A stretch of DNA of 64,000 bases from Odontesthes bonariensis. Its lineage: Eukaryota > Chordata > Actinopteri > Atheriniformes > Atherinopsidae. The position numbers and the translations under genes were made by a program. Location of the stretch: positions 39,528,797 through 39,592,796 of the forward strand of contig NC_134507.1 of the NCBI RefSeq assembly GCF_027942865.1, in the 5' to 3' direction. This document shows, piece after piece, positions 1 through 64,000 of this stretch (positions are counted from its first letter, which is position 1; every line of letters begins with the position of its first letter). The notes beneath the pieces are model-generated. The model had not been told where the DNA came from. It saw only the letters and a program-made list of their open reading frames with translations, and made no database searches.

Positions 1-119
1 AGGGGTGCTTAAGTGTGGGTACACAGGGCCGGCTGGAGGGCCTGGAGCCTCTCGGGCTGGATGTGTGTGCACACAGGGCACGAGAGCCTGGATGTTGGGA
101 GAGGAAAGCAGCTGTGAAT

Positions 120-290
120 GTAGGTGCTTATTGGAGTTCCTGTTGCCTTCCTGTCACCTGGAACCAATCTGCCCATTCTCCTCTGACCGCTCACATCAAC
201 AAGGCATTTTCACTGGATATTTTCTCTTTTTAGGACCATTCTCTGTCAACTCCAGAGATGGCTGTGGGTGAAAATCCCAACAGATCAGAA
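120..290 (-). repeat. Interspersed teleost repeat, copy 1
   Basis: A block of about 165 bp contains the stretch CTTCCTGTCACCTGGAACCA and the words AAGGCATTTTCACTGGATA and CTCTTTTTAGGACCATTC, followed by AGAGATGGCTGTGGGTGAAA. I recognise this as part of a very common fish repeat, read here in reverse. About 100 bp of it recurs at 1029-1131. No coding potential is visible. Confidence 0.6.
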
Positions 291-1020
291 ATGAACACGT
301 TCAATTTGACATATTTATAGAAGGTGCGCACGTTAATCATGTGTAAAAAGCTCATTTTTCGTAAAAATGGTAAATTTCAGTTCATTTGTTTTGAGTTTGA
401 GACCCCCCAGTGGTCCCAGCATTGAGCCCTCAGACAGTCCTCCACTAATAGGTCTAATTAACTTTTAACATTCACTGTGTCACAAGCTTCATGTAAACCT
501 AGAAAAAGGGCTGCAAAGTGTTGCTTGTTGTCCAAGGATTCTATTCATTCATTCTTAGGCCAGAAATATACCTGCTTTTGATCATGGATACACGTGTTTA
601 TCCCGGCTGCCTCTTTGTTTGCAGCATCCCTTGCGGACATCCTCAACAATTAGCGCTACGCGCTTACGCTCATTTTTATGTAAAAAGGGTAAAAAAAAGG
701 GTTTCAATTTCAGTTATTTTGTTTAATTGAGAGCTACCACAGGGGTCTCACAATGAAACAAACTAACCCGGTAGCTGCATCGACCCAAAAAAAAAAAAAG
801 AATAATTTAATCCGTCAGCGGAACTATAGCGGAAATGTCATTTTTCCGTTCCGCCACTAAATCGACTGCGACTGAAATGGAGACTCGTCAGGCCAGGCAG
901 CGTTTTTCCAATCTTCTACTGCCCGGTTCCAGTGAGCCTCAGTGTCCTGCTGTCAGCTGACAGGAGCAGCACCCGGTGTGGTCTCCTGCTGCAGCAGCGC
1001 AGCTTCTTCTGCCTTCCTTG
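291..1020. other. No recognised gene
   Basis: Non-coding sequence with scattered A runs, including one of 13 near 787-799. I see no splice-bounded open frame, RNA gene or recognisable transposon end. Confidence 0.4.
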
Positions 1021-1135
1021 GTTGGAACGAGCGCTTATTGGAGTTCCTGTTGCCTTCCTGTCACCTGGAACCAGTCTGCCCATTCTCCTCCGACTTCTCA
1101 CATCAACAAGGCATTTTCACTGGATATTTTCCACG
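1021..1135 (-). repeat. Interspersed teleost repeat, copy 2
   Basis: Near-identical to 127-226 over about 100 bp, from GCTTATTGGAGTTCCTGTTG to the word CACTGGATATTTTC. The flanks differ, so this is a dispersed copy and not a tandem duplication. Confidence 0.6.
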
Positions 1136-1424
1136 TGGAGTACCCCCCAAAAGATTTGTCTCAATGTTTGAATCTTTATCTAATTAGGCTCTAACCTCCT
1201 TAGTAGACACATGTGCATATGTATATGATAATCGCTGATAGACGCTCACTTTTCTTGTACTCCCACAGCTCGTGCACAAATCTAAACGATCGAAATGGTG
1301 CTTGTTTAGCTACTACTGACCATCATTAAGAGAAATAGCCTACAAATCAAATAGTGAGACACTTGCAGTCGGTCTGTTTTTTATAGTTGCGTTTCAAATA
1401 TGTGCATTGAGAAACCACCTTGAA

Positions 1425-1895
1425 CAGTGCAATTGACAATAAACAACATTACAAAAAAGACAATGGTGAACAAACATCAAAACAGCTGCAGCGTTCTATA
1501 TTTCTATAGCAGTAAAGTATACATATCTCAAAATATTTAAATAGTCTAATATAAATACCATAATATAATGACTCAGTATTATGTGTGATGAAATAACATA
1601 TGTATGATATACATATACATACAATATAATATAATTTAAATATAGGTATATATATATATATATATATATATACAATCATGCTCATAAGATTTTCACATCT
1701 AAGCAACAGTGCAATTGACAATAAAAAGTCATTTCACAAACAAAAACTTCTGATACAGAAGACAAATGTAAACAAACATCCAAACACCTGCTGCTATTAT
1801 AAATACCATGATATTTCAATAGTTTAATTCTAATACACATATAGTAATATAAAATATAATATAATAATTTAATATAATTTAAATATGTATGTATA
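1425..1895. repeat. AT-rich duplicated block with a (TA)n run
   Basis: Two diverged copies of a roughly 250-bp AT-rich segment. Both start with GTGCAATTGACAATAAA (1429 and 1709) and continue into a stretch with TGAACAAACATC or TAAACAAACATC. A (TA)n microsatellite lies near 1646-1672. No coding frame was recognised. Confidence 0.55.
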
Positions 1896-2155
1896 TTGTG
1901 ACGACCCCTCCGCTCCACTAGATGTCCCGGTTCTCTTTAGTGCTTCTTCCCTTCTGCAGAGAGTAAGGAGTGCTCGTCAGACTGATTGAGCACACCTGGG
2001 GCTTGTGCTTCAAAAGCTCCTGTCTTGCCAGTTTCGATCCCTCCTGACTTGCCTTTGACTTGCAGGGCGGCGGCTATTTTTGTTGCTTTGTGATCACTTA
2101 CACATTCACACACTCAGGCATGCATACACAACTGACAACTGACTTCCACGTTTCT
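1896..2155. other. Unassigned sequence before the hAT element
   Basis: A moderately GC-rich stretch of about 250 bp. I see no open frame, RNA gene or transposon end that I can assign. Confidence 0.35.
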
Positions 2156-3249
2156 TAGTGATGGCAAAACGAGGCTTTTTGAAGCATTGAATCTTTTTTA
2201 ATCATTGTGTCATAAAGTGGTTCACTACTCGAAGCTTCATTCAATTCCCTTGGGTGACATCTACTGGCGTAGCGATTTTTGCACCTTATGAAGCCCTGTG
2301 AATGTGATGCATATAATAACACGATAATAACACGTATGTATGTGTGTTGTACATATGGGTTTGTAGTACCTCATTAAAGATTGATTAATTTACCCATGAA
2401 ATAATAATTTACCCTCTCCGGGTCAGGAATGAGATCCTTCCCCAAGTGGAGGAGTTCAAGTATCTCGGGGTCTTGTTCACGAGTGAGGGACGAATGCAGC
2501 GGGAGGTTGACAGGCAGATCGGTGCGCCATCAGCTGAGCCAGAAGGAAAAGCTCTCGATTTACCGGTCAATCTGTGTTCCTACCCTCACCTATGGTCACG
2601 AGCTGTGGGTAGAGACCGAAAGAACGAGATCGCCAATACAAGCGGCCGAAATTAATTTCCTCCGCAGGGTGTCTGGCTCTCCCTTAAAGCCTGGTTTATA
2701 GTCGGTAACGCAAGACGCAAAGCAAGACGCAAGAAGAAACGCAAGCCCTTGCGCGGTTGCAAGCCCCCCATTGCGAGCTTGCGTGTGTCACCTCAATTTT
2801 CTAAACTTCACGCAAGAAAAAGACGCAAGCCTACTACTTGAAAACGGCATACTCATCGATCTGACAGCATGCAGAGCGTTTACACACAGTGCACTTCACT
2901 CTAGGCCGTAAGGTGAACCCCGTTTTCGTTTAGGCTCGCTCCGTGCTCTCCGAACTACATGCCCGTTAGCTGATAAAAATGACCAACTTATTTTGCACAT
3001 ATAAAAAAAGTTTCGCGTCACAGAATCCTGTACTTTTTTTAAACCGAGACGTTTTCTGAAGAAATATTTTCCGCAGGGCTGAATGACGATTTTGACGTCA
3101 CAAGACACCACGTGACCGCGCTGGACCAATCACGTTGCCGATTTACGACAACAAACTGGAAAAATGACAACCTGCCTGGTGCTGTCAAAACTAACCTACA
3201 GAAAGGAATCTCGCAAAATATCATTTTAAAGTGAACATAAAATAATAAT

Positions 3250-3590
3250 TATCAACGATAATGCTCATTCATATATTTCTGAATTGAGCCAATTTAGCCA
3301 TTTACCATTCAGGTATTCATTTACTGATTTATTCACTAATAACTATACAACACATAACAAAATCAAAACAAGTAGGGCATACACATCAACCGGCATAAAC
3401 TTATATACATAACCATAATAAAAGGAATGATACAAATGGAATAGAATAAAGGTAAAAAAAAACAAAAAAAACGCACGCACACACATACACTATTCCTCAC
3501 TGTCAGTGTCAGGGCAGCTGTCATCTTCTTTATCCTCTGTTTCCTTTGTGGTGTTTGAACAGCTGGAACACCTGCACAAGTCTACTTTAT
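3250..3590. other. A-rich non-coding stretch
   Basis: AT-rich sequence with A runs and a short (AC)n run near 3475-3490. No gene or element end was recognised. Confidence 0.35.
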
Positions 3591-4040
3591 TAATACTTTA
3601 TTAATCCCAATTAGAGAAATTGTTTTGTTGCAGCAGCATACAGTATATGAAAACAATTAAAGTAGTAAAAAACAAGCAAATAGAATAGAACAAAATAAAT
3701 ATAAAATAAAATAAAATAATATAAAATAAATAAAAATAGTGAATAAACATTTGCTATATACAAATCTACAGTATTTTTTGTTTTTTGTTATTGTTTTTTA
3801 GGAGAGACTTCAAGCCTATTGAGGTTGAAGTTCTCTTCCAGCCAGAGGGGAGGTGTTGTATATGGTGATGGCTGCTGGTAGGAAGGATTTCCTGAAACGG
3901 TCCTTGTGACAGTGGAGCTGGATGAGCCTGTTGGAAAAGGAGCTCCGCTGTCCAACCAGCAGCTGGTGGAGAGGATGGGTGGGGTTATCCATGATGGATA
4001 ACAGTTTGTGTCCTCCTCTCCACCACCGATTCAAATGAGT
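3590..4040 (-). mobile_element. Rex1/CR1-like LINE 3' end
   Basis: On the minus strand a short open frame reads LLSIMDNPTHPLHQLL, then FRKSFLPAAITIYN, and ends at a stop near 3816. This is the C-terminal tail typical of fish Rex1-like (CR1/Babar) reverse transcriptases. It is followed by an AT-rich 3' tail with GGGATTAATAAAGTATTAAT near 3590, which resembles the usual end of this family. Everything upstream in the LINE is missing, so this is a dead-on-arrival copy. Confidence 0.7.
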
Positions 4041-4801
4041 CCAATCTTTTGCTTTACACATGACCTTATTATTTTAGCCTGATAATTTGCCCTTTTGCAG
4101 TGCTGGTGGAGGGCATCACTTGTTGGGGAGATAGATAATTCTGGCAAGGCTGATGATGCCATACAGAAAGCTTTGTACCTAGCCTCATTGATGTTTTCTG
4201 CAGTTGGCTGATCGTACAAATGGCATACATATTTGCAAAGTAATGCAAATGTAGAGTGGTCCAAGTTAAATTCAGTCCCCAGATTTCTGAAAGCCTTCAG
4301 GTAGACATCTTTCTCGCATGCCACAGCAAATGTCTTCTTTTTGCCTTGTGGTGTCACACCCAGTGAATGTATGGATCCCAATCAAGGCTGAACACACACT
4401 GGCTCCGAGAGCTGATGACACCTTGGTAATGTCCATTATGCGTGTTCTGTTGCCCTTCCCTGTGAAGAAGTACAAGCTGCATGGCAAATCTTTCTGCAGA
4501 CTCACAGCAATGACTGCTACATCAGTGTCAGGGCTCTTAATAATGACAGTCTTATGTTCCTGTGCAGCATGTTGTGCATGCAAAAACACCAGTGTCACAT
4601 TCTTCGTGGTCACACTGCAGGTCTTCCACAGCATGAACAGACTGCACACCTTCCAGTACAGTCACGGTGACATTGGTGTTGATGTGCTATGTACAAGCTG
4701 AGGTTTCTTCCCACTGCTGTAAGATCAGCATGTGGCCACGCATCGTATAAGAACTCAGCAAGTGCTTCTTTATTTGTTCCTTCTGATTCCTTCCATTCCA
4801 C
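4041..4801 (-). pseudogene. Broken gene of the FTGCDTT family
   Basis: Minus-strand fragments in three frames share one domain order. First comes EGTNKEALAEFLYDAW (4610-4801), then TVIIKSPDTDVAVIAVSL and SALIGIHTFTGCDTT (4272-4649), then YVCHLYDQPTAENINEARY (4031-4381). I know this arrangement from an abundant, uncharacterised protein family found in repeats of fish and other animals; its function is not known to me. At least two frame changes separate the pieces, so the copy cannot make the whole domain. It sits next to a LINE tail inside a Rex3 copy, so it is probably a passenger and not a resident gene. Confidence 0.5.
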
Positions 4802-5486
4802 CTTGTGCAGGTGAAATTCTGTGTTTCCTCATGCTTAACAGAAGATATGTGCATGTAACAAATCTTTCGGTCGAAATTTCGTCTTCTTCGGTACTGCTGG
4901 ATGATCGCGCTGCTGCTGCGGTGCTGTTTTTGTTTACCAGCTCAGCTGACATACCAGCTATCCGATTCGTCCATTCTGATGACGTCTCAACCGTGGCACC
5001 TCTCGCGAGCCAAACTGTTATTACGCCTGCCGAATATGTACATACGCCTTGCCAGGCACTAGTTATTCCTTTAAACGTTGCGAACTAAAAAAGTGCTGTG
5101 TTCTGAGCGGCGAAACTTTTTTTTAAACCTCAACACAACTCAAATCTTTTTATGAGCTGAAGCGTGTTTGGTTCGGAGAGCGCGGAACAAGCCTGGTGTT
5201 CTGAAGGAGTTTTCGAGGTTCACCTTACGGCCTACTCCTGTCCGAGCCGAAATCAGCCAGCCTGAAAAGCTGATTTCCCTTAAGTTATAAACTCTGTAAA
5301 TATATAACTTTAGCAACATTTGAAACATTTTCAGGCGAGAAAGTAGTCGTTTAGACCCCCAAGGTGTTGAAAATCTGACAAAATACCGGCTATTTACAAG
5401 AAGAAGAAGCATGAATCCACTCGAAGAGGTCCTGGCGGTGAATTTCCTTTCATCATAGTAGGCTTGTCATTGAAAAAACCCGCTAC

Positions 5487-5659
5487 TCCACCTACTGTCC
5501 TGGCGGTGAATCGTCTTAAGGCTGAGTTATACCTCTTTTAACTGCCCTTGCGCTTGCGTCTTGCGCTTGTGTTAATGGCTCGAGACGTTTATGCTTCATT
5601 TTGATTTGCCGGCGGTTGCGTGTGCTGCGTGGCGATTCACCGCCAGGACAGTAGGTGGA
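5487..5659. repeat. Fold-back inverted repeat, 27-bp arms
   Basis: The left arm 5487-5513 (starts TCCACCTACTGTCCTGG) and right arm 5633-5659 (ends GACAGTAGGTGGA) are perfect reverse complements over 27 bp, around a 119-bp loop. The right arm ends where Rex3 sequence resumes, so it marks one edge of the insertion. A third partial copy (GGTCCTGGCGGTGAAT) lies near 5427. Confidence 0.8.
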
Positions 5660-6143
5660 CAGGGTGAGAAGCTCGGTCATCCGGGAGGGGCTCGGAGTAG
5701 AACCGCTGCTCCTCTGCATCCAGAGGAGTCAGATGAGGTGGCTCAGGCATCTGGTTAGGATGCCTCCTGGACGCCTGGTGAGACACGTCCCACTGGGAGG
5801 AGACCCCGGGGAAGACCCCGGACACGTTGGATCTCTGGCAGGGGAACGCCTCGGGGTCCCCCCAGGAGAGCTGGAGGAAGTGGCCGGGGACAGGGACGCC
5901 TGGGTTTCTCTGCTCAAGCTGCTGCCCCCGCGACCCGACCCCCGGAGAAGCGGAAGATGATGGATGGATGGATGGAATAATAATTTAAAAACAATGTGAA
6001 AATCTTTGGTTTGTCATTCATATTTTCTTTGGGAGTGTGCTTAGTGTAATAAAGAGGGTGCTTGTGTTATTTCAGGTGTTTTTATTCAAGAAAACAAGTT
6101 TTTGCACAGTAGAAGGGCTCAAACGGTTTCTTTTTCTTTTTTA

Positions 6144-6266
6144 GTCAATTTCTCCAGCTTTGGAAAATACTCTGTCACAGGGAACAGAGGAGGCTGGTGT
6201 GCTGAAGGAACTGTTTGGGTCGAAATATTCCCACACTTTAGAACGCTTCCTCGATGGTTGCTCCAT
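6144..6266 (-). pseudogene. hAT transposase remnant
   Basis: A 41-codon minus-strand stretch joins an N-terminal motif (RKRSKVWEYFDP) to a C-terminal motif (SSVPCDRVFSKAGEI), which would lie hundreds of residues apart in a working hAT transposase. It is the internally deleted core of the surrounding non-autonomous element and cannot be active. Confidence 0.6.
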
Positions 6267-6570
6267 GAGAGAATAATCCAAAACTCCGAATGTCAAAAAA
6301 CGAGAGCTGTTCGTAACGTATAATACGTGTAGAACGGGGACATGAACCGGGGCTTCAGCCATCTTGAATACACTGAATCGCGGCAAATGTTCAAAGCTCC
6401 GCACATCAACTCGAAGCAGTCAGCTGACTCGGTCTGAATGAAGCAGTGAAGTGGTTCAAACGTCATCAGTGACGTAACATGAAGCAAGCTCCGGCCCACT
6501 GCTTCACTAGAACTACCCTGTCGAGTTTGAAGCGTGCTTCGGAGCTTCGGTGTTGGAGGTAACATCACTA

Positions 6571-6623
6571 CACCCAGGACGAGGCTCAGCCATTGCACAC
6601 CGGCTGTACTGACCCTTGCGAAT
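6571..6623 (+). pseudogene. U1 snRNA gene fragment, nt 44-96
   Basis: Identical over 53 bp to nucleotides 44-96 of the U1 genes at 15946 and 16658, covering the region from CACCCAGGACGAGG to CCCTTGCGAAT. Its left edge abuts the hAT end. Its right edge abuts the 8.7-kb element. The last seven bases, TGCGAAT, reappear at 15323-15329, where U1 resumes. This is therefore the upstream side of an insertion site within a U1 gene. Confidence 0.9.
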
Positions 6624-6690
6624 GGCGATGTGCTGAATAGGAGTGCAATTGACCCTGCGAGCCATTGGCTTAGAGTCCATGTAGGTGCAA
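6624..6690. repeat. Left terminal region of the U1-inserted element
   Basis: Starts GGCGATGTGC directly after the U1 duplication. AGTGCAA lies at bases 19-25 and CATTGGCTTAGAGTC at 6663-6677. Both motifs recur inverted at the right end, so these are candidate transposase-binding sites. Confidence 0.6.
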
Positions 6691-7383
6691 TTAAGAATTC
6701 TGATGTCACTGACCTCAAGAGTAATTTGCATATGCCTTCCCCCAGGTCTTGTGGACCAGGAAGGACCAGGATATTACAGCACAAATGGCACACAATTTTA
6801 TAGTTGCACCAAGCATAAGCCCCCTGCATCCATTTGCGCACAAAAGTCCCCTCCTGGCATGCTTTTGCATGGTTTTGTCATGTCAATCAACAGAATAAAG
6901 TGTTAAATGCATTTATTGTCATACTTTTGCTATATCTCAAGTGTGTGTATGAACAAAAAGCTATTCAAAATTCATGCCATGTAATTTTTTTTGCTCCCTT
7001 TCTTTCAATAAAGTATTATTGATTATCACTTACTCCTATGCCTCTTATGCTACTTCCCTAGAAGCCATTTATTTATATGGCCCTTATTTCTGATAACTAG
7101 GCTCTGTTATTGTTGAATCAATTGACAGACACTCCACGACTCATTGTGACTGTAGCACTGACCATTTTTATTCAGTACCACAGCAAACAGCATCCAAGGG
7201 CAATGTTGACACCAGAGGGTGCAGTGCCGAGGAACAACAAAAGGTGCTGCGTTAAAGGGCACTCAGAGAGGGCACAGAGGACCATGAATTGCATGGCATT
7301 GTGGAGCAATACAAAATGTAATGGCACAGTTTACAGAGCATCACAGAAGTGCAACTTTAAAGGGCACTTTAAGACCAGAACAC

Positions 7384-7795
7384 GGAGAACAACCCCACAT
7401 AAAGTGAATGAAATAGGGCAACAGTGCAGAGAACAACCCCACATTAAGTGAATGAAATAGGGCAACAGTGCAGAGAACAACCCCACATAAAGTAAATGAA
7501 AGAGGGCAACAGTGCAGAGAACAACCCCACATAAAGTAAATGAAACAGGGCAACAGTGCAGAGAACAACCCCACATAAAGTGAATGAAACAGGGCAACAG
7601 TGCAGAGAACAACCCCACATAAAGTGAATGAAATAGGGCAACAGTGCAGAGAACAACCCCACATAAAGTGAATGAAATAGGGCAACAGTGCAGAGAACAA
7701 CACGTGCCATGTTTAAGGGCAATTGTTCGTCCAGAACACAGAGAACAACCCCACATAAAGTGAATGAAATAGGGCAACAGTGCAGAGAACAACAC
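7384..7795. repeat. 44-bp minisatellite in the transposase 3' UTR
   Basis: About seven tandem copies of a 44-bp unit (GAGAACAACCCCACATAAAG, then TGAATGAAATAGGGCAACAG, then TGCA) at 7385-7700. A separate copy lies at 7740-7790 beyond a short unrelated stretch. The array lies downstream of the minus-strand stop codon at 7945. Open frames across it on the minus strand are by-products of the repeat. Confidence 0.85.
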
Positions 7796-7944
7796 ACAGA
7801 ACGCAGAGCATGAACACAGCAACTATATACACTATTTACAAAGGGCCGACCGTTCACTCCTCCAGTCCGTCCACAACGGACATGAAGTGTTCAAAGTTTT
7901 TGAAAACTATGTCTTCCAGTCCTTTGGAGGGTGAACGGTGAATC

Positions 7945-10050
7945 TCAGGGCAATATGTCTTTTTTTTTATATTTTTTGTGTCCCTGGATTTTGTGCCCGC
8001 AAACTTTGCAGGCCGGGAGACGCTGCACCTTCACGCCCAGCTCAGTGGGGTGGTCTGCCAGCTTTCTCTTGTACAGAGTCGATCGGGACCACGACAACCC
8101 TACCACAGCACTTTGTCCAGAGGGCGGCTTTACACCTGGCCTGATGGGCACAGACGCCGTGACCTGCGGGATGGAGGCCTGACCAGCAGGCTGTGTGGAG
8201 GAGGAGACGAGGGGCAGCAGAGGCGTGGTGATGGTGGACGGGGCAGAGCAGGAGACGAGGGGCAGCACTGCAGTGGGCCTGGTGATGGTGGACGGGGCAG
8301 AGCAGGAGACGAGGGGCAGCAGAGGCGTGGTGATGGTGGACGGGGCAGAGCAGGAGACGAGGGGCAGCACTGCAGGAGGCCTGGTGATGGTGGAGGTGGT
8401 GGGGATTCTCCTCACCGGCAGACGGAGCAGCTGTGGAGGAGGCTGCGGCGTCTCCAGCAGCAGGTTGGTCCGACCCCTCAACACCTTGGTGCCGGCTGTG
8501 CTGGGCGTGGGGACGTACTCCATCACGGGGTAGTCGGGTGGAGGGAGGACGTCCGGCTGGCGCGGTGCAGGAGGCAGCTGCTCACAGGACACAGACGCGG
8601 CCTTTGAGGTCACAGCTGGCTGCCTGGTGGCGTGGAGGTTGACCAGCCTCTCCTGCTGGCGGATGAAGTCTCTCACCGTCTTGGTGTTAATTTTGGGGAG
8701 AGGGATGCCCGCCTTGCACAGGACGGGGTCCTCTACCAAGACCCGGTGCTGGATCCTCTCATAGGCCTTGAGAATGTTGGCCTTCTCAGGGCTGGAGCGA
8801 GAGGCCTGTGGGCTGCGCAGCCACAGCAGCTTGACCAGCACGTACATCAGCCTGTTGTGCTGCGGGCTGATGTCCTGCTGAGCTGGCGCGTACCTCCTAG
8901 CCATCTTTACCCGCTGGACCACGGCGGCGTCAGCCAGGTCGTCCCTCTTGGTCCGACAATATAGCGTGTTGCCCCAGTGGGTGCGGTAGAGCTGGTGGTA
9001 CCGCTGTGGCTGCTTGTCATGCTCCTCCACCGCGTTCCAGGCATGAAGGACCCTGTTCCGCTCTGCTGTGCTGAGGAGCAGCTTCTGCTCTGTCAAGCCG
9101 ACCTCCAGCAGCGCAGCACAGAAAGCCTCCAGCTTCTGGAACCCGGGCAGAGGACTGACACTGCAGACGTCGTCCTGTAAAACACACACACAGAAAAGTA
9201 GGTAAGTTTCAATGTATACGATGTCTTGTTTTTTCAGTGGGTCACATGTATCGCTGTATTCTCTTCTATCAGTATGTATTGGACTCACAAAGGCAGGAGG
9301 GTTGACCGAAGCAGTCTCGCTGCTGGTCAGTCTGATGTGGGGCTCCACATCAGTACGGTCCTCCTCGCTCTGGTACGCCTCGTCGGCGTCTGGGTCGACC
9401 TCCCCAGGCTGAACGACCTCCTCCTCCGGCCCAGGACCGTCGCTGACGATGCCCTCCAGCGAGAACGCCTCCCCCGTGCTTTGGCTGAAGAGGTACTCCA
9501 GCCCGAGCAGCTCATCGGACTGGACATCAGCCGGGGCCCGGAAGTTGCGCTCCACTGGCTCGCCCAACAGCTGCTGGCAGCGGGAGTTCAGGCGGTCAAT
9601 GAGCGGCGCAGAGTACACCCGGTGGTGCCGCCCTCCGCCCCCAAACACCGCGTCTGAGCTGCGGTCAGCGTTCCACCTGGCGATGCCGCTTATCAGGTAA
9701 ACCTGATAAGGCCGCGCCGCACAGTGGGGACCTGAACATCACAACAAACAGGTATTATCAGTACCTCAGTTATCATGTGATAAACGTGTTTTTTTTGTTG
9801 GTATTTTTCCCCCTTAGATTACCTGGAATCATGTGGGGCAAAGATTTATGGAACCCCTCCAGGCTGTTGCTCCCACGCAGGCCCTTATAATATGGGACGT
9901 CCACACCGTTGATGGTGGTGGTGCGGGCGACACGATACATGACCATGCCTGGGGGGTCCTGGATGCACTCCAGGTGTCGCTGCTGGGCTGCCCACATCTC
10001 ATCAATGGCCGCTGTAAACACACACACACATGTTGAGCTGTAGTCATTTT

Positions 10051-10092
<42 letters not shown>

Positions 10093-13000
10093 TTTTTTTT
10101 TCCTTATCAGGGGACTTGAAGAGGCTGACGCCGCTCTCATCCTGCCCTGCTGGACCCTTCAGGTCCTCGATGAGGAGGTGGACCAGGCGAAACGTCTCCT
10201 GGGCCCCGAGGGTGACGCGCCGGACATGGTGCTTCAGCTGGTCCCGGGAGACGTACCGCCGGACCACGTCCTCATCACTCACCACCTCCATGGTGGCCGG
10301 GTCTCTGGCCCTGATGGCAGCGATGAGGAGCTGGAGGTCCTCGCGGTTGTAGGCCAGCACCGCCCCGACCAGCGCGGATTTAAAGGGGCCGTATTTGGAG
10401 TGAGCCTCCGTTCTTAGAGCGGCGTCAAAACGGTGGAGCCAGTGGAAAATGTCCAGCCTCACCACCATCCCCTCGTCCACCCAGGACTGGAACATGATCT
10501 CCACCGCGGTCAGACCCTGTGCTTTGCAGCAGCCGCGGTCGATGTAGAGGATCTGGGGGACGGGCTGGTTTGCGAGGCGAAACCTCTCCATCACCCCACG
10601 ACACATGGGCCCCAGCTTCTCCACCGACTCCTCGCAGGTGAGCACAAAGCTGACGATCTGGGAGAGCTCGTTGCCGATGCTGGTGAACCACTCAGCCGAG
10701 CCCTTGCCCTCCCCAGACAGCTTCTTCACCACCTACAACAAAACAAACAAACAAATACAGTTTAGCTTTGCATAATGTGGTGTTTCCCTGTGAGTACTTG
10801 TATGCAACACACTTTTGGCTAACTTGCCTTCTTCGTGGAGTCCATTTTCAGCACTTTGCCGAACGTGGACAGGATCTGGCTCCGGTAATCCTGCACGTTG
10901 TCCGCCTTGGCCAGGAGGAAGGCGTGGCGCAGGAGCCGGGCGCAGGGAACCGCTCTCGGAGGGGGCGGTGCCTGGAACTCCCTGTGGCCCAGCGCAGAGA
11001 TGATGCCTCTGGGTTCCACCAGGACCATGAGGAGTGTGGTGTAGAGGTCCTTCCTCTCGTGGTAGTCCTGCAGGTGGTTCTCCTGCACCTGCCGCCACAC
11101 CTTGACCATCGTGTTACCCTCCGTTCTGTCACGCAGGAGGCGAATGATGGTCTTGTCCACCCCTCGCCTGGCAGTCAGTATGGCGGGAAACCTGGCCCGA
11201 TGTGCCTCGCTCAGCTGCCGGAGGATGGCGTCGTCCCACGCCAGCCACCGACCCATGGGTCCGCTCTCTCCACCTCTGGCAGCCTTGAGACACGGCCCGC
11301 ACGACAACATCTCTGTCGCCAGGGTGTACCAGCCCAACACATCACAGATGTGACGTACCTAAAACAGAGAGAGAGAGAGAGAGAGAGAATCACAGGTCAA
11401 TCACAGGTTGCAGATATGCAACAAGCTTTTTATTTATTTACATTATTTATTTACATTACATTTTTTGCATTTTATGTGTGCTTCACTTTTTCACAACAAA
11501 GATCTGTGAAATCTTTTTGATTTGTTGTTGAATGGAAAGTTTATGATGGTTGCGTTCCGCACTTTGTATTAAGAATGTTCAATAAAGATCTATTACATAC
11601 ATTTTATTGTGGTAGCAGCAGTTCATTATACCTTTTTTGCCAATCGATCTGCAGAGAATGACTTGGTTGTGTGAACAAAATTAATCAGGAAAGCCCACAG
11701 TTGCAAAAATGCAACATTGCCTAAAATGATTAAAAATAGCCCAATTTCAAAAATTCCAAAAATATTGGTGTATTCCCACCCAAAAAGATGCAAGAAGAGC
11801 CAAAATGATTTTTTTCAATGATTATTCGTATGCTTGGGTGCTACAAGGTTAAGTAGTCAATGGTGATGTGTGTATTTCTCTGAGCACAGCTGTGCAGAGA
11901 CTGAGCCTTACCCGGGAGTGGTAGCCAGACTTGGAGAGGTGTGAGTTGCCTCCAGCCCCGGCACACTTCTCTCCGCGCGGACACTTCAGGGAGCACCGCC
12001 ACACTCCAACGGGACGCCAGAAGAAAAAGCGGCCTCGGAAAAAGGCCTGTGGAGTGGGAATGCCGCCGCTCACAAAGCCGGGTGGCTCGGGTGGGTAGAA
12101 CCACATCCGGTCTGACTTCAACACTCGCCGCCTTCTAATGGCGCCCTTTATGTCCTTGTAGACCTGGACTGGTGTGAAGAGGCCTCGCTCGCTGTCCTCC
12201 TTCAGCCAGGGGATGTCGGCAGAGGGGATTCCGTTGGGGTCTTCCCAGAGGCGCACCCAGCCTTCCAGCTCCACCTGCAAGACACAAGGTGTACAACAAC
12301 GCACAACATTTAGTTATTTATTTTCCCTAATGTGGTGATTTTGTGAAATGCATTAACATTGCTTGTGTATTTTGTGATTTTACACTTACAGAAGAGTCAC
12401 TCTGTGACAAGGTGGTGGCAGACGCAGGCTGTGAGGTCGACGGCGGCTCCTCGGGACGAGCATCAGGGGCACCCTGACCAGGCGCTGAGGACGGCACGGG
12501 CGTCTGTTGTTCAGGAGACTCAGTAGAGGCAGCCTTGCTGGTGGACGGCTGTGAGGACAGCAGGAGCTGCTTTGAGGCAGCCTTGCTGGTGGACGGCTGT
12601 GAGGACAGCAGGAGCTGTTCGTGCTGCTTTGAGGCAGCCTTGCTGGTGGACGGCTGTGAGGACAACAGGAGCTGCTTTGAGGCAGCCTTGCTGGTGGACG
12701 GCTGTGAGGACAGCAGGAGCTGCTTTGAGGCAGCCTTGCTGGTGGACGGCTGTGAGGACAGCAGGAGCTGCTTTGAGGCAGCCTTGCTGGTGGACGGCTG
12801 TGAGGACAGCAGGAGCTGCTTTGAGGCAGCCTTGCTGGTGGACGCCTGTGAGGACAGCAGGAGCTGCTTGTGCTGTGTTGAGGCAGCCGTGCTGGTGGAG
12901 GGCTGTGAGGACGGCTTCTGCTGCTTGCTGTGCCTTTCCTTCTTGCTGGTGGACTTCTTTGGAGAAGCTGGCACGCTGGTGGAGAGTGGCGACGGCTGTT

Positions 13001-14128
13001 TGGGACCCTCGGCGGAAATAGGAGGAGGCTGACTGGCGGAGATGGGCTCCCCATGGCTCTCGAAGGTGACGAGGGCATCCACCAGAGCAGTGTCGTCCGG
13101 AGCGTCGTCAGACCATGGCGCCTGGGAGGTGGCAGCTGCAGCAGGGGCCCTTGAAGTGGCAACGGCGGCAGCAGCAGGAGGAGGAGTGGCGCTCTGTGAA
13201 TTACAGGTGAGTGTGAGCTATTACATTATTATTGGGTTTTGCAGTGTAGTTACAGAATGTAGTGTAGTTACCTCTTTACCCAGTATATACTGTCTGAAGC
13301 GTTTGAGTGACTTCGAGGTGATGTCACTCTCCCGCATCAGCAGCCACTGCTTGACAGAGCTGTGGGCCTCCTGCGCCATCCTCCGCTCCTGCTCACTGCC
13401 GGCTTGAGGGTCAGATTGGTGGCGCTGGTACCACTGCCACATCTCGAGGAACGTGAACGACCGGAAACGGCCCATGCCGTAAATGGCCTTGTCCACGTTC
13501 CTCTCGAGGTGGCAGGAGATGGCCGGAAAGAGCTCCACGTACTGCAGCAGGCTGTCCTTCAGCCACTCCTCGTTTAAGGCACCACGCTTCTCCGGCTGCC
13601 GGCTCTCTTTAACGTGGCGGTCGACGAGACTGAAATGCACACACACACACACACATCGCTGTTAGTTTCAGTGAAGGGAAAACTGTTCCTGGCTTGCTTT
13701 GGTTTTCTTGTAAATGCTTACTACTTGACGTAGCCCACGTCGTTCTCGACCAGCCACTTAAAGGTCCAGCCGGTGTAGCGGCCGAAGGTCAGGACCAGCT
13801 GCCCCAAGTACTGGGCCTCAGTCGGCCTCTGTACGCCGCAGCGCCTCTTTGCTGAAGACGGGACATGTTATGACCTCAGTGAACAGGCAAGCAAAAGCTC
13901 TAGTGCACCACATTGTCATTACTTATATATTTATAGTATAAATGCAATGCCAAGATGTTTACCCTCCTCAAAGGCAGTCTTGGGGTCCCTCAGTTTGTCG
14001 TCCCTCGGACAAACCTGACCTCTCCCCTGCTGGGCCTTGGCTGCCTTGGAGGCTGCCAGAACGCATTGCTGCCTCTCTACCGGCAGGCTGGTGTTCAGTA
14101 TGTTGAGGGCTGGCAGCAAAGTATCCAT
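7945..14128 (-). CDS. Ten-exon DUF6729 and DDE transposase-like protein
   Basis: Exons by eye (5' to 3'): 14128-13963, 13851-13722, 13629-13272, 13193-12390, 12274-11912, 11358-10828, 10732-about 10105, 10011-9823, 9731-9289, 9174-7945, giving about 1,600 residues. Phases join correctly except at exon 7/8. Exon 6 ends in a GC donor (AAG/GCAAGT). Order of parts: an N-terminal piece with [20 protein letters not shown]; an alpha-helical RFRSFTFLEMWQWY region; a Ser/Pro/Lys-rich linker of repeated SSQPSTSKAASKQLLL; a FFFWRPVGVWRC region; a DUF6729-like region (ICDVLGWYTLATEML, then LTARRGVDKTIIRLLR); and a DDE-like core with candidate acids in KMDSTKK, ILYIDRGCC and SNSLEGFHK. A basic tail ends KKYKKKDILP. 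I see no stop within the exons. The start is the first ATG in exon 1; a CAATTTCAG acceptor sits just upstream, so a 5' non-coding exon is likely. The likely role is transposase of the surrounding element; host use cannot be excluded. Confidence 0.75.
10054..10087. repeat. (GT)n microsatellite in intron 7
   Basis: About 17 GT dinucleotides between exons 7 and 8 of the transposase-like gene. The donor just upstream is not canonical (CCTGATAAGG follows the last clear codons), so the repeat may have disturbed this intron. Confidence 0.9.
12535..12905 (-). repeat. 48-bp coding repeat in exon 4
   Basis: About eight tandem copies of a 48-bp unit encode SSQPSTSKAASKQLLL on the minus strand, some with extra residues such as HE before QLLL. 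The unit is a multiple of three, so the frame is kept. It forms a flexible, basic, Ser-rich linker between the N-terminal and DUF6729 parts of the protein. Confidence 0.9.
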
Positions 14129-14379
14129 GTCCTGAAATTGTCAACAGACTTTTAGCAATATCATGATCATTATAACCATTGCAATAGTCACTATTATTAG
14201 ACAAATGGAGGCAAAAGCCATAGCATTGCCACCAGAATTGAAAATGTACAATAGGCAAATGTAACACGTATTAAAATTCATACAAACGAGGTGGATATTT
14301 TATTTTTTTTTGCATAAATAATGTCACCGGGCCAAATCACAGACGCACTTGACAGAGTTGCAGCTCGAAAGGGCGCATG

Positions 14380-15065
14380 TGCACTGTCGCTGGTGTCACT
14401 CGACTTTCATTTTACAACGCTAAAAACGTTATCTATTATCTGTTGATGTTACATTCACAAAGTAGACAGGAAAACGATATAAATATAGCCATGCTGTATT
14501 TTTTTCTTTTGCTAAAAATAAACTTTATAGCGTTGCTAACACCCTCCGGTCACCCAGCTTTAACATTACGCTAAAAACCTTGTATTCCAAATAAACAGGT
14601 GATCTTTTTGATAAATTACAGAGGTATATCGCTAGAATATGATCGTAGTAGGTAAATGCGGGACATTTTTATCAATTACAGAGGTATATCGCCAGAATAT
14701 GATCGCAGACGAGCAAGAGGGTCTGGCTGCAGACCTGTACTGCCGCTGGTGTCACTCGACTTCCATGTTACAACGTTAAAAACGTTATCTGTTATCTGTT
14801 GATGTGACATTCACAAAGTAGACAGGAAAACGATATAAATAAAGCCATGCTGTATATTTTTTTTGCTAAAAATAAACTTTATAGCGTTGCTAACACCCTA
14901 CGGTCACCCAGCTTTAACATTACGCTAAAAACCTTGTATTACAAATAAACAGGTGATCTTTTTGATAAATTACAGAGGTATATCGCTAGAATATGATCGT
15001 AGTAGGTAAATGCGGGACATTTTTTATCAATTACAGAGGTATATCGCTAGAATATGATCGTAGTA
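14380..15065. repeat. Two tandem copies of a ~350-bp segment upstream of the gene
   Basis: 14383-14713 and 14736-15063 align nearly end to end (CGCTGGTGTCACTCGACTT, then GTAGACAGGAAAACGATATA, then AGGTATATCGC). A further partial copy of the AGAGGTATATCG part occurs in each. The block lies between the first exon and the right end of the element, so it may hold 5' UTR or promoter sequence. No open frame was recognised. Confidence 0.8.
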
Positions 15066-15118
15066 ACAAACTGTACCTTCGTAGCAGCCTCTCGGTATTT
15101 CGCGAGTTGGTTTGGCTT

Positions 15119-15322
15119 GAATTGGCAAAGAGCCTCTCTGATTGGCTTAGAGTGTACGTTTAGAATGTAGACTCCTCTCTGATTGGCCTAGAGTCTACAT
15201 TTAGAATGTAGACTCCTCTCTGATTGAACTAGAGTCTACACTTAACGTAGACTCTAGGCCAATGACAGGCTGTAACTGTCTACAAGAAACGTAGACTTTT
15301 GCACTTCAGTTCGGAAATCTTC
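15119..15322. repeat. Right terminal region with subterminal repeats
   Basis: Three direct copies of CTCTCTGATTG followed by GCTTAGAGT, GCCTAGAGTC or AACTAGAGTC lie at about 15134, 15174 and 15216. One inverted copy (GACTCTAGGCCAATG) lies at 15250-15264. Each carries ATTGG, the inverted CCAAT core, so the same array could serve as transposase-binding sites, promoter elements for the minus-strand gene, or both. The outer end is TTTTGCACTTCAGTTCGG and so on to 15322. Confidence 0.6.
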
Positions 15323-15397
15323 TGCGAATTCCCCAAATGTGGGAATCTCGACTGCATAATTTCTGGTAGTGGGGGACTGCGTTCGCGCTCTCCCCTG
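15323..15397 (+). pseudogene. U1 snRNA gene fragment, nt 90-164
   Basis: Identical to the 3' part of the following U1 genes, from TGCGAATTCCCC through the GTAGTGGGGGACTGCG stem to CTCCCCTG. It is the downstream half of the U1 gene split by the 8.7-kb element; the first seven bases duplicate those at 6617-6623. The downstream 712-bp spacer is intact. Confidence 0.92.
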
Positions 15398-15945
15398 ATT
15401 TGACTGTATAACGTAAATATCCCTGGGCAACTCTACCTTGGTTTTTGTCCTGGCGTTGCTGCTTTAACGACACCTTTCCATCTTTAAAACCCATGTTTTG
15501 AAAGGTTTGCTGAATGCTGCGGCAGGTCTGCACAGCTGATATGCAGCTGCGCAGTTGTCAGGTGAGGTCATACGGTGCAGTCACCCCAGGCAGGTGGGCG
15601 TTGCCTTAGTGATGGCAACAACGAGATGAGAATACGGCAGCATTTCTGCACTGGAGATATTAAGCCGTGAGGGTTTGCCTCAACTAAGAATTTTCCCAGT
15701 GTGGGTGGGTGTGGCTCTAGAGACGGGGAGAGTGGAAAAACTAAATCAATTTGTGCTCCAAGTTCCTTGGTTGTTGAAACAAGAACTGATCAGAAAGATG
15801 AAGAAAAGCCGGACTGTTTTAATCTGCAAGCTTTTCAGATTCAGGTTAGCTGCTGGCATGGCACTGCAGACAGTTGAATTTGCTGCACCGTCCGGCCGAG
15901 TGAGGCACCTGGAAAAGAGGTGTCAGCTTCTGACAGTTCCAACTC

Positions 15946-16109
15946 ATACTTACCTGGCAGGGGAGATACCATGATCAAGAAGGTGGTTCACCCAGGACGA
16001 GGCTCAGCCATTGCACACCGGCTGTACTGACCCTTGCGAATTCCCCAAATGTGGGAATCTCGACTGCATAATTTCTGGTAGTGGGGGACTGCGTTCGCGC
16101 TCTCCCCTG
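15946..16109 (+). ncRNA. U1 snRNA, copy 1
   Basis: 164 bp, the usual U1 length. The 5' end ATACTTACCTGGCAGGGGAG contains the sequence that pairs with 5' splice sites. The Sm site is AATTTCTGG and the 3' stem TAGTGGGGGACTGCGTTCGC ends CTCCCCTG. The region just downstream (ATTTGACTGTATAACGTAAA) is where a 3' box would lie. U1 RNA forms the U1 snRNP that defines 5' splice sites. Confidence 0.93.
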
Positions 16110-16657
16110 ATTTGACTGTATAATGTAAATATCCCTGGGCAACTCTACCTTGGTTTTTGTCCTGGCGTTGCTGCTTTAACGACACCTTTCCATCTTTAAA
16201 ACCCATGTTTTGCAAGGTTTGCTGAATGCTGCGGCAGGTCTGCACAGCTGATATGCAGCTGCGCAGTTGTCAGGTGAGGTCATACAGTGCAGTCACCCCA
16301 GGCAGGTGGGCGTTGCCTTAGTGATGGCAACAACGAGATGAGAATACGGCAGCATTTCTGCACTGGAGATATTAAGCCGTGAGGGTTTGCCTCAACTAAG
16401 AATTTTCCCAGTGTGGGTGGGTGTGGCTCTAGAGATGGGGAGAGTGGGAAAACTAAATCAATTTGTGCTCCAAGTTCCTTGGTTGTTGAAACAAGAACTG
16501 ATCAGAAAGATGAAGAAAAGCCGGACTGTTTTAATCTTTAAGCTTTTCAGATTCAGGTTAGCTGCTGGCATGGCACTGCAGACAGTTGAATTTGCTGCAC
16601 CGTCCGGCCGAGTGAGGCACCTGGAAAAGAGGTGTCAGCCTCTGACAGTTCCAACTC

Positions 16658-16821
16658 ATACTTACCTGGCAGGGGAGATACCATGATCAAGAAGGTGGTT
16701 CACCCAGGACGAGGCTCAGCCATTGCACACCGGCTGTACTGACCCTTGCGAATTCCCCAAATGTGGGAATCTCGACTGCATAATTTCTGGTAGTGGGGGA
16801 CTGCGTTCGCGCTCTCCCCTG
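16658..16821 (+). ncRNA. U1 snRNA, copy 2
   Basis: Identical to copy 1 across the 164-bp transcript as far as I can read, with the same 5' end, Sm site and 3' stem. The downstream sequence differs by ACTGAATAACG in place of ACTGTATAACG. Confidence 0.93.
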
Positions 16822-17369
16822 ATTTGACTGAATAACGTAAATATCCCTGGGCAACTCTACCTTGGTTTTTGTCCTGGCGTTGCTGCTTTAACGACACCTT
16901 TCCATCTTTAAAACCCATGTTTTGCAAGGTTTGCTGAATGCTGCGGCAGGTCTGCACAGCTGATATGCAGCTGCGCAGTTGTCAGGTGAGGTCATACAGT
17001 GCAGTCACCCCAGGCAGGTGGGCGTTGCCTTAGTGATGGCAACAACGAGATGAGAATACGGCAGCATGTCTGCACTGGAGATATTAAGCCGTGAGGGTTT
17101 GCCTCAACTAAGAATTTTCCCAGTGTGGGTGGGTGTGGCTCTAGAGACGGGGAGAGTGGAAAAACTAAATCAATTTGTGCTCCAAGTTCCTTGGTTGTTG
17201 AAACAAGAACTGATCAGAAAGATGAAGAAAAGCCGGAGTGTTTTAATCTGCAAGCTTTTCAGATTCAGGTTAGCTGCTGGCATGGCACTGCAGACAGTTG
17301 AATTTGATGCACCGTCCGGCCGAGTGAGGCACCTGGAAAAGAGGTGTCAGCCTCTGACAGTTCCAACTC

Positions 17370-17533
17370 ATACTTACCTGGCAGGGGAGATACCATGATC
17401 AAGAAGGTGGTTCACTCAGGACGAGGCTCAGCCATTGCACACCGGCTGTACTGACCCTAGCGAATTCCCCAAATGTGGGAATCTCGACTGCATCATTTCT
17501 GGTAGTGGGGGACTGCGTTCGCGCTCTCCCCTG
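17370..17533 (+). ncRNA. U1 snRNA, copy 3 (variant)
   Basis: 164 bp with an intact 5' splice-site-pairing end. It differs from copies 1 and 2 at three places: CACTCAGG for CACCCAGG, CCCTAGCG for CCCTTGCG, and GCATCATTTCTGG for GCATAATTTCTGG. The last change hits the first base of the Sm site, so this copy may assemble poorly and could be a pseudogene. Confidence 0.85.
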
Positions 17534-18346
17534 ATTTGACTGTATAACGTGAATATCCCTTGGCAAGGCCCTCAGCTTGTACAAAGTGCAAAATCGGATT
17601 TAGACTTTAGGACAAATAAGGCATATTATTGGGTAAAAGATTTGTCAATCAAATCCATGGAGAGGGAGGGATGGGAAATCATGGGCATGCTGTACTATTG
17701 GTCAATTAGCTGTCAAAAGCTGCCAGGCCATGTGGTGAAGTGTTGTGGCAGGGTGAATCTAGGGAAATGTACAAAATACGACTTAAATGATCGTTTTATA
17801 CAAGTGTTTTGTCTAATTGGGAGTGTTGGACATTGAATCGTGTTTTAATGATTGCATTGCTGTCTATTGATCACTTTTGAGTGATTTATTAATTCACCCA
17901 CCAGCTGGTACTTGGTATTGTATGAAAAAAAGAAAAAGGTGGTTAAAAAAAGACATGAGACTAATTGGTGTGGCTATTTTCAGAAACATTTGGATGTGAA
18001 TGTAAACAAAAACTCTAAAGCTCTTATTTTTGTCTTTCCATAGGTCGACCCGCTGGTTTGAGGCCTACATGGTGATTATGGGGGAAATGACACACTGTTA
18101 CCTCTGCAACATTGTCTATTAAGTCAATAAACTTTTTTTATTTCTTCACAGTTGTATGCTGTTCATGTGTTTATTATTACAGATGATGGTATATCATGAA
18201 TGATTATAATTACTGGTAGGTTACATTATAATGAATAGATTGAAGGAGAACATTGAAAGTGTTGACTTGGAAATGACACAACACACTGCTACTGCGATTC
18301 AAGGCACTTTAAGGGCTGAAGTGCATTTATTCAAGTGCATTCTCAT

Positions 18347-18420
18347 TTAGTAAACAAAGTTAACACATGTATAGTGCACATTTTTCATGACAAGACATTT
18401 TAAATTAAGTGTGTGAGGGG

Positions 18421-18451
<31 letters not shown>

Positions 18452-18560
18452 AGGGGGAGGTGGAGGTGGAGGGAGAGTGTGTGTGTGTGAGACAGAGACA
18501 GACTGACTGACCAGGAGCAGTGGGCAGACAGGAGAGAGAGCCATGTGCAACAGCAGATAT
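18347..18560. repeat. Purine-rich low-complexity tract
   Basis: A GA and G-rich stretch, including (GA)n then a G run near 18420-18448 and (GT)n near 18477-18490, in the 3' flank of the truncated gene. No coding meaning. Confidence 0.8.
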
Positions 18561-18732
18561 GGGAACAAACAAGAAATCAAGTGTAAGTGAACAATACAAA
18601 TGAGAACTGTATACATGTGCATGTAGGAGTGCAATCAGGAAACTATATACACAAACAACAACATAGGGACATCAAAGATAAGAGAAAAAAAAAGTTCAGA
18701 CAAGTCAAGATCAGTCACTGGGCCTCAGTCAT

Positions 18733-20368
18733 TTACCAGCCGTTGATGTCACAGATGGGCCTCACCGTGTTGCCGTAGCCACAGCGGTACAGGAAAGCCT
18801 TCGGGTTGTCCTTGGCAGGGCAGCCGGGCTCGGTGCAGCGGACGCTGTAGCGCCACACACCAACTGGCCTCCAGAAGAAGACGCGGTGTCGGAAGAAACT
18901 GTCTGCCACGGGGACCGTGCTGCCATCCACCACACCGGGCATCTCGGGAGGGTGGAACCACATCTTTTCACTCTTCAGGACCTTCCTCCACCTATTCCTG
19001 CCGTACATGTCAGAGAAGGGCCGCGGCTTCAGAAAGAGCCCCCTCTCCTCATCCTCCTTCAGCCACTTAATGTCTTGCTCGGGCAGCCCGCTGTCCTCAG
19101 CCTCCCAGGATTTGTGCCATCCTTCAAACAGGATGGCGTCTTCACCACCAACTGCCTCCTGTGACTGGCTCTCTGTAAATACAAAAAAACCCAAAACACA
19201 TTGAATATAGTATATCCACACTGTCGAATGAGGCTTTTCATTACAGCAGCCCACTGGATGTGACATGCATGATCTGTGTGCTATTAGCCAGTAAACTAAT
19301 ACAACTTGTGTTAAATGAATATGTACCTTGTGTTTCGTAGGTGGACAGAGCCTCCACAAGCAGAGCGTCGTCTTCTCAGCTGGGGTCTGCTGAGCTGGCA
19401 GTGGTGGCTGATGGACGGGGCGCAAAGAAGGAGGGTACCGGTGAAGAGGTAGGCACAGCTGCACGGGTGCTGGGGTGGCAGGCGATGGTGCTGGGGCAGC
19501 CGACTTGGAGGAGGCCTTCTTCTTCGGCTTTGCGGTGGAGGTGGGGGATGCTGCTGCTGCTGCTGGTGCTGAAGGGGGCTTTGTGGTGGAGGTAGGTGTG
19601 GCTGATGGACGAGCCTTGCTGGTGATGGAGGGAGGTGCAGGAGGAGGAGGTGATGGAGGGGCCTTGCTGGTGGTGGGTGGTGCTGCTGCTGCTGCTGCAG
19701 ATGCTGCTGGGGGCTTGCTGGAGGAAGCAGACGCGGTGGAAGGAGTGGCTACACCCTGCTTAGGAGGAATATTACATTTCAGTTTTGCTGAATACATTTG
19801 TTATGTCATTCCTTTATACACATGTTCACCTGCACACATACCTCCTTGTCCAGAATGTACTTTCTGAACCTCTTGAGGGCCTTTGAATTGATGTCATCCT
19901 CCTTCATGATGAGCCACTGTGTCACCGACGTGTAGGCCTCCTGCGCCCTCTTCCTCTCAGCGTCGCTGCCAGCCTGAGGATCCGCCAGGAGCCTCTTGTG
20001 CAGGCTGTACCACTGCCACATCTCCAGGTAGGTGAACGACTTGAACCTCCCCTGTCCATAGATGGCCCGGTCCACATTCACCTCCAGGTGGCACGAGACG
20101 GTGGTGAAGAGGTGCGCGTACTTGACCAGCTGCTCCTTCAGCCACTCGTCGTTGATGGTCTTCCTCTTCTCAGGGTGCCTCATCTCCTTCATGTGGCGGT
20201 CGACGATGCTGAAATGGCATAGTAATGTAACATAGTGATACAGTACTATTAAGTTATAACACTATTCACATGGCGATCACTTACTATTTGCAGTAGCTGA
20301 CATCATTCTCGACCAGCCACTTGAAGCTCTTGCTGGTGTACTGGCCAAAGGTCATCACCAGCTGCCCC
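18733..20368 (-). pseudogene. Truncated DUF6729-family gene, N-terminal part only
   Basis: Exons by homology to the gene at 7945-14128: 20368-20285 (partial; [14 protein letters not shown]), 20208-19842 (VDRHMKEMRHPEKR, then RFKSFTYLEMWQWY), 19755-19327 (Ala/Pro/Ser-rich linker) and 19172-18733 (VFFWRPVGVWRYSV to ICDINGW then TAA). The last exon reads straight through a point where the larger gene has an intron and stops just inside the DUF6729 region, so the transposase core is absent. The frame that splices into the last exon (DALLVEALSTYETQ) is interrupted by a TGA just upstream and differs from the frame at the start of that exon. With the missing first exon, this argues for a pseudogene. 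Confidence 0.65.
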
Positions 20369-21259
20369 TCTACATTTGCCACAAAACACCTTCGTGCAGG
20401 CCTCCACCAGGTGCCCGTGCTCCCCACATTTGCGGCAGAGTTTGGGCTGTCCCTGGTAGTGGATGTAGCCTCTGTTTTCTCCCAAGACAATCATTGATGG
20501 GAGATGTTTCAGGCCCTGGAAGCCCTGGGGGTCTTGCCATTGTTGGATGGGGACCCTCCAGGCGCAGTTCCAGATGCCGTCGACATCCCTCACCTTCATT
20601 GCCTGGCCTTTAACAGTGCAGAATCTTCCCAACCATATACAGATATCTTCTGCGTTCACCATTTCATTGAACATTCTGACAATTACTGTCTTCAGAGTAT
20701 TGTTAGTAAGTTTCTCAACAGTAAACACAGAAAACTGGGCTTGGACATTTTCAAATCTCGTCCAAAACTCCTGCAGCAAAGCTGCAGTGCGAAAACTTAC
20801 ATCGAAACCTTTGTTAAAAGGCAATGACAGGATGCAATTCAAATCGTCTGGCTTGAAGTTCAATATGTTTTGAATTAGCTTCCGAGAGAAGTCCAATCAG
20901 GACATCTCTATGAGCTTTCCATCTTTTTCTTTAAATAAAAATCTAGCGCTGTGGTGCCTCCTCATGCCAGCATAGTTAGCCGACATGATGGAGGCACCAC
21001 AAACAGTTTTTAAATAAAATGCTTAAAATAACAATAATAAATATCACACTAAAAGCCCAATAAAAGAGTAAAAAGTGGATAAAAAGGTACTAAAAAGGGA
21101 TACTTACCTTACTTACTTACCAGGAAAAATTAAATACAAAGAACTCCAACTACAAAAGACTTGGAATACTTTGATCGAACACAAAAAAGAACCTCCAAAG
21201 CGAGAAAATTTAATGCCAAAAAGGCATAAAATAGTCCACCCAAAAGGAGGCGATCGCAG
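20369..21259 (-). mobile_element. Keno (Tx1-clade) LINE, 5' fragment
   Basis: Directly follows the first 26 bp of U2 on the minus strand. ORF1 starts at 20986 and matches the fuller copy at 31441-32094, including CNLC-type zinc-knuckle sequence [14 protein letters not shown] and KVFCGKCRG. One AGA-to-TGA change near its start (EMS*LDFSRK) breaks ORF1. The element stops at 20369, where it joins the truncated DUF6729 gene, so most of ORF1's end and all of ORF2 are missing. Confidence 0.8.
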
Positions 21260-21285
21260 TCTTAGCCAAAAGGCCGAGAAGCGAT
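21260..21285 (-). pseudogene. U2 snRNA 5' end (nt 1-26), copy A
   Basis: The minus strand reads ATCGCTTCTCGGCCTTTTGG and then CTAAGA, the invariant start of U2. After nucleotide 26 the sequence passes into Keno. The rest of this U2 copy is absent. Confidence 0.9.
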
Positions 21286-21460
21286 AACCCTCCACTGTTT
21301 CACGTCCGAGCGCCCTTCCTGGCACAATGCGCACTTGTGGCGGTGCTCTTTTTTTGCCTACAAAGCGTCACTTTGCACCTCCGCCCACCCGCTGCAGTGA
21401 GCACTCTTCAGCCGTTTCAGATGGTACAACTTTGCACTCCTGCCCGCTCCACTGAGCACC
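21286..21460 (-). promoter_or_regulatory. Probable U2 snRNA promoter region, copy A
   Basis: About 175 bp upstream of the U2 start is almost identical to 32439-32598, although flanks beyond differ. It includes the GC-box-like CCGCCCACCC and two TTTGCAC words. The shared block ends abruptly in both copies at GCCCGCTC. Placement and conservation support the usual proximal and distal snRNA promoter elements; I did not assign each. Confidence 0.5.
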
Positions 21461-21580
21461 ATTCAAACAACAATTTAGCACTCCAGCTTTGAACATGGGC
21501 ACGGTCTCAACAAATAAGGTGACTCTACTCCGAGAAGTCACTTGGCACACCAAGAAGATTTCCTTTGCACAGACAGAATG

Positions 21581-21699
21581 GGCTTCACCCGCAAAGGTAA
21601 AGCCTTCCAAAAATAGAAACAACTCATTAATGTTGCTCTCCACGGAAGTCTTTAGTAAAAGGCGAAAGACTTGTACGTTATGAAGAGAAACCAGAGTAC
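21581..21699 (-). ncRNA. U5 snRNA
   Basis: The minus strand reads TACTCTGGTTTCTCTTCA, then the invariant loop I region CGCCTTTTACTAAAG, the partner strand CTTCCGTGGAGAGCAACA, the Sm site ATTTTTGG and a 3' hairpin GGCTTTACC/GGGTGAAGCC. The length is about 119 bp, as expected. All core parts are present, so it may be functional. The first base is G where A is usual. U5 aligns exons in the spliceosome. Confidence 0.9.
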
Positions 21700-22005
21700 G
21701 AGTATTTGACACTGCGGGAGCAGTGCATCAGGCTAGTTGGCATAGCCACCTTCCCCACGGTGAGCTTTGCTTGGTTGAGACGCTGGCTCCTCGGCCGACC
21801 AGGTAGGAACAATCGGGCCCTATTCAATGGCTGCTTTGTCTTTTACTCTGTGCAAAAGACTAGGGGTCTTGAGGCTTTGTTCTGACCGCTCATTGGGTGT
21901 AGAGGTTTTTTTCAAGCAATTCTCCCAGTCGGCCCAATCCCAGAGCCATCTCAAAGTGGAGTTCACTTTCACTCTCTTTTTTCGCAGACTAAAAGCCAGA
22001 GTTTT

Positions 22006-22082
22006 ATCTCAGAAGCTAAGCAGAGTCGGGCCTGGTTAGTACTTGGATGGGAGACCGCCTGGGAATACCAGGTGCTGTAAGC
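22006..22082 (+). pseudogene. 5S rRNA, 3' two thirds
   Basis: Matches 5S from the region ATCTCAGAAGCTAAGCAG to GGTGCTGTAAGC and includes most of the internal control region (AAGCTAAGCAGAGTCGGG and GGGAGACCGCCTGGGAAT). The first ~43 bp are missing, so it is a pseudogene. Confidence 0.88.
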
Positions 22083-22310
22083 CTTTTGGCTTCTCCAGGC
22101 GCATGCAGTTTGACTGCGTCAAATGCAGAGGCAGTCCCTGTTTGACTTTTTGGAACTGCTCCTTTGTCAGGACAAAGTTAAATGTATGAGGATCAAAGGC
22201 AACCATGACCTGGGACACCTTAGCAGATCCAGGATCAGCAAGATGGATCACAGGGTGATCATCAGATGTTTCAACAAAAGACATGCAGAGAGAAGAGAAG
22301 AGAGAAAAAT
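22083..22310. repeat. Spacer segment shared with 32599-32840
   Basis: Contains AGGACAAAGTTAAATGTATG and TCAGATGTTTCAACAAAAGA, both found again next to the other U2 start at 32599-32830. It is probably original spacer of the 5S/U2 cluster. A minus-strand frame (VAFDPHTFNFVL) is open but I do not recognise a protein. Confidence 0.6.
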
Positions 22311-22418
22311 GCTTACAGCACCTGGTATTCCCAAGCGGTCTCCCATCCAAGTACTAACCAGGCCCGACCCTGCTTGGCTTCCGAGATCGGACGTGTTCAG
22401 GGCGGTGTGGCCGTAAGC
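22311..22418 (-). pseudogene. 5S rRNA with a 10-bp internal deletion
   Basis: Reads GCTTACGGCCACACCGCCCT to GGTGCTGTAAGC on the minus strand. Standard 5S has two GATCTCG words 10 bp apart (CCGATCTCGTCTGATCTCGG); this copy has one (CCGATCTCGGAAGCC), which fits slippage between the repeats. The loss shortens the RNA to 108 nt and removes part of helix III, so it is likely non-functional. Confidence 0.9.
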
Positions 22419-22788
22419 CACAGTCCCTGTGACAAATATGTGTTATATAGGTGCTGGAACCATACGTTGCCCCTATTTTACCAGAGAGTTGGCTTGAGAG
22501 GCTGATGTTGAGCCTGCACGTCGACTTCCCTGATGTGATTGTTCTCTGCAGCTGAAAATGGGACTCTCAGATAACTTAGTGTGTGTCTGTCAAGCTCCTC
22601 TGTTCCCTGTGTGTTGTTTTGTGTTCATGGTCATACAGAGAAACCAGGGAAGCTCAGTCCCACGACGTGCTCATAAGCTGCGTCTTTTCTAAACATTATA
22701 GTTCTATTTTGGAAGCCAGGAAACAACGGCTCCCTGAAACTACCACCCTGTACCGCTGGTTCTGTTATTTCACAAGAGTTGGGAAGAG

Positions 22789-22935
22789 TGCACCGTTCCC
22801 GGCGGCACTGCAGTACCGGGTCGATGCGTGGAGTGAACGGAGCAAGCCCTTTTTTAACCCCTGTGCCTAAAAATCCATTTAATATGTAGTCCTCATATAG
22901 AGGACGTATCAGATATTAAACGGATAAGAACAGAT
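22789..22935 (-). pseudogene. U2 snRNA 3' part (from nt 38)
   Basis: The minus strand runs ATCTGTTCTTATCCGTTTAA, through GATACGTCCTCTATATGAGG and the Sm region, to CATCGACCCGGTACTGCAG and GGAACGGTGCAC. It starts where the Keno 3' A-rich tail ends. It pairs with the U2 5' end at 32413-32438 as two halves of one target gene; nucleotides 27-37 are not represented. The Sm region reads GGATTTTTAGGC instead of the usual ATTTTTGG. Confidence 0.9.
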
Positions 22936-23309
22936 CTTTTTTTTCTTTTGAAAAAATTTATTGACACTAATACATCACATTTTCATAAAAACTTCATATT
23001 TAAGACATATGTTTTACCTATGAATAAAAACATCAATAAATAAGTGTAATCTGTATAACCACATTTAAAACAACAACAATAAAACAAGTTTTTCATGGGA
23101 TATTACAGATAAAGTCAATGTTGTCTAATGTAAAAGCTACATGTGAAGTAGTTCTCATGCGAGTAGCAGTTTGTATTGAGTGTCTTTAAAAAGGAGTGCA
23201 TTAGTTAAAATGCTCTCTTCCAAGTCCATTTTTTGTGCAGGAGCGTAGTGAGTCCCTAACTCATTTCGCTCCCCCAAACAGTAGGTCTCTCGGGATCCTG
23301 TCGTGGTGC

Positions 23310-26300
23310 TCAGAGGAGATCCCCACCCTGTTGCTCCTTCCCACCTGCCTCACCCGGAGAGCCAGGCCGTCGCTGCTTTGACCTTTTTGTGTGTAGCTCC
23401 GGCTCCTTCATCCGAATGGGCACAGAGGCGATTCTTCTTTGTGGATGTGTCCTAGGCCCGCCGCCTGCAGCTCCGGCCGCTTGAGCCGCCGCTGCGGCCA
23501 TCCGGATCACAGCCACGGGGGGGATCTGCATGCGCTTCCTCACCAGCAAGTTCCTGGAGGTCCACATGGCGTCTTTGATGGCGGCTAGGGTGAGCCACTG
23601 CTTGGCAAAGTCATTCTTTTTTATTTTTGTTTGGCTCGCCCCATAGAGCACGAGTTGTGCTGTGAGGACCTCCCTTGCTGGCAAGTACGGGAATTGCAAG
23701 GAGCCGGCTGTTGCCCACTGGTCTGCAGCAGCGCTGCACTCCCAGAGCAGGTGCCTCACCGACTCGGGCGCGCCACAACCAGGTCGCGGGCAGGTTGAGA
23801 TCGCTGACATGCCCCGGGAGTGCATAACGGACCTGACTGGCAGGATCTCATGAGCCACCATCCACGACAGGTCCCGGAGTCTGTTTGGGAGAGCGGAATG
23901 GTTGACGTTGCACCAAACTGTTGAGGGCTCGCCGAACGCGAGCCCACGCACTGGACTCACTGGTTGCCGCTCCTGCACAACAGAAATCAAAGAGCGGTGG
24001 TTTGTTAAAACATGCAACTCCTCTGCCTCCAAGTTAAAATGCTTTAAGAACGTCTGGATAAAAGCATAGGATGGTGGCAGGCTAAAAGACACAGGCACTT
24101 TTAGGTCGGTGGGTAAAATCTTCAGTCTTCTGAGGTAAGAACCCATCCAGAATCGTGTCATTGCTTTAGTTTTGGGGTTTCCGGATGGGTCTGTGGCCTG
24201 TAGGATGTGCAGTGTAGTGTATCTGCTTCCTAAAAACAAATAAAAATCAGGCACTCCTTTTCCTCCCTTCTCTTTTTGTTTCTTCATTACATCTCTCCTC
24301 AATCTTTCCCACTTGGAGCCCCACAGAAAATAAAAAATGGCTCGGTCCAGGTCTAAAAGCACTTTTCTAGGTGGGATAAAAACAGAACTGATTAGTAAAA
24401 GCAAAGGTAAAATCACGGCTTTGATGATTAAAACCTTTCCTTCAATGGTCAGTCCTTTAAGTCCCCAGTATCCTAGTCTTTGCTTTACTTTCCCTACCAC
24501 GTCTGGCCAGTTTGATGTCCCTCCCCCTTCCTTGTCAAAATTAATCCCCAGTATTTTCTGTTTTGTCTGGGTTATAGTCACGGGGAGTCCTGCTGTCTCA
24601 GTTGCTGTCCATGGCCCATAAAATTGGGCTTGGGTCTTGTTTCTGTTTAGTTTTGCCCCAGAGGCCCGTCCATACCAGTCAGTCAAGTCCAGAGTCCTAT
24701 TGATAGATAATAGGTCTGTACATAAAATGTTCACGTCGTCCATATATAAAACACACTTTGTCGATAGTCCCCCGCTCCCCGGGACTCTCACCCCATTGAT
24801 TTGGTGGTCCCTTCTCAAGCTCTGTGCCAGTGGTTCCACACAGATGATGTAGAGGAGGGCAGATAACGGACAACCCTGACGGACACCGCAGTGGATGTTT
24901 ACTGCTTTTGTCAGATGCCCGTTAACAACGAATTTGCTGGTAATGCCCCGGTACAGCAGACCCACCCAAGCTATAAACCTTTCTGGGAACCCCATTTTTG
25001 GCAGTACCTGGAAAAGGTACTGGTGCGAGACCCGATCAAAGGCTTTCTCAAAGTCTAAATTTAGGACTGCTAGCCGAATGTTTCTGTCTCTCGCATAACA
25101 GATGGTGTCTCGGATCAGTACGAGGCTGTCGGTTCTCTTCCTCCCCGGGATGGCACAGGCTTGATCCGGGTGAATCAGGTCTTCTAAAAACAAGGACATA
25201 CGTGAGGCTAAAAGTTTTCTAAAAAGTTTACAGTCAAAGTTTAAAAGTGTAATCGGTCTCCAATTCTTCAAGTCAGTCTTGTCTTTTTTTTTGTGAAGAA
25301 GAGTCACTATCCCTGCTCTAAAACTGTCAGGAAGTCGCTCAAGTTGCTCAAATTCCATAAAAACTGTAAACAGGTCAGGTGCTAAAATATCCCAAAAGGT
25401 CAAATAAAATTCTACGGGAAGTCCATCTTGTCCTGGGGACTTCCCTTTCTTAAAATTTGTAAAACATTTATTTAACTCTGAAATTGTAAAATCTTGGGGT
25501 AAAAGCACACTGTCTTTTACTGTTTTTTCTATGAAATTTAAAACTTCTGTCATGGTGTCCATTTCAACAGGTTTTTGTTCGTACAGTTCACGATAAAATT
25601 GGTCAACAGCTTGTTTAATTTCTTCCATTGAATCAACTGTGCACCCGTTCTCTTTTGTTAGCTTTAAAATGGCCCCCCCTTTATTCACAATTTTCTTAAA
25701 AAAATACCTTGTGCACTTCTCTCCTTCCTCTATTTCTCGTTCCCTGCTTCTTAAAATGACACCCTTACTTTTAATATCTGCTAAAACCAACATCTCTGTT
25801 TTCACTTGTTTAATTTCATCATTAAAATCCATCCCTTGTTGGTTTAATTTAAAATAGCGCTGTAGTCGCTTCTGCAGTCCCATCATGCGTCTGTTTTCCC
25901 TATTCTTTTTTCTCCTACCTGCCTGTCTAAAGAAAGTCTGGGTCTTTTCCTTCACCATTTCCCACCAGTGTGCACGTGTATCGTAAAAGTCTTGAAGGGT
26001 CTGCCACTCGTGGTACTGCTCCCGGTACTGACTAACTATTTCATTTTCTTTTAAAAGGGAGCAGTTTAGTTTCCACAGAACACTTCCGGAAGTCACACCC
26101 GAAGATAGTGATAGGGTGCAGGAAAGCATTAGGTGATCAGAAAAGAAAACGGGGGTCAATCTAGCATCGGTTGGTGGGCAGTCCCGTGTAAAAAGGTAGT
26201 CTATACGAGAGGCTCTGGTGCCATCACCACTGAACCAGGTGAAGCCCTCCTCTCTGGGATGCATGGTTTTAAAACAGTCCTGAAGTTTAAAATCCTTGCA

Positions 26301-26840
26301 TATGCCCTGTAATAAAACCGATGTTTTGTCAACTTTAAAAAATTCCCCTGCTCTTTTTCTGTCACTCCTGCTTAAAATACAGTTAAAATCACCCCCTAAA
26401 ACTAGTGGTGCCCTACCTAGCATGTGGGACTGCAGGTCTTCTAAAAGGTCATACCGGTCATTTTTTTCGTTAAAGCCATAAATATTTAAGAGGTTAAAAT
26501 CTTGTCCCATAAAAGTCAAATGTGCTAAAAGTGCCCGTCCGTCTCTCACCACAGTGCTGCCCTTCACCAGAACCTGAGGGTTTTTGATCAAAATGGCCAC
26601 TCCATCATTTTTGTTTTGGTTGGATCCACTCCACAATGATGTCTGTGGCCACATCTCCTCCCACTGTCTGTAGTGCTTTAAAAACGGTAGGCCGCATTCC
26701 TGTATTAAAAGAACATCTGACTTAAAAGAACTAAGAAAGGATAAAACACTCTGGGCTCTAACTTTCGACTTTACACTTCTCACATTAATAGTTGAGAGAG
26801 TGAGTGTCATGAGTATGGTTAAAAACAACAGGTATGACAT
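23310..26840 (-). CDS. Keno ORF2: endonuclease and reverse transcriptase
   Basis: 1,176 codons, uninterrupted. The N-terminus is an apurinic-endonuclease-like domain: [43 protein letters not shown] and [10 protein letters not shown] in order over residues 15-240. A reverse transcriptase follows at about residues 450-750, with [61 protein letters not shown] and the catalytic YMDDVNIL. The C-terminal region includes a Cys/His-type cluster ([19 protein letters not shown]). The start is MSYLLFL, 49 bp after the ORF1 stop. The endonuclease would nick U2 DNA and the RT would copy the RNA at the nick. Length and domains suit a Tx1-clade ORF2, and I see no stop or frameshift. Confidence 0.92.
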
Positions 26841-26889
26841 CTTAAAAGACTAAATGAGGGTTAAAACATTTAAAATGTCTTAAAAGCAG

Positions 26890-27550
26890 TTATGTAATTT
26901 CTTGTGAATGGAGCTCTTCCTTCACTTCTACAGGTGAGAGGCGAGGGTGTTGAGCTCTATTCCCCGGTCGGACTCTGGGGGTCGGCCTCTGTTGCAAGGT
27001 TTTGTTAAACTTTGAGTCTCTAGGGGTTGATTGCAGAACTACATTTAAAAAAGAGACCTCATTTGGTGAATTGGAGGGGAAGACTCTGGGCTCCTCCACA
27101 GATGAACTGTCTGAGGTAGTCCCAGCTCTTCCCCTCTTCTCTGAGACTATAGGAGAATCAGAGGACAATTCTGATGCAAGCCTCTTTGTTTGCTGGGCAT
27201 CGGGGAGGGAGGCATCCTCGCTATCATCGTGTGATTGGACTTCTTCACATTCTGAACTAGCTCCGCCTTCTGCCTGCACCACCTCCTCCTCCTCTCCAGA
27301 ACTCTCCATTGGTGGGGGTGTAGCAGGCCCCTCCCCCTCCTCTGCCTCACCTGACTGCTGTCCACCATTCAGGGATTTTGGCGGGAAGTTTGAATTTTCC
27401 AGCCCAGCTGTTTCAAGTAGCTCGTTAACTGCCTCTGTCCTCCATTTCCTTCCCGCGTTTTTTTGGATTTCAATTTGTTGGCAAAGGATTTTGGGCAATC
27501 TCTGAAGAGGTGGTTTGATTCTCCACAGAGATTGCACTTTCTGCCATGAG
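26890..27550 (-). pseudogene. Keno ORF1, 3' part
   Basis: Continues ORF1 from the hAT insertion point with the third zinc knuckle ([15 protein letters not shown]) and an acidic, Ser/Glu-rich tail ending EELHSQEIT. The knuckle and the tail are in different frames; the shift lies near 27457-27463 in a run of seven T, a likely one-base homopolymer change. The tail has EEEEVVQAEGGAS and a Lys/Arg-rich VSEKRGRAG segment. It ends 49 bp before ORF2. ORF1 proteins of this clade bind the element RNA. Confidence 0.75.
27543..27550. repeat. hAT target-site duplication, left
   Basis: GCCATGAG here and at 31441-31448 flank the hAT element exactly. Eight bases is the hallmark duplication length of hAT transposons, and joining the outer flanks restores the ORF1 reading (EECTHG followed by RKCNLC). 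Confidence 0.95.
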
Positions 27551-30500
27551 TAAGGCTGTCGCGGTGAGGGAATTCCCACCGCGGTGACTCATAGCCGCTC
27601 AACAGCGCGGTATGCGTGATATCGCATGCGGTGATATATATTTTTCTTCATTAGGCTACTTTCCACGACACGCAATGTTAGATGAAAATCGAACGCATAA
27701 TCCGTCTTTTTTCCCCAGCGATCCTGACATTTCACTTTGCTTTGCCTGTCATTTACTCGCTCACAGACCAACATAGCGGAGATCAAGCAGCGCATACCCC
27801 ATCCGCAACATTATTGCCAGCGCCACCAAGGTTGCCACCCGTCCCTTGAAATACGGATTCGTCCCTTATTTGGCAACAAAATGTTGCGTCCAGTATTGAA
27901 CCAATATGGGACGCGATTTGTTCCGTATTTTCACAAATGTCAAATACACTTGTCTGTCCCACACGCATCCACACAAAGCCCCGCCTCCCCGGCTGCGCTC
28001 CTTTGTGAGTCTGGCTCCCTGCGCGCGGTGCTGTCACTCACAGTAACTGAATGAGCAGAAAAGTTTACAAATGTTTTTTTTTTCTTCTGTCTTTTTATCT
28101 TCTGTAAGTAAAAATGTCTTTCAGGTTCATATGGTTTTGCACTTAAAAAGTTACATTAAGTTATCAATTTTTTTTTTTTTATGATTTAAAAGTTCATTTA
28201 CAAGAGCTTATTTCTAAATGTTTTTTTAAACACCATCCACCCAGACAAGTTGATAAAACACTGATTATAAGGCTGAATATGTTGCAAAACAAGTAGCCTA
28301 AAAAAACGACACACATCGGAATCGGTTCTTTAAAATTTGCTTGTTATTTATAAAACAGTATGATATTTCAGTCAGCAGTTAATCACTTTCACTTGGGGTC
28401 GTAAAGCTTAATGCAACAATGAATACATAGCCTAGGCAAGGCCCTTACGTCTTACATTTATATATTTTAATGAACCATATCAACTTAATATAATTAAAAC
28501 TCATAACATAACATTTCACAACATGTAAGACTCAACACTTCCTATATGTCCTTGTTGCGAGCAAGAAAAACCAGCATGTTAACCTTTTCAGGTTTGAGAG
28601 ACGACCTTAAATGGGTAACGATGCTTCCAGCGGTGCTGAACACCCTCTCCGAGGGTGCACTTGTTGCGCATATGCACATGTACTTGCGTGCAATTTTGGA
28701 GAGGAGAGGGAAGCGGAACTGCTTTTCTCTCCACCACGCGAGCGGATCTGCGTTGGAGTCCAGCGGCTCCTCCTGGAGATAGTGCGTGAGCTCGCTGTCA
28801 GCTCGAATTCTCATGGGGACAGCAGCAGAGGTGGTTACTTGTGCCTTTAGTAGGTCCCCAAGGGTTCTCTTTTTGGCGGGTGGTGGCATCGCTGTTTGTT
28901 CCACAGATATGCCTACAGCAGGTGACGCGCCGCTCCCCCCATCTCCCATGCTCAGCATCTCATCGATGAGCGCACACTTTGCCTCCTCCCAATCGAAATG
29001 TTTGCCCCGGTATCTGGGGTCCAGCAAACAGGCCTTTTCCAGAAGTTTGTGTAAAATAGGGCTGTACTTGTTATCCAGGACAGAACACATCTTCCTCTTG
29101 ATGTCAGCTGTTAACGTGGTGTCGTCATCAGAAGGTTTAAGGACGTCTTCGGTGAGGAGCTTTAGCACGGGCTTGATGGAGGAAACCGTGACATATGCCT
29201 CACCAGACAGCAGGTCAGTGAATTCGGCGGCAGGCTTCAACGCAGCATTCACCGACTGCAAAACTGCAATATCCTGCCAGCTGGGAATTAGATGTTGATG
29301 GCGCCGATCGTTCACAAGAACGCGCTGTATGGCAGTGGTCTGCTCCAACACCCGCTCCACCATCCTTTGCTTAGAGCCCCATCTTGTTGGACAGTCCATG
29401 ATCAGCCCGTGCTGCGGGGCTTGGAGCTCCGCTTGCGCTTTCGCCAGATCCCTCCTCTTCGGCCAGCTCTGCGAAAAGGCACTCACCAAAGAATGGCACA
29501 GGCCCATTGCTCGGCCCGTTCTGTCCTTGACGCTGGCCATTGCGTTGGTTACAGCAAGGTGCAGATTGTGGCCAAAACAATTAAGCCAGGTCCACTGAAG
29601 TTTCCTCACTGCTGCCACAATGTTTGCTCCGTTGTCGGTCGTAATGCATGCCAACTTATTCTGGTCTAGTGACCACGCGTCAAACGCGCTGTGGAGAGCC
29701 TCTGCGATGTTCTCTGCGGTGTGGTTCTGGGGCATGAATACCGTTTCCAGACATCTAGTTTTTAAAGTCCAGTCACTTGCCAAGAAATGAACCGTGACGG
29801 TCATGTATGGAGTCATGTTGACACTTGACCACATATCAGTGGTGGCAGAAAAAAAATCAACTTCCCTCAGCTCACACTGAACGGCTGCCCTGGCTGTGCT
29901 GTACATCTTTGGTACAGCTGTCTGAGAAAAATAGGTCTTCCCCGGCAGTTCGTATTGTCGGTCAAATTTATTTAACAGTGCCCTGAATGATGGCTTTTCG
30001 ACTGTGTTGAAAGGAACCATCTCCTCCACCAGGTACCTCGCCACCGCATCCGTCAGGCCCCTGTGTCGCTCGCTTCCCGCGCCATACTTGACAGCCCTCG
30101 CAAAGGCTTCAGCGACTCCAAGCTGCCGGCTGGCACCTGCTGCTGCCTGGCTCTGAGTGGATCCAGCGGGCGGGGGCAGTCTCACCTCAACCGCTGGATG
30201 GTAACTTGCCAGATGCGAGCGCAGATTGGAGGTGTTCCCCCTTTTCACTTGGAGTTTTCGAAAACAGATCTTACAAACCGCCTCATCTAAATTAGCTGGC
30301 TCTCCTTTCTCGTTGGGCTGAAAGCCAAAATGTTCCCAAATGGGAGACGTAACGTGTTGCTTGGGAACAAGCGCTGGTGCTGCCATCTTTCAGTTGTTGA
30401 ACTTTATTGTTCTACTTTCCCGCTGAAAGCATCATGTATAGCCTATACATGATGCTTTCAGCATATCAAAATCATATGTTTCTAAAGGCTTACTTACATT

Positions 30501-31440
30501 TGCAGGCTATCATGTGTACAAATGTTTTTATATACATATAGGCCTACATTTGTATATATTTTTATAAATATAGCCTATATTCATACATTTGACAAATATG
30601 CGCAAATGTATATTATACAGTATTTGCAAAGGGCCACCGTAACCTAACGCAAATCTCGCGATATCGAGAGATTTCGACTTGGCTAAGTGCTAGCAGCACA
30701 ACAGTGGGACCGGACAGGAATAATAAACGGCATCGTAGTACACTTCTTGATGACAAAGCAATACACAATAAACACATTGTGGCAACACGAACAGACAATT
30801 AACAAACTACTCTGAGAATACGTTTCACCTACACAGTTTTGTTGAAATGATCAGGTATTTCCCAACAGCAAATGTGCACACCAAGCCGTGGTTCTGTGGA
30901 AGCTAGTTTATTGTTGATATTAGACGGTCGCATTTACAACGTTAAACATGGATAATAAGGGAAGATTCAAAGCCATAAAGTGTCCGGACTAGGCAGAGGA
31001 GTAAAGCCGGGATAAAGGTAGGCCACGGCATTTTATTTTAACTTCTATTGCTACGACACTGAGTAGGCATATTCTTGTAATATCAGCTGCTGAGGGAGAA
31101 TGAGACCACAACGAGTAGCATGCAGACGTGTGTGCGTGTGCGGTGCCTATATGCAAAGATGACGACAGAAACGCGGCACCTAGCTGTGTTAATGTGTTTC
31201 TCCTGCCTTGCGGGGAATATACAATGCATCAGTATTACTGTGCCGTCTTAAAAAAAGTATCAGTTCTGTCAGTCGCTTTGTATCTACTGTGCAGTCTTAA
31301 AAACTCTTTTAGTTTCTCGAGTTGTTCTGCGCGTGCAAGGGGGCGTGCGGTGGGCGGTGGTGGCGGTGGCCTGGACACGCACCGCGGAGGTCCTCTCAGC
31401 ACCGCGGTGATTGCATTTTGCGGTTATCGCGACAGCCCTA
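27551..31440 (-). mobile_element. Complete hAT transposon inside Keno ORF1
   Basis: 3,890 bp with terminal inverted repeats TAAGGCTGTCGCGG (left) and TAGGGCTGTCGCGA (right, inverted) and an 8-bp target duplication GCCATGAG. Subterminal CACCGCGGTGA occurs near both ends. It holds one uninterrupted transposase gene (28542-30386, minus). It is younger than the Keno copy it splits and looks whole. Confidence 0.93.
28542..30386 (-). CDS. hAT transposase (ZBED-like)
   Basis: 614 codons, open from MAAPALVPKQ to FLARNKDI. A BED-type zinc finger is visible at residues ~15-65 (SPIWEHFGF, CKICFRKL, then SNLRSHLASYH). The catalytic RNase H-like region includes FFSATTDMWSS and ACITTDNGANIV, both with Asp at the expected places, followed by LNCFGHNLHLAVTNA. 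The C-terminal dimerisation region reads WWREKQFRFPLLSKIARKY and SAPSERVFSTAGSIVT. The length and order match hAT transposases of the ZBED1-like group. It would cut and paste its own element by binding the TIRs. No stop or frameshift is visible, so it may be intact. Upstream to 31440 is about 1 kb of 5' sequence with no second gene. Confidence 0.92.
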   Translation of the reverse strand: MAAPALVPKQHVTSPIWEHFGFQPNEKGEPANLDEAVCKICFRKLQVKRGNTSNLRSHLASYHPAVEVRLPPPAGSTQSQAAAGASRQLGVAEAFARAVKYGAGSERHRGLTDAVARYLVEEMVPFNTVEKPSFRALLNKFDRQYELPGKTYFSQTAVPKMYSTARAAVQCELREVDFFSATTDMWSSVNMTPYMTVTVHFLASDWTLKTRCLETVFMPQNHTAENIAEALHSAFDAWSLDQNKLACITTDNGANIVAAVRKLQWTWLNCFGHNLHLAVTNAMASVKDRTGRAMGLCHSLVSAFSQSWPKRRDLAKAQAELQAPQHGLIMDCPTRWGSKQRMVERVLEQTTAIQRVLVNDRRHQHLIPSWQDIAVLQSVNAALKPAAEFTDLLSGEAYVTVSSIKPVLKLLTEDVLKPSDDDTTLTADIKRKMCSVLDNKYSPILHKLLEKACLLDPRYRGKHFDWEEAKCALIDEMLSMGDGGSGASPAVGISVEQTAMPPPAKKRTLGDLLKAQVTTSAAVPMRIRADSELTHYLQEEPLDSNADPLAWWREKQFRFPLLSKIARKYMCICATSAPSERVFSTAGSIVTHLRSSLKPEKVNMLVFLARNKDI

Positions 31441-32094
31441 GCCATGAGTACACTCTTCGAAGGTGTGACCGATTCCTCTACATTTGCCACAAAACACCTT
31501 CGTGCAGGCCTCCACCAGGTGCCCGTGCTCCCCACACTTGCGGCAGAGTTTGGGCTGTCCCTGGTAGTGGATGTAGCCTCTGTTTTCTCCCAAGACAATC
31601 ATTGATGGGAGATGTTTCAGGCCCTGGAAGCCCTGGGGGTCTTGCCATTGTTGGATGGGGACCCTCCAGGCGCAGTTCCAGATGCCGTCGACATCCCTCA
31701 CCTTCATTGTCTGGCCTTTCACAGTGCAGAATCTTCCCAACCATATACAGATATCTTCTGCGTTCACCATTTCATTGAACATTCTGACAATTACTGTCTT
31801 CAGAGTATTGTCAGTAAGTTTCTCAACAGTAAACGCAGAAAACTGGGCTTGCACATTACCAAATCTTGTCCAAAACTCCTGCAGCAAAGCTGCAGTGCGA
31901 AAACTTACATCGAAACCTTTGTTAAAAGGCAATGACAGGATGCAATTCAAATCGTCTGGCTTGAAGTTCAATATATTTTGAATTAGCTTCCGAGAGAAGT
32001 CCAATCTGGACATCTCTATGAGCTTTCCTTCTTTTTCTTTAAATAAAAATCTAGCGGTGTGGTGCCTCCTCATGCCAGCATAGTTAACCGACAT
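31441..32094 (-). pseudogene. Keno ORF1, 5' part
   Basis: Starts at [12 protein letters not shown] and is open to the hAT insertion. It has a long N-terminal domain ([17 protein letters not shown], then [14 protein letters not shown]) and two zinc knuckles, [14 protein letters not shown] and [14 protein letters not shown]. The third knuckle lies across the hAT at 27550. The N-terminal domain resembles that of ZCCHC3-like Tx1 ORF1 proteins. The open frame continues only to THG because of the insertion. Confidence 0.85.
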
Positions 32095-32412
32095 GATGGA
32101 GGCACCACAAACAGTTTTTAAATAAAATGCTTAAAAGAACAATAATAAATATCACACTAAAAGCCCAATAAAAGAGTAAAAAGTGGATAAAAAGCTACTA
32201 AAAAGGGATACTTACGTTCCTCTAAAAAAAACGGAACACCGACACCAACCCTGGGGGAAAAAAAAAGGGTAATACAGAAAAATTTAAATACAAAGAAATC
32301 CAACTACAAAAGACTTGGAATACTTTGATCAAACACAAAAAAGAACCTCCAAAGGGAGAAAATTTAGTGCCGAAAAGGCATAAAATAGTCCACCCACAGG
32401 AGGCGATCACAG

Positions 32413-32438
32413 TCTTAGCCAAAAGGCCGAGAACCGAT
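32413..32438 (-). pseudogene. U2 snRNA 5' end (nt 1-26), copy B
   Basis: Reads ATCGGTTCTCGGCCTTTTGG then CTAAGA on the minus strand, with one change (C5 to G) from the standard start. It is the upstream half of the U2 gene interrupted by the full-length Keno. Confidence 0.9.
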
Positions 32439-32598
32439 AACCCTCCACTGTTTCACGTCCGAGCGCCCTTCCTGGCACAATGCGCACTTGTGGCGGTGCT
32501 CTTTTTTTGCCTACAAAGCGTCACTTTGCACCTCCGCCCACCCGCTGCAGTGAGCACTCTTCAGCCGTTTCAGATGGTACAACTTTGCACTCCCGCCC
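32439..32598 (-). promoter_or_regulatory. Probable U2 snRNA promoter region, copy B
   Basis: Nearly identical to 21286-21460, including the CCGCCCACCC box and both TTTGCAC words. Since it now sits directly upstream of Keno, transcripts starting at U2 +1 would run into the LINE. Confidence 0.5.
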
Positions 32599-32840
32599 GC
32601 TCAGGACAAAGTTAAATGTATGAGGATCAAAGCCAACAATGGCCTGGGACATCTCAGCAGGTCCAGGATCAGAAACATGGAGACTGAGAGCCAAACAGAA
32701 ACAGAGGTGTCTGCCAACCAATCAGCAGCAGCCGAAGCGGGTTAACTTCCTCGTATCTGTGTGTCTGTGTGTGTGCGTGTGTGTGTGTCACAGGGTTATG
32801 GTCAGATGTTTCAACAAAAGACATGCAGGGCGAAGAAGTA
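32599..32840. repeat. Spacer segment shared with 22083-22310
   Basis: AGGACAAAGTTAAATGTATG through ATGTTTCAACAAAAGACATG recurs from the 5S spacer, with an added (GT)n run at 32758-32788. It shows that the U2/5S cluster was duplicated before the two copies diverged. Confidence 0.6.
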
Positions 32841-34325
32841 AATATAACTGTATTTTTTTTAAGAATTGGAAAGAATTGTCCTTGTGGATAAAAATCATGT
32901 CATTAACATCCATTTCTGTGACGGAAGTTAATAATTATTTGTGTTGACAGCAGCACCGTCACTGTGAAGGAGAGAGCATGAGAGTGTTATAAATAGTAGC
33001 TGATGGATCACCAATTGTATATTCCTGGGTGGTAGAACACAAACACTTCTACACAGATTATAGAAACCACCCCAGTCAGAACATCACCTGAGATGTCTAC
33101 CCTGTGATGGACATTTGTTTTTTGAGGTGTGGGAGTTAGAGGCTGCTGGGAGCTCTAACAGTCAACCAGCCACAGAGGATGAAGCTCTGATCACTTTTTT
33201 CTCATTCTCATGAGAAAATCTCAGCAATCTCATTGCTTTACAACTTCACCGCTTGACTAGGCTCATGGATTATCTATATACAATACATCTTCACTGTAAA
33301 GTCCAATAGCTGCCCTGACATACATACATTCCTTAACTTTACTAGGTTAATTACCATATGCACTTATGACTGATTTTTATGAAGTAAAAGTTAGTTGCAT
33401 GGTGAAAAATGCAAAAAACTTAGTGTTTAGAGTGAAGATGACTTTATTTAGAGTGAAGCTCATTCAACAATAAGTAGCAACACAGTCTCACTCCCACTGC
33501 GCATTCAAAGAACAAGAAGTGTGCATGCATGCGACATTCAGTCTCTCCCGCTCAGCAAAGTATATTAGGTCTATGTCAGCAACGCAGCAGTCCAGCACAC
33601 AGGCCGGGGCACTGAGGGCAGCCTGCTGAGTCCACTTTTTTTAATTCTTTTGAAGAAGAATAAATAAGGTAAGTTATCAAGCAAGTATGTTTGTTAATAT
33701 GTTTTAATTACTGCTCTGACAGTTAGCGTTCACTAGCTAACGTTAGCATTAGTTAGCTAGCTAACGAACCAAACAGGCATAACGTTAGCCTGTTCAGGCC
33801 ATGGTTAAGGCGAGTTTGGGAGGTTTCCCAGTCCTGTGATTATCTTAAAACCTTTGAAAAGTTCCAAAGCCTAATTACTTTGAAAGTCTCACATTTGAAA
33901 TGTTGTAGCATGAGTTTTCCGTTTTCCCCAAATTGACAGCGATGGCATTTTGGCCTGACTTTCAAATTTGCAAGGTGGAAATGACGGTTTTCAGTTAAGG
34001 CAGCATGAATGTGTTTGATGCAGAGAGGAGGATAAATGAGGTTCATAATGCACTAGCGCTGTCTTTCCTTGCGGAAATGGTGAAGGCTGGTGTAGTAGCA
34101 TAGATGCTTTCGCACCCTATGAGTCATGACGGCCCTAATTGCACACCGCAATAAGGGTAAATAGCCATTTACTGCAGGTGGGATGGACTAAATAGCCCAG
34201 TTACCTCCTCATCTCGCTCTTTTTGCACTCCGTGCCCATATTATATCCCAGCAGAGTGGCTGAGCTCAGGTGTCTTGCTCCGTGTGCGACACATAACCCA
34301 GTTGGTTTGAGGTGGTATTAATATT
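32841..34325. other. No recognised gene
   Basis: About 1.5 kb of non-coding sequence. A GCTAGCTAACGTTAGC-type simple region lies near 33735-33785 and a good donor-like site (AATAAGGTAAGTTATC) near 33662. The site might belong to a 5' exon of the OB-fold gene downstream, but I cannot support it. Confidence 0.3.
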
Positions 34326-34331
34326 TTCAAA

Positions 34332-34620
34332 ATAAATTGGCAATTGGCAACAATTTATCAAGAAAACATTTTAAATTTGGAACTTCATACCAATATTGTT
34401 CCATATGTAGTATCTATGTGGGGGAAAATTATGTTTGTAGATCAATGACCAAGAAAGAAGCATCTGTTTATGAAAGTAGGATGGTTTTGAGGGGATTTTT
34501 TCAACATTATAATTACAAAGTAAAAAGAAATTTAGGCCTCCTAATTTAGAGAAAATTAAATTCGGTATGAAGTTCCAAATTGAAGATGTGTTCTTGATAA
34601 ATTGTTTAAGCCAATTTATC
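34332..34620. repeat. MITE-like element with long inverted ends
   Basis: The arms 34332-34392 and 34563-34620 are inverted copies over about 58 bp with a few differences. Both contain CAATTTATCAAGAA and TTTGGAACTTCATACC. The ~170-bp centre is AT-rich and non-coding. The length suggests a small non-autonomous DNA transposon; I could not fix a target duplication. Confidence 0.65.
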
Positions 34621-34629
34621 CATAAGGTC

Positions 34630-34800
34630 ACTGTGAGTGTTCATAATGGCCAAATGTGTTAGTCTCTCCTGCGTCATGGTGCTGCGCAGCCAGGTTTTCA
34701 GGCTGAGAAAGAGCGCTCAGATGCTGTGACAGATATGGGCAGGGCCAGGGAAAGCCTAATGATCTTCTCCACCTCTGACAGCATGGAGCGGGGTTGGTGC
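34630..34800 (-). pseudogene. hAT transposase C-terminal remnant
   Basis: The minus strand encodes MLSEVEKIIRLSLALPISVT then SERSFSA, and, after a small frame change, LKTWLRSTMTQERLTHLAI. This is the dimerisation region of hAT (ZMYM/THAP-like) transposases. No other part of the protein is present. Confidence 0.75.
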
Positions 34801-34883
34801 TGCAAGGTTTGCAGGATGGACCCCTTTGCAGGAAAGCCCTCCTCTGTCCCCCGTCCCTACACACAACTATAAAGAATGTGCAG

Positions 34884-36420
34884 GGGACAAAGGGCCTCCT
34901 CACACTGGAGGGCAAAGTTGTTCAGGTATGTTGATTTGTCTTCATCAGAAGAACACACTAATACACTCAGATAAATTACGGTGCTTAATTGTAATTCAGA
35001 GATACAAACATTTTAGGTAGACAAAGTAATGCCTACCAGTATTTGAAATGTTTTAGTACAGAAAAGCTGTTGCAATGACATGTTTAGGTCTAATTAGATC
35101 ACTCAGTGATTGAACTTGTTCTTATTTAGCTCTCAGCTGTGAAAAAGGTCCGCAGTGGGAGAGAGGAGGTCCCGCTGCGTGGGGTGAAGCTGCAGCAGGT
35201 AAGACCAGAGAACGGGAGGATTGGAGAGGAGGGACAACCTCTGTAGTTTCTAGATAAGGGAAGATAAAATAAGATAACTTTCATATTCTGTGAGTACCTT
35301 AGTAGTCTATGGGAGTGTGTTAACTGTCTCTTTCTGTGGCGCTGGTTGTTTATATGTTTACTGTGGTCACTTGTAGGCTGCACATTACAGAGTAATCTCT
35401 GGTGCCTTTATAGTTCTGACATCTCATACTGTGTTCTGTACAGGATAAAGCTTCTGCCTCCCTCACGCTGTGGCGGGAAGCTGCAGTCCAGGAGCTGGAC
35501 CTCGGCAGCCAGTGCAGGATTACCCACTTAAAGTCCAACATGGATGCAGGAGGGGACTTCCTGCACACAACACCCTACAGCAATGTAGAAGTAAAAAGCA
35601 TTCTAATTCATCTAATCTAAAAACACATTCTAATCAGAATCAGAATGAGCTTTATTTGCCAAGTCGGTAGGCACATACAAGGAGTTGTTTTCTCTGGTTT
35701 TAACATGTAAAAGGCCACATGAAGTTTGGAGGTCTGCAGCAATTGACTGCAGAAAGGTCGCCAACCTTCTGCAGAGTCAATTGCTACAGACCTCGAAACA
35801 TTTTACGTGGCCGACCACTTGGTGGCTGAGCTGCTGGCGTTCCCAGTCGCTTCCACTTTGTTCTAACACCACTGACAGCTGACTGTGGGATATTTAGGAG
35901 CGAGGAAATGTCTCCACTGGACTTGTTGCACAGGTGGAATCCTATCATGGCACCACGCTGGAATCCACTGAGCTCCTGAGAGCGAGCCATTCTTTCACAG
36001 ATGTTTGTAGAAGCAGTCTGCATGCCGAGGGGCTTGAATTTCTACACCTGTGGCCATGGAAGTGATGGGAACACCTGAATTTAATTATCTGGATGAGTGA
36101 GTGAATACTTTTGGCAATCTAGTGTATATTATACAGACATAAAATGGCAAATGATCTGACACAATTGAGAAAGAGATTAAAGAAATAAACAAGGAGTAAG
36201 AAAGGGGTTTAATATCTAGCTGCAAGGTATTATGGGACATAAGTGCTGTTTGTTTTGGCAGGTGCTGATTGTGACTGATGAGGCAGCTGGAGTGGAGGTG
36301 ATGGGCGTGATGGAGAGCAGCACAAGGGGGGTGCTGGAGCTCCTCATGTCCAGCACCGAAGTCTTTTATATTTCCCAGGACTTGTGGGAGCCCTTGAAAA
36401 GGGTAAAGTCTTTCTAAATA
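34884..36420 (+). CDS. Spliced OB-fold protein, partial gene
   Basis: Four exons with consensus splice sites and phase 0 throughout: 34884-34925, 35130-35198, 35444-35590 and 36262-36402, or to a TAA at 36418 if this is the last exon. The product reads GLLTLEGKVVQLSAVKKVRS, EEVPLRGVKLQQDKASASLT, LWREAAVQELDLGSQCRITH and VLIVTDEAAGVEVMGVMESS. The pattern of short beta strands, with LWREAA after the KLQ strand, is that of an RPA-like OB fold, which binds single-stranded nucleic acid. Upstream exons are not found. A Tc1 fragment lies in the last intron and a hAT remnant lies upstream. I do not recognise the gene; it could be a host gene or an element passenger. Confidence 0.6.
35731..36124 (-). 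mobile_element. Tc1-like element fragment
   Basis: Its right end is a Tc1-type terminus (inverted: CACTAGATTGCCAAAAGTAT) followed by TA at 36125-36126. The minus strand encodes the start of a transposase (MARSQELSGFQRGAMIGF, then helix-turn-helix SAVSGVRTKWKR and GRPRKMFRGL). The element stops soon after; at 35731-35792 it turns back on itself as a near-perfect inverted repeat (GGTCTGCAGCAATTGACTGC). Not functional. Confidence 0.85.
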
Positions 36421-37762
36421 TAAAATATATTGGGAAAAAAATCATTAACATTGAGGCAGTGGAAAGACCCTGCCCTCTGGCAGAATAAATTTCATATATA
36501 TGTATATAGTTTACACATAGTTAATATTGTTTTATGTTCTATTTTTATTAATGACGTTTCTTTGAAAATATAATAAAAATGAATTTAAATCCAGCATTTG
36601 GCTCAGTTGTATTGCTGTGGTAATATAGTCTGTGAAGATGAAGTGAAGATAAAAACTCTCCCAACCAAGGCTCAGCTCTGAAATACTACTGACAGGAATT
36701 TCAGATGTGAGATGGTGACAGAGGGAGGACACCTTGAAGAAACCCTGGACAGAATCAGACTTCAGATTTATTCATCTATTCAATAAAGATATATTTCAGT
36801 ACTCTGTTTTAACGTAACATATAACAGTACGGATGTACATGTTCATTTATTTGTCATTTCAGTTCAGTTTTATTAACACAGACACAATTAAAGAAGTAGC
36901 TTAGCTAAGGAATCCTACAAAATGCACCGTAACTTCTGTTCAATCCCGAGCATGCACAGAAGTGTGGGAAGAAAAAACTGAGTTTTAACAGGAAGAAACC
37001 TCCATCAGAACCAGAACCAGGAAGGGCGACCATCTGCCTGGAGCAGCTGGGGCTGAGAGGACAGAAAAGAGGGGACAACAAGCAGCGTAACACCAGGGGC
37101 CCGTTGCACAAAAGTAGGATAAGGGATTAAGCGGGGATATGTTGGCTATCCTGGATCAACTTATCCGTGATCCGGTTGCACAAAAGTAGGATAAGGGAAG
37201 TGGGATATGTTCAGACCTAAGTTACCATGGAGATTTATTCTGTGAAGCTAGCCTGCTCCAGACCAGGCTAAGTTCCAGGATCTATTTAATCTCATTCCTT
37301 ATCTCAGTCAGCGGTCACCACAATTGGAAACCAATATTTATTCCACTGCCTAGAACATATTGTTAAAACATTTAACTATACCTACTATCATTATTGAAAC
37401 ATTTGTGATCATTAATTGAAATCATTTTAGATAACTGATGATTTTAGATGAACCACTAGATAATTTAGTTTCCCACAGACTACACATAAAGTACATCACC
37501 ATATAAATATAAATACACATTAGAGTGTACCATGACGTTCCTTTATTGAACAAGGATGAATCAAAGCAAGTAAACCATCAGCTCCTTTCAAAACTGAAGT
37601 CACACAGTGCTCTACAAGACAAAAAGCACAGAATCAAAGCATGCAGTTTGAGACGGTTTGTAAAAATGGGCTATACAAATAAAATTGCCTTGCCTATACA
37701 GCACAAAAACCTAACAAAAATTCCTCTGCCATTGCAGGCCCAACTTAAATCAACATGCAATA

Positions 37763-38666
37763 TTAATTAAAATAATTTAACACATATTGGTCTCTGACCA
37801 GCCGACCACAGTCGTCATCTGGGAAGATGGCAGGAATGTCCCAGTCTATGAGAGCTGGTCCTCTGGGGGCCCTCTCCTTTCTCAGGCAGGCCACATTGTG
37901 GGGCACAGCACAGGCCACAATGATATCACATGCCCTGTCTGGGCTGACTCTCAGGTGGTTCAGACACTGAAAGCGTGCCTTCAGTAGGCCAAATGTCATT
38001 TCGATCCGGGCCCTTATTCTGGCATGGGCATGGTTGTATGCCAGTTGCAAATGGAGTGAGCAAAAAAGGCTGGCAGGCATACCCTCTGTCACCCAGCAAT
38101 ACACCCAGGAATTCACCTGTGAATACAAAATGTTACCATCACAACCTCATAAGTAGTGACATTCTTAACACAGCTATTAAGTTAAAAGTAGTTATCAATA
38201 GAGGTTCTGTGGCTCACCTTGTGATAGGCGCCGATAGATCTCTGAGTTCCGAAACACTCGGGAGTCGTGGACCGAGCCGGGCCACTTTGCCACAACATTA
38301 CTGAACAAATAGTCAGCATTGCAGACCATCTGAAATGATAAGATGTTAAACCAATTAATGCACATCACAGGCAATGTACAGTGTTCATTAATTTACTTTA
38401 TCAAAAGTTTTTCCTGTTCACAAAATCCCCCTCATGGCCACCTGATGGGGATTTTAATTTGATGTGTGTGCAGTCCACTGCACCAATGACATTGGGGAAA
38501 CCTGTAATACGATGCAATGAGTATCTTACTCTGAATGTTAACATTGTAACTGTAACTGTAATTTTAATTATTTTAATTTTTTAAAAATTCTTACCTGCAA
38601 TCCTATAGAACTCCTCCTTGATGTCACAGAGTCTTCTATGCCCAGGGAAGGAGATGAAGATGCTTG
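37763..38666 (-). pseudogene. HARBI1-like nuclease, broken
   Basis: Exons: 38666-38595 (FPGHRRLCDIKEEFYRIAG), 38491-about 38392 (FPNVIGAVDCTHIK, first catalytic Asp), 38327-38215 (WPGSVHDSRVFRNSEIYRRL, second Asp) and 38116-37763 (LLGDRGY, then ARIEMTFGLLKARF, with the Glu, to LNYFN). The DDE-type residues are recognisable. There are single frame changes in the second and last exons, and the N-terminal exon is cut off by the TIR element at 38667. Confidence 0.8.
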
Positions 38667-38903
38667 GGCCCAATCCCAATTCACCCCTTGGCCCTACCCC
38701 TAACCCCTTCCCCTCCGTTTTGCGCGTTCACGTGAAGGGGTAGTGTTGTCCCAATACTCTTCCAAAGCCCTTCCCCTTAACCCTACCCCTCCGTTGTAGC
38801 CCTTGAAACGGAGGGCTTCGGCCAGGCAGACTCCGTTTGAAGGGGTATGATATATTTCCCAGAGTACAACGCGACTACCGGGAGATCGTGAGTCTTTTTA
38901 AAA

Positions 38904-39244
38904 ATGGCAGAAGCAAGAGCACCACACAAATGTAAGTTCTTCTATCTTTTTGCCATAATTTAACTGTTTTAATCGTTTTAGGTTGTGATAACTGGTGTAT
39001 TGTGTGAGTTTAACATGATATACGTGACTGATTCACAGGGACTCAAGCACAAAGAGCCTGATCAGGTTTAGCGCCGAAAACGAAGATCTGTTTCTAAAGT
39101 CATCCCCATCTCCAAAAAGAAGTAGGAAGTCCAATCCCATAAGTCCAATCCTGATACAGGAGAGCCTGAAGGAGCAGAAGCGCCACAAGCAGAAAACGGA
39201 GCGCTTTTTAGCTCGGTTTGAGCGCATGATAGACAAACTTTACG
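38904..39244 (+). pseudogene. Possible two-exon remnant inside the TIR element
   Basis: ATGGCAGAAGCAAGAGCACC starts at 38904 and ends in a donor at 38932. A second open stretch, 39039-39244, lies between an ATTCACAG acceptor and a GTGAGT donor. It reads SSPSPKRSRKSNPISPIL, then a basic helix KEQKRHKQKTERFLARFERM. The two do not join in frame. The tail resembles the C-termini of SANT-like accessory proteins of DNA transposons. Low certainty. Confidence 0.35.
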
Positions 39245-40089
39245 GTGAGTTGATGCGCCATGCACCTATTGTACACACAGCCACCACTACCGCATTCTGA
39301 AACACCTTTTTTAAATTTTTTACAATGGATGAAAGTACATGCTATAATATCATGTCGTGTCTTGTTCCCCCAGAACATCACTGAGCCCATGCAGCACCTC
39401 CGATGCGCCAAGCACCTTCGCTGTTCCTGCTCCAGTCATCTCGTTCTTGATGATTGCACTGTTGCCCGTTTATATTCATACTGTTTATATTCATACTGTT
39501 TATATTCATACTGTTTATTGTCCATATTTGCAGCAGACACTTTACAGCAGACACTTTAAGCTGTTATTTCTGAAAACAAGCTGCCTTACCAGTCTGTAAT
39601 TTGAGCCTAATAAAAGAAATTAAGGACAAAAGGTTTGTGAGCATGATTATCACATCAACATCATATTAACGACTGGAACGGATATTGGTATGAAGAGATT
39701 TATTATACAAGGGATAACAAAAAAAATGGGGTACATGTTGTGGTCCAATGGGCAATAATTTGTAGGACGACCCGTCTGCTGGAAAGAAAAACATGGAAAG
39801 ATCAGGCTTTCATCCTCCCAAACCAACACATTGATAGCACACACAATGCAGTGCATTTATTTATGTCATCAAATCTGAACCTGGTACAAAGAAAACCGCT
39901 TCAAAAACGCATGAGCTGCATGTTTATTCCAAACGGAACGAGGCGAGTAACAAAGGCTAAACGTTAGCTTATGCTTTCAGCTAGGTTAGCCAGGTTAGGA
40001 TACTACTCCAATCAATAAATCAGCAAATCCAACGAGACAAGCAAATTGTTTCTATATTACACGATATCACAAATGTACAGTTAGAAGCA

Positions 40090-40093
<4 letters not shown>

Positions 40094-40147
<54 letters not shown>
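40094..40147. repeat. (CA)n microsatellite
   Basis: About 27 CA units within the TIR element at 38667-40551. Confidence 0.95.
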
Positions 40148-40148
<1 letters not shown>

Positions 40149-40997
40149 TATCATATTCACACGCCGGCTCTGGAAGCTACCAGCTGCTCACTCACACACG
40201 TTATTTGCATTAATTTCTCATTCTACATACCGTAACAAGATCCAGCAATGCTCCCACATGTCGAAGACGCCTTCGCCTGATGGCACTCCGTCGATTCGAC
40301 GCAGATATTTCTAAAAATATCCAAATAGCCCAGGACAGCGCGAACACCACAGCACCGGTCATGTTTGTTTACTTCTGACTAAAGCTGTCGCTTTTGGTTA
40401 CGTAACAACTGACGGCGCGGACTTATAACGTTCGTGAGTGTGAAGTGCTGTCCCAATTCGAAGGGGTGACATTCTTAGCCCTTCGCCTACCCCTACGTTT
40501 GAAGGGGCGAGGGGTAGGCGAAGGGGTAGAAAATAGAATTGGGATTGGGCCTTGCAAGTCCTTTAATTGCGTTTTTTTTTCACTGCTAAAACAGTACAGA
40601 CAATGTGTGGGCAGGAACATTCTTAATAAAAAGTTGCTGCCATGTCCATTTTGGTTGCTTGCTTGCGCTTGACTCAGAGCGCGGATCTCGAAAACACATG
40701 AGAAGCTATACAGAATCATACGCGGCGGACAGCACAGCTTTATGCCAATTACGCACACAGGCTCCACACTTCCAAACGCATCGCGTCTGCAATCATAACT
40801 CATCAGGGGAAATCACATTTTGCCAATATTTTAGAGACCCCCCAACATTTCCCAAATCCCAATTTCCTAAATGTTTTCGGGGGGTCTCGTGTCAGTTTCA
40901 GGGGGTCTCGGATCCCCCGAGTCCCCCCGTAGTTCGAACACTGCCTAATTGTGATAGTTTCAGTGGAGTGGTGAGTGTGTATTTGTGCACTACTTAC

Positions 40998-41156
40998 GCA
41001 TTCAGGCGGTCAGCAATGGTTTGCCACGTTTGCTCCCTTTGTTTTTTTAACTGTGGCAGTATTTCCTTTTTGTTTTATTTTCTCCTTCACCTCTTCATAT
41101 GCTTCCATTAATAATTCTTGCTCCGCTGCGGAGAAATATGCCGCCCTTGTTGCCAT
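40998..41156 (-). pseudogene. Myb/SANT-like exon of the Harbinger element
   Basis: Starts MATRAAYFSAAEQELLMEAY and ends at a GTAAGT donor after QTWQTIADRLN. The tryptophan and helix pattern matches the Myb/SANT-like (NAIF1-type) accessory protein of Harbinger elements. A run of seven A at the TVKK codons shifts the frame by one. Further exons are not recognised. Confidence 0.7.
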
Positions 41157-41744
41157 GGTGAATCAGTGAATCTATGATCGATCGTGGGGTCTATTTCAGA
41201 AAGCCGTGTGCAGCACTTATCCAGGATCGCTTTCACCTGGCTTAATGAATCCGTGTCTGCTCATCCTGGCTTGGCCTTTGTGCAACCAACTAAGCCTGGT
41301 CGCCCATGTTTTGGATTCCTTGAACCTGGCTAAGTAACTCATCCTGGATGTCTAAATCCTACTTTTGTGCAACGGGCCCCTGGCCAGGGACACCTGCTGA
41401 GAGAGAGGAACAAGTTAATGACAACAATGATGTCACATGTACATGGAGAGGAGAGGTGCATCATGGGAGCTCCCCCAGCAGGCTGGGCCTATAGCAGCAG
41501 AACTATGGGATGTTTCAGGCTCAGCTGAGCCATCCCTAACTATAAGCTTTATCAGAAAGGAAAGTTTTAAGCCTGATCTTAAAAGTAGAGAGGGTGTCTG
41601 CTTCCTGAAGCCAAACTGGCAGCCGGTTCCACAGAGAGGGGCCTGATAACGGAAGGCTCTGCTCTGCCATTTACACAAAAGGGGGAGATTAACATTATGC
41701 AGGACAGGTCCGATCCCTCGGTCAGTATATAGCTCATGCAAATT

Positions 41745-42282
41745 TGACTGTATCCATTGAACTTATGATAGAATCATGCACCGTATTAGTCATTTTGGGG
41801 AACTCTGATTAAAGTTTTAATAATGTCTATTGCTGAGATTACATTTTATAACATTTAAGTCTAACACACCATGTTATTGTGATAAAATTAAAGGTTACGA
41901 CTCTTAAATAACAGCTACAAGATGTCCAGGTTACACATATTTGGGGGCTAAAACTGACAGGATTTCAGGTGAAAAACATTTTTAAAGATGGAGGTTGTAA
42001 TAATCCTAAACCTGTCACTTGATTTCATTGTAAGACACAAATTTTTTTTGTACTATTAACAAAATTTCAACAAACTTCTATAACTGCTTAACTTTAAAAC
42101 TTTCACAAAAATGTGCACAGTTGTCACTTCACGGATAAACATACATTTATATTTATATATAAATATCTGTTGTTGTAATATAATGTAAATGTAATATAAA
42201 TATCTCAAGTGTTTCCAGTTAAAGCGAGTCTGCCATGTCAGCAGAAAGTATTACCTTTCTGTATAAGTTTCTTAAAGTAGGA
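41745..42282. other. No recognised gene
   Basis: AT-rich non-coding sequence between the L2-like LINE and the tRNA genes. Confidence 0.35.
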
Positions 42283-42354
42283 GGGCTCATCCGGGATTTG
42301 AACCCAGGAACTCTTGCACCCGAAGCGAGAATCAAACCCCTAGACCAACGAGCC
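42283..42354 (-). tRNA. tRNA-Pro (CGG)
   Basis: Read on the minus strand: GGCTCGTTGGTCTAGGGGTT, anticodon arm CTCGCTTCGGGTGCAAG, T arm GGGTTCAAATCCC and the end GGATGAGCCC. It has 72 bases, as vertebrate tRNA-Pro does, and the A and B boxes are recognisable. One anticodon-stem pair is lost (GCAAG for GCGAG), and the acceptor end pairs GGCTC with GAGCC. It may be functional or a young pseudogene. Confidence 0.8.
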
Positions 42355-42368
42355 AAAAAGAAACAAAG

Positions 42369-42920
42369 TGGTTTTTGTGATTTATTTCTGAAATTCATGT
42401 GATCTCCGCATAAAACAGAGCTTGATGTTATTCAAATTATCTCCATATGTGAAAACATTTAATTTAGTCCCAGTTCAATCTTCTGTACCTCAAGAATAAC
42501 TAAGGCCATTAGATGAAGTGCCTCCAAGTACAGACTGTTTTGGAAGTCCAGCACTCCTGAAGCACTGCTGTTAACAGTTATGGTACCATGTTGATGTACA
42601 TAATAACATCTTAAGGCACTGCTGGGATTTGAACCCAGGATCTCCTGTTGACTAGACAGGCACTTTGACCAACTAAGCCACAGCGCCACATGGTTCATAA
42701 AACTGATGAAGGAATAAAGAGCAGGAACTGGATCCACCTCTGGAAGTGGTTTTTGTGATTTATTTCCGAAATTCCTGTGATCTCTGCATAAAACAGGGCT
42801 TGATGTTATTCAAATTATCTCCATATGTGAAAACAGTGGATTAAGTCTCAGTTCAATCTTCTGTACCTCAAGAATATTTAAAGCCATGAGATGAAGTACA
42901 GACTGTTTTGGAAGTCCAGA
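42369..42920. repeat. Duplicated tRNA-bearing unit
   Basis: 42369-42540 and 42746-42920 are about 90 percent alike, from GTGGTTTTTGTGATTTATTT to TGTTTTGGAAGTCCAG. tRNA-Pro lies left of the first copy and tRNA-Thr between the two, so this is a tandem tRNA locus. The second copy is cut off by a Harbinger end at 42921. Confidence 0.85.
42614..42687 (-). tRNA. tRNA-Thr (AGT)
   Basis: Minus strand, 74 bases: GGCGCTGTGGCTTAGTTGG, anticodon arm CTGTCTAGTCAACAG with anticodon AGT, T arm CTGGGTTCAAATCCCAG and the end CAGTGCCT. It agrees closely with vertebrate tRNA-Thr(AGT) except at a few positions. No run of four T was seen directly downstream, so termination is unclear. Confidence 0.85.
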
Positions 42921-43735
42921 GGGGGGGTTCCATGAAGCTGGATTAGCGGAAAGCCTGGCTTTTCTCGATAGTTCTGGCTAATCTAAGAGAGAGTTCCGCT
43001 CCACCAACGTGGCTTATTTGAATGCCCACTGAGTAACCATGGTAATTTATGCCGCTGAACTTGCCTTCTCCTTGGCAGGCTAATGTTCAAGCTTAGCTTA
43101 GCTGTGTCTCAAATCATGTCTGACCGGCTGAAACAGACTCCCGGAAAAAAACTTTCACCTAGTAGAATTCCGCGCTCCCGCAACTCATGTCTAGTATAAA
43201 AAATAAAACAAAAAAAATTGTGGTTATCATGTCACCACTTTCACTGTCTCGGAAAATCAATATCAATCAGTCAGTGCAACTAAAGAAACACAAGTAGTTA
43301 ACATGAAATTAAATGAAAAAGAACATGGAATTCATTAAAACTAATTGATACCTTATTACATCTCGGTCCCACATTTCACAAAAACCTGACCTACACCCAC
43401 CCAGGACCAGACTCAGAAAAATGGGGGTATTGGGGATAATTGTCCATAGACAACTGGATGTCTCGTTTTGAAAAACACCACATCAACCCCTTTGAGTAAT
43501 GCTGAGCAATGTTACATTTATGTGCTGTGAAAACAAGTACCTCATCATTCACTCCTATCCTCCGTGCATACAGATGATCTGTGATGGAGGTTATTTCATT
43601 TCTAACATTGAGGCTAAATGGCCGGGATCAGTTCATGATTCTAGGATCTTCCGAGCATCCTCACTGGCACAGAGGTTTGCACAAGGCGCAAGAATTTTAC
43701 TTACCCGAAGGGGTGTACTTTTGTTTTTAGACTAG
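42921..43735 (+). mobile_element. Harbinger fragment with one HARBI1 exon
   Basis: Starts with GGGGGGGTTCCATGAAGCTG, a Harbinger-type end, at the edge of the truncated tRNA unit. An exon at 43574-43685 encodes MICDGGYFISNIEAKWPGSV and HDSRIFRASSLAQRFAQ, with the second catalytic Asp of HARBI1-like nucleases. It follows a proper acceptor (TGCATACAG). The other exons and right end are missing. Confidence 0.7.
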
Positions 43736-44182
43736 GACTTTAGGATGCAATAGCTTTTGTTTAACATGCTCCACATTCTCCATCGAGGGTTTAAATTCAA
43801 GTAGATTTTTGCTTCAAGACATCCAGCCAACTCCAGCTTTTTATTACCTTCATTAAGTCTACATTTCAGATCATTATATACAACAAAAACATCCAAAAAT
43901 GTGAAAATCGCCTTTTTTTCAGCAGCAAGGGGTTAAGGTTACGGAGGTGGGGAAACACGATAACAAAAAATAAATAAAGCTATAAACTTTGCAGATATAT
44001 GCTTTTTTTAAATCACCACCTGGACTCCCCCTTGAGCTGTCACCTTACCGTGGTGGGGGGGTTTGCGTGCCCCAATGAGTCTGGGAGCTATGTTGTCTGG
44101 GGCTTTAAGCCCCTGGTAGGGTCACCCATGGCAAACAGATCCTAGATGAGGGACCAGACAAAGAACAGCTCACAAGACCCCT

Positions 44183-45103
44183 ATGATGAGTGATACTTTT
44201 GGACGCCGTGTTCCCTTGCCCGGACGCGGGTCACCGGGGCCTCCCCCTGGAGCCATGCCCAGGGGTGGGGCCCGCCGGCAAGCGCCTGGTGGCCGGGTCT
44301 GTGCCCGTGGGGCTCGGTCGGGCACAGCCCGAAGAAACGACACGGGTCCCCCTTCCTACGGGCTCACCACCCGTGGGAGGGGCCATGGGGGTCGTGTGCA
44401 GTGTGAGCTGGGCGGCAGCCGAAGGCAGGGACCTTGGCGGTCTGATCCTCGGCTACTGAAGCTGGCTCTTGGGACGTGGAACGTCACCTCTCTGCTGGGG
44501 AAGGAGCCTGAGCTGGTGCGCGAGGCTGAGCGGTTCCGGCTAGATATAGTCGGACTCACCTCGACACATGGCTTGGGCTCCGGAACCAGCCTCCTCGAGA
44601 GGGGTTGGACTCTCTTCCACTCTGGAGTTGCCCGCGGTGAGAGGCGTAGAGCAGGTGTGGGCATACTTATTGCCCCCCGGCTGTGCGCCTGTACATTGGG
44701 GTTCACCCCGGTAGACGAGAGGGTAGCCTCCCTCCGCCTTAGGGTGGGGGGACGGGTCCTGACTGTTGTTTGTGCTTATGCACCGAACGGCAGTTCAGAG
44801 TACCCACCCTTTTTGGAGTCCCTGGAGGAGGCACTAGAGAGTGCTCCTCCGGGAGACTCCCTCGTCCTGCTGGGGGACTTCAATGCTCACGTGGGCAATG
44901 ACAGTGAGACCTGGAGGGGCGTGATTGGGAGGAACGGCCCCCCCGATCTGAATCAGAGTGGTGTTTTGTTGTTGGACTTCTGTGCTCGTCACGGATTGTC
45001 CATAACGAACACCATGTTCAGGCATAAGGGTGTCCATATGTGCACCGTCAACACCGTGTATGGTGAGGGCGGGGCTCTGCGACTTCAACTAGGGACTTCG
45101 TGA
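44183..45103 (+). pseudogene. Rex3 endonuclease part
   Basis: Open over 306 codons. The AP-endonuclease-like domain begins at LGTWNVTSL and continues through [38 protein letters not shown] and [16 protein letters not shown]. The usual E of the GLTETH-like motif is changed to S (GLTSTH), which would spoil the metal site. The frame ends at TGA at the deletion junction. Confidence 0.8.
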
Positions 45104-45119
45104 GTCGGTGGGGGGCAAA

Positions 45120-46134
45120 CTTCGAGGGCCTCCCTGGTAAGGTCTATTCGGGGCTACTGGAGAGGAGGATCCACCGGATAGTCGAATCTCGGATTCAGGA
45201 GGTGCAGTGTGGTTTTCGTCCTGGCCGTGGAACAGTGGACCAGCTCTATACCCTCCGCAGGATCCTGGAGGGAGCATGGGAGTTCGCCCAACCGGTCTAC
45301 ATGTGTTTTGTGGACTTGGAGAAGGCGTTCGACCGTGTCCCTCGGGGACTCTTGTGGGGGGTGCTCCGGGAGTATGGAGTGCCGGACTCCTTGATATGGG
45401 CTGTTCGGTCCCTGTATGACCGGTGTCAGAGTTTGGTCCGCATTGCCGGCAGTAAGTCGGACATGTTTCCTGTGAGGGTTGGACTCCGTCAGGGCTGCCC
45501 TTTGTCACCGATTCTGTTCATAATTTTTATGGACAGAATTTCTAGGCGCAGCCAGGGCGTTGAGGGGGTCCGGTTTGGCGATCTCAGAATCGGGTCTCTG
45601 CTTTTTGCGGACGATTTGGTTCTGTTGGCGTCGTCAGGCCGTGACCTTCAGCTCTCACTGGAGCGGTTCGCAGCCGAGTGTGAAGCGGCTGGGATGACCA
45701 TCAGCACCTCCAAATCTGAGACCATGGTCTTCGGCCGGAAAAGAGTGGAATGCTCTCTCCGGGTCGGGAATGAGATTCTTCCCCAAGTGGAGGAGTTCAA
45801 GTATCTCGGGGTCTTGTTCACGAGTGAGGGACGAATGGAACAGGAGATTGACAGACGGATCGGTGCGGCGTCTGCAGTGATGCGGGCTCTGCACCGGCCC
45901 GTCGTGGTGAAGAAGGAGCTGAGCCAGAAGGCGAAGCTCTCGATTTACCGGTCAATCTATGTTCCTACCCTCACCTATGGTTACGAGCTGTGGGTAGTGA
46001 CCGAGAGAATGAGATTGCGAATACAAGCGGCTGAAATGAGTTTCCTCCGCAGGGTGTCTGGGCTCTCCCTTAGAGATAGGGTGAGAAGCTCGGGTGAGAA
46101 CCGCTGCTCCTCCGCATCGAGAGGAGTCAGATGA
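45120..46134 (+). pseudogene. Rex3 reverse transcriptase part
   Basis: Starts at the deletion junction with LPGKVYSGLLERRIHRI and runs through FVDLEKAFDRVPRGLL, GLRQGCPLSPILFIIF and the catalytic LLFADDLVLLAS, then YLGVLFTSEGRM and SFLRRVSGLSLRDRV. The N-terminal part of the RT fingers is missing. A small deletion near 46090 shifts the last part (compare 5660-5720). Confidence 0.85.
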
Positions 46135-46250
46135 AGTGGCTCGGGCATCTAGTGAGAATGCCTCCTGGACGCCTCCCCGGTGAGGTGTTCCGGGCCCGTC
46201 CCACGGGGAAGACCCAGGACACGTTGGAGAGACTATGTCTCTCGGCCTCA

Positions 46251-48362
46251 GGGCTCCAGGCTGGGACCTCACACTGACAGAAGGTAAAACACTTCAGTTT
46301 CTCCCTCAGAAAGAAAGCTCAAAGCTGCACCTCAACCACACCTTACAGCATCTCGTTGGGACAGGGAAGCCATGAGACGGGAAACTTTATCATTAACTAG
46401 GTGAATGTGATTTTATGCTAAAGTTTTATCAACATTTAAATGAATCAAACAAAATCAATTTTGTAAATGAGCTCAGTTGAATTCAACTCAACAATACTCA
46501 TTAATCCCTGAAGGTAAATTATATCCCTGCAGGATTAGTTATTATTAAAGATCAGCTGCTGTTACAGATAACTAAATAAAATGTAATCAGCTGAAGTGTA
46601 GCAGAGAGGAAGGTGTGGTAGAAACCTTCGGAAGGTGTCCATTAGTGGGTTGGGCTGTTGTTTCTGTAGCTTAGCAACAGCTCAGCTGATGATGTCACAC
46701 ACAGCGTCAGCAGGTAACTCAGGTGAACTCTGTCAGCAGACAACATGGACAGAAACTCACAGCCAGTAGTTCAACATCTGGGCTGCAGAGACGCTCCTTC
46801 TCAGTGACACGTCCAGGATTTCAGCATCTGTTGTTAACCAGCTCTGTGATCCTCCTGCTTTCCTGTTACCGCTCTGTCTGACAGTCCTGCGTAACATTCA
46901 GTCGCTACAGCGACTGTCTTGCATTTCTGGTGGCTACTTCCTGTTCAGCCAGGACCGTAACACCAGTCGCTAACACAAAAGTCCCCGCTGATCACATCTT
47001 TAGGCCAAAGTGGGATTTGTCAGTGAGATTCTCCCACTGTGAGCGGCAGAAAGCGCTTTCTAAGAAACTCTTAAGGACATAATAGCTGTGGGGACGTAGT
47101 TACCACAAGAACACAATACAACTCCAACTCTGTGCTGAACATTTTCCACTGAAATGCTCAGGGGTACGCCAAACACAGTCAGCTTAAAACTAAAGGTAAC
47201 AAAAACAGCCTGAAGCAGGTTTAAATGATCAGCGTTTGAGTTTGTAGATACAATCCAATAAAGTATAAGGGTGTCGTGTGCACACTGCCACCAGGTGTTC
47301 TGGGTAAGTTTTGTAGCCGTCGGAGCAGAAGAAGAAGAAGAGTTGTGGACTAAATCAACGTGAGCAGCGCGACTGAGAGCATCTGAGATTACAGCAGAAT
47401 GTCTGTTTGGTAAATCTGCTCAGTACCTGATTGTGTGAGTAACTGAGCAGTTGTAGAAGCAACAAACAGATCAGTTCAGTTTTATCGTGTTAAACGGTTC
47501 AATTCAAAGTACCGTTAGCCTGCTTAGCTGCCTTTTCCCTCAGTGCAGCCATAACGTTTGGACTAAAATCCGTTCATACATCTGATTCCAACACAACAGA
47601 CATTTGAAAGAGTTTCACAGCTTGAAGTTGAGCATCGTGCCCTTTTAGTGTTGGAATACAGCCTTAACTTTCAGCTTCAGTCATGAGCATCATACAGCTG
47701 TCTGGGAAGTACAGGGAACAACTCCAAACCTTTTTCAGACTGCGTTAAAGATTTCTGGGTCTTTGGGGAAGATGATATGGGTCAACTTTCCCTCATAACC
47801 AAACACACATTTTCTTCAAAAATATCTGTGTAGCAAGAACATGAAAAGCATGAGAAAAGTTAACATCTGACCTTTAATGAAATGCAGAACAATGAAATAC
47901 AGACAAGTGTAAAGCTCGACTTAACATCAAACTGAAATTAAATATTGCTTCTTCAGATGTTTCCATAAATAAACAAAGCTGGTGCAAAGCTACTTTGTGG
48001 ATCTTAACTTTAAACAAAACAAATATGTTCAGTATAACAGAATAAACATGTTTCTACTGTCAAACAGACTGCATTTTGTTCTGTCCATCAAATCACAATT
48101 GATGCCATGTTTGTCTTGAATGTCGGGAGATCCGTCCTCAGTTAAAGCAATCCCAACAAATTATAAAGCACTTTCAATCGTTCTTCAAACATGTGCTCCC
48201 CACAGAACATTGAGAACTAAAGTCCTAACAAGAGAAGGTGGTAATCCACAAAGAAGATTTTTAATCTGAACAAATGCAAGGCTTCTGATTGGTAGTTCCT
48301 GTTTCTGCTCTCAGATGAATGTTTGCTTATCTGCCGTAAAAATTGTTGTTGATTTAAGCCAA
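46251..48362. other. Non-coding, 3' flank of the zinc-finger gene
   Basis: No open frame with recognisable protein, RNA gene or transposon end. The part nearest 48362 is probably 3' UTR of the minus-strand zinc-finger gene, but no clear polyadenylation signal stands out. Confidence 0.35.
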
Positions 48363-49985
48363 TCATTTCTCTGCAGTGTGAATATGTTGGTGTCTCTTTA
48401 GATTAAATAATGCAGTGAAAGCTGCCCCACACTGACCACAGATGAAAGGTTTCTCTCCTGTGTGAATATGTTGGTGTTTCTTTAGACTAGATAATGTAGT
48501 GAAAGCTGCCCCACACTGACCACAGCTGTAAGGCTTCTCTCCTGTGTGAATATGTTGGTGCGTCTTTAGACTACCTAATTGGGTGAAAGCTGCCCCACAC
48601 TGACCACAGCTGTAAGGCTTCTCTCCTGTGTGAATACGTTGGTGTGTCTTTAGATTAGATAATGCAGTGAAAGCTGCCCCACACTGTCCACAGCTGTATG
48701 GCTTCTCTCCTGTGTGAATACGTTGGTGCGTCTTTAGATAAGATAATGTAGTGAAAGCTGCCCCACACTGACCACAGCTGTAAGGTTTCTCTCCTGTGTG
48801 AATACGTTGGTGTGTCTTTAGATCAGATAATCTAGTGAAAGCTGCCCCACACTGGTCACAGCTGTAAGGCTTCTCTCCTGTGTGACTACGTTGGTGTCTC
48901 TTTAGACTACCTAATTGAGTGAAAGCTGCCCCGCACTGACCACAGCTGAAAGGCTTCTCTCCTGTGTGACTACGTTGGTGTCTCTTTAGACTACCTGATT
49001 TAGTGAAAGCTGCCCCACACTGACCACAGCTGAAAGGCTTCTCTCCTGTGTGACTACGTTGGTGTCTCTTTAGACTACCTAATGTAGTGAAAGCTGCCCC
49101 ACACTGACCACAGCTGAAAGGCTTCTCTCCTGTGTGACTACGTTGGTGTGTCTTTAGATCAGATAATCTAGTGAAAGCTGCCCCACACTGATCACAGCTG
49201 AACGGCTTCTCTCCTGTGTGACTACGTTGGTGTGTCTTTAGATCAGATAATCTAGTGAAAGCTGCCCCACACTGACCACAGCTGAAAGGCTTCTCTCCTG
49301 TGTGAATACGTTGGTGTGTCTTTAGATCAGATAATCTAGTGAAAGCTGCCCCACACTGGCCACAGCTGTAAGACTTCTCTCCTGTGTGAATACGTTGGTG
49401 CGTCTTTAGTCTACCTAACTGAGTGAAAACTGCCCCACACTGACCACAGCTGAAAGGCTTCTCTCCTGTGTGACTACGTTGGTGCGTCTTTAGTCTACCT
49501 AATTGAGTGAAAGCTGCCCCACACTGACCACAGCTGAAAGGCTTCTCTCCTGTGTGACTACGTTGGTGTCTCTTTAGATTAGATAATTGATTGAAAGCTG
49601 CCCCACACTGACCACAGCTGAAAGGCTTCTCTCCTGTGTGGCTACGTTGGTGTCTCTTTAGATTACCTAATGTAGTGAAAGCTGCCCCACACTGACCACA
49701 GCTGAAAGGCTTCTCTCCTGTGTGGCTGCGTTGGTGCGTCTTTAGATTACCTAATGTAGTGAAAGCTGCCCCACACTGAACACAGCTGTATGGCTTCTCT
49801 CCTGTATGAATACGTTTGTGTGTCTTTAGATTATCTAATGTAGTGAAAGCTGCCCCACACTGGTCACAGCTGTATGGCTTCTCTCCAGTATGAAGCCTCT
49901 GATGATACCTCAGATTTGATCGTTTGATAACTTTCCCACAGTCCTTACAGCAGTGCCATCTGGATCCCTCTTGGGCTCCATGTTT
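48363..49985 (-). CDS. C2H2 zinc-finger protein, 19-finger exon
   Basis: The exon begins after a CATTGCAG acceptor (KHGAQEGSRWHCC) and is open to HIHTAEK and a stop. It holds 19 tandem C2H2 fingers of 28 residues with TGEKP linkers. The first is CKDCGKVIKRSNLRYHQRLH; the rest follow CGQCGAAFTxLxxLKxHQRxH. The frameworks are nearly identical, and the fingers vary mainly at the DNA-contact positions around the T-x-L-x-x-L part (TRLSDL, TTLGNL, TQLGRL, TTLSYL). This should be a nuclear DNA-binding protein. There is no KRAB or BTB part in this exon. Phase 0 at its start fits the phase-0 end of the Gln/Glu exon at 59799-60838, about 10 kb upstream on the same strand. I take both as one gene, but this is inference. 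Confidence 0.85.
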   Translation of the reverse strand, partial: KHGAQEGSRWHCCKDCGKVIKRSNLRYHQRLHTGEKPYSCDQCGAAFTTLDNLKTHKRIHTGEKPYSCVQCGAAFTTLGNLKTHQRSHTGEKPFSCGQCGAAFTTLGNLKRHQRSHTGEKPFSCGQCGAAFNQLSNLKRHQRSHTGEKPFSCGQCGAAFTQLGRLKTHQRSHTGEKPFSCGQCGAVFTQLGRLKTHQRIHTGEKSYSCGQCGAAFTRLSDLKTHQRIHTGEKPFSCGQCGAAFTRLSDLKTHQRSHTGEKPFSCDQCGAAFTRLSDLKTHQRSHTGEKPFSCGQCGAAFTTLGSLKRHQRSHTGEKPFSCGQCGAAFTKSGSLKRHQRSHTGEKPFSCGQCGAAFTQLGSLKRHQRSHTGEKPYSCDQCGAAFTRLSDLKTHQRIHTGEKPYSCGQCGAAFTTLSYLKTHQRIHTGEKPYSCGQCGAAFTALSNLKTHQRIHTGEKPYSCGQCGAAFTQLGSLKTHQHIHTGEKPYSCGQCGAAFTTLSSLKKHQHIHTGEKPFICGQCGAAFTALFNLKRHQHIHTAEK

Positions 49986-50615
49986 CTGCAATGACAGAGA
50001 GGAAGAAGACTTCGATCCTTTTGAAGTTCACACAAAAGATTTCTCTAAGCTAACCAACATATTCTAACTGGACCTGGACAGACCGAGCCACACAGGTCTC
50101 AATATCACAGATCAAACGTGAACGCTGAGGGTGCGTTTATAAGTGCCCTCAGCTATCAGCACTGTGCTCTGATGTGTTCTGCACACGTTCAGCTTTTTAA
50201 GCAGTAAACTCTTGCTTTTTCACTAATTCTTTTTGTCATGATGAAACTGAAAAGGAACTTGAGCTACAATATTTCTTAATGATGGAAGGAACTAGAGTAT
50301 TGTCCAAGTTGTTCACTTAAACACCATGTAGAGGTTGGGCTGAAAAAGGTTGATGACCACTGGTTTAAATGAATAAAAGTAACAGTGGTGGTAATACATG
50401 ACATTCTTTACACTAACCCTCTGTTCCAGCTTACAACTCAGAGGTCTGCAGCCATTCAGCTCAACAGCCATCAGGGAAAAACAGTCCGTTTTAACTCAAC
50501 CTTTGTTTCTCTTTGTTAAAACAACTCTACAAACCTGTCATCTAACCATTAAAGACCCAGAATATTACCACCACCAGGTTCAATTCATGTAACCCAGAGA
50601 CTTTAAACACAAAAT
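49986..50615. other. Intron sequence, nothing recognised
   Basis: Non-coding stretch just upstream of the zinc-finger exon. No element end or RNA gene was recognised. Confidence 0.35.
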
Positions 50616-50619
50616 ATAG

Positions 50620-52235
50620 CTGCAAGCAGCGATGTGGGGGTCCTAGCAGAATAGCACAATAGGCAAGGCTTGGGCTGCTCCGGAATGCGTCTTGAGTCCA
50701 TGCACCAAGTTTGGCATCGATACATCAATGCATCGCAGAGATACGGTCTAATGTCCCATTTTCGCGTCGGCGTAGAGTTTGATTGGCTGCTGCGGTTAAA
50801 CGGAAGTGAATTAAATAAATACACATGATAACTTATGTGCGGCTTTGTCTGAAGATTCTATGTGCCAAGTCCCGTGGAGATTGGACAATCCCAGTGGCCT
50901 GAAATGATTTTTGAAGGTTTTAGATTAAATTCAAAATGGCGGAAAATCCAAGATGGCGCTGATGATGTCATGAGGTGCGTTGACCTCGTCTGCATCCAGG
51001 GATTCCAACGTTACCTCATTTTCGAAATTAGGACCAAGGGATCCAAAGATATGAGCAAAAATGCATTTTTGCTACATATAGCGCCACCTATAGGCCAAAC
51101 GTCACCAAACTTCGTTGGCCTCTTACCGTCCTGGTTATGAGTCTGTGTTCAATTTTCAATTCAATTCAATTCATTTTTATTTATATAGCGCCAAATACAA
51201 CAAATGTCATCTCAAGGCACTTAGATAGTAAGTCCAATTCAAGCCAATTGGAATTCAATTAATTAATAATAATAATAATTCATAAAATAATCAAATTCGT
51301 TCATATAGAGCCAATTCAAAAACAATTTCCTAGCTAAGAAAACCAACAGATTGCACTGAAAACGTTTTGTTTTTCGGTCCAATCTCCCGGCCTGGGCGGC
51401 GTGCCTCAGGCGACTGTGGAGAGAAACGACTCCCTTTTAACAGGAAGAAACCTCTGGCAGAACCAGACTCAGGAAGGGTGGCCATCCGCCTCGACCAGCT
51501 GGGGTTTGAGAAGACAGAAAGGGGGGGAGGGGGGGAAGGGGGCCGCGGCTGCGGCGGCACTGTAACACCATTCAAAGGATATCTGTTGGAACAGGGAAAC
51601 ACGAGTTAATGACCACAATAATATCACATATACATAAAGAGAGTAAAGTGAGGAAAGGTTAGAAGTTTGACTTCATAACATCAAATGGTTGCCAAGATAT
51701 GGCCTCACTTCCGGTTTGGCGGCGTCAACCTCAAGTTTGATTGGATTTTATGGAAAATCGGAAGCCTAATTAAAAATTCCGCACGATAACTTTTGTGCGG
51801 CTTGGTCTTAATAGTCTATGTGCCAAGTTTCGTGAAAATTGGACAATCTCTGTGGCCTGAAATGCTTTTTTAAGCTTTTTGATTAAATACAAAATGGCGG
51901 AATTGACGTCATACGTTGGACACGTCATGATCCAAGGATTCCAACGATGCCTCATTTTTTTTAATTTGGACCAAGTAGTCCAAAGTTATTAGGCTGAATG
52001 CACTTTGAACTTTGACGTGTTGGTGGCGCTAGACAGTAAGCTCTTGGGCCATGAAAATTCTTGAGTTTTAATTTGGCACTTGGCTAATTACGTGTGCCAA
52101 ATTTCACAACTTTTTACCATAGCGTTCATGGGGCTGCCATAGACTTCAATTGCAGAAGAAAGTAGCGGAATAATAATAAGAAAAGCTACTAATCCAATGG
52201 GTTCCTGCAGCTTCGCTGCTAGGACCCCCAATAAT
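50620..52235. mobile_element. Non-coding fish element with GCAGC ends
   Basis: Starts AGCTGCAAGCAGCGATGTGG, GGGTCCTAGC and ends GCAGCTTCGCTGCTAGGACC, CCC, which is partly inverted. Two diverged internal copies (near 50850-50960 and 51810-51910) share GCCAAGT and TTGGACAATC, then TGGCCTGAAATG and AAATGGCGG. I know this as a common non-autonomous fish repeat. An L2-like LINE 3' end sits between the two copies. Confidence 0.6.
51150..51640 (-). mobile_element. L2-like LINE 3' UTR
   Basis: On the minus strand it contains TCTGCCAGAGGTTTCTTCCT and ends TTGGCGCTATATAAATAAAA with an (ATTGA)n tail, the usual end of a common fish L2-like LINE. No coding part is left. Confidence 0.7.
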
Positions 52236-52249
52236 GAAGATTAGCTCCT

Positions 52250-52395
52250 GAACCTCTCAAATCTGCAGACAGAGCCAGAAAACGTCCCACCACAACAATC
52301 TGCCCGTTGATTTTCTTCCAGCAGATCATTCAGCCTGCAGCACATGTTGAGTCTGAGCACATCTGGATCTGCAGCTAAGAGAGAGGAAATGAAAC
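52250..52395 (-). other. Possible small exon
   Basis: On the minus strand, after a TCTCTTAG acceptor, a frame reads ADPDVLRLNMCCRLNDLLEE, then NQRADCCGGTFSGSVC and a stop. It lies in the long intron of the zinc-finger gene. It may be an alternative exon or chance; no relative was recognised. Confidence 0.25.
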
Positions 52396-52943
52396 CAGGA
52401 CACACTTTGCTGTTTTTAACCAGGAAAAACACAAACTGAGCAAATGAAACATTTATTAAGTGACTCTAATATTGATATACTTGGAATATCTGAAAGTTGG
52501 TTGACACATTCATCATCATCTACAGCAGCTACCAGCATTCCAGGATATAATGTATTTAGAAAGGCTAGAGAAGCAGGGCGAGGTGGGGGAGTATTAATCT
52601 ATGGCAGAGAGAAGTTTCAACGTGAACTAATAAGGTGGCCTAAAGACGTTAACGCTGAGTGTATTGGTCTAAATGCATCACTCTGCTCTGTAATGTATTT
52701 TACTGCGATTTGTGTGGATCCACCTCAGCAAAGGATGTGTTTTATAATCATCTTCAGACAATCTTAAATCACTGCAACTCGAAAAAGGAAATCATCCTAC
52801 TCGCTGATTTTAATATCAACTGGGACATCAAGTCAGGAAAAAAAACTTAAACAGCTGATGGATGAGTACAATTTGACATAAATTGGGGTGGGACGATATG
52901 CTTTGGTCACGATTCTTGATAATTGTGATTCTACAAGTATTCT

Positions 52944-52979
52944 ACTGGTGACCTCTGGCATCCACCAGAGGTCACCAGT
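52944..52979. repeat. 15-bp perfect hairpin
   Basis: ACTGGTGACCTCTGG and CCAGAGGTCACCAGT are exact reverse complements with a 6-bp loop. It lies in a ~110-bp stretch foreign to the surrounding LINE. Confidence 0.9.
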
Positions 52980-53914
52980 TCTACTTCATACCCAAAAGCC
53001 AGAAACAATTCCTGAATGAGGAAATCCAAAATCTAGAACGTCTAATATTCTGGAAAATAACGACATTGAGGCTAGCTCAGATAACTTTATTAAAAAAAGT
53101 CAATGATATTATAATGCACTTCACAAAAAAAAAGGTAAATCCAAGCAACATAGAAATAATCTGTTCTGGTTGAACAATAGGTTGAAACAATTGGTTGAAA
53201 TTATAAAATGAATGAAAAATAGAGATAAAGTCTTAAGGATGACCCGTAAGGTGAAAGCAGATTCTATATTGAGGCCATAAATGGGGAAAATGGTAATTAA
53301 AAGCTAATATGGAACAATCTAAATGAGTTATCTCCCCATCTTAGTGATCTACAGGTAAATGATGAGCTAACTGACAATCTGGGGATTACTGTGAGTTATC
53401 AATAGATTTTTCATTGGCTCAGTTGAGGAACTTACGAAGCCCTTTAAATGCTCACATATTTCATCTCTAAAAAGGCCAGAGATTCATTTGGTCTTACTAG
53501 TGACCTTTTAAAGACCAATAAACAGGCTCTTGCTGACCCAGTTGCACATCTTGTAAATCTATCCATAAAACAAGGAACGGTACCATCGACATGGAAGATT
53601 GCTCGGGTCACCCCCGTCTTTAAGGCTGACAAAATCTATCGACCCATAAGTATTTTTCCTAGAATTTCCAAAGTAGCGGAGAAATGGGTTACCACAGAAC
53701 TGACTGAACTCTGAAATAATGGCCATGCCACTCTTCATCCAATGCAGTTTGGATTTAGGAAATTTCATTCAGCAGAGACAGCTACCTGTTATTTCCTAGA
53801 AAACATAGAGCTTGTTGGATCAGGGTGGCTTTGTAGCTGCTGTATTTCTTTATTTAAAGCGTGCTTTTGACACCATTAATCATGATGTACTTATTGGTAG
53901 ACGTGGGAGGGACC

Positions 53915-55300
53915 GCTGGCAAGCTGCTGCCGCGCCTCCCCGCTGTATTCGTTATTTTTATTTTAAGTCTAGTTTTAACGTTGGATTTTAAACCCATCTG
54001 CTAGAATCGGCTTGCTTAAGAAGGTCCAGAATGCGAGACCCAGCACTCTGCGACACCGAATCAGTAGCCAACGGTCTCTACCCGTTTTCTGCCACTGCCT
54101 CGCCACTCGTTAGCAGCTAGCTAGTCCTGTACAGGGCTCACCTGTACGGGACTCCTGTGGCTGGATAAGTCTGTGCTGGTGCGCCCCTCGAAAGCACACC
54201 GGTGTGGGCCGGTCTGTTGCCAGCCGGCTCTCCTGGGAGCCCGTCTGCTCCCGTGGATTGCTGTCAGTGCGGGGGACGCCGCCTCCCTGTAACACTGACG
54301 GTGTCCACCTGCCGACCGGCTAGCCTGCTGCTAATCCCCAACGCCGCCCCCCGTTTCCAGCGAAGCTACAACCAGCACGCCCCACTCCTCTGCCTCCGCT
54401 GCGCTGGCTCTGTGGCTTCACCATCCACCGTTGGATTACGTTGCTGCCGATCTCACACCATGTGATTTTTAATCTGTTCCTCTGTATTGCGCTGTTTGAC
54501 TCTGGCGAGCGCATCTCCGACCCCCTCACCCCAGCTTGTATCCCATCACTACATTCTCAAACGACCAAGATACATCGACGGAGGCTCTGGACGGAACTTT
54601 CACTACACTCAACACAACAGCGATACAAACAGTCGCTCCTTCTGGTCCACTAGGCTCCGCCCCCTTCCCAGCACTGTACGCGTTGCCACGGCGGCCACAT
54701 GCTGTACACCAAGAGCGACCTACGTTACCTGAGCGCCGGAAATAATTATTTCTCTATGGAAGGTGAGCGAACTGGGCGACCAGAGTGGATTCGCCAGGGG
54801 CGAAGAGAGCTGAGCAACCAGAGCGGATTCCAGCGATTAAACTCAAGCTAGTATTATGGTAATGAGCTATGACGTGGTTCGGCGAAAACCAATGACAATC
54901 CACAGATTGTAGGGGTCCGACAATCCGCGGGGTTCGCGGAAACAGACGTGTAAACTTTGGTTCCTATCCAAACAATAGTCGTTTAATCCTGAGACTGTTG
55001 CAATTGCCGCGTCGAGTGCTTCAATACAATAGTGTAGTAACCCCACGCATACCTTTCTCACTGCAATTAAGTTTTATTTCGGATTTTATTTTGAATTTAG
55101 TTTATTTTTTACAGCTGCCTCTGCTATTCCTGCTCTTCTCAGGTGTACCTAATGTAGTTTTACATAATTTGTAACGTGATGTATATCTTGTATAACAAAT
55201 TGTAAATAACAACATGTTTATTCGTGTCCCTGCCCTCTCTGGTTCTGCTCCTATTTCAACTTTTCAAATAGTGCCCTCTGCTGGATGAAATCATACCTCT
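53915..55300. mobile_element. Unclassified insertion in the L2-like LINE
   Basis: RT sequence stops near 53910 (the motif after FDTINHDVL) and resumes near 55310. The intervening 1.4 kb starts GTAGACGTGGGAGGGACCGC, is GC-rich at first and AT-rich later, and has one open stretch (LKRPRYIDGGSGRNFHYTQH at ~54555-54640). It resembles the 5' region of a LINE ORF1, but I could not name it or find a target duplication. Confidence 0.35.
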
Positions 55301-56273
55301 CGCACAGGAAATGGGAGTTCAAATTGGTGATTTGCCATCTTCATACCTCACTTCTTCGGCTGGAGTACCCAGGGCTCAATTTTGGGTCCTGTTTTATTCA
55401 GCCTAAATGTCCATAACTTACCACATGTCTGTAGAAATATAAAGATGCAACCATATGCTGACGACACTGCATTATACTGTCATGCCAATTCAATTCAAGA
55501 AGCTGCTGCAATTCTCTCAGGAGCCACGGTGCCAGTGTCCCATTGGCTCCAAAACTGTTAAAAAGTCTGTATGTTTTACTCCCGGCAACCAACAGAGAGA
55601 CAGCAACCATCAGTCATGGTGGATGCAGAGACAATTGATGTGGTTCAACACTTTAAGTACCTCGGGGTAATCGGTAACCGGCCTCGGGATTCTCATCTCA
55701 ATTTTAAGCAACACGTTAAAAAAGTCACAAATACAATTAAATTGAACTTATCAAATTTCAAACATGCGAGACCCTTCCTAACTATGGAGTCAGCGAAGAC
55801 TTCTACGCATGCAGTGCTACTTCTTCGTATTTCCTACTGTTATACAACATGGTCACATACATCAGAGTGCAAAATCTTGGACTTTGATAGCTATCAGCTG
55901 TTTTTGGATGTCTGTCTCATCTTTAAGGTTTCCAAAGGATTAGCCCCTCCACTATTACAGGATTTCATAAAGACAGAATCCTCTAAAGCAGTGGTTTTCA
56001 ATAGGTGAGGCTCGCCTCCCCTGGGGGGCGCCAAAGAGTCGCAGGGGAGGCGCGGCGAGCCGGCGAAAACGCGCAAAGAAATATAACGGTTTCTGTCAAC
56101 ATCTCAGTGTGTGAATAAGCAGGACTAATGAAAAATGCATCGTTTTCTGATACCACAACAGAAGTCAGCAGAAAGGGAGGAGCCCCCCAAAAAACGTAGG
56201 AAATACGATCCCGAATATTTAAAATTAGGGTTTACGTTCGTGGTCTGGTTCTGAGAGCGCACCTCTGCCGCAA

Positions 56274-58799
56274 TGTGTAGTGTGTAAAGAGACATTGGCA
56301 AATGACAGTGTGCGGCCATGCAAACTGCGCCGTCATTTAGCAACGAAACACACGACTTTAGTTGACAAACCACTGGAGTTTTTTGAGAGGAAACTTGATG
56401 AATTGAGATCACAAAAAGCAGTAATGCGTTCGTTTGGCACCACTAACGCTAAGGCAACTGAGGCATCTTATCGAGCTGCTCTCCATATAGCGAAGGCAGG
56501 CAAGCCCCATACTGATGGAGAAACATTTCTGCTCCCTGCAGCTAGAGATATGTGTTCTGTGATGCTGGGAGAAGCAGCTGCAGCTAAACTTGACACGATC
56601 CCAATGTCTGACAACACCATCCAGCGACGAATATCCGACATGGCTTACGATGTCAAAGAGCAGGTGGTGAACAGTGTTCGCAAAAGCCCCATCCACGCCA
56701 TTCAACTGGATGAGTCCACTGACGTTGCACACTGCGCTCAATTGATGGTGTACGTCAGGTTTATCGAAGAGCAAAGTGTGCGTGAAGATTTTTTGTTTAT
56801 GCGTTCCCCTCCTGCCCGCACAACAGCACATGAACTTTTCAAGGCGCTGAATGATTTTTACCAGGCTGAAGGCCTTGAGTGGAGTCGGTATTGTGGCATA
56901 TGCACGGATGGGGCAAGGGCCATGACCGGCCGTCACAGCGGTCTTGTGAAACAAGTGCAGACCGTTGCCCCTGCCGCTGTTTGGAAACACTGCATCATTC
57001 ATCGCCAGGCTTTAGCAGCAAAAACGATTCCCAACGAATTGCGTGCGGTTCTGGATAATGCAGTGAAAATTGTGAACACAATTAAATCACGAGCCTTAAA
57101 CGCACACCTGTTTAAAATCCTGTGTGATGAAATGGGCGCTCAATTCAAGCAACTGCTCCTGCATTCCGAGGTGAGGTGGCTCTCTCGGGGAAAAGTGCTC
57201 ACCAGGCTCTGCGAGTTGCGAGAAGAAGTCTACCTCTTCCTCACCGAGATTAACTCCCCTCTCGCAAAACATCTGGAAGACATGAACTGTTGGCATATCT
57301 GTCTGACATTTTCGAGCGGATCAACACCCTGAATACTTCTCTCCAGGGCAAAGAGTGCAATGTGTATACGGCACACGACCAAGTGTCCAGCTTCAGGAAG
57401 AAGCTGGATGTGTGGTGTGCCCGTATTGGAAGGGGCTCTGTTGAAATGTTCCCAACATTGGAGGATGCGCTGGAGAAGACAGCGCTGCCGCTTAGCTCTG
57501 TGAAACAGGTCATCAGCGCGCATCTGAGCAGGCTGCGTTAGAGCCCTGCACTCCCGCGGGACTCGCGGGACCCAACGCAAAGCAGTGCGACGCGGGACAC
57601 ATTTTGAAAGCTCATTGCGGGCGCGGGCGGGAGGGGGAGTACCTCGTGCGGGAGCGGTGATAAGCTGCAGTCCCGCTAACTAAAAACGTGAGAGGAAACT
57701 GAGAAACTGAGAAGAAATAAAGCCTAACTAAAAGAAGTTCAAAAGCACGATCTATCTCTCCTTTTATTCAGGAGATGCGCATTGCACAAGGACGAGGGGC
57801 AGGGCAACCTACTTAAATAATAATTGGATTAGATGTTACATTTTCAACATTCTGGGTTTAGAAAATGTAGGGTAATTAACAACACATATTGTTTTCATTC
57901 CACTTGTTTGCATTTAAATCAATGTAACGTGAGCTGTAGGCTTATTTATTTATTCTCAAATCCACTCAAAGTAGAGGGCGGGGCTCCTCCACGCTGTGTT
58001 TAAAATCATATTAACTAAAAATATATACTTTTACTTCCAAGAATGGAAATGTGAGGAGTAGCATATAACATATGTACAATGTATTATTCCCGGTAGATTT
58101 TGGTAGGTATGTTGGGTAGGCTTATTGCTGTAAAGCCTCAGCTGCTTGTGCCATCTAATGCGCTCCTGCACCATGTGCACCACAGTGGTGTGCGCAGCTA
58201 AGATCATGTTTCTTTCCTCAAGCCAATGACAAGAACTTCCGTGAGAAGTAACGCGAATGTCTGAATCATGCCGGAATTGCGAGCGGGAGCGGGACAAAAT
58301 ATGACAGGTGCGGGCAGGAGCGGGACTAAAAATCCTATCTTTTTGCGGGAGCGGGAGTGCACAATGCGGCAGCGGGCGGGCGCGGGACCAGTTCGGACAG
58401 TATTTCGGAGAGGAGCCACTGGGAAACCAGTGGGTCAGAAACCCCTTCTCATTCCCACCCACAGTCCGAGATGATCTGAGCATACAAGAGGAGGAGGCTA
58501 TTGTTGAGCTCAGCTCAAATGTGGACTTGAAACAGAGACTGGTGGAAATGCCGATTACGCGATTCTGGTTGAGTGTCGAGAGCGAGTTTCCCCATGTGTC
58601 CGCAAAAGCCATGAGAGTCCTGATCCCCTTCACCTCCACTTACCTGTGTGAATGTGGGTTTTCTGCTCTCACCCTGATCAAAAATAAATACCGGTCAAGG
58701 CTACAAGTACAGAATGACTTGCGGCTGTTTCTGTCTTCTGTACAACCCCGCATTGAACAGCTGTGCGCATCAAAGGCGCGTCCGCATTGTTCGCATTGA
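56274..58799 (+). pseudogene. hAT transposase, frameshifted and interrupted
   Basis: A zinc-finger-like start (VCKETLANDSVRPCKLRRHL) is followed by SPIHAIQLDESTDVAHCAQL, GICTDGARAMTGRHSG and LLHSEVRWLSRGKVLTRLCE, the usual catalytic blocks of ZBED5-like hAT transposases. A one-base change near 57280 moves the frame (NTSLQGKECNVYTAHDQV continues in it). After the GC-rich insertion the end reads FWLSVESEFPHVSAKAMRVL and LCECGFSALTLIKNKYRSRL, then a stop at 58797-58799. Not functional as it stands. Confidence 0.85.
57542..58400. mobile_element. GC-rich insertion in the hAT transposase
   Basis: Starts GAGCCCTGCACTCCCGCGGG and ends in repeated GCGGGAGCGGGAGTGC-like words, GCGGGCGCGGGACC. Between them is AT-rich non-coding DNA. 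The ends look like those of a non-autonomous hAT family, but the outermost bases do not pair cleanly and I saw no exact duplication. Confidence 0.5.
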
Positions 58800-58892
58800 G
58801 AACGCTTGAGAACATGGTTGTTAAAATAGCAACAGGTTTAAATTGTGTATAATTAGCCTAAAAAGTAAATCAGAATCTGGAATATGTTGACG

Positions 58893-58940
58893 TCTATCTT
58901 TATTATTATTATTATTATTAGGCCTATTATTATTATTTCA
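58893..58940. repeat. (ATT)n microsatellite
   Basis: An imperfect run of ATT trinucleotides, interrupted once by AGGCCT. Confidence 0.85.
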
Positions 58941-59269
58941 GTTGACGTCTCCTGTTGACATGAGTTAAGTTGGACATTGGCGTCTGTTTAGTCTGCTGTT
59001 GAAAATGATTGTTTATGAAATTGTTCTAATGACAGTTCAATTTTAGGCCCTCTGTTCCCTCTGTTCGTGATGTTTCAGTAGGCTAAAAGTAGCCTCTAAG
59101 ATGGAAATATTTGGATGGACATTTTATGAATAAGCCTTTTTTTTTATGAATGTAGGCTACTTTGTTAAAAGAAATACAATTAAAAAAATACATGTATTGG
59201 GCTATCAGTTGTTTTTGAAACACACCATTGTAGGAACACAAAGGAAAGATGCATTTACTGTAGGGACCT

Positions 59270-59294
59270 GGGGGGGGGGGGGGGGGGGGGGGGG
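59270..59294. repeat. 25-base G run
   Basis: An uninterrupted G tract near the right end of the hAT element. It could form a quadruplex and is prone to length errors in sequencing. Confidence 0.9.
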
Positions 59295-59798
59295 CGGCTT
59301 TGTTATCTTTACCTATTCCAAGGGGAGGCTCACATTCAATGAATTTGAAACCCCCTGCTCTAGAGTAAACACCAGAGCACTAGAGGACACTGATGTGCAA
59401 TGATGCAGGACTAAGTTTGGCCAAATGGTGGAGTCCATCAGAGGAACAGTGCTGGAACACACTGCCAACTCGTGTTAGAAACTGGGACAATTCCACCACC
59501 TTTAAAAAGACCCTTAAACAGTGGTTGAAAACAGCCAGAGCTGCTCTCATGGGTCACCTCTCCGTCTTTTCCCTTTTGTGTACGGACTCTTAACTTTGAT
59601 GTGAATCCTTCCAGATATTTTCTGTTTGTTTGTTTTTTAGTTTTTTGTCATGGTGTATTGTCTGTATGTTTTTATGATACCTGCCTAAGGACAACGGAGG
59701 AAATTTAGATACATAGATGCTTTGCTGATATGTTGTTTAATGTGCAGTGTCCTAACCGAATAAATAAGAAATAAAATAAAAACGTCCTCCACACTGAC

Positions 59799-60838
59799 CT
59801 GTGGCCCGGTGGACCCAGAGGATGAGCGGGCTCGTTTCCTGGTGGAGGGGTTCAGCTCCTGGTTCAGCTCCTGGTTCAGCTCCTGGTTCTGCTCCTGGTT
59901 CAGCTCCTGGTTCAGCTCCTGGTTCTGCTCCTGGTTCTGCTCCTGCTCCTGCTTCTGCTCCTGGTTCAGTTCCTGGTGCTTCAGCTCCTGATCCAGCTCC
60001 TGGTACTGCTCCTGCTTCAGCTCCTGGTTCTGCTCCTGGTTCAGCTCCTGGTTCTGCTCCTGCTTCAGCTCCTGCTTCAGCTCCTGCTTCAGCTCCTGCT
60101 TTTGCTCCTGCTTCAGCTCCTGCTTCAGCTCCTGCTTCAGCTCCTGCTTCTGCTCCTGCTTCAGCTCCTGCTTCTGCTCCTGCTTCTGCTCCTGGTTCTG
60201 CTCCTGGTTCAGCTCCTGGTTCAGCTCCTGGTTCAGCTCCCGGTTCTGCTCCTGGTTCTGCTCCTGCTCCTGGTTCAGTTCCTGGTGCTTCAGCTCCTGA
60301 TCCAGCTCCTGGTTCTGCTCCTGGTTCTGCTCCTGGTTCAGCTCCTGCTCCTGCTTCTGCTCCTGGTTCAGTTCCTGGTGCTTCAGCTCCTGATCCAGCT
60401 CCTGGTACTGCTCCTGCTTCAGCTCCTGGTTCTGCTCCTGGTTCTGCTCCTGGTACTGCTCCTGGTACTGCTCCTGCTTCAGCTCCTGGTTCTGCTCCTG
60501 CTTCAGCTTCTGCTCCTGCTTCTGCTCCTGATCCAGCTCCTGGTACTGCTCCTGCTTCAGCTCCTGGTTCTGCTCCTGGTTCTGCTCCTGGTTCTGCTCC
60601 TGGTTCAGCTCCTGGTTCAGCTCCCGGTTCAGTTCCTGGTACTGCTCCTGGTACTGCTCCTGCTTCAGCTCCTGGTTCTGCTCCTGCTTCAGCTTCTGCT
60701 CCTGGTTCAGTTCCTGGTGCTTCAGCTCCTGATCCAGCTCCTGGTACTGCTCCTGCTTCAGCTCCTGGCTCTGCTCCTGCTTCAGCTCCTGCTTCTGCTC
60801 CTGGTTCTGCTCCATTCTGGTTCTCCGACTGATGGACT
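59799..60838 (-). CDS. Gln/Glu-repeat exon, likely N-terminus of the zinc-finger gene
   Basis: A minus-strand exon lies between an acceptor (GTTGTAG, 60839-60840) and a donor (CACAG/GTCAGT, 59797-59798), phase 0 at its end. It reads ESISRRTRMEQNQEQKQELK, then about 80 tetrapeptide repeats of the type EQNQ, ELKQ, ELNQ, EQYQ and ELDQ, then LNPSTRKRARSSSGSTGPQ. The basic tail is a likely nuclear-localisation signal. Fish C2H2 genes often have a short exon of this kind before the finger exon. Both strands are open in several frames because the 12-bp unit has no stops; splice sites and the downstream phase choose this frame. The connection to 48363-49985 is inferred. Confidence 0.65.
59840..60815. 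repeat. 12-bp coding minisatellite
   Basis: About 80 tandem units of CTGGTTCAGCTC and variants (CTGCTTCAGCTC, CTGGTTCTGCTC, CTGGTACTGCTC, CTGATCCAGCTC). Some higher-order blocks of ~100-180 bp repeat, for example GTTCCTGGTGCTTCAGCTCC four times. It probably varies in length between individuals. Confidence 0.9.
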
Positions 60839-61160
60839 CTACAACAGTCAGCACATACGATAAGATCCAGCTGTGAAGTGCAGCATGTTAAACCACACCC
60901 ACTTTTCTTCTTCTCTTGATAACCTTTCTGCACAGTTTTTAACCATCCAGTCACATTCCATTAAACTCATTACTGTGGGTTTTTATTTAAATCCCTGTGA
61001 ACTTTAAAATGCTTCTTTAAAGACCCACTAAGGTCAAGGTTCAAAATATTTGTAGCTTTTTTATCAAATTCAGAAAAAAAATGTAATAAAATACTCTGTA
61101 GACCGACACCCACTGTGTGCAATATCCCATAAATCTCATCTGAGTCAGTGTAAGGCTTTG
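60839..61160. other. No recognised gene
   Basis: Non-coding sequence upstream of the Gln/Glu exon. A promoter of the zinc-finger gene could lie here, but no specific motif was recognised. Confidence 0.3.
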
Positions 61161-61368
61161 CGGTAAGACATATTGCATCACTTCCTGTTACCTTCCTTGT
61201 GTACTGTGGAATTTCTTGGACTACTGATTATCACTTTATTTCTACCTATAACTTACACAATTTTGCATAGTTAAACTCTATAGCTTACCGTTCTGTTCTA
61301 ACACACTCCTACAGATCTTTAATCTTTATTTTCACTTTTTAGCGGTGTGTCTGGTTCTCTAGCTTAGC

Positions 61369-62147
61369 ATGGCTACCAGTTCTCTCCCTCCATCTCCTGC
61401 TTTCACCTGCTCCGTGTGTCAGATGTTTAGGTACTCCTCGGACTCCTTTGGCGATAATGGTACATGTAACAAATGTAGTCTTTTTGTAGTTTTGGAGGCG
61501 AGGTTATCTGAATTGGAAGCTCGGCTCTGCACTGTTGAAAATCAACCGATAGCGAGCCAGGTCCTTTTAGCCAGTGTGGAGCCACCTAGCGTAGCTAGCT
61601 CAATTAGCCTCTCCCTAGCAGAACCTGAGCAGCCGGGATTACAGGGTGGCTGGGTGACTGTCAGGAAGAGGCATAGCTCTAAAGTCAAGCCCGTTGTTCA
61701 CCATCGACCTGTCCACGCTTCAAATAGATTTTCACCACTCAGCGACACATCATATAGTTACGCCAATCGGAGGTCACTAAAATTAATGTTGCATCGGTGT
61801 GTAATTTTGCCCAAACAATGTGGGACTCCGTAGTTTTCTCTGGACCCCTGCCAAATCTGACCAGTGATGACATGTTTAGCCGTATGTCCTCCTTCAACTG
61901 CTGGTTGTCTAGATGGTGTCCAGCAAACAACGTGGGCTACATAGATAATTGGCAATCTTTCTGGAGAAAACCTGGTCTGATGAGGAGAGACAGCATCCAT
62001 CCCACTTTGGAAAGAGTTGCTCTCATTTCTAGAAATATGGACACATTTATTTGTGCTTTAAAGCCGACTGCAAGAAAGCTGGAGAGACAGTGGCGTTCCT
62101 CTAATTTACAATTAACACAAAAGGAGCAAATCCTCCTAATATCCTAA
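61369..62147 (+). pseudogene. LINE ORF1 (coiled coil and esterase remnant)
   Basis: The first 150 codons hold a CxxC pair (CSVCQMF, CNKCSLF) and a heptad-like stretch (LEARLSELEARLCTVE), typical of fish L2/CR1 ORF1. Then a deletion and frame change lead to the last part of an SGNH esterase domain. Inactive. Confidence 0.7.
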
Positions 62148-62157
62148 TATTCTCCTG

Positions 62158-62928
62158 CCAGTTTGGGAGGCAGAGCCTTCAGTTATCAGGCCCCTCTGTG
62201 TGGAACCAGCTGCCAGTTTGGGAGGCAGAGCCTTCAGTTATCAGGCCCCTCTGTGTGGAACCAGCTGCCAGTTTGGGAGGCAGAGCCTTCAGTTTTCAGG
62301 CCCCTCTGTGTGGAACCAGCTGCCAGTTTGGGAGGCAGAGCCTTCAGTTATCAGGCCCCTCTGTGTGGAACCAGCTGCCAGTTTGGGAGGCAGAGCCTTC
62401 AGTTATCAGGCCCCTCTCTGTGGAATCAGCTGCCAGTTTGGGAGGCAGAGCCTTCAGTTATCAGGCCCCTCTCTGTGGAACCAGCTGCCAGTTTGGGAGG
62501 CAGAGCCTTCAGTTATCAGGCCCCTCTGTGTGGAACCAGCTGCCAGTTTGGGAGGCAGAGCCTTCAGTTATCAGGCCCCTCTCTGTGGAATCAGCTGCCA
62601 GTTTGGGAGGCAGAGCCTTCAGTTATCAGGCCCCTCTCTGTGGAACCAGCTGCCAGTTTGGGAGGCAGAGCCTTCAGTTATCAGGCCCCTCTGTGTGGAA
62701 CCAGCTGCCAGTTTGGGAGGCAGAGCCTTCAGTTATCAGGCCCCTCTGTGTGGAACCAGCTGCCAGTTTGGGAGGCAGAGCCTTCAGTTATCAGGCCCCT
62801 CTGTGTGGAACCAGCTGCCAGTTTGGGAGGCAGAGCCTTCAGTTATCAGGCCCCTCTGTGTGGAACCAGCTGCCAGTTTGGGCGGCAGAGCCTTCAGTTA
62901 TCAGGCCCCTCTCTTGTGGAATAAGCTG
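62158..62928 (+). repeat. 55-bp minisatellite made from a LINE reverse-transcriptase end
   Basis: Fourteen tandem units, each CCAGTTTGGGAGGCAGAGCC, TTCAGTTATCAGGCCCCTCT, GTGTGGAACCAGCTG, with a few changes. The unit equals one stretch of the LINE (RAFSYQAPLLWNKLP). It has no stop in any plus-strand frame, and 55 is not a multiple of three, so long open frames arise in all three frames by repetition and do not indicate a gene. Confidence 0.95.
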
Positions 62929-63090
62929 CCAGTAAATGTCTGGGAAGCAGACACCCTTTCCACTTTTAAGACCAGGCTTAAAACTTTCCTTTCTGATAAA
63001 GCTTATAGTTAGGGATGGCTCAGGTGATCCTGAAACATCCCATAGTTCTGCTGCTATAGGCCCAGACTGCCGGGGGAGCTCATCTGTCAC

Positions 63091-63527
63091 ACCAGGGTTC
63101 TAGCTAGCGCAAACTTGCGTCACGGCCCGCTACGCTATAATTTTGGACCGCTACGCTTATTTCCAATACAGCATAACGACATTTTGTCTGTATTTATTTG
63201 TACAATAACGCCAGATCAATGCCATTTTCACCTTTCTGACAAACTTGACACATTTTTCGCGATGGCAGCCAAGATGGGTTGCGCTGCCTGTCAGTACAAC
63301 CGCAGACGAAACTGTAGCTCTAGGCAGAGGCACTCCGCGTCCGCGGCTCCTAGAATCTCTGGTAAGAGTGCTCCGTACCCATGGTTTCTCACACACGCAG
63401 AAGCCCACATGTAAGGGGATTCGGCAGAAATCATGTTAGAATAGCTGTAGCCTATTTTAACTCGTCCCTTTTTGAAGTAACCAAAAACGGTCAAGGTTGC
63501 TGTGCTTTTTCAAAGCTTCTTACATAC
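63091..63527. other. No recognised gene
   Basis: Non-coding stretch. A possible donor-like site near 63362 is not supported by any coding frame I recognise. Confidence 0.3.
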
Positions 63528-64000
63528 AATGGCCCTCATTTATCAAGCCGTCGTAGAAAGCATCGTTGATATGAGCGGAGAACTCGTCGTACGCAGAGGC
63601 CTAAGTGAGATTTACAGAACATGCGTACCACACCAATCCCATCGTAAGACCGAGCGGCTGTTGATAAATCCGGCGGCTGAAATCCATCGTAATGATCCTA
63701 ACCACGCCTTCTACAAAAGGCTGCACCTCTAGAATTTGCGACATGGAAAGACGAAAGGCGGCAAAGAAACGCTGTCAACGCTGTTGACAGCTGGGACGGC
63801 TGTCAACAGCGTTGGCGATGTAAATCGCAGACCGGACGAGTTATGTATTTTCCCCTACTGTGATGGTCAATAAAATGTGATAAACTCCAGATTAAATTAA
63901 ATCTAAAATTGAACGATGTTTTACTTTTTCTCCAATAAGATCAGGAAGAAGTGGTCCGATATGAAATTTGCAGCTCTCCGACGCAGCATGTCACAACCGG
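63528..64000 (+). mobile_element. Harbinger-like element end (cut by window edge)
   Basis: The end ATGGCCCTCATTTATCAAGC is typical of a common fish Harbinger/ISL2EU-type family. At 63743 a frame starts MERRKAAKKRCQRC, similar in kind to the basic start of the Myb-like accessory protein. The right end is outside the window. Confidence 0.45.
63777..63813. repeat. 14-bp perfect hairpin
   Basis: AACGCTGTTGACAG and CTGTCAACAGCGTT are exact inverted copies around a 9-bp loop, inside the Harbinger-like element. Confidence 0.9.

Follow-up and report, generated by a model that had tools for sequence, protein, structure and literature searches.

The 64,000-nucleotide window analyzed here, from Odontesthes bonariensis, contains an 8,700-bp element (6624–15323, minus strand) whose gene runs antisense to the U1 snRNA gene that flanks it. 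Judged by its junctions and by published marks (PMC3706591), we assign this element, with a probability of about 0.96, to the target-specific DNA transposons of the Dada superfamily, Dada-U1 lineage. Dada is a superfamily of DDE transposons found inserted in multicopy small-RNA genes (Kojima and Jurka 2013, PMC3706591). A preliminary description of this DNA regarded U1 as a new landing site for a cut-and-paste element. This can no longer be maintained, as the available text of the literature places Dada-U1 in U1 genes in 2013 (PMC3706591) and, by 2022, lists two sublineages of it and five fish orders in which it occurs (Kojima 2022, PMC8869645). The element is a further copy of an already known kind, and U1 insertion by a cut-and-paste transposon is not new.

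Insertion site and element ends

The U1 sequence is split around the element. Window positions 6571–6623 (plus strand) correspond to U1 nt 44–96 and are identical at 53 of 53 positions to the intact U1 copy at 15946–16109, while 15324–15397 (plus strand) is identical to nt 91–164 of the same copy. Both pieces, 6571–6623 and 15323–15397 (nt 90 to the 3′ end), have the same orientation, and both junctions contain the 7-bp string TGCGAAT. These coordinates, the shared orientation and the 7-bp string had been given in the preliminary description, and comparison of junctions and flanks with the intact U1 copies bore them out. Its reading of a DDE-type DNA transposon that entered a U1 gene and left a short target duplication also held.

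Downstream lies a tandem U1 array built of 712-bp units, which 15323–15945 matches at 98.7% identity; its three intact genes follow at 15946–16109, 16658–16821 and 17370–17533 (all plus strand; Rfam scores of 158.2, 158.2 and 149.6 bits, respectively). It is the unit ahead of these three genes that is split, with its part from U1 nt 90 on at 15323–15945. This arrangement is not due to chance. The third, lower-scoring U1 copy carries point differences, for example CTAGCGAAT for CTTGCGAAT at the Dada target. On the other side, U1 likeness ends upstream of 6571, and a BLAST comparison of the window with itself found no U1 upstream of that position, where nt 1–43 were expected. As the left flank keeps no more than 53 bp of U1, the target gene is incomplete on that side. 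In place of nt 1–43, window positions 1–6570 hold non-U1 DNA with repeats and with open reading frames (ORFs) lacking a Pfam match, including two ORFs at 4031–4661 that matched no Pfam family at E 0.01.

No terminal inverted repeats are present, the ends GGCGATGTGC and AGAAGATTTC (reverse complement) being different. The hexamer GTGCAA lies exactly 19 nt inside each end of the element in opposite orientations, at 6643–6648 (plus strand) on the left and 15299–15304 (minus strand) on the right. The seventh base is T at the left end and A at the right (GTGCAAA). The complement of GTGCAA occurs in U1 at exactly 19 nt from GCGAAT, and is seen in the left flank as TTGCAC at 6593–6598. GTGCAA was counted 51 times in the window (both strands, 128,000 positions), so the probability of meeting it by chance at any one given place is about 4 in 10,000. 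Across the window, the strict form GCGAAT-N19-GTGCAA was found at the known left end only; the right end has the same 19-nt spacing on the other strand, but adjoins the target in the opposite sense.

The insertion target here is GCGAAT, U1 nt 91–96, with copies at 6618–6623 and 15324–15329 (both plus strand) and an apparent overlap, TGCGAAT, that starts at 6617. The letters are CTTGCGAAT in the left flank and TTCTGCGAAT at the right junction. A 7-bp target duplication had initially been proposed. The shared 7-bp string stands, but the duplication itself is most likely 6 bp (GCGAAT) with one coincidental T, judging from the junction letters: next to GCGAAT, the element's own terminal CT would supply one matching T by coincidence and so extend the overlap to the 7 bp seen. 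A true duplication of 7 bp, TGCGAAT, could also account for the overlap. In zebrafish, Dada-U1A_DR and Dada-U1B_DR occupy one common U1 site, and the apparent 8-bp duplications of Dada-U1 (CTGCGAAT) are accompanied by a proposal that GCGAAT is the true duplication (PMC3706591). At the present site the left flank is TTGCGAAT, versus CTGCGAAT at the right, which rules out the 8-bp duplication here provided that the left flank is unmutated since insertion. The apparent 7 bp in this copy and 8 bp in zebrafish both fit a true duplication of 6 bp.

Transposase gene and its relatives

The element carries one gene on the minus strand, with ten predicted exons running from 14128 to 7945 and encoding 1,611 residues. 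The predicted protein contains DUF6729 (Pfam E 3.5e-43) and the catalytic residues D779, D848, DxxH (877–880) and E1043, in line with the single ten-exon gene with a DUF6729 region and a DDE-like core put forward in the preliminary description. Predicted exon 1 (13963–14128), which has the start codon, is followed by exons 2 (13725–13851) and 3 (13272–13629). Predicted exon 4 (12390–13193) comprises low-complexity Ser/Pro/Gln-rich repeats with 48/57-bp direct repeats. DUF6729 starts in predicted exon 5 (11912–12274) and ends in exon 6 (10828–11358), which also supplies the first catalytic D (779) and has a GC donor. The second D (848) and DxxH fall in predicted exon 7 (10108–10732), and the catalytic E (1043) in exon 8 (9823–10011). 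Predicted exon 9 (9289–9731) precedes exon 10 (7945–9174), which encodes a putative C-terminal zinc finger and in which the frame of this copy stops early. The anatomy, position, orientation, target, motif spacing and catalytic residues of the element can all be read directly in the window.

A homologue search with residues 486–1110 returned 43 proteins at E 1e-5 among 7,999 candidates scored. All 43 carry PF20499, and they are mostly from fish. The top homologue was R3I93_018338 (P0001), an uncharacterized DUF6729 protein of Phoxinus phoxinus with 88% identity over residues 486–1110, followed by proteins from Alosa sapidissima (82%), Sebastes (80%) and Esox (80%). In a FastTree phylogeny of 44 sequences, built without named Dada references, the window protein paired with the Phoxinus protein (support 0.991). 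Both fall in a fish clade of 16 sequences, set apart from the other sequences by a branch supported at 1.000. The comparison with this sister protein was made at the protein level.

The alignment comprised the window protein and every homologue returned (44 rows, none dropped). The catalytic columns were conserved in 42 (D779), 42 (D848), 43 (D877), 41 (H880) and 38 (E1043) rows. Spacing between the first and second D is 69 residues, versus 68 in Dada-U6_DR, and between the second D and E 195 residues, versus 176 (PMC3706591). A putative N-terminal CCCC finger would include C583 (40/44 rows), C626 (41/44) and C629 (41/44), with candidates for the fourth cysteine poorly conserved (C579, 9/44; C589, 15/44). 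Three residues of the putative C-terminal CCHC finger, C1591 (33/44), C1594 (35/44) and H1601 (33/44), are all present in the window protein; the last cysteine, kept in the closest homologues, lies outside the open frame of the window copy. A Pfam search of the catalytic-core ORF matched no family. Elsewhere, an Adeno_VII match in a low-scoring stretch of exons 9–10 (E 0.00041; 21.3 bits against a cut-off of 21.2) and an Endonuc_Holl match in another ORF (E 0.015, under the cut-off) were judged spurious.

Two apparent lesions suggest that the copy at 6624–15323 is damaged. The donor after exon 7 is AT instead of GT, and the frame stays open if this intron is kept. The last exon stops short of the final finger cysteine, where the closest homologues continue for some 35 to 40 residues. 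Because the frame change in the last exon adjoins a stretch of consecutive A, this second lesion may also be a sequencing error.

A second Dada fragment and neighbouring RNA genes

The third U1 unit breaks off at 17567, 33 bp downstream of its U1 gene, at the start of a fragment assigned to a second, different Dada sublineage (17567–20366, minus strand). At its left end GTGCAA is again placed 19 nt inside (17586–17591). An exon match at 18736–19146 shows 47% identity to the window protein and 65% to proteins P0016 and P0017, with DUF6729 at E 1.9e-13. Another at 19842–20216 shows 63% to the window protein and 75% to P0014. Within 17567–20366 no match was found to the rest of the transposase, including the catalytic core, and the right end is gone at about 20366, where LINE-like sequence starts. 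From these matches, the fragment is probably a remnant of another Dada sublineage inserted into the U1 spacer.

The spacer string CCCTTGGCAA is alike at 8 of 10 positions to the U1 target CCCTTGCGAA. Scored with the 10-base target string, the usual spacer reaches 7/10; two other sites tie with it and one more scores 8. With a 16-base string, the spacer site lay outside the best 8 of 1,424 U1-unit positions. Both scorings weaken the case for a strong cryptic target, and the spacer site resembles the U1 target only moderately. We hold as no more than tentative, and on balance doubtful, the combined proposal that a second sublineage of Dada-U1 type entered the U1 spacer, that two sublineages have used one array with near-cognate sites tolerated, and that an 8-bp duplication is ruled out at the main insertion.

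The LINE-like sequence begins with an ORF1 (20367–21285, minus strand) encoding ZCCHC3-like RNA-binding domains and a zinc knuckle; positions 21260–21285, adjoining its 5′ side, we take to be U2 nt 1–26. The stretch 20367–21449 is repeated at 31475–32602 with 93% identity. A U5 gene and two 5S-like genes in opposite orientation occupy 21587–22418, the 5S-like gene at 22310–22418 lacking about 11 nt and that at 21961–22083 scoring weakly. Further along, a LINE region (22783–26849) has an ORF at 23310–26849 (minus strand) with AP endonuclease and reverse transcriptase. At about 22937 its A-rich 3′ end adjoins a U2 gene from which roughly the first 37 nt are missing. This is likely a U2-targeted LINE, presumably of the Keno or Utopia type. 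U2-associated LINE pieces sit in the same RNA-gene cluster as the Dada copies.

Relation to known elements and rival explanations

The available account of Dada-U1 describes elements without terminal inverted repeats, with a sub-terminal GTGCAAT/ATTGCAC motif common to U1 at equal distance (PMC3706591). Dada elements in general are marked by DxxH behind the second D, by CCCC (N-terminal) and CCHC (C-terminal) zinc fingers and by target duplications of 6–7 bp, and the Dada-U1 lineage by insertion at GCGAAT or GCGAAC in U1. The present element shares the GCGAAT target in U1, the sub-terminal GTGCAA mirrored in U1 and the absence of terminal inverted repeats. It also has a single intron-containing gene of the DDE type with DxxH, and its 8,700 bp lie within the published length of 4,666–10,979 bp. 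It differs in its right motif, GTGCAAA rather than the published GTGCAAT (PMC3706591), and in carrying two apparent lesions; the likeness is one of these marks. Dada-5S forms one branch together with Dada-U1 and has a similar target string (PMC8869645), but its target is the 5S rRNA genes, whereas the window copy sits in U1. The U2-targeting LINEs Keno and Utopia likewise target snRNA genes, and U2-joined LINE pieces are present in the window. They are, however, retrotransposons with reverse transcriptase, unlike the DDE cut-and-paste element described here.

Other origins for the split U1 gene were weighed against a clean Dada-U1 insertion. The flanks might derive from a one-ended joining or a later rearrangement, with the matching GCGAAT being simply the U1 sequence on either side. 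The left flank, with U1 nt 44–96 followed directly by unrelated DNA, fits such an event, and Dada copies with target sequence on one side only have been reported, with one-ended transposition proposed to explain them (PMC3706591). The U1 pieces are also identical to array copies and hence not assignable to one particular U1 gene. We nevertheless consider this origin unlikely, since the two junctions coincide exactly in U1 and show the duplication that one insertion would leave, and the short left flank is explained equally well by DNA lost or gained upstream of 6571 at a later time.

The assembly could instead have joined two U1 pieces of a collapsed array around a transposon contig. Tandem arrays are prone to such errors, and three near-identical 712-bp units lie immediately downstream. 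The junctions, however, match the published target position, and a motif spaced by 19 nt at both ends is unexpected from a mis-join, leaving an artefact very improbable. Chance insertion into U1 by an element of another superfamily, such as hAT or MuDR, is hardly credible: a DxxH-type RNase H core is common to several superfamilies (PMC3706591), but here it is combined with DUF6729, with ends lacking terminal inverted repeats and with the published Dada-U1 target and motif spacing. Moreover, the core ORF has no Pfam match, and hence matches no hAT or MuDR model.

For the favored Dada-U1 insertion, we infer the activity, chemistry and motif function of the element by analogy with its family. 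The intron-containing transposase gene would encode an RNase-H-like D-D(xxH)-E enzyme that may cut the U1 gene at GCGAAT (nt 91–96) and join the element ends there. A staggered cut followed by gap repair would then leave the 6-bp GCGAAT duplication, as expected from the family. Recognition may proceed via GTGCAA, 19 nt from the cut in both ends and in U1. Because the motif is placed at equal distance in all three, the arrangement points to a transposase that would bind the element ends and the target alike, as speculated in the published account (PMC3706591). The host would lose little when a single unit of the tandem U1 array is hit, because intact U1 genes remain adjacent.

Modest as a biological discovery, the insertion provides a Dada-U1 copy that is full-length and has clear ends, and it narrows down how long the target duplication is. 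It also ties DUF6729, an uncharacterized Pfam domain not named in any paper of the literature searched, to the Dada transposases.
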